From Beroe ovata (lineage: Eukaryota; Ctenophora; Nuda; Beroida; Beroidae), in contig CAMPET010000066.1 in assembly GCA_946803715.1 (NCBI GenBank), positions 282,419-317,459 of the forward strand: a stretch of 35,041 bases of DNA, given 5' to 3'. The position numbers and the translations under genes were made by a program. Positions 1 to 35,041 of the stretch are shown piece after piece. Under the pieces are notes generated by a model that was given only the letters and a program-made list of their open reading frames with translations, was not told the origin of the DNA and did no database searches. Numbering within the stretch: position 1 is the first letter of the stretch; each line of letters starts with the position of its first letter.

Positions 1-176
1 TTCACAACGTTAAAAAACCTTATACAATGCTTCACAACCTTACAAAATGCTTCACAACCTTACACAATGCTTCACAACCTTACACAATGCTTCACAACGT
101 AAAAAACAATTTAACACAATGCTTCACAACGTTAAACAACCTTACACAATGGTTCACAACCTTGCTTCACAATTAA
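1..176. repeat. 20-bp minisatellite at the left edge
   Basis: About eight imperfect head-to-tail copies of a 20-bp unit close to TTCACAACCTTACACAATGC. Copies vary at a few positions, for example cctt/cgtt and tacaca/tacaaa. The array begins at the window edge, so its full length is unknown. It lies just past the last ATPase exon seen here and is probably intronic or 3' flanking sequence of that gene. Confidence 0.9.
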
Positions 177-213
177 TCGAGTGTGACGATCAGATCTCAT
201 TTCCTATCAATAC

Positions 214-3200
214 CTGAACTTCAGTCTTTTCTAAGGACATCAATCCCATTGTCTTATTGAGGAATGGTATCGGTTGAAATACAAAAAGGACTGCCATAAT
301 GACGCAAATAACAAAAACTATCATCAGCGTCCAGTTGCGAAATGCTGGCCTAGGGGATTATCAGATAATAGTATCTTTGTTCCACAAATTTAGCTGAGAA
401 ACTACACGAATGGGAAATGAGTGAAGAGTCACTACCTCCTGTGTGGAGCTCCTTCTGACAAGACTATTCCGTACAGAGCATATTGGAACGACGAGGAGAT
501 GAACAATGCGGTATTTTCATAGGACGGGTTGCCGTACAGGTCCTCTGCCGGGGTGTAGGGAACGAAAAACGGCTGGTGCATCAAGTAGAGGTAGAAAGAA
601 AACTGAAAAATAAGACTTGATTTTCAATGACTTATTCTAGAAGCTCGCAGAGCTGATCTGGAGAGCTCAAAGCGACAAATGATAAACAGTTGAAGATGTT
701 GTTCAACTGTTGTTCAATGGAATTCAAATTAATACCTGGAATATGAAAGTCATTAAGACATGACCAGTCAGAAGGACAAAGACTTTGAGATCAATGAGCC
801 GTGCATTTGGTGTGGTGTCTGCAAGCGTTTTTGCTGGCTGTGCGTGACCCAGTGTAGCTGCAATTGCCGTGATCACAAACAGGTCAATGTAGAGGAACTG
901 TGCATCTGACAAGTTGTTGCCAATGCTGTAATGAATGAGCTGGGTGATGAACTGGATCATACTGTACATGGCCATGAATCTGAATGTCACTGATGCTGTC
1001 ACCAGAGCAGCCCGTCCTTGTCTTAGAATCTCAATCATGCAGGAAATGGAAGGGTTAGTTGATGTGAAGGGAGCAGCAATGGATGCCTCTGCCTCAGACA
1101 AGGAAACACCAGCATGCGCAGATTTCAGTGCTCCACAATCATTTGCCCCATCTCCACACATTGAAACAGTCAAACCAACTTGCTGGAGATCTTCAACCAG
1201 CTTCTGTTTCGCAGCAGGTTTCATACGAGCAAATATCTTACCCCTCAGCAGAAGTAGCTCATAAACTATTGGATGGTCCGAGGCTACTTTAGTGAATGAA
1301 GAGCCTGCTACAGCAAAGACATATGGTTCTCTGGATATCTTGTCAATTGCAATACTCACAGCATCTTCATCATAATGCTCCGGTAGAACAATTGCATCAT
1401 TGTCTTGGAAATCAGGCTGAAAAGACACAGCCTCCTCACTGACTTTGACAACAATGACGTTATGCATCGGTGGAACTATTCCACATTTCCTTGCAACTGT
1501 AGTTGCAGTAAGTATGTTGTCACCAGTAACCATACAAACGCTGGTATTGGAGTTCACCAAAGCACTTATACATTGAGTTGTGTCAGATTTCAGATGATTC
1601 TCCATAACTAGAAAACCTATGAAGTTCAAATCACATTCAATTTGTGATCTCCTTATCGCTTGAAGGCTATGCCAGGTTGTATCAGGAGCCAGGGGTTTCC
1701 ATCCGAATGCAATAACCCTGTAACCATCTTGAGTAAATGAGTTCAATTTGGAATCATAATCATCCGGAATGCTTTCTTCCACTGACAAAGATTTGATCAT
1801 CTCTGGTGAGCCTTTGCAGAAAACTACATATTCATCACTTTCAATACTCTTCGTTATGACAGACATCCTTTGAAACTCCGAGGTGAAAGGAAAGGCCTTG
1901 ATGATTCCCATTTCAGAAAACTTGGTATCTGCATCCAAATTGGTTGTTGCTGGTGTAACAATGGCTGTCAAAAACTGTGGCAGAGAGCTGGTGTGGTCAC
2001 ATTCTTCGACAGACCATTTCGTGAACTTGAACATTTCAATATCCAGAGGGTCACCAATATATTCGCCACCAATGAGTGATATCTCATGACATGTTGCCAG
2101 AGCCTCCACAAGTTTCTGATTGCTTATCTTACAGCATTTGTACTGTGTCGATTGAAAAGTTTTCATTGAAGGAATCGTACAATAAACTGTCAACCCGTCT
2201 TCAGTGAGGGTACCAGTTTTATCAAAACAAATGGTTTCGATTTTACCACAGAAATTAACACGCTGTGGATCAATGCAGAATATCATCACCCTTTTCATGC
2301 GCTGGATTGCATAAACAATTCCAATAGACAGTGCTGCAGGCAAGGCTGGAGGCACAACAACAGTGATCAAGTCAAGTCCAAGTCTCAGTGTTTTCCAGAA
2401 GGTTGCACCAAACTTAACAAGTGATACATAGAAAGTATAGATGAATCCAATAGCAGCAAAGAAAGAAAGCATTATTATGAATCTGGTTGCATCAGTTTGG
2501 AATTCAAATTTAGTAGGTTTAGGGCACAAGATAGATCGTATCAAGGATCCTTTGAATGTATTGAACCCAGTTTTTGTTACAATAGCAGTGGCATATGTGC
2601 CAGAAGAAGGTTTTGCTTGAAGAATTGTAGTACCAGAAAATAAAGAATACTTTTTATCCCTCTCTGCATTGTAAATTAGATCTTCTGTCATATCAAACCG
2701 TTCCACATCCCCTGATTCGAAGATGAACTTTGAAATGTATGGAATGGACGACTTGTTTACTGGTATACTCTCTCCAGTTAGAGCACATTCATTAACAATA
2801 GCAGAACCAGAAACTAAGACAGCATCACAACACAAAGTAGTTCCTTCTCTGGGGATGAATATAACATCTCCAGGCAACAAATCTGATGATTGTATAGTGA
2901 TTTCAATGCCATTCCTAATAGTTAACACTTCACTTGAAGATGATGCCATCGCATTTATTTTCCTTTTCTGCTTTCTTTGTTCAAAGATCGTTATACCTAT
3001 GGATGTCACAGATATAATCAAAATTGCAGAGGCGTACATTTCATATTCGTCTAGCATCCAAAGTATGACAGCAAAGGCCTGGAAAATGTAAAATGGCTGG
3101 ATCACTTCTATGCAGAAAAGTTTGAAGTAAGAGGGAACAGGAACATCAATAGTGTTTTTACCATATCTTTGAAAATAGTCTTCAGAGATTGTATCATCCA

Positions 3201-3585
3201 TTCCATGACTCATTGCATGAATATCAGAATATCGCTTGCTTTCTAAGCCATTTGAGAGAACTATTTCTTCATTTTCAAAAATATATTTCAGGTACTGATA
3301 CTTGAAGAATTTCATGCCATTGACTTTTTCTATAGATGCAATTCCATGTGTTCCAGCCACACATGACATAACATGAACATATGTTGCATCAGAAAACTTG
3401 ACTTTCTTCTTTGTGAAATATACATTTGCTGCTGGGAACCAAAATAAAATCAAGAGGAAAAATCCTCCTGATATTAATGTCAAGATTGTTGCTCCCAATA
3501 TTTTGGGTGCAGATAGTGATAGTCCAGTAGCAACATACTCTGTAGAACAATCATCATGAATGATTTGCGAATTTTTGTAGTTCAT
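214..3585 (-). CDS. P5B-type cation/polyamine-transporting ATPase (ATP13A family), 3' end beyond window
   Basis: P5B ATPases sit in late endosomal or lysosomal membranes; the animal ATP13A2-4 group exports polyamines and related cations. The main exon is 3585-736 (about 950 codons). It is followed by 602-436 and 349-214, with GT-AG borders and matching phases (0, 2, 0). Residues counted from ATG 3585: TGES near 270, the P5B-specific PPALP in TM4 at 412-416, phosphorylation motif DKTGT at 455, KGSPEM, MVTGDN, and the hinge GDGAND near 811. The second exon carries the family's C-terminal YENTALF motif. ATG 3585 was chosen because it lies just before the first hydrophobic spike (SGGFFLLILFWFP) that opens this family; ATG 3609 is also possible. 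The frame stays open upstream to about 3731 but does not resemble the family there. About 1,050 residues are visible. The last TM segment and tail expected for P5B are missing, so at least one more exon should lie to the left; read-through past 214 meets TGA at once. Confidence 0.95.
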
Positions 3586-4294
3586 CAGTGGATGAGATTC
3601 ACCAATCATCAAATAACATGAGGAGAGTTTCTTCTGGCCCTTATATCTGATTGATATCTCATTAAGCAAAAATGTATAATTGATGATACTCCACACTAAT
3701 ATGGTACAAACATTCGGCAAAAGTAGGAACTGAAATTTGACATTTGTTGAACAATGGAAATAAATTTGATATACCTCCTTCTATGTGTGAAGGCTAATAC
3801 CCGTGCAGTCAAGAGAATACAATCTTATAAACAATTACACATGGCCCCAGATTCTGGAGAAGGGGTATATCTAATACCTATAATGGTCCCAGGTCCCATC
3901 TTTGAGGGAATTGTCTTTTCTTCACAGCAATAAGAGTCTTCACTGACGCTCTTGTCATAATGAAATACAGAGACAATCTCATAACTGACACCACTAAAGA
4001 AGATTGAACACGGAGTAAGGATGCTCAGAAGATGCTCAGAAGACCCTCAGAAGATGCTTATTGCTCAAAAAGCATGAACAAAGAAAGTGTAGGATCAATG
4101 AATACACAATATATCAAAATATAGAATGTACATTAAATATGTAGTATTGATTGACCAGTGGTCGGGCTGTTAAATCATGTGGATAAGTTTAAGTTACAGG
4201 AGCTCCTTTTTCCCTGTGAGATCTGAAAAGAATGATCGCGCGCAAGATTTAAGTCACACCGTCTGAACATAAAATTATTCACTCCTTACCACTT
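3586..4294. other. 5' flank of the ATPase gene, no coding exon seen
   Basis: AT-rich sequence upstream of the ATPase start. A good acceptor (TTTCAG) read on the minus strand ends at 3732, so a 5' non-coding exon may join there. Two short direct repeats (agatgctcagaag) lie near 4020-4060. No conserved coding block was recognised on either strand. Confidence 0.5.
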
Positions 4295-4400
4295 ACAAGA
4301 AATTTTGTTCCCGCGCTGCGTGACCCAAATACTCCGCGCGCATTGCGCGTCTCTCTTTCTACGACTTTTCAGGGCGCGCAACGTGTGCACAAGAAATTTT
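4295..4400. mobile_element. GC-rich short insertion with 12-bp target-site duplication
   Basis: An 82-bp CpG-rich segment (4307-4388) is bounded by perfect 12-bp direct repeats ACAAGAAATTTT at 4295-4306 and 4389-4400. That is the signature of an insertion that duplicated its target. A diverged, longer copy lies in reverse orientation at 34473-34593. Shared blocks include GTGCACACGTTGCGCGCC, GAAAAGTCGTAGAA and GAGTATTTGGGTCACGCAGC. No ORF or poly(A) tail is visible, so it would be a non-autonomous element or a small retroposed fragment. The superfamily cannot be assigned. Confidence 0.6.
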
Positions 4401-4450
4401 ATGCCAATGCGCGGCGCTTCGACGGAATGGAGGAGCATAACAACTTAACT

Positions 4451-4480
4451 TACATGCTCTAAAGTACTTTAGAGCATGTA
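4451..4480. repeat. 30-bp perfect palindrome
   Basis: The two 15-bp halves are exact reverse complements with no spacer; the centre is AAAGTACTTT. It lies between the ATPase and the zinc-finger gene, 50 bp past the GC-rich insertion. It could extrude as a hairpin, bind a dimeric factor, or be a remnant of a small inverted-repeat element. None of these can be decided from sequence. Confidence 0.9.
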
Positions 4481-4582
4481 TAAAACATATGACGAATAAA
4501 ATATGGTCTGATCAAATATTCATTATCAATTGACTTATTTTTAAATTATGAACTCTTTGAGTAATTGCTTCGCGCGCGCGCC

Positions 4583-4870
4583 TTATGAAACGCGGTCTTG
4601 CATCTCCAGCCATTCACTGATTAGGAAAATTCGCGTTGGATAAAAGCTACATATATCCCATATCATCCTTGCGTGCAATCTTTTATGTTTCGTAATATTG
4701 TTCATCCCGACGTAATCACCTATCTGCTTGAGACTCGATAACCACGATTGATAGTTGTTTATCACTTCTTCGCCCTTTTGTGACACCCTCAATTTTTTGG
4801 CTAGGAATATTTTCCCGGATTCCCCCTCAAATGTCATTGGGCTTTTCTTATTCTCAGCTCGGGATCGCAT
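4583..4870 (-). CDS. small ORF of 95 aa, unrecognised
   Basis: An ATG-initiated open frame of 95 codons, lysine- and serine-rich in the first half (residues 1-40) and more hydrophobic with aromatic residues towards the end (WDICSFYPTRIFLISEWLEM). No family was recognised. It starts about 100 bp from, and divergent to, the start of the plus-strand zinc-finger gene, which would suit a shared bidirectional promoter. Against it: it is short, no conserved motif is visible, and no intron or poly(A) signal supports it. It may be a chance ORF or the first exon of a longer gene. Confidence 0.3.
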   Translation of the reverse strand: MRSRAENKKSPMTFEGESGKIFLAKKLRVSQKGEEVINNYQSWLSSLKQIGDYVGMNNITKHKRLHARMIWDICSFYPTRIFLISEWLEMQDRVS

Positions 4871-4971
4871 GAATAGTAACTCACATTATTTTCAAGATGT
4901 GATGTGGATTTTATAATATTTCTCTGTGGTATTGTACTGAAACACAACTATCCTAAGCTAGGGCTGATTTT
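4871..4971. promoter_or_regulatory. possible bidirectional promoter interval
   Basis: A 101-bp gap between two divergent start codons: ATG 4870 on minus and ATG 4972 on plus. No clear TATA box or initiator was identified. The call rests only on geometry and on the plus-strand gene being real. Confidence 0.3.
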
Positions 4972-6275
4972 ATGGCTTCTGCTGCGCCTCCGCTCCCGAT
5001 TTACTATAACCCCGATGTTCACGATTTCTACACGAAACAGAAACAGGAATTTCACTTCCAACAGAAGAGCGACAATGAGTTCATGCTTTTTCTATTGGAC
5101 ACTGCTGTCAGAGTTATATCTATCGGTGAGTTAGCAACAATGGTTGCTGTTCGCTTCAACTCTTACCGTTCATTTCTCCCACTGACGCTTTGCTTTTGCT
5201 CCCAGTCAATCCTTGTTATGTGCCTCGACTCCGGAATGATTGACAATGAATTTCAGTCCAGCATTTAGCCCCCGTAATAGAGGCAGTGTCTGATGCTAAC
5301 ACTGACGTTGAAGACGATGATGATGTTTCACCGACAGTTACACCTAAAGTTACGCTGTCAGTCCCTGGTGAGTCCTTAGCATGGGTCACGTGATCACAAA
5401 CCCAAAACATACTTCTGTATAATCCTCATTACGACACATTTCCCTACAGGAATTATTGAAGTGGATTCGACTCAAATTCCACTGAATACTGGAATCTTGC
5501 CAACGCTTCGAACACAGAGCTTTGTAGATGGAACGCAGTTATCAGACCATCAAGACCCTCCTCATATCTCATCTCAAAACATTGTAGATCATTCAATCAG
5601 CCAGTCTACCAAGCCTGAAATGCAGCGTGCAACAACCCGATCGACTTCCAAATCACTGGTTCTGCTAGCTCCCAGAGACATCGTCGGGCAGGAAGTACAA
5701 CCAAACGTTCCCACCAAACACCAGCCCTCCTCTGGACAAGCTTCACACAATATCCCGACCAGCGTGTCCCACTCGTCACAACCAGTAGCAGAGCCTGCCA
5801 ACGTGGATTACAAAATGGAGGATACTCCTGATGTCATCGAGATAAAGGAGGAAATGGAGGAGGTAGGGGCGCCGTCAAGCGAGTTGCTCACCCCTGAGAA
5901 TCTGCAGCAACTCATGACGTCTATTTCCGGAGTTGATGGGAGTGTTCAGAACTTCGTTCCGACAGCCACGAGCTTACCCCCCTTGTTGCTCGATCGGAAT
6001 GCCAACAACTCGCTATCCATGGTTGGGAGTCGCAGTGGTCCCGGGCCCGCCGGCTTAACTCTGCCCGACACGCTTATGTGAGTACCACTTCTGTATTGAT
6101 GCTGTATCATGAGTTTTGAATATAATCCGTTTGAATGAGAATCAACGGATTGCATTTTGCATCATGGAATTTGAATGTTTCATGATGGATTTCATGATGA
6201 ATTTCATGTTTCGCAGGAAATCTATAACAGAGGGAGGAATCAAGTTGACTGATATGAAAGGAGCATCTAACTCGA
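4972..6275 (+). CDS. shared 5' exons of a zinc-finger gene with alternative 3' exons
   Basis: Four exons: 4972-5125, 5257-5367 (alternative acceptor gives 5269), 5450-6077 and 6217-6275. Donors are GTGAGT, GTGAGT, GTGAGT and GTAAGA. Phases run 1, 1, 2, 1, and the joined frame is open for 317 codons plus one base. ATG 4972 is the first in the frame (TTTTATGG). The N-terminus (residues 1-51) is rich in aromatic residues, F, Q and K, and was not recognised; no BTB/POZ or other known domain is seen. Then follow an acidic patch (VEDDDD) and a long disordered S/T/P/Q stretch with an acidic VIEIKEE segment, a typical SUMO-consensus context. There is no zinc finger and no stop in this part. It must therefore splice onward, and the phase-1 end fits every finger exon downstream. 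Inference: the common N-terminal half of a transcription-factor family made by alternative splicing. Confidence 0.75.
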
Positions 6276-6303
6276 GTAAGACTCATTTCCATACTTTTTA
6301 AAC

Positions 6304-6413
6304 ATAGTTCCCAAACGATACCATTGGGGCCGTGCGTGAAAGACCCTTTAATTCTTTATATGCATGCGATTTTTAACGGGTCCTTGATAGAATAATAAAA
6401 GTTTGGGAACTAT
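6304..6413. mobile_element. 110-bp MITE-like element with 13-bp terminal inverted repeats
   Basis: ATAGTTCCCAAAC at 6304-6316 is matched by its exact reverse complement at 6401-6413. The interior has no coding capacity. It sits in the intron between the shared exons and the finger exons. No convincing target duplication was seen. Confidence 0.45.
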
Positions 6414-6480
6414 TAATAATTCGTTTTAACCCAAATATCTATAGTTCATTTTTGCTCTTTTCTTGTTCCCAAATCATTAG

Positions 6481-6533
6481 ATGTGGTCACCTGTAACAGC
6501 TGTTCAGTGGATCGGCTTCCCTTATTTCTATGA
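6481..6533 (+). pseudogene. possible degenerate zinc-finger terminal exon
   Basis: After a CATTAG acceptor, a phase-1 frame reads NVVTCNSC followed by nine residues and TGA. The CNSC pair is the first half of a C2H2 finger. In another frame, just downstream, the text SLISMRHLRSKG resembles the second half of a finger (L-x2-H). A small indel would join them, so this looks like a decayed member of the finger-exon set. It could equally be coincidence, as the match is short. Confidence 0.25.
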
Positions 6534-7183
6534 GACATCTGAGAAGTAAGGGCTTGCGCTTACTGTTATTAACCCAAGTTAGCGTCTCTCTCACGTATCA
6601 TCCAATAAAGGACGTCTGCCACAAAGGGAGTGGGGTTTTCAGGGGGAAAAAGGGAGGGTTGGTTCGAATTGCAGACATTCGGATTTTTCATTCAATCAAT
6701 TAATGCAGTACCGATTCGTGGAATACGTCCTCTATTAGAAAGGGGATTATTTAATCAGTCACAAGAAAAGTGAGCTCACCATTCAAGAATTCCGCGTGCA
6801 ATACGCACGGTAAGGGCTAGCAGTAGGGCGAGGGTAACTGTTGATTGCATGGACTTGTCATTCTGATACATTGCCTGATTGGGCTAAGTTGGCAGAAAAG
6901 AGTTTTGATTTCCATTTAACTCTCACTTATAGTACGAGGCGTATTAGTACGAGGCGTATTTTTCGAAATTCACCGTGTATTATTCCATCTGTCCTGATCA
7001 AGCTATCAATTCTGATCTTCCTCCAAATTCTGATCGTCCTCCAAATATCAAGAAATATCAGTTTGCCTCTCGATTTTTCAGTTCCGTTAGGAATCAGAGA
7101 AAACACTCGCTCATTGTTGTGCGGAGAGCGGAGAGAAATACAAATTCCCGTGCAAATGCAATCCATGATGACTACGACTAAGT
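6534..7183. other. intronic stretch without recognised exon
   Basis: No supported exon. Contains two short direct duplications: TAGTACGAGGCGTAT twice in 6930-6965, and a TCTGATC-TCCTCCAAAT block twice around 7011-7048. Open frames here lack splice support or recognisable domains. Confidence 0.5.
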
Positions 7184-7423
7184 TTTAGGCTCGTTAATGA
7201 CGGCAGGTCATACATTGACGCCATACAGCAAGGAGGCAGGAAGCTAACAACGTTCTACAAGTGGCGACCTATCGCCGAGATGAGGATTATTGACTAGGAT
7301 CAGTTTAGCGCGATTGTCGAGGAGGGCTTGAGGGATATGCTGAAGATATGCGAGGAGACACTCAGCGGAGAGAAGTATCTTGGCATCCACAAGGACATGC
7401 TAAAGAAGGGAGATGTGCTTTAG
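7184..7423 (+). pseudogene. coding-like relic of unknown family with one in-frame stop
   Basis: A frame of about 79 codons with strong protein-like composition (KWRPIAEMRIID, then EEGLRDMLKICEETLSGE and LGIHKDMLKKGDVL) is broken once by TAG at 7295-7297. It ends at TAG 7421-7423. It has no start codon. The family was not recognised. It may be an exon relic of a host gene or part of a transposon protein left inside this intron. Confidence 0.35.
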
Positions 7424-7601
7424 TACTTTGTATTCAACTTTGTACTCAGATTCGTACTCAGTTTTTAACCAAACTTTCATCATATTGATTGATAATAAAG
7501 TACAACATTGAAGTGTATAATATCGACTGTCTCCGTAGTCCGTGTCTTAGATACACAGCCGGGCCGTATGAGAGGCAATCAATTCAGCATGTATCCCGGC
7601 A

Positions 7602-8289
7602 ACTAGTGTCGGTGTCAATGCAGCAATTTGGCAACAATTAGACAACAATAACGCAATGAGCGACTAAAATTAAGACAACAATAACGCCTCCTGCCAATCA
7701 TATATCACCCCCACAGCAGCTTCACGACGCAGAAGAGTAACCAACTTATCAATCGACGCCGCAGTCCAGGAGTACAACGAGATCCTGGCCGCAGTTGCAA
7801 CTGGCAAAGCTCTGTCAGTTGTTCTCCAAGAGAAGCAGGTGGACAGATCCCACTTCTTCAGAAGACGATGCATTGCTGAAGCTGCTCTGGCCGACAGAGC
7901 AGCACTTGAAGCAGCATTTCGTCAGTTGAAGAAGGTAACGCTTGCTAACATGATTCCTCATGCTACGAGGATCTGCAACAGCAAGATGGCCGAGTAATCC
8001 CGCCTGTTTGCTGAAGGTAGGGCGCTCCGCCCCAAAGCCAGATATTGAACACCAGTGTTTCAATCAGTTATTCAGTTTTATCAGATTTAGATATTGTACA
8101 TTTCATATTTACTCATATTTCATTCAAAAACGCGTCAAACATGAATGTGTCAGACAGAAATAATTGAGAAATAAAAATGATTGCCTCATTGTTGCGTTTT
8201 TGTTATCTTAGTTTTAGTCGCTTGATGCGGTGTTGTTGCTTTATTGTTGCCTTATTGATGCCTTACTGTTGCATCGACACCGGCACAAG
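7602..8289. mobile_element. terminal-inverted-repeat element carrying an exon-like ORF
   Basis: The left end (7602-7626) and right end (8266-8289) are diverged inverted copies of CTTGTGCCGGTGTCGATGC, each followed inward by CAACAATAA-rich sequence. A shorter element with the same ends lies at 19426-19568, so this is a repeated family. The interior contains the ORF described at 7717-7997. No transposase was recognised. This suggests a non-autonomous DNA element, possibly one that captured an exon. Confidence 0.6.
7717..7997 (+). CDS. putative DNA-binding (HTH-like) exon inside the TIR element
   Basis: After the acceptor CACCCCCACAG a phase-1 frame runs 93 codons to TAA 7995. It begins with a basic SRRRRV patch. 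A helical segment follows, with pattern AAVATGKALSVVLQEKQVDR and then RRRCIAEAAL. This resembles a helix-turn-helix, but that is my reading of the pattern and not a family match. There is no ATG near the start, so it must be spliced to upstream sequence. Its phase fits the 6275 donor of the zinc-finger gene. An internal donor (AAG|GTAACG, after 7934) is also possible. Past the TAA the same frame again looks protein-like (SRLFAEGRALRPKARY, to TGA 8046), so the TAA may be a disabling mutation. It may be a pseudogene or a co-opted exon. Confidence 0.35.
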
Positions 8290-8956
8290 AATTCGGTCTG
8301 AATTCTGTGTAGTGGAGGTCGGGCTTCTTGGAAATGTGACTCACTTCCATGCTGATACACCAATACACCAGTAATGGGGGAAGCAAGGGGACAGGGGTGT
8401 GGTTGAGGGTGAAGGGGAGGGGGGGGGCTTTATTCCGGTAGGTGTCCTTTATCGACGCTCCCTATCATAGATCGTATGACATGTTAACTCTGTACTGACC
8501 ACTCTGTTCTGACCAACAAGAAGAGAAGCAAACAAATTCAATTTCCTCATTCACTACCAATTTTCTCATTATGCCATGGACTATAACCTAATTTAGCTTC
8601 CATTTTCAATTTCTATTTTGTTTAGTTAGACTGCTGTTGTGTTTGCTGTGATACAATTGACAGTTCAGCGTGCTAATAATATTTACCATCGCGGGTCACA
8701 TTTGGCAAAATTTAGACAAAACATCTTTTGGAACTAGCAAAAAGTAGCGTCATTTGCAATGAAAATCTGTCGTGCAATTGCTGTGTTCAGTGCGCGTTAC
8801 CTGCCGGGCGCGCGGCGTGGGAAAATGTTAACTTGTTTCGTTTCGATTGCGGTCAGTAACTATGTTTTTAGGGATGCGGATATTTTGAATAATATGACAC
8901 TTTGATATCTGTGAATATGGAGCTACAGCGTGCAGGACTCATGTTGAGCGTTTCAG
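8290..8956. other. intron before the zinc-finger array
   Basis: Contains a G-rich run near 8380-8430 and AT-rich sequence. The open frame that leads into the first finger exon could also start at ATG 8917, within the same frame; a separate downstream promoter is therefore conceivable. No other coding signal was seen. Confidence 0.45.
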
Positions 8957-9180
8957 CAAACCACACGAACACAGTGACATGTGAAGTCTGTTTGCGACAG
9001 TTTACAGGGAAACTGAGCGTGGCTACGTACAGACACCACTACAACGCCATTCACCTCAAGATCGCTAAATATCACTGCGAGTACTGCAGCGAGAAGTTCT
9101 TCCACCGGAATCAACGGAGACGTCACATTAGCAAGTGTCCGAAAAGACCTAGCTTAAAGATCGATACAGCAAGCTTGTGA
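8957..9180 (+). CDS. alternative terminal exon A: zinc-finger pair
   Basis: Acceptor GCGTTTCAG, phase 1, ending at TGA 9178-9180. It encodes 73 complete residues plus the shared split codon. Finger 1 is atypical: CEVC followed by a longer loop to HHYNAIH. Finger 2 is CEYC-x12-HISKC, a C2HC form. The basic linker and RRRHISKCPKRP tail are typical of DNA-binding finger pairs in insect Lola and Fru isoforms. No internal donor in a phase compatible with the next finger exons was found, so this is a terminal exon. The same frame is open upstream to ATG 8917, so an alternative start inside the intron cannot be excluded. Confidence 0.65.
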
Positions 9181-9731
9181 ACTGAACACTTACATAATCC
9201 GTGGTGTAAACAGAGTAAAAACGAAGTAACACAGAGTAAAAACGGAGAGTCAGATATTTAAGTCATGGACATTTTACATCATAGCACCGAGTCAATATCG
9301 CGTATTTTATTCTAGGAATCACGGCAAGTAACATGATTATTCAGATGAGATGGGCTATCATCTTAAGGTGGGGGCATTTTCAAAGCCCATTAGAGGAACG
9401 TTCATCTATTGATCAAGGATTTTGAGATTGAACATCATCAGTCTCGGTGTGCAGTGAGAGATGCGTTATCCGATTTTTTGGGCGAATATTTGAGAACCTT
9501 TCAATTTAACTGCTGGCGGTGTACTTAATCATTGGAGCAACACAGAAACTTAAATAAACTGCTAATACTTATTTGTCACTCAACCAAACACAGCACCAGT
9601 TTTTCATTGCACGATGAATCCTAGTGATCGTGAGAGCAAAATTTTCTCTCATTGCACCAAATAACAATGCCCAGGCGAGGTGAAATTTGTCATTTATCTT
9701 GTACAACTGTACTGAGCTTGTCGATTTTCAG
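9181..9731. other. spacer between finger exons A and B
   Basis: AT-rich, with no recognised coding or repeat structure except a short direct repeat CAGAGTAAAAACG near 9210-9245. It would hold the 3'UTR and poly(A) site of isoform A; no canonical AATAAA was seen on the plus strand. Confidence 0.4.
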
Positions 9732-9949
9732 AGTTCGGATCGAAACGTTGTCCATTCTGTGAGGTGGAGTTTAGTCGAGTTAATAACCTCAAACGTCACA
9801 TCTCAACAATTCATCTGAACGAATGCAGTTTTGTCTGTCCTGTTTGCAACAAAAAATTCAAGCAGAAGTGTCATTTAAAAAGACACCATGCCCTCTTGCA
9901 TGATGCATCTAAATTTTCGGTAAATCCTGCAATGAAAGTTATAGTTTGA
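9732..9949 (+). CDS. alternative terminal exon B: two C2H2 zinc fingers
   Basis: Acceptor CGATTTTCAG, phase 1, stop TGA 9947-9949. Two canonical fingers: CPFCEVEF..NNLKRHISTIH and CPVCNKKF..CHLKRHHALLH. Both have H-x4-H spacing, joined by a six-residue linker. A possible donor after 9919 is phase 0 and does not fit the phase-1 acceptors of exons C or D. The exon is therefore best read as terminal. It is parallel to exons A, C and D in phase and layout. Confidence 0.75.
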
Positions 9950-10021
9950 AATCAAACGTTTTACTAAGTTATCAAGTTCTAATCGAGCGAGTTCCCAGCA
10001 TTTGATGAAACCCCCTCACAG

Positions 10022-10218
10022 GTCGAATAATGGGAAAAAAGAGTAGAATACAGTGCGCTACCTGCCTACAGATTCTGAGTTGCAAGACGGCACTACACCG
10101 TCATATCAAAGTTGTGCACCTCCGTAAAAAGGACTTCAAGTGTGAATTTTGCGACAAGGCCTTCGGCCAGAACTCTGATCGTGTGATACATCAAAAAACA
10201 GTCCATTACAGTAATTGA
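10022..10218 (+). CDS. alternative terminal exon C: two C2H2 zinc fingers
   Basis: Acceptor CCCCCTCACAG, phase 1, stop TGA 10216-10218. Fingers: CATCLQIL..TALHRHIKVVH and CEFCDKAF..SDRVIHQKTVH. A weak donor (ACA|GTAATT, after 10210) is phase 1 and could splice to exon D, which would give a four-finger protein. Without that splice the exon ends three codons later. An internal ATG (10030) lies just inside the exon, but the phase-1 acceptor matches the shared donor. Confidence 0.75.
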
Positions 10219-10523
10219 TTGCAAATTCGGTATTTGTTTAGGTTTCTACTTGCTCATGCTGCTACGATAAATCCCAAATATTAGAGTATTCTCAGGGAAG
10301 AGCATTGTTTTTCACCCAACAGAGAATGATCAATGAGTGTTAATGTTATCGATAGGTTATTTGATTCAGTAAAACATGAATATTGTAGTCATCCTTGTTC
10401 ACTCAGCTGGATATTTTCATTCTATGGATCATTTCCTCAGAAATTAGCGAGAATCTCGGAGTATTAATGGGAGTGGACTGGGAGAGATGTATATTTCTCA
10501 AGCTGTGAAATGTATCTTTTCAG
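10219..10523. other. spacer between finger exons C and D
   Basis: 305 bp with no recognised repeat or coding signal other than the acceptor preceding exon D. Confidence 0.4.
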
Positions 10524-10843
10524 ATCGCATCGCACACAGCAACTCTGGATCTGGACCAAAGAGTAGTAGTGATCGATCATGCAACATATGCGGGAGAACT
10601 TTCACCAAGAAAAGTGATCTGACCAGGCACATAAAGCAAGTCCACTTCCAGCTCAGGCCGTACAAATGCAAGAGATGTAGCCAGACCTTCAAGAGGAACA
10701 CTTGCCTTACTATTCATTCTAAGAAATACCATTCAGAGTTGGGAGAGCAAAACAGTGACAATAGCAGAAGTACTGGATCAGACCCGACATACGATTCGAC
10801 AGCGAACAAAGAAAAAACTCCTAACGTTACCTGGCCAGTGTGA
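10524..10843 (+). CDS. alternative terminal exon D: two C2H2 zinc fingers and acidic/serine tail
   Basis: Acceptor GTATCTTTTCAG, phase 1, stop TGA 10841-10843 (105 residues). A serine-rich lead (about 20 residues) precedes CNICGRTF..SDLTRHIKQVH and CKRCSQTF..TCLTIHSKKYH. These are the most canonical fingers of the set; the linker FQLRPYK resembles the classical TGEKPY type. A 35-residue S/N/T-rich tail follows. As the last finger exon it could be the default 3' end of the locus. Confidence 0.78.
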
Positions 10844-11757
10844 AATTTCACATCCGAAAACATTGATTTGATTCTCTCTGTTCACATTAATTATACTTCT
10901 GATTTCAATACGCAAGATTAGGAAGAGTACGAATTTTTCATTCAGTTTCATACCAGATTGAATGTTTTTAATCTAACGCAGACAATCTTCCACTCAACAA
11001 GAAGTGCGATGTAAATATATTCGTATACCATTGTAGAAGCTATCACTATCAGCTAGTTTAGGTAGCTGATTGACATAGTGTTAGAATATTACACTCAGTA
11101 AACGGCTAGTAGTTAGTACCTAATGAGTAAGAGTTCAGGCACGTAGCCGAACTTTTTTTGGGGAGGGGCCCTCGCCGAGCAAAGCGAGTCGAGTTTTCGC
11201 AGCGAGCATCTGCAAGGAAAAGTAGAATTCTCAAAATCTAAATCAGTTTCAAGGGTTTTATTCTGGTTACAACCTAAAAGTTGAAGCGGGGTCTTGAGGC
11301 GCAGTTCAGAGGTTAAGTTTTCAAGCCAGAGGTTAAGTTTTCTTTGCAGGGATGCAGATGAAGGTATTGAAAATTTTCATCAGAGGTCCAGTTTTTCCGA
11401 GGGGGACCGCGGCCCCCCTGGCCTCCCCATTGTCTACCTGCCTGAGTTATGGAATTGGAAGAACACCAGAAATTTAATCTTGCTTATATTATAAACCCTA
11501 TTCATGTTACTGATGATACTAATACTATTACTGATGTGAGTGTAACTAATGAAATGTGTTATTTAATTTTTATACTATCGATTTAAATTTAATAAAAAGT
11601 TCCCAACTGAAACTTTTCTTTTAATTTGTCCAATTCCAAAACAATCACGCGCAGATGAAATATCGCGAATTAAAAACAAAGAATCAAAAAATCATATTAA
11701 AGCTGTGGCAAAGTCTGACCACTCCTTTTCTCCCAAATCATATTATATTGAGCGTCT
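10844..11757. other. 3' flank of the zinc-finger gene, convergent with the GPCR
   Basis: No coding exon seen. A G-rich then GC-rich segment at 11148-11215 (GGGCCCTCGCCGAGC) and a second GC-rich segment near 11398-11425 look like fragments of dispersed repeats. GAGGTTAAGTTTTC is tandemly repeated at about 11309-11342. AATAAA at 11589-11594 is a candidate plus-strand poly(A) signal for the zinc-finger gene. Confidence 0.45.
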
Positions 11758-13042
11758 TTAAACGTCTTGGTCACTGTCAAGAATGGTTATCTCTGGGATC
11801 TTGGGTGATTTGCTTGGCGTTGATCTCAGTTGGGACGATCTATCTTGTAGTGGCATCATCCCCGATGAGCACGAATATCTCCGGGCATCGGCTCGGGAGT
11901 GGAATGCCGGGGCGCTGTCCTCCATAATAATCTCGAAATTTGTCCACCTCCGCACCCGTTCGGTGATAGTTTCAGTGCAGGTCTTAGCTTGTGCAGAGGA
12001 ACCGGTTACCGGACCCGTAGAGAAAGATGTTGTGGCCTCTGAAACCTTGCGAGCATGATCCCTCATAAACTTTTTGAAATTTCTGTTCACGATTGTGTAT
12101 ATAATGGGGTTGATGCACAGACTAATCATATGGAAATACTGTGGAATCCTGTTTAGGGAAGACGTTGACAGGTCCCGGTCAAAGAATCTCCACACACTAA
12201 ACGCTATGTGGGGGGTCCATGATACACAAAATGATCCCCCAATCATGAATGTGGTGACCAGAATCTTCTTGTTCTTGTTCCAGACAACTCCGCTTAGTTT
12301 GAGGGATATGCCAGCAAGAAGAATGATAGCCAAGATCACCACAATGAATGGGAGACAAATATACAGCACCCACACAATGATCATCAGAGTGCTGCTAGCA
12401 TTGTGGGTGTCCACTGTGCAAGAGTCAGTGATGAAGTGGATCTCAATCTGTGTAAAGAATATGATGGCAGGTAGCGCTGCTGAATACACCCAAACAAAAC
12501 CCACCACCGAAAAAGCAATGGTTTGGGTGAAGAAGTTGGCAGACCGGACTGGGCTTATACATCTCAGGAGTCGGTGAACTGATATAAGGAGGATGAAATG
12601 TATGTGGAGGAGTCCTGGGTAAATATTCACCACTCCGAGGATGTAACAGACGGTGCAACCCAGGACCCACTCTTTGGAGGAGTGGACGCTGAGCAGGGGA
12701 ATGACCACCAAGATTTGGGAGATGAGATCAGCAATAGCGAGGTGCTTTACGAAGAGAATGGTGACATTGTCGATGGTGTAGTTTATGTTCATGTAGGATA
12801 TAGTACAGAGAAGCACCAATATATCTCCTGTAAAACCTGACGGTGGAATTATTTGGTTACCATGGATATATCATGCTGCATGTTACATGTTGGATTGAGA
12901 ACTGAAGCTGCTGAATATCAAACTTACCTATCACGAAAGTAACAATGGAGAAGGTGAGGAGGAAAGCACTTTGCAAATCTGTTGTGATGTCCTGGTAGTG
13001 TGTATCCAAGTTGGAACAGTTGACTAAAGCACCCAAATACAT
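11758..13042 (-). CDS. class A (rhodopsin-like) G-protein-coupled receptor, 394 aa
   Basis: Two exons, 13042-12928 and 12827-11758, joined G|GTAAGT ... ACAG|GA in phase 1 within TM1. Seven hydrophobic segments are present. Class A landmarks: LAIADL in TM2 (D72), a Cys at the top of TM3 with a partner in the second extracellular loop (DSCTVD), SWTP in TM6 (W242, P244) and NPIIY in TM7 (N278-Y282). The tail of about 100 residues is rich in Ser/Thr, as expected for kinase and arrestin sites. Odd points: the TM1 position usually Asn (GN) is Asp (IGDILVLL), and the DRY box reads HRL (R124 kept). The N-terminus is short with one NCS sequon. The ligand cannot be told; peptide or orphan metazoan receptors are possible. 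Confidence 0.9.
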
Positions 13043-15092
13043 TTTTCGTCCTTATGATATGGAGAGATGCAATTAAAAAAGGAAACTCAAGGCGCATCAT
13101 CAACCCAATTTGAATTTCTCAATTGAACTTCATCACCATAAGCAGTGTACGCTGTAAGTGTGCAATAGCTCACGGAAGAAATCTTGCAATCTCATGGGTA
13201 GAAGGCTCATTGCCAAATTAAGCAGATAAAAATCTTCGCCGACCTTATGAAAATAAGATCAGTCCACAGTCGCTGACAAATTATCAACAATCGATACCTG
13301 AAGCGCATCCTGATCCATATAGGTATATCGCGTTATGGTATTCATCAAAATCGAATTTATAACACCTACAAAATATCTACATTCTACCAAATAACAAATA
13401 AATTTGAAACTTGACGCTCGCTCACGATCTTTGATCATCATGAAGCAACAACGATTTGATACCTCATACCACACACACACACACACACACAGTAGTAGTA
13501 GTAGAAATGAAAACACAGACTATGAATTAGATATTGCACAGGTGTGACAGGTTTCATATCCTACATTACCCCCATCAACATGACATCTCCGACAACAAAC
13601 AACACATCTCGATAAGGATAATGTTATGAGTGGGCTATCGTACTCTTGTGACACTCTGACAGTGACACATTGCGAGTGGATGTTTAACTGTTTGATGTGT
13701 GTTGTAAAAGTCGAGACATGACGTATGCTGGATTGTCATAACGTGTTATTGATTGACAAGAATCTACAGTGCGAAAATTTCTGACGTTTCTCTAGTTTTT
13801 TGGAAATGAAATTGAAAGAAAATTGAAAATTACATATCTGTCCTACATAGGTCCAGACACTCTACACAGACGCACAGTACACACATACTACTAATAATTA
13901 CACACAATTACAGACACACACAATACATAGACACGCACGTAAACAACAAACTATGCATAATCATAATGCACAAAGCCACAAATTAGATTTTTAAAATCAG
14001 ACGCATTTATGATTTGATGCACATTAGAATGGTAGTTCACTAAATTCGCTCACTCAAAGGCTAAATTCACTGAGTACTGCATATAGAATGCCAAAACTTT
14101 AGCTATATGATTAGGCAATGTCTAAGGTCTCTCACGGTGGTCTTCAATACAGTACACGCTCGTCCAAGTTGCACACGGGTAAGACGCATTTAAAATTAAA
14201 TGTAGCAGTGTTCAGTATATAGCTTGGTCCACAAGTCATACACAGTCTAACCAGTTACAAGATCACGTCTACAATTCCCAGAAAATTGCTGTTTCACGAA
14301 ACTAGTCTATCTTACTCATAGCATGCTGTTAGCGGTGGAAAATCCATGATTGTGGTTAATTCTGATGTAAAAATATAAAATAACTAGAAAACCCGCCAAG
14401 TGGACGTGATACACTACCCATTGGAAAGACAGCAGGACGTTACTTTAGAACGACAGCTAAACATGATATGACCTGTGATCAAAATCCAACCTACTTATTT
14501 GAACCAATGATTTTATGAAGGAGCATTTGATAACAATTCGGCCAGTTCTTAAGCACAGAAAATGGTGCTCGCCCAGTTGTCCAACTTTCGTTGATCGTCA
14601 CAATCGGGCCATTTTGTGTAGTGTATTGTCATTGAAAACAATATCGTATTTTACCATGAGTTGAAAAGAATAACTGCAGAGCAGAAGCAACAACTGTCAA
14701 AAGAAATTTGACCGTTGCTTGAATCAAAACCTACTTGCATTTATTCCATCAACGAAAAACGTAATTAAAGCACCATCATCAGAAATGAGCTCCCAGTTCA
14801 CTTTTACAATAGTAGCACGTGTCCATGGCAACGCGCACTTTAACTTCAAAATCAGCACGTGCATTTAGTGACGAACATAAACACAAACAAACAACCAAAT
14901 TATAATATAGATAGTTCATATGATTATAGTTACCTCTATATTTAGTAACCTATACATGTAGTTGCATATAGTTACCTATATATATATGGTAACATATAGT
15001 TACCTCTCCGTATACGTAAATATATACACGTACTATATATATACACAAATATAAACACATACTATACTATAAATATATACACGTGTTATATA
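13043..15092. other. gene-poor flank upstream of the GPCR
   Basis: No supported exon. Holds a pure CA run (13469-13491) followed by a short AGT run, a CA-rich degenerate stretch (13855-13960), and an AT-rich TATA/TAC stretch around 14920-15085 with repeated AGTTACCTATA motifs. It must include the GPCR promoter, but no distinct element was identified. Confidence 0.5.
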
Positions 15093-15328
15093 TGAAGACG
15101 TGAGAATATGAAGACTTGAGAATATGAAGATGTGAGAATATGAGAGGTGAGAATATGAAGATGTGAGAATATGAAGATGCGAAAATATGAAGATGTGAGA
15201 ATATGATGATGTGAGAATATAAAGATGTGAGAATATGAAGATGTGAGAAGATGCAGACGTGAGAATATGAAGATGAGAGAATATGAAGATGTGAGAAGAT
15301 GAAGACGTGAGAATATGAAGATGTGAGA
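15093..15328. repeat. 14-16-bp minisatellite (GAATATGAAGATGTGA type)
   Basis: About 15 imperfect copies of GAATATGAAGATGTGA, with variants GACGTGA, GATGAGA and AAAATATG. Read on the minus strand it gives an open frame of repeated HILTSS/HIFIFS. That frame is an artefact of the repeat length being near a multiple of three. Variable units and no spacers rule out a CRISPR-like array. Confidence 0.9.
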
Positions 15329-15759
15329 TTTTTATTGTATAGTGCAAAATATGATTACGAGTTATATGAGAATACGACAAAGCGAATTGTGAAGTATTTA
15401 ACAGAGAAATACAGAAGCGTACATACCGTGATTCTTCATGCATATCCGTAGTAATCTGGAAAGTGACTATGCCCTATCATTGAGAGCGGGTGCGGATAAC
15501 AGATTTGACTAACGGACATGACTATAGGACTCCTACTTTCTCACCAGCTGGTATTTACATTTTGGACAATAACTTGACAATCAATTAACAACAGTACAAT
15601 CCGCTCTGCTCCTGGTGACGGCATAGCGTGTGTCAGGCGCCGACACCGTTTCAGCCATGGGTGTGGTCTCTTTCTAGTGTTCGCTGGTATAAGTGGTGCG
15701 AATATAGGCGGCATGATGAGGAAAATCTTATTTTCGTGTAGAATTGTNGGTCACACGGG

Positions 15760-15933
15760 AGAATTCTGTAGAACTTACTCTAGTATGATACTGCCTGGTA
15801 TTAAATGAATCTAGGATATTAAATGAGGATATCAAATGAGTATTAAATGAATCTAGGATATTAGAAGAGCACAATATCCTAGATTCATTTAATACCAGAC
15901 AGTATTATACTAGAGTAAGTTCTACAGAATTCT
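15760..15933. repeat. long inverted repeat (61-bp arms, 52-bp loop)
   Basis: 15760-15820 and 15873-15933 are reverse complements with two mismatches in 61. Weaker matching may extend a few bases outward (TCAC...AGAATTCTG). The loop contains a further direct copy of the inner arm (TATTAAATGAATCTAGGATATTA). A single N lies 12 bp outside the left arm at 15748. This fits a hairpin MITE, or a local inversion-duplication partly caused by assembly. Confidence 0.85.
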
Positions 15934-18345
15934 TTTGCGTGATTATAGCTGGAGGGTGCTTTACATGATCATTATTTGATATTTCGCATCAGAATTAACC
16001 ACAAGATATTATCTTTGGCTATGGTTACGTGCTTTTGTGCTATAATAATACATAATAACGGTATTATGGTATTGGTGAAACACTTTAAATTTATCAAGTA
16101 CATGCACAGGATAGGCAGGTCTATGAGACATTGAGTGCCATTCAGCAAATCTGGTAACTTTAAGATAACTTTAGGATGAAGAACTTATGGTAGCTAGCTT
16201 CAAGATGAAGGAAGCTGTCATAATAAGATGCTAAGTTGTAACAGTAGCAACTCTTAACAGAAGCAAACTAGAATGAAATTTTATTTTCATGGTTGCGAGG
16301 AAAAGGAAATAAAACAAAAAGTGTTATTGCAACACAAATGGCCCAAGCTTCTACTCAACAGATTGATGCAGCAGAGCTCATGTAATTTTGCTGCAGAGTA
16401 ATTGATTTTGATGTATTTCCTCTCTGGGTTATGGTTGCTTGACGAAGTCATCAAATAGGGTATTGCGTCAACTATTGCTGTTTCGTCAAGAACATTAAAT
16501 TTAAATGGATACTTTTATAACCAATCGACTTTCACTTATGCATCTTATGTCTACTTTTGTCGATAACTTGAAATAGAACATTAACTGTTAGAATGACATA
16601 CAGTAGCTATGTTAATTAGATGACGTCTAGAGATTGTCAACTGGGTTGGAGGGAGGGAACTGGAAGGCTTTATTATGATCATTGGGGAGCATTATTTTAC
16701 GATGTATTCTGAGCGGAATAGATACCCAATCAAATTCAATCACCAAAGCTAAATAATGAAGCATTATTCAGACTCTTGTCATGAAGGCTAGACTAGGCTT
16801 CGACAAGAAGTGCTATTTAGAAATAGAAGGTAATGAAACCTCTAGATCAGACTGTGACGTATTAAACACTATACATGGCAGAGACATATGGAGCTAATTT
16901 ATATAGAATCCCAAGCCTACAAAGCTTTCCATAAATAGTTTGTTGAATAAATATAAGTAGGCAAGCAATCTACTCAGGCTATTGATTATGGATAACTCAT
17001 CTAGTGTCTATAATTACACACAATACATTGCGTTATGACTAGGAGTCACTACTTTGGCTATTACCATGGGGTGGCTGTAGCCAAGCCACGCAGTATATCC
17101 CTTATCACACTGTGGACTGAGTGTATTATATATTTCAAGGTCAGCTTATATGCCTAGTCTCTGTAGCGTATATATCATTATTATTGGGACAGAACTTAAT
17201 AAAGCTATAGAAAGAATGAAGACAATTCAATGGAAATGTATACCGTTCTAGCTTCATGAGCTTTTATACGTTGTTCTAGGTCTACAGAAGTAGCTGTAGA
17301 ACACTAGAACAATTTCCCATTCGCTCTATCAAACTTAAAGCACCATGAGACTAAAAGTAAGAGTTTGAATGAGGAGTGCCAACGCCATTTGAGATGGGCC
17401 ACTAAGCACACCACGAATAGAATAAGAGTTTTCCAAGGATAGCACTTCAAGACGTACAATTCGTGGTTATGTGTGATGTGTCCAGCAAGTGTAACTACTA
17501 CTAGACTAGTAGTGGACACTGATTGCTAGCACTCAAACTTAGTGGTACTAAGAGTAAGACGTTAGGAATACCTAAGGGTTTAGGTACCCACTGAAAGACG
17601 TTCGGAATGAAGATTGCGAATGAGGAAGTGGGGTTGAGCCATTGTGTCAACATCTATTGCAAATGAGAGGAGGGCAGGATAATATTGTATGTGTTATTCA
17701 TACCTTGAGCAAGAGGTTGATGATTGATGAATAAGATGGACCGAAGATGGGGGTGAAGCAAGAGGTGGAATATGGACCGAACTTTGCTGCTGAGTAGGCT
17801 TGTATCGAATCAACAGAAACACGAGAGCCATAGAGAAAGCACTAATACCGATAGTAATATCGTATTGGTTGTATTGATCATGTGCCACTACTCGAGTCTC
17901 GAACGGGACAGGAAACCTACTGACTTACATCTACATACACTTCATTCATGAAACACGATATGGTCTAGAACAACAGCTTTTGCAAGATCATACTCATAGT
18001 CATAGACCATAGTGCCAGTGGAAATGGAATATGAATACTGTTACTATTTCGAAGACCGCACATGAACCTCGATTATAAACCTGAAAACAAGGCACTCGAT
18101 CAAACTCATAGTGATGTTAGGCATGTGCACATGACGATGCGCACCACTTATCAATATCTACTCTGTGATCAGTTCGAGCTACAATGTCCAATGTCGGCGC
18201 GACAGGTTGCGTCACGCAACGTGGGAACACTTGCATCGTTGTATTAGCATGACTTTGCTAGAAACGAAACCAATGGAATTGTGAAGTCGCTTCATTTATC
18301 AATTTCACATTATATGACCCTTTTACTAAAATTTCAGTAAGGAAT
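15934..18345. other. gene-poor stretch, no supported feature
   Basis: AT-rich sequence without a recognised exon, RNA gene or long repeat on either strand. Short open frames exist, including one of 64 codons on minus at 17694-17888 with a possible membrane segment. None has splice support, a family motif or a plausible neighbour. Confidence 0.5.
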
Positions 18346-18905
18346 GTAGACACAATGGACAAATCTACCAAATCAGTCAAGTTGATGGACACGAAGCTAG
18401 TATTTGAGTCCAATCACCAATGGACACTGTAGACTATTATTGACCAATAGACTAAGACACTGAGTGTTTTGAATGATCATTTCCATTGGACACATTCGAA
18501 AGATAACGTGTCTGTCTAATTCTATTGGACAGAACATGACTACTGGGCACAATTAAAATGGTCATTGGACACAATATTTCGATTGAACTTAATATTTAAA
18601 GCGGACGTGCTGCATTGAAGATCTTCTAAGTCCAATAGACAAGGACAAATCCTGTCCAATGAATGGACATATCCTGTCCAATCAATGGACATCGTGTGTC
18701 CAATGGACATGTTGTGTCAAATGTTTTCAGTGCAGAAGTTTATTTGACACACTGTGTCTATTACCGTAGACTCAAATACCAGTTTGATGTCCATCAGCTA
18801 ATGTCAATTGACCGATTTAGTATGTGTCCATTGTGTCTGCTCAGATGAAGACCGACGCCCAATGCCCATTGTGTCCATCGGACATGTCCAGTGTTCATGG
18901 ACCGG
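18346..18905. repeat. cluster of TGTCCA/TGGACA half-sites
   Basis: About 20 occurrences of TGTCCA, TGGACA or one-base variants are packed in 560 bp, in both orientations. They often pair as TGTCCAATGGACA, a near-palindrome with a CCAAT core. Spacing is irregular, so this is not a simple tandem array; density falls off sharply on both sides. It could be a decayed palindromic satellite or a homotypic cluster of binding sites. Confidence 0.6.
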
Positions 18906-19411
18906 CCATCTTATGACTCATTTACCGAAATATTAGCTACACAGCCCCCTTACTAACTAAATCCTCCCTGCCCCTTGATACAAGTTACATGTAGCTTAAT
19001 AAATGTAAAATCAATTGTAATTGTGAATATTTACAGTTTACTTATTGATATTATATACAGCTTAAGAAACTAAAGGAGACAATGCATGAGATACACATCT
19101 CATCTACTAATGGAAGGAAAGATTGGTAATGGCATCTATCTGCACTCTGCAGTATATTCAAGACATCAATAATCGATCCCAATAACATCAAGCACGAATA
19201 TAGGTAAATTATGATTATGTGCTCACTCTAAATGATATGATTGTTCGAATATTTTGATTACGGCTAATCCAAATTTAGGTTTTAATGATTAAGCCAATAT
19301 TTTGTAGTGTTCCAATAACTAAAATCCTTATCCTTCACAAAAATGCTGATCTTTAAGTTATATGCACGCTCAGATTCTCTATAAACAAAAAATTCATCAC
19401 TCATACTTTAT
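18906..19411. other. gene-poor stretch
   Basis: AT-rich, with no repeat or coding signal that can be supported. Confidence 0.5.
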
Positions 19412-19412
19412 T

Positions 19413-19576
19413 TACTACAACGGCAACTTGTGCGGGTGTCGATGCAACAATGAGGTAACAATAACACAAAAATAAGGTTGTTGCGTTATTGTTGCCTCAT
19501 TGCTGTGTTATTGTTGCGATATTGTTGTGTTATTGTCGCCTTGTTGTTGCATCGACACCGGCACAAGTTACTACAA
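19413..19576. mobile_element. MITE with 25-bp inverted ends and 8-bp direct repeats
   Basis: Inverted ends at 19426-19450 and 19544-19568 differ at one of 25 positions (CTTGTGCCGGTGTCGATGC type). The interior is made of CAACAATAA/TTATTGTTG units. TACTACAA occurs at 19413-19420 and 19569-19576, consistent with an 8-bp target duplication as in hAT-like elements. Five extra bases (CGGCA) on the left make the border slightly unclear. It has the same ends as the element at 7602-8289. Confidence 0.7.
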
Positions 19577-19719
19577 TAATTCAAGAGAGCTACGGAAAAC
19601 ACAATATACTACAGTGGATCTGATCCCCATTCACTCTATCTACACTGTGGTGAAAGTTCCCAGTGATATACGTGTGGTATAGTTTTTACTCGGTACCTAC
19701 AACATTCAACTATTAAGCA

Positions 19720-22700
19720 TCATCGCGGTATCCACGCGTGTGTGTGTGTGTCCATAGTGTGTGTGTGTGTGTGTTCATTATTGGTGTATGTGTGTGGGAG
19801 TTGATTATACCCAACATGGCTCCACTGCAGCATTTGTCCCCTAGGCCGGGTTGCTAGGAGAACGTTGCCAGGGATGTCCAATCGGTCAGAGACATAGGTG
19901 TCCCGCTTCCCTGCGCCCCTGTAACACACGATGATAGTTGCTCAATAATGGCACTCTGTCACCCTCTGAACAGTAAAACTACAATAAACCGGGTGCATTA
20001 TGTTCTGATATAACTGCTTGCTAAACTGTGGTTAATGTGCCACGTGTAATATGTGTGTGACTGTCTGAATAGTTGATAGCGATAATACAAGAGGGTTCAT
20101 TTTGATTTCATGTTAAACTTCATGGTATAGTGAAAGTGGTGTGGGTAAGAGGGGGAGTGCTCCATACACGAAAGAGAGAAATGTGCGGTGTAGCTGCCCC
20201 ACTTTTACTATGTATGGCAAGAACTTACTTAATTACTTAGTGAGAACTTTGAACGTTGAACCTCTCAGCAATGGACCTATGAAATCGATGCTGATAATTC
20301 TCTACAAATGAAGAAAAAGTGATCTACAGGACACTCTGATGCATGGTGAATGATGATTCATGTAAAAACCCAGTATCATTCCCCGACTTTCATTCCCCGA
20401 CTTTCACGACTTTCACGACTTTCACGACTTTCCCCGACTTTCACGACTTCCTAGGTACCACGATTATTCTATTTATGATCTGGCTAGGCTATGTAATAAT
20501 AATAATCGATTCCCTCTGCGTGTATGTGCAGTGTGCACTGTGCTATGAGAGTGTGACAAGTGCAAATCGTGACGGTCACCTGTACTTGAGCTGGTACTGT
20601 TCATGACACTGCTCACATCGATAATCTTGATATGTTGTGGAAGCCGGGTGAGACGTCCACTCTTTGACCTCTCGTTATACTCCTGACGTGGTAAATAGTG
20701 TTTGGAGTAGCCTCTCCTGGCTGATGCTATTGCTCCCTATTGCAAAATAATTGTTTTCTCCTGACTGGTGACTTCTAATTAATTAAACGATGGCTTGCTG
20801 GGTAATCTGATTTCAGTAACAAATTGGATAATCCCTCAACCATATAGCCGAAACTTGCTATAAGCAGCACCACAAAGCAGCAAATTGACACAATATTCAG
20901 TGCATGGCAATATTACCTCGATAGGAAGCACTGTAGCTAGGACCGGCAGTTTGAAAATCTCCATCTCCATGACAATGGAGATGTCCATGGAAACATGTCC
21001 TATCTCCAAAACTTCCGGAGCTGTGATGCAAACATCAAACTTGACCGACATACCAGCTGCCACCTGCACAGACAATGGGAATTATCAGAGAGTGGCCCTG
21101 ATCAGATCTTCCAATGTTACTGATCTGATATTGTCGTCAAAATAGAATTGAAAAATCGCTGAACTCAAGCTGTACGATAACTTACAAAGTTGGTTTCCTT
21201 ATGAAGTCGAATCGAAACACCATCAGGATTTCTCGGGCATTTAATCTGGAACCGACAGCTGTCTATCCCGATATTCTTTAGTGTGACTGTTGTGGCGTAC
21301 GTTCCGTTAGGACACAGAACTCCGAATGATACCTCTGGCGGGAACACCTGCAAAAACTCACGGTTCTTGATACTCTGGAGATACATGCGAGATCACAAAC
21401 TATGATCACAACACTGGAGAATATATCACATGAGTAACAGGGGAGTATGCAATATTGTTGTTATAATATAGATCCCACCTGGAATCCCCTCAGTTCACTG
21501 ATATGTTTTCTCTTGCTTGCAGCAAGGACACTGCTCGTCTTGACACCACGTCTCACCGGCTCTTCCTGAGTGAGGAACTTGTCGTTTGGCTCCGAGCCAG
21601 GCTTGTAGCCCTGTATCGACCGAGGAATCTTCACCTTGGTCCTCCTGGGGTCCCCCTTCACGTCCACATGGAGACTCTTGACAGTCCCCGAGGTTGGGAC
21701 AGAGTTTTGACAGGAGGAGGACAGGAGGTCGTGTGCAGGGGTCTCTATCTCCTCCTTGTGTGGTGACAGCTGGGGGGCAGATTATCAATATCTCTCTGTG
21801 ATCTAAGTACATATAATTGAGTGGGTATTTAGAACTTACGCAAAGTAAATCTACTTCAAACGTCCATCTCTCCAGATGCCAGAGCATTGAGCATATATTT
21901 CAAAATATTCTGGAAAAATTTTACAAAATTGCCGATGTCATTAAAGCCAAAACCCCCTTCCTCCCCAGCCTCTGTTCATCGTATCCTCTGCGCTTCCTCT
22001 GTGCACCATGACCATCCGGCCTCTGGCCTCAGGTTTCAGTATTGGTAAAGGTATTATATATTCCCTCCTTTTCTTTACCCGATGATCTCTGAGCGATCAA
22101 TGATCTGTGATCACAATCACATTGTCCGGGGATAAACCAAATCCAGTAAATCGGATCCCTCAGTTACCAAGTTAGTTAGATGATGAACTCACAGACTATA
22201 ATTGTTCATGCCAATTTTTCGTCATTGTGGTATAGTAAAGGGAGAGACCAATGACTCAATATGAGACATTATTATATACTGCTAAACCCTCTCATATAAG
22301 CAATTCAGCCGTTTTTTTATTTCTCGACACCTTTGATTTAACGATGTGTTGCTCCAGTCTACCCAACCCTGATTCCCTGATTTCATGATCCTGTAACAGC
22401 GAATCCTGGACAGTCTGGAGGAAGTTCGAGCCTTAAAAGCGGAGTCCGCTTTTTCATCAAAAAAGCAGACATTGATCAAAAAAGTGGACGTCCGCTTCTT
22501 TGAAATTCAGCCTGCTTTTGAATTCCTGCCTGAATTACGTCATTCGATACAAAAGAAGCACTCTGATCAATCTATCTTGTTCGCTTTGCCTCTCCAATAA
22601 CTCCTTTCCACATGGACATCCAGTATCCACCAACAATTATGTTAGGTATTGATGGCGTCGTGTATTCGTGGCAATAATAGGTGTTTTCAAAGTTGGGTAT

Positions 22701-25700
22701 TCTGTACTGTCACCCTCCAAAAACTAAAAGCGGAGTCCGCTTTTTTGTTTTCCATACCCGCTTATAAGGCGAACTCCACCCCGGATGACATACAAGTTCG
22801 TAAGTAGGCAACCACCATTGCCATCTCCCTTCCCCTCCTTTATCTTCATTTTTCCATCTCCCTTTATGCACGTTATCCAGTGTAATTTTTCACTGGAGTT
22901 ACGGGTCCGTCATGGGGCCAACACGTGTCCCCACATAACAATATCACGAGAGACATCGCAATGTTTGTTGGCATTTGCATGCGAGAGGAACGTCCCCAAC
23001 TTACGCTGCGGTTAGGTTTAGGAGACGGGTCGGTACAGGACGATTGGGATGTTTCCTTTGACTTCTGCTCTGCTAACTTCAGGTCTGTGTCACTGCCTTT
23101 GGCCACGTTGGGAGTTGGATTTCCTGAGGTAATAGTAGTACAAAACTCATTGAAAAATGAAAATTATCAATCAAATCTTGATATCACAACCAAAGCAATT
23201 CGGTTATCATGAATAAGCAAGTGCCGTATCAGTGAAGGTATACATACTCAACAACGAGACGGCAGCAGAAACGACAACGAACCTGGTCTTGGAGTTGTAC
23301 CAGGGACCGGCAGACTAGCATTTGACCCATGGATATCTTCATCACCGTCTATCAGTATCATGGACGTTGAGAGACTCTCCCCTTTACCACCTGCAATGAG
23401 AGAGAGAGAGAGAGTGACAGGTGATAATACCAGACCTTTAACAGCTTTGTTCTCTATGTGATAGTCTGTGTCAAATGACATTGACTCGACAGTGTTACTT
23501 GCTACTATGTGATAGTCTGTGTGTTATGACTATGATATGACTTATGACAGTATATGACACAGTGTCTATGACACGTGACAGGAAGTAACCCACCTCCCCC
23601 GTCAGTTGACTGCTCGGAAGTGCCCTGCACGGGCGAGGGGACGTTGTTCGACAGACACTGCATGTCCGGACCTGAGCAGAATTACCAGTGACGGGAAACT
23701 TCCCATAGGAAAGTGCGTACTAATTACTATAGGAGAGATGCGTACTAATTACGAAAGGAGAGATGCGTACTAATTACGAAAGGAGAGATGCGTACTAATT
23801 ACGAAAGGAGAGATGCGTCCTAAAGTACTAAGGGAGATGCTGACTAGGGGAGGGCACTTTTTCTCAGGTAATAGCTCAATACAATGTTTGTTACTAAACC
23901 AAACCTGCTTTCAAGCTGTTGAGAAATGCCTGCCCAAATTTACTCTCGAAGTATGGCGGAACCCTGAAGTTCCGGAGATCGCTCTTGAGAATGGTTATCT
24001 CCATTTTCTCGCGTGCTATTTGGTCCCACTTTTCTTGAGGTATCATACCTGAGGAACATAGGCCATAAATATATAAAAATCTAGGAGTTTAGGCATGAGA
24101 AAATCCGCTGTAAATATTTTAGGTTCAACCTAATCTAGGTTCAACCGATCCTAACATCACAACTCCGCAGGTACACCTCTCCGTACCTTTTCTCGAGTCT
24201 GGTCTCAACTTGAGGTTATTGGCCGAAACCGCAGTGCTATACTTCCTAGTCACAGAGTCGATGTCAGTGGTCTTCTTCTTCTTGCTGAGTTGCGGCATGG
24301 GGACTTCCAGGTGCGTTTCTACCATGCCCTCGTCCAGAGTTAGATCCTGATAGACACGTGTCATACCGTGACGTGTTTACACGTGCAATTGAGGTTAATC
24401 TAGTACATGGACAAGCAGTCTCCATGAGCGTGAATGATAAACACGTGCTTTGATTAGGAGTGTTTGTTCAAAGTCATGCACATGTTCACGGTACATTGAG
24501 TTAAAACCCATCCTGAATGCACGGTGTTCTGAGTTATCGAATTGTAAATTGGATTCATGCAGGACAAGTGAATAAAGCCACGATATTCTGGAATAACTTA
24601 GCATGCAACAACGCTACTACGTCAATTCAAAACTTGCTGTAAATCATTGTGTTGCGTTTACAGTATCGACAACAAAATATGCTCATACAATCTAACCCCT
24701 ATGAGATCGAGTGCACAGGGTACAGTCTCTTCGATTTCATGGAATGAAAAGTTTTGAAAATTGAAATTTATCTTCAAGCATCCGATATCTGCTGGCTCAA
24801 TGAATAAACTGGCTTATGATATGTAGTTGCGTTTACCTTAGACTGTTATACCTATGGAATGTATGGATAGCGCATCGAAACTCACATTTTGCTTCAGCTG
24901 GCAACAGATCGATAATTAATCAGTTGTTTCAGCAATTGGTGATAAAATACCAAAATGGTGGTATCAGTGATTATGAACCACTGGTGTGAATAAAATCAAT
25001 TAATTTTCATTTCATATGTTCATGTGAAATGGTTCATTGTATTTCATTGTTAATCAAAAACTGGCTTCACGTCTTTCACAATCAAAACAAGGAAGACGTT
25101 GAACAACACTATGCAAATTACACTGGCTCTGATACCTGTTTGCTTTCACTGCGCCACAGTGTTTTCACCTACATACAATATGAATATCAAATTCTGTGAT
25201 ATTTATCGGGTTGTATAGGTAACAGCAAGCACGGAATAAATCGTCATAGGACACAATTTCAGGGGTTAGAGGACAAAATAGGAAGATTGGGGATTGATGA
25301 CATACATTGAAAGAGTCAAGAAACAGAGGTGCAAAGGAAGGATAGGTTTGCCCAAGGGTTGAGAAGAACACATTGAACAATGCATCAGCGAATTATTTTA
25401 CAAGTTATTTCTGAGGTTCTTCCACAGAGTTTTTATGGATTACTCATCTGTTTCGAGGGGTTTGACTTATTAATTTAAGAAGTTTGATTATTTGTTTGTT
25501 ACGCACGTCTATCAATATCTACTTACATCTTGTGGGGTTCTGGGCACAGATTGTGCACGAGGCACAGATTGGGCACGTCCTACTTTAGATGCCGCTCTTT
25601 CGGCCATGTCCTTCTCCTTATCCGACCTGCATAAGTGATACAATAATATCAGAGACACAATATCAGAGACACTGATACACACAGGCAGAAAAAGACACAC

Positions 25701-28700
25701 TCAGGCAGACAAACACACATAGAGACACAGGCAGACACAGACACAGGCACACCCAAACACGGGCAAACACAGGCAGACACAGACTCACACAGACACAGGC
25801 ACACACACAAACCTGCTGTCAGGAAGAGAAGCTTTGTTGGAATGCAGTTCTCTGTCCACCAGCCACTTTGCATGAGATTTTAGCCCATTCATAACGACTT
25901 CTCTTCTATAGCTATCAATGGCTGAGTCTTCAATAATCTGAATTAATTGTCGCCAGTTAAACCTAACGGACACAGTAGTCTATCTGTGACACTACAGAAT
26001 ATTCGTTCAGCTGATTGATAACACTGCTATCAACCGGCAGAACGAATACTATGATCATCCTCCCCTGTACCTGATGGTAGTGAATAGCTGGGGGCAGGGC
26101 TGGCTCATCCATAACACTTGCAACGGAAGCTCTCTTTTCCCACCCTCCTATAATATGATGGGGTGGCTTCATGTTGCCACTATACACCAAACCTCCTGGT
26201 ACAATTTCACCCTCCTCGAAATCCCGGACCCATTTCGATCCCGGGCTTGAGTAGTAGGGGGTCAGGAACGTATATCTGGTGGCGGGGATTGACGGTAAAA
26301 GCAAATGGCAGCTACCGGATTACGCTTCAAACTCTTGTGTAATGTGACACATTACTAATGTGTCATTCTCAGGATTAAAATCAAAGATAGCATCGTGTCG
26401 GAACTCAGATTTCATTTAGTCTGGAGGAAAATTCGGCCTAAAAAATAAAAAGCAGACGTCCTTTTTATCAGAAACTGGCTTACGGCCATGCCACAATTGT
26501 CGACAATGTCATTTTTCACTAAGCTGACCAATTGGGGTCGAACGTTTTTTCCAGATTACAAATTTTCCCAGCGCGGCGCTTTATTTCGCACATTGGCATA
26601 GCAACTGCTTGTTAAAAGTGCTAAGGATAGGAATTTAACTGCAGCATACAAATTCGGTCTACGCGCGTTCCATACAAAAGAAGACCGTTCTACTAGACCG
26701 CAAATACTTACGCGCTGGCCAGATTGTCGCATTCCACATCTTCCTTGACTTTCACCACATTTGGATCAGTGCTCTCTAACAGTGCTCGACACTTCTCCCG
26801 ATCCATTATTTCTGTTCCCGTTTTATCAGAGTGAATCACAAACAGCCTCATGGGCGGCTTGAACCGCTCCTCAATTTCATGATAAGATGAATCATTCTGT
26901 CGATAGTAGTGATCCAAATGTTGAACAATGTGCGAATCTGGTTTCTCTGACAAGATCTCACCGTCGTATGTCACGTTGAAAATGTTGCCGATCACGTCTG
27001 TGTGACGGAAGCAGACCTCACTTTCCAGTGCAAAGTTGTGCACACCCAACTCAGTGAAATGCAATTGTCCATTCTCCCTGACAGTATTCAGAGTTTGGGG
27101 CGAGACACTCTCTCCAAACTGTGTATCTGTCCCAAACTGCACGATGTTATCATAGGGAGACACATTGAGTAGTGTCCCGTCACCATCCTCAATTGTAAAC
27201 TCTCTGTTTCCCAAACTAGTGATTCGACTCGGAGTTCCAAATAGGGTCTGGGATGAGTCACCGTCAAAGTGCAGTGTGGCGTAACCCACACACTCAATGC
27301 GGTATGACGCCGCACCTGGGAGGAAGAGTGAAGTTCAATTCACTTAAGTTAAGTGATTCAACAAGTTAAGTGACTTAACAATTCGACAACTCACTTCCAA
27401 GTTCCAATCATTCACATATAGCATACACCCATATGTTAACACACATTACGCTCAGTCACAGTAATCAGAGACTATAATCAATACTTAGTGCATACCATTC
27501 TCCGCTGTGACAGTTGTAATTCTAGTCCCATCTGTATGGTCCACAATGCGTGTCCCATCTGGTCTACTTACAGACAGTATATTGTCCATCCTTGTAAACA
27601 TTACCTGATAAATATCAAACACTAACGATTCTTGGATAACTGCCAATATTGTCAATAGAGAATGGTTTTTCTGGGAAAAGTCCCAAATCTCAATGTTCAT
27701 TTCGAATACAAGAGCCAACTATTGCAGCTTTATGTTACCTCATGTGACTCAGGGTCTGTAGCTGTGTAGCACTGTAGTGTCTCCAGTTTCCTCACTTCAC
27801 CATCACTCATCACCTGTTCCCTCTCCCCGTTCTCCTTTGTTACTTCCCACCTCACGTAGGGAGGAGGGGGAGGGGGCACTTCCACCGGTTCTAGGGCTGT
27901 ATCTTGGGTGTTAAGCGTCCCTAGACATGATACCGGTACAACTATTCAGCAGCAATTACACACGCAGACATACATACATGCATACATACATACACACACA
28001 TACACACATACCGACACACACACACACCGACACACACATAGACACACACAGATGATCAAACCTTCACTTGTCGCCTCTGAGGCGGGTTCCGATGGCGGAG
28101 GAGGTGGTGGGGGTGGCACATATTTGGTGGAGTAGCCACCATCAGGGCACAACAGTACAGTTTCACCTGGGCGAGGGTGGCTCAGATGGCACAAACCGTA
28201 TTGAAGTTGTCTACGGAGTTTGGGGTATGAAAGTATGGAATTGTCAAAACTGAACTACTACTGACCCCCTGGTGAACTCACCATTCTTCATGTGCTTTAC
28301 TACTGTTCCATTGGACAAATATAATCGGGATATCTCGTCAGCACATGCCTTGGCTTGCACTTGCTCACATCTGTGCTTCAATTCGGTCTTGCTCTCATAA
28401 GTTTGTCGCACTGCATAGCAATCTGAGAGTCGATTTTCAAACATGTAGCAATACAATCATAGATATTAATCGATTTTGGATTATAATTCGACCCTGTACA
28501 AAAGTTCTGTAAATCTGACCTGAATTCCCTTGTTCACAGTACTCAATGACCAGTCCAGTGGGTATTGACACCACCAAAACGGATGATAAACTCTCATCTT
28601 CAACTGCAACTCCACTAGTCTCAGCTAACTCCGCGGCTTCAACTTCATCACCCACTTCTTCCTTAACCGGCGGTGCTGACTTCATTTCCGGCTTCTTGAA

Positions 28701-31508
28701 ACTCAAAGACAGACCACCTGATTGTATGAACGGAGTGTTTGGATGTGTGTGTTACAATGTGATTTTAAACAGTATTTGGTAAATGCATGTGAAATGAGTA
28801 CCGTACCCTTAAGTTGAGCATTGAACGAGACATTCCTCGCTAAGGGTGTTTCCGACTGCTCCACTTCCGGGATTGATGGACTCTTTGCACCGTCCTCTCC
28901 CTCTGCCACAGCATTGGATGCAGATTCCTGAGATAGGTTGTTCATGAGGTCTGGAGAGATCAAATGCAACTCATTGATCAGAATTCATCAAAACAGATGA
29001 TAGTATACAACAAATTCGTACCGCTTCAGCGAGTTTTCTCTGCCTCTCTTCCTCCCTTATCTTTTTCTCCTTCCTCAAGTCCATATCCGACTTCAGATCA
29101 TAGTTGAGAGACAGAACATGCCCGTCTTTGAGCACGGATATGCGTGATCGTGGCCGTTTACCGTCAAATGCCCACTTCTCAACCCTCACTATGCTGCCAT
29201 CGGCAGGGTGGCAGTGCGAAACATCCCCTGGAATAGAGAAATGGGAAAATTAGGAAAACTTTTCTAGAGAGAACAGCTTCAAAATGCCACTTCAATATTG
29301 GAACAAGTCTGATGTCTATACCTGTCGCCTCGAGTATCTGGTTGGCGAGTTTAAACCCGACAAACATGTCACTCCCGACCTCCTCATCCAACACGATGTC
29401 CATCTCGGGCTCGGGTGGCGCCGGCGCCATGTCAAACTCAACCTTACTGGCGCTACTCTTAGCACTCCCAGCTCGACTAGAAACCGATCGTTTGGAGGGC
29501 GATCCCTTCCTCTTGGGACTGGCACTCCCTTTCCTACTTCCTTGTCCACCTTTCTTGTCAGGAGATTTAGCCCCGCCACCATCTGGCTTAGCGCCCTTTT
29601 TAGCGGAAGCCTGGCGCTCCTGTTCTGCTTCTTTCATTTCGGTTCGCTTCTTGAAACCCTCTAATCTGTTCTCTGGTATCTGCAGAAGAACGTGCTATGA
29701 GCTGATAAATAAACAATGATTTTCCCTCTTTATCAATAAATCTCAGAGTTTGTACCTGGAATTCCGGTTCCTCATCTGCTTCCGTTACCGGTGTCACAGG
29801 TGCAGGTGAAGCAGAGGGTTCAGATGGCACGGGGGCTGGTGTCAAGGGTGGCAGGTTGTCGATCATCTGTGCAAACTGGTCCCTGGTCCGTGACATGAAG
29901 TAGTGGAATCCAATGTTAGTGTGGAGTCGCTCACTCCAGGAGGACGATGCTGGTTTTCTGTCCGTGTACCCGGCATGGAACACAAGCAACATCGCGTTCT
30001 CGTGACGGTGATATATCCTCTCACAGTATGGGTAGTCGTAGAATGATTCACTCAGTACCTGCAGCAGAGGGCACAGTTGAGGATATCGTCAGAGTCATCA
30101 TATTATGATGTTTTCTACGTTTAGTTTTCATATCATCTCCAATTATTATGACTGTGTTTGTTATTGTTTTACGATTGAATTCCAGAGAGCAACAACAGGA
30201 GCTTTGAACAATATTTCATTTCTCAAGGTAAGGATTCGTTCAGCACAGTACCTGCAGCAAAGCCTCTTTTTCGTAAGTCGCACTAAAGTTGTAATGATCT
30301 AGTGTCATTCTCTGTTTAGGCAGTGGAATACTCTTCAACTTTGCAATATCCCCGGGGGACTTCTCTCCTGGTCTCAGTAACAACTCAACGTCCCAGAAGT
30401 AAGAGTGGGGGTCAGATAACTGGGAAATGTCTGATTTAGCAGTCGTGGAGTCAAAGTTTTCAAAAGCGAATTGTCGGAGAGCTTTGTTGACCAAGGTGTT
30501 CTGGATTTCACCACAAAACATTTCTGTTTCGTATGCCAAGGACTGGCTTTTTGCCAGGATTTCAGAACCAGCTTTAGGTAGCTCTAAGAACTTGTTGGCA
30601 ATGCTTTGCTTGAGTAGAGCCCTGAAGAAGTGTCAAAAATAGAACAGTATTCAAACTAAGTCTCAAGTGTGTTTTGAAACTCATTTCATAGTGATACTTA
30701 CTGATCTTTCAGAGGGTAGACATCTGGTGCCAAATGGAACGCCTTGATGCCCAAATCATCTGATGCTTTGAGCACTGTCGGCTGTTCATCAGTTTCAACA
30801 GCCTTGTGCTTCAGTGTCATGAACTCTTCAAACTCCTGAATATTAAAACTCCTGATTAAACGTGACTGAGGCAGAATATTGAATTATTGAGAGAACAAAC
30901 AACAACTGAAGTAGAAGATCAGTTGATATAGAGATTGGGACTGAGGAGGGGTGCCAAATATTTTGATTGTCGTCACAGCTTCTCGAATTTCGTTCAGACT
31001 TCGCAATGAACCTAAGAACACTGATTTCTATCAAGATACGGTACCGTTTGTTGCTGCAAGCTGAGAGGTAGGCTGTGTATCATGGATCCGAACTGCTGTT
31101 TCACGGGATCCTCGTTAGGATCCTTAGCCTCACTCTTTGCTTCACTCTTAGTGTCTTCTCCCTCAGTGCTGCGCAGTGCTTCTTCACACACCTACAGGAG
31201 CATGAAAACTGTTGTTCAGTGGATAGCATAGTGTTACGAGTACGCTAATGTCATACAATGTGATACATAGTGTAGCTGTCAAACTGAATGATATGTCGGA
31301 GATGTTAAATTAATCAATGTGAGCAAGTGAGCAGCATCACACCAATTTCATGTAACCACTGCCGACTGCATATTACACAGTACAAACACACACACGCACA
31401 CACACTGACCTGCTCTAGCATACAGTTTAGAACAGAGACATGGGTCACACTCTCGTAGGGTAGAAGCGATATCATCTTGTTGTAATATCTCATATCCAGG
31501 GTGTGNCA

Positions 31509-31547
<39 letters not shown>

Positions 31548-34177
31548 ACCTGCTCCAGCATACAGTTTAGAACAGAGACATGGGTCACACTCTCGTAGGG
31601 TAGAAGCGATATCATCTTGTTGTAATATCTCATATCCAGGGTGTGGATAGGCTCCCCTTCCTCGTTCACAGCTGATAAGTCTGCTACTTCCACCAACTCC
31701 ATTCCTATAGGGACATCATAGGAATATAGGATTCACTGTGGCATAGTGGTGATCAAGAATAGCACTTGAAAATCCCGTCGATTGGTCAATGGTCGCACTT
31801 GTTATTCCTACCCTTATTGTATTGATGGAACTGTGATAGACAGTTATGAAGCCCATAGATCTGATCCACGACGTTCTTGTACAACGCCAGTCTCATTTCA
31901 TCCTGAGAGTGAGGTTCATAGAGTATCTCCAAAATAGATCCTGTTAGCGAAACACACGAAGAAACAACTATAAACCCACCATTTTCTCATTATCTTTCTT
32001 CATCTCAGAGTCTAGCACTACACGTGGTAGGTGCATGGACTCGAATCCCACAGAGGCAAGAGAGGCAGGGAGCGGTACCTCGCTGGCATGTTCCGCAATC
32101 TCCGCCCAGAATGTATCCAGGAGATTTTGTGACGCTTCCACTCGGGCTAACATCTCTGGACTGTCAGTATCCTCTGGTATGACAACCTTGAAAACGAGGG
32201 GGTATCTCTAGTCCAAAATATAAAAATACCTAGCTCAAATAACAGGAAATAAGGGTCTGTCTTGGTTTCTTTTGATTTTTTTTGGAATTTCACTGTTTCC
32301 ATGTACCGTTGTTACCTTTGATCCGGGTGCTGGTGAGGCCATGTGTTCCATGAAGGAGCAATCTTTGGAATACTCCAGAGAAGAGATGTTGACAAGACCA
32401 GTAACAGGGAGATTTGTCTTGAAACACTCCTCCAGTATATCTGACTGATCAAATCCCACACACAAAACAAATATGTCTGGACTGCGTTCCGGGTAGTCAA
32501 CTGTGGAATGTGGTTAATGGTTGTTGGTGTTATCTGTGTATTTTGACAGATATAGCTGAGTACTCGAAATGAAGGTAGATAGTGACCTATTTTCGCCGGA
32601 CCCTCTGTTTCCTCCCCTCGCTTCTTCAGAGGACACTTCCCTCGCTCAATTTCAGAATCTGCATCTATACTGCCACCTTTATCCTTGCTGGGAGACTTCT
32701 TGCCGCCCTTCTTGGCATCCTTTTTGCCTTTGTCTGGTGACACAGACTTGGCTGGTGACTTGCTGGCGTTACCCTTACCCTGAGGATATAATTGTGTCTG
32801 AACAGCAGTATCCTGAGGATAACAAGGTACTTTTTAATGTGACTTTCTTTATTTACCACTGAATCAGAGGAAATCAAAGAGACAGCCACACTCATTATAA
32901 CCCAAAAACGACAAGCGAAAGAGTTAACTGGAAGAATTATCAACAGGAAGGCGCCATTAGGGCATATAAGACACAGTATACTCCAATCAAATTAGTACTA
33001 GAGTACAGTAACGAAACCTTGCAATGATTTCAAAAGACGGTTGACCAGAATAATACAAATACAGCTACATAGGAACAGCACAAATCAAGACAAATAAGTT
33101 GTTGATATGATTGGTTTTCAGCATTTTTTATAGAAATCATGTCTTCAAATTCATTGAATGAAATTATGTTACAAAGAGAAGTTCTGCTATTCCTCTCCTC
33201 TTAGAGCAGGTCTCTGATCATAATAGATTTTATTGATTGGAACAGCAATCATGCAAGAGTTCAGCTCGGATACCTTTCCTTTTTTATCAGACTTCTGATC
33301 AGATTTCTTATCGGATTTTTTATCAGATTTCTTATCAGATTTCTGATCCTTTTTTGGGGTTTTACTGTCTACCTAAAAGTTGTCAGTAAACACTGATTAA
33401 AGATTCTTTGCAACTTATATCCATGTCTAATTTATCGACACACAGTCCATCGAATCTTATCAGAGTGACTTGTGTTATATCATGAATATTCAATATATAC
33501 TGAGAATTTTGAGAGAGGATGAAACCTTACCTTCACCACATCTTCTCTCCTAGAAATCTCCGCATCCCTGTGTTCCAATATCTTTACTTTGAGCAACTTT
33601 GCTAGAACAGAAGATGGTACACAGTCATCAACAGACTTCAGGGAGGCAAACAGCTCAGGGAATGCTGACTTTGACCCGCTGTCTTTACCCTTTCCAAATT
33701 CTTTACTCTGAAATTTCAAGCTATTTCAGTGTGTCAGAAATATTGGATTTTGTCATGATGTAACATCAGAAAAGCATATTTAATCATCAAAAGAGACTTC
33801 ATCGGAACACATGAGTCGCTAATACAAACGGCAGTCACTAGGGCATCCTTCTCTATGTATACAAATTTCTCTCTGACCCCTGTCTCTACTGCACTCCCCA
33901 GCAGGTGCAGAGGTAGCTTATCTTCAACTTTGGATGGAGATAACAAATATGTATGTACCTTCAGCTCCTCCTGAAGATGAATAAGTCAGAATATATGGAA
34001 ATAATCATTGATCAATATCATGGATGTAATTACAGCAACATACAAAGCTAAACATCACATAGAAACTATCACATAGCTAACATCGTCAACTAGTATTGAT
34101 GCAAGGCTGGCTTCCCAGGCACCTCCACCAGATGCTGCATTTGTTGGTGTCTTTGGTTTACCTTTGGCTTTGGACAT
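19720..34177 (-). CDS. SPAG17: SPAG17 / PF6-like protein of the ciliary central pair, about 35 exons
   Basis: SPAG17 (PF6 in Chlamydomonas) builds the C1a projection of the axonemal central pair and is needed for ciliary and sperm motility. Exons (minus): 34177-34082, 33970-(end unsure), 33707-33531, 33372-33274, 32779-32587, 32500-32316, 32186-31976, 31940-31812, 31704-31550, 31191-31045, 30835-30702, 30621-30252, 30058-29756, 29679-29322, 29227-29022, 28927-28807, 28717-28520, 28422-28282, 28166-28062, 27920-27739, 27604-27496, 27315-26712, 26275-26071, 25937-25813, 25626-25527, 24346-24187, 24048-23905, 23671-23594, 23390-23283, 23123-23005, 21769-21479, 21347-21186, 21063-20917, 20682-20580, 19910-19720 (tentative). 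Phases agree from the third exon to the end. Total about 2,080 aa, close to the roughly 2,200 of vertebrate SPAG17. Diagnostic text: [36 protein letters not shown], and the C-terminal ASH/MSP-like domain [22 protein letters not shown]. Confidence 0.93.
19736..19792. repeat. TG microsatellite
   Basis: Two TG runs split by TCCATAG, then a TG-rich tail. It lies inside the tentative last SPAG17 exon, where the minus strand would read HTHTHT. Confidence 0.9.
20378..20450. repeat. short tandem array of CGACTTTCA (9-bp) units
   Basis: Seven or so copies of CGACTTTCA, some with a CCC insertion, between the last two proposed SPAG17 exons. Confidence 0.85.
20917..21769 (-). CDS. SPAG17: SPAG17 C-terminal ASH-like domain exons
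   Basis: Part of the SPAG17 gene described at 19720-34177. Exon 21769-21479 carries the basic linker ending [17 protein letters not shown]. Exons 21347-21186 and 21063-20917 form a beta-sandwich of the ASH (ASPM-SPD-2-Hydin)/MSP type: a [13 protein letters not shown] core, then [12 protein letters not shown], then [17 protein letters not shown]. Such domains are common in ciliary proteins. All introns here are phase 0. Confidence 0.9.
22412..22760. repeat. dispersed palindromic repeat family (AAAAGCGGAGTCCGCTTTT)
   Basis: The near-palindrome AAAAGCGGAGTCCGCTTTT occurs exactly at 22435-22453 and 22727-22745, with related GTGGACGTCCGCTTCTT between them. The preceding AGTCTGGAGGAA..TTCG.GCCT block (22412-22434) recurs at 26418-26439 beside AAAAGCAGACGTCCTTTTT. 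The copies are intronic in SPAG17, in the 23005-21769 and 26712-26275 introns. This fits fragments of one mobile element family. Confidence 0.7.
23714..23820. repeat. 25-bp tandem repeat, about four copies
   Basis: Unit GCGTACTAATTACGAAAGGA plus GAGAT; unit starts at 23714, 23740, 23765, 23790 and 23815. The middle copies are identical, suggesting recent expansion. It lies in the SPAG17 intron between exons 24048-23905 and 23671-23594. Confidence 0.92.
25672..25812. repeat. degenerate CA / ACACAGGCAG minisatellite
   Basis: ACACAGGCAGACACAG-type units within a SPAG17 intron, running up to the donor of exon 25937-25813. The minus-strand reading (VSVCVSACV) is not coding. Confidence 0.85.
26418..26466. 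repeat. third copy of the AGTCTGGAGGAA / AAGCGGAC family
   Basis: AGTCTGGAGGAAAATTCGG followed by AAAAAGCAGACGTCCTTTTT. It matches the order of blocks at 22412-22453 with several changes. Intronic in SPAG17. Confidence 0.6.
27957..28050. repeat. CA/TACA microsatellite
   Basis: ACATACATGCATACATACA then ACACACATACACACATACCGACACAC runs in the SPAG17 intron between exons 28166-28062 and 27920-27739. Confidence 0.9.
28282..30252 (-). CDS. SPAG17: SPAG17 central region: charged linker and conserved sheet repeats
   Basis: Part of the SPAG17 gene described at 19720-34177. Exon 30058-29756 has the conserved [18 protein letters not shown] block. Exon 29679-29322 is a Lys/Ser/Gly-rich low-complexity linker ([23 protein letters not shown]), as expected at this position in vertebrate SPAG17. 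Exons 29227-28282 hold short segments of the form [20 protein letters not shown] and [13 protein letters not shown], typical of the repetitive DG-turn strands of this protein. Confidence 0.88.
31401..31645. repeat. 105-bp duplication of a SPAG17 exon end across an N and a CA run
   Basis: 31401-31505 and 31541-31645 are identical except for one base (tgctcTag versus tgctcCag), a silent change in the exon. Between them lie the N at 31506 and a long CA run. The right copy is continuous with the real exon (31704-31550); the left copy is continuous with the following intron. This is best explained as two alleles joined in tandem by the assembler. Confidence 0.85.
33286..33352 (-). repeat. in-frame KSDKK repeat in a SPAG17 exon
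   Basis: The 12-15-bp units TCAGATTTCTTA (plus strand) repeat about six times and encode a lysine-rich (D/Q)KKSDKKSD series in exon 33372-33274. It is coding low-complexity sequence in the charged N-terminal linker of SPAG17, where vertebrate homologues are also Lys/Pro rich. Confidence 0.85.
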
Positions 34178-34472
34178 GGTTACAGCATTTGAGAGCCACC
34201 TTCAAAAAGATTTGAATAATATGAATGATTTCAAGACCAGAAATTAGCAGAACAGTGATTCACTGATTAACATATTTGTCACATACTCTTATTGTGATTT
34301 GATATTTATCAACTTCTTCATGGCATTTTTACCACATCTAAAGGCCAAAAGGTGCAGCAATTGGTAGAATTGATTAATAAGCTCAATAATAATGGGATGG
34401 TATTTTGATTCATAAACCACATGCAGCAGATCTGTCATAATTGCATGAGCTGTGTTGATCTGCCTAAATCAT
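34178..34472. other. 5' flank of SPAG17
   Basis: AT-rich sequence directly upstream of ATG 34177. No TATA box or other promoter motif could be singled out. Confidence 0.4.
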
Positions 34473-34593
34473 GTGCACACGTTGCGCGCCCCTATTCTAC
34501 TCAGTGAACTGAAAAGTCGTAGAACCACGGAGTCGTGAAACCACGGAGACGCGCAGCGCGCGCGGAGTATTTGGGTCACGCAGCGCGGGAACA
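34473..34593. mobile_element. second copy of the GC-rich element, inverted relative to the first
   Basis: Aligns with the reverse complement of 4307-4390: GTGCACACGTTGCGCGCC, GAAAAGTCGTAGAA, GACGCGCA-GCGCGCGGAG and TATTTGGGTCACGCAGCGCG are shared. This copy has two extra internal segments, including a CCACGGAG duplication, and no clear flanking direct repeat. It lies about 300 bp upstream of SPAG17 and about 75 bp from telomere-type repeats. Confidence 0.75.
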
Positions 34594-34668
34594 CTAAAGG
34601 CTCGTGCTATTCTGCCTCGTTTGAATCCGCGCACGACCGTACTTGCGACGCGCCTGCCAGCTTTTATG

Positions 34669-34780
34669 CTAACCTAACCCTAACCCTAACCTAACCCTTA
34701 CCTAACCCTAACCTAACCCTAACCATAGTACCCAAACCCAAACCCTATCCCTAACCCTAACCCTAACCCTGACCCTAACC
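34669..34780. repeat. interstitial telomeric repeat, (CCCTAA)n
   Basis: About 18 units of CCCTAA with frequent CCTAA and other variants (CCCAAA, CCCTAT). It is followed by one N (34781) and ordinary unique sequence. The degenerate units and flanking sequence show an interstitial array rather than a chromosome end, unless the N marks a false join. Confidence 0.92.
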
Positions 34781-34982
34781 NAAAGCACATAGGAGAGGGA
34801 AATCCTACAACTGCTTAACATGATAATAACTCATTAAGATAAACTATGCTGTATCTTTGAGATGGTTCAATGATGTCATGATTAGTACAAGTGAATGAAA
34901 CTTAAGAGTTTTGACACATTGATAATAAATCAGACCTTACACACCCTACTTATTAACTGACAGTGTCGGAATTAAAGCTTAT

Positions 34983-35030
34983 TTAAGATGAAACTCCATC
35001 TTCAGGATCTCCATTAGAATTCACATCATC
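34983..35030 (-). CDS. probable last exon of another minus-strand gene (partial at window edge)
   Basis: Read on minus, GCTGGTTGCAG is a good acceptor. It is followed by a 15-codon frame (DDVNSNGDPEDGVSS) and TAA at 34985-34983. The acidic polar end suits a C-terminus. The upstream part lies beyond the window, so neither product nor phase can be verified. Confidence 0.35.
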   Translation of the reverse strand, partial: DDVNSNGDPEDGVSS

Positions 35031-35041
35031 CTGCAACCAGC

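Follow-up and report, generated by a model that had tools for sequence, protein, structure and literature searches.

A transcription-factor gene of the ctenophore Beroe ovata very probably combines a single promoter-proximal module with several terminal exons that are used alternatively. We detected it on the forward strand of the window, the whole 35,041-nucleotide stretch of DNA that was analysed, where four common exons (4972-6275) lead to one phase-1 donor and are followed by four finger exons that all start in phase 1. The head that the module would encode is small and mostly helical; behind it come a long linker, in which an IKEE motif is conserved, and a short last common exon, whose phase-1 donor would be spliced to one phase-1 acceptor of the array. 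Because that donor would be joined to one of the array's acceptors at a time, the encoded proteins are predicted to share their head and to differ in their two-finger DNA-binding end and, presumably, in their DNA targets.

Anatomy of the window gene

Common exon 1 (4972-5125) contains the start codon and the head domain (51 aa) and ends in a phase-1 donor, and common exon 2 (5257-5367, VQHLAPVIEAVSDA...) contains the rest of that domain, the head as a whole taking up residues 1 to about 66. The linker is encoded by common exon 3 (5450-6077), which carries the IKEE motif, an LQQLM stretch, and an FVPTA motif, and common exon 4 (6217-6275) ends at the shared phase-1 donor, TCGA/GTAAGA. The succession of IKEE, NPLSM-like linker motifs and a DNA-binding end is present, with NSLSM as the window's version. 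An inverted-repeat element lies inside an intron of the gene.

The terminal exons, at 8957-9180, 9732-9949, 10022-10218, and 10524-10843, each encode a finger pair and end with their own stop. The two-finger pattern fits all four, and each matches array exons elsewhere in the genome. Finger pairs of the second and fourth pass the Pfam C2H2 cut-off, that of the third falls just below it (24.7 vs 25.2 bits), and that of the first is below every Pfam C2H2 cut-off. The original prediction, made from the sequence alone, that all four have their own stops and begin in phase 1 was confirmed, the best phase-blind acceptor being phase 1 in 4/4; its claim that each is preceded by a good acceptor held for three sites (scores 3.6-5.2), but the one at 8957 is weak (1.7).

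Joined in silico to the exons at 8957, 9732, 10022, and 10524, the common exons yield proteins of 391, 389, 382, and 423 aa. In each of them the frame is unbroken to the terminal exon's own stop, and no common splice site is damaged. The order of the arrays and their shared phase would in principle allow finger exons to act as cassettes strung into one many-fingered protein. Every window finger frame is ended by its own stop, however, and relatives with the common part and C2H2 ends (P0001-P0005, P0007, P0011, P0012, and P0023) have one finger pair each, which makes such stringing extremely improbable. A further stretch at 9379-9432 on the same strand (FKAH, an in-frame stop, then RNVHLLIKDFEIE) may be a dead finger exon. 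As a relic it is doubtful, because its E value of 0.005 came from one of the 103 queries used and other stray matches lay near E 0.05; of the neighbouring relics first proposed, this is the one candidate that we recovered.

Finger arrays and head genes across the genome

The window's four phase matches are weak on their own (1 in 81), so the case for alternative terminal exons rests on the genome-wide phase count. We found eight finger-exon arrays holding 96 finger pairs, a number reached from 101 after removing three ordinary fingers at C82, one at C80, and the phase-0 exon C34:317186; the two finger exons of the C24:423 gene lay outside the search pattern and are excluded from it. The phase-blind best acceptor was phase 1 in 87 of these 96 exons, compared with 3/15 other finger exons serving as controls. 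The control set comprised frames with at least two fingers, single-finger frames being uncounted, and one of its three phase-1 members (C17, L058) resembles an array-type pair and is possibly not a true control. Among the nine array exons whose best acceptor was not phase 1, the second-ranked acceptor was phase 1 in seven, and C99:206630 and C99:205469 had no phase-1 site among their three best acceptors. The last common donor was phase 1 in all six genes whose last common exon was read.

The 51-aa head exon has eight further clear copies in the genome (E 5.5e-25 to 4.2e-11) and one diverged copy, and a head was visible upstream on the same strand in six of the eight arrays, the window included. 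No head was detected in the stretches fetched for C99 (29 exons) and C70 (13 exons), which have N runs upstream (8216 and 5328 bases, respectively), and the missing heads may lie inside these runs. Arrays without a visible head would suit a genome in which the finger exons belong to as many separate genes, each with a promoter and a first exon to itself, and the phases agree by chance. Three observations argue against such separate genes and leave them highly unlikely: the excess of phase 1 over the control exons, the six arrays with same-strand upstream heads, and proteins of relatives that combine one head with different fingers. Lesser matches to the head were found at C107 (E 0.011), where no DNA-binding domain was recognised by eye in 3.7 kb, at C52 (E 1.6e-5), where no DNA-binding end was seen by eye in 7.8 kb with 2400 N downstream, and weakly at C52:100004 (E 0.037). 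C80 carries a head gene, but its ordinary fingers are in separate exons and the best acceptor is phase 2.

In lola-type genes, a separate poly(A) signal is expected for each end. Canonical poly(A) hexamers followed 29 of 92 array exons (a count made without the three exons of the C34 array and a window exon whose flank was too short), and that number was reached in 197 of 200 shuffles (mean 38.8). A poly(A) site of each exon's own is therefore not visible, and we rejected the hexamers as support for separate ends. This lack of enrichment, together with the unseen heads at C70 and C99, would fit head and finger exons being joined by trans-splicing of separate pre-mRNAs, as described for part of lola. 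Both cis- and trans-splicing are in use in lola (PMC1947980). For six arrays, however, the head lies in cis on the same strand, and the absent heads may sit in N runs. We thus infer alternative cis-splicing in Beroe ovata and regard trans-splicing as unlikely.

The head domain and its relatives in other ctenophores

The window gene fits the head consensus DVxxxYxKQKxEFHFxQKSDNEFxxFLLDTAVRVISIVQHLAPVIEAVS. Pfam gave no match for the frames with its first and third common exons, nor for the common part of two homologues, P0001 and P0006, and none of the 33 BTB matches in the whole genome fell on C66, the window's contig, in agreement with the proposal that the shared part has no BTB domain. We rejected BTB or any other known domain as the identity of the head, since there was no Pfam match and the match to solved structures was at chance level (E 0.79). 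A fold model of P0001 (mean pLDDT 49) gave moderate values for the head helices (block pLDDT about 65-80), confident fingers, and low values for most of the rest. By analogy with BTB in lola, the head would probably make protein contacts and perhaps dimerise.

Named relatives of the head were ctenophores only, in a search reaching relatives with exact shared five-residue words, which agrees with the expectation that the host is no insect. One of them is the 'uncharacterized' gene LOC134813369 of Bolinopsis microptera, which has the same head, the linker motifs, a similar last common exon, and database isoform models (X5, X6, X8, and X15) that share 373 identical residues and then differ in their finger ends; it is closer to the paralogue at C24:396781 than to the window gene. 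One head is also joined to different fingers in contigs of relatives, where the common part runs through the fingers in P0002 (472 aa on 1496 bases), P0007 (415 aa on 1409 bases), and P0023 (276 aa on 1653 bases). These look like spliced RNA, because introns as long as those of the window gene would not fit on such short contigs. Together with the paralogous loci and the phase-1 last donors in 6/6 genes, the Bolinopsis models support the single N-terminus with parallel finger-pair 3' exons that had been proposed for the window.

We compared the 96 finger pairs with seven from relatives, leaving out the C34:317 pair. Counterparts of the window's own exons in related species were recovered in part: the 10524 pair and that of Bolinopsis X6 were reciprocal best matches (67% identity over 33 residues only), while the best match of the 8957 pair was an array exon at C62 (59% over 37 residues). 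The C24:407 exon was 81% identical to P0002, and the C34 finger pair was 96% identical to those of Bolinopsis LOC134821797 and Mnemiopsis ACHWQZ_G001731, which have the same head; theirs is a conserved finger of another paralogue and corresponds to no window exon.

The head is under selection. Between the window gene and five paralogues, the head exon has a dN of 0.09-0.12 with synonymous changes near saturation, and among six paralogues there were 0-14 nonsynonymous changes at about 124 sites and 7-28 synonymous changes at about 29. The window gene's dN to its paralogues exceeds that among the paralogues themselves, as it might if the locus were a copy in decay of a gene that still works at C24. 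Its four terminal exons only, the one possible relic, the weak 8957 acceptor, and the inverted-repeat element in the intron would also suit decay. Against this, none of the four reading frames is interrupted, the common splice sites are undamaged, head dN stays low at near-saturated synonymous change, and the 10524 pair retains its reciprocal match to X6. Decay is thus quite unlikely, and we favour a working gene with alternative ends.

Comparison with lola, array growth and a homeodomain end

Parallel 3' exons that give one gene many DNA-binding specificities are best known from the BTB genes of insects. Among them, mod(mdg4) and fruitless have one N-terminus with alternative C-terminal ends; their heads are BTB domains and the genes are known from insects or arthropods. 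Their likeness to the ctenophore gene is one of layout. Drosophila lola joins common N-terminal exons to unique 3' exons in at least 20 isoforms, most with zinc fingers (PMC1947980). The window gene resembles it in its common N-terminal exons, in one donor phase for all alternative ends, and in ends that each consist of a finger pair and a stop. The common part of lola has BTB, whereas none was found in that of the ctenophore gene, and unlike lola the ctenophore family has many head genes, one of them with a homeodomain exon downstream. To judge from sequence, this is a gene family that has the organisation of lola but a head other than BTB. Independent origin is probable, since the search by exact five-residue words gave no relative of the head outside the ctenophores, though so limited a search is not proof. 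A ctenophore-directed literature search of titles and abstract openings, with few subscription papers and no preprints, returned no description of such genes. If true, the occurrence of this layout on a deep animal branch, behind a head unrelated to that of the insect genes, would mean that evolution had reached the solution at least twice, and would show how a compact genome (77.8 Mb) can encode some hundred finger-pair ends with few promoters. Lola-like splicing choice could then be tested as a cell-type mark in ctenophores.

Adjoining array exons resembled each other more than they did after their order was shuffled (118.8 vs 94.5, sd 2.4; 0/2000 shuffles). This tandem-duplication signal supports the gain of exons that had been suggested for the array, and for their loss there is the single weak candidate at 9379-9432. 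Arrays would thus grow as finger exons duplicate in tandem, and the gene in its entirety appears to have been copied to other places in the genome. Contact residues were counted in only 46 of the 96 pairs, those with two canonical fingers.

The paralogue at C24:423652-419232 has, besides two finger exons, a homeodomain behind a phase-1 acceptor; its donor lies at C24:422186, and the candidate acceptors are at 420414 (or 420448), 420070 and, for the homeodomain end, 419455. The homeodomain exon looks captured, because it begins a few bases before the point from which it resembles a ctenophore homeobox gene that has a single frame and no head. The homeobox at C24:419 kb may instead be a separate gene, but the closest full-length relative that it has in this genome lies at C235, and no N-terminal part was found in the C24 stretch. 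We see an even chance that a lineage-specific ctenophore head is spliced to many interchangeable DNA-binding ends of differing classes, an arrangement evolved independently in which the single promoter of C24:423652-419232 would serve two zinc-finger proteins as well as one with a homeodomain. Exon capture that adds a homeodomain beside zinc fingers thereby becomes testable.

Exon structure of the window gene

From the layout of its exons, we propose that one head, the 51-aa domain of common exon 1, is joined by splicing to alternative zinc-finger ends in Beroe ovata. The common part lies on the plus strand and begins with an ATG at 4972 in exon 1 (4972-5125), whose frame continues through exon 2 (5257-5367) and, still open from the ATG, exon 3 (5450-6077); the last common exon, exon 4 (6217-6275), ends TCGA|GTAAGA with a phase-1 donor. 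Finger exons with acceptors at 8957, 9732, 10022 and 10524 on the same strand each start in phase 1 and carry their own stop, and joining them in silico to the common part gave proteins of 391, 389, 382 and 423 aa, respectively. The original prediction of four parallel finger-pair exons matching the 6275 donor thus held, with complete in-frame joins for all four, though the four phase matches in the window alone are weak evidence against chance. The 9732 and 10524 exons passed the Pfam cut-off for C2H2 fingers, and the 10022 exon fell slightly short of it. On these matches 8957 is the weakest of the four, with no Pfam C2H2 match, though a two-finger pattern fitted and the exon matched an array exon at another locus.

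The intron separating the last common exon from the finger array holds an element (7603-8289) with inverted arms at 7617-7687 and 8194-8264, 79% complementary and 506 nt apart, which is probably a DNA transposon relic. On the minus strand we also observed a P5-type ATPase in a single open frame of 1018 aa (724-3780), a rhodopsin-family receptor frame directly downstream of the finger array (11758-12870), and numerous short frames resembling exons of one long ciliary gene (26700-33000), presumably similar to SPAG17; two of these last frames tried against Pfam gave no match.

Finger arrays and splice phase across the genome

Searching the genome (77.8 Mb in 534 contigs) with one finger exon returned 67 matches, mostly in clusters of separate short frames on contigs C99, C70 and C24; C34 and C62 had fewer. 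The head exon was matched at 12 sites. Besides the window, these comprise eight clear copies, a diverged one on C52 (E 1.6e-5) and two that match weakly. In the regions read, six loci had a finger array downstream of a head on the same strand, with 6, 16 and 20 finger pairs behind the heads at C24:106336, C24:141301 and C24:396781, 3 behind C34:300198, 5 behind C62:160651 and 4 in the window. Runs of N lie upstream of two further arrays, one of 13 pairs on C70 and the largest, with 29 pairs including several tandem near-duplicates, in about 18 kb within C99:188000-207999; the C99 run sits where a head would be expected. The eight arrays total 96 finger pairs. An isolated array-type pair with a phase-1 acceptor and an early stop (C17:23187-23342) may be a stray exon belonging to this family. 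No head was found in the fetched stretches around the C70 and C99 arrays, and the missing heads of these two large arrays count against the lola-like reading, as do poly(A) hexamers after 29 of 92 array exons, below most shuffles.

When the best-scoring acceptor of each finger-pair frame was chosen blind to phase, it was phase 1 in 87 of 96 array exons (C24, 40/42; C99, 23/29; C70, 13/13; C62, 4/5; C34, 3/3; window, 4/4). For seven of the nine others the second-ranked site was phase 1, and two had no phase-1 site among the three best. Control frames with at least two fingers, 15 from 20 stretches around non-array finger hits, were phase 1 in 3 cases, phase 0 in 4 and phase 2 in 8, and finger frames on C80 and C82 were phase 1 in one of four. 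The last common donor was phase 1 in all six genes whose fourth common exon was read (window, C24:106, C24:141, C24:397, C24:423 and C62); donor and acceptor phases therefore match genome-wide.

Adjacent array exons were more alike than in shuffled order (mean score 118.8 vs 94.5, sd 2.4; 0 of 2000 shuffles reached it), as were pairs within arrays compared with pairs between them (96.8 vs 83.9), so the arrays carry the mark of tandem duplication. Gain of exons, as originally predicted, is thus favored; for loss, the relics came down to one possible, weak candidate, a dead finger exon at 9379-9432 with an in-frame stop (E 0.005 for one of 103 queries). Fingers contact DNA through positions -1, 2, 3 and 6. 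Both fingers are canonical in 46 pairs, and these had 46 distinct residue sets at those positions, so their predicted binding preferences probably differ.

The head domain and its other putative DNA-binding ends

Head exons of six paralogues combined high to saturated synonymous change with small nonsynonymous change: C24:106 and C24:141 differed by 7 synonymous and 0 nonsynonymous changes, and the window head differed from other paralogues by 22.0-28.3 of ~29.5-30.2 synonymous and 10.7-14.0 of ~123 nonsynonymous changes. This head comparison indicates strong purifying selection on the head exon. AlphaFold2, run on 12 sequences, predicted helices at residues 15-27 and 35-66 (moderate confidence) and at 104-126, with confident fingers and a mostly low-confidence linker, where a near-invariant IKEE motif resembles a SUMO-acceptor consensus. 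Against solved structures, the best match to the head was at chance level only.

The shared part had been described as lacking a BTB domain, and this was borne out: Pfam matched neither the frames of common exons 1 and 3 nor the common part of homologues, and a BTB search of the genome had no match on the window's contig. As in lola, the layout pairs one shared set of N-terminal exons with many finger exons as alternative ends. Unlike lola, the gene lacks the defining BTB domain and so falls outside the lola or BTB family, and there is a good case for an independent origin of the layout. By analogy with BTB, we infer that the head may serve in protein contact or dimerisation. Trans-splicing, known for lola (PMC1947980), is a candidate alternative to cis-splicing for joining head and fingers. 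A ctenophore-directed search of a mainly open-access library of published papers found no description of such genes.

Heads of the same family also precede other types of DNA-binding domain. At C24:423652-419232 (minus strand), a common part precedes two zinc-finger exons, with acceptors at 420414 and 420070 (the latter chosen by eye without a score), and a homeodomain exon (419455-419232; Pfam E 4e-19), and phase-1 acceptors give in-frame full proteins of 436, 428 and 432 aa. For the first finger exon a phase-0 acceptor at 420448 outscores the phase-1 site (6.84 vs 5.6), which counts against a clean phase-1 reading there; for the homeodomain exon the phase-1 acceptor ranks best (3.68). This homeodomain could be a separate gene with its own first exon. 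Its frame has no methionine upstream of the domain, its closest full-length relative in the genome is one open frame at C235:10944-11672, whose N-terminal part was not found in C24:417001-423600, and seven homeodomain relatives from a protein search, including Bolinopsis LOC134816799, all lack the head. Because of the missing methionine, the full-length C235 relative and the headless relatives, we read the exon as captured from a homeobox gene that has no head, similar to the one on C235. Elsewhere, a head exon precedes a homeodomain split across several exons (C72:128001-135200) and ordinary fingers (C80), and in a relative's protein, P0010, the same head is joined to a SIX1_SD domain and a homeodomain.

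Relatives in protein searches

A predicted window isoform, searched against 5.8 billion proteins, gave a list of 19. P0001-P0012 are the ones with a match to the common part; those named are Bolinopsis microptera LOC134813369 (isoform models X5, X6, X8 and X15), Bolinopsis LOC134821797 and one Mnemiopsis leidyi protein. The remaining 7 of 19 (E 6.9e-5 or worse, 11-19% of the query covered) we take for the most part as matches to fingers. The first 72 residues of P0001 recovered 11 proteins, every one already in the set from the first search; such searches depend on shared five-residue words, and remote relatives outside ctenophores could escape them.

The four LOC134813369 isoforms share 373 identical residues and then differ in finger sequence, though their status as database models counts against the lola-like reading. 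P0002, P0007 and P0023 combine a common part and a finger end, and their contigs measure 1496, 1409 and 1653 bases. Introns as large as those of the genes described above would not fit into such lengths, so these contigs look like spliced RNA. Individual finger ends had reciprocal best matches in other species, tying the window 10524 end to Bolinopsis X6 (67% over 33 residues), C24:407262 to P0002 (81% over 53) and C34:305761 to Bolinopsis and Mnemiopsis (96% over 51). The common parts of the C24:396781 gene and of Bolinopsis end in an identical peptide, KNISDAGLNVSSIKGQANP.
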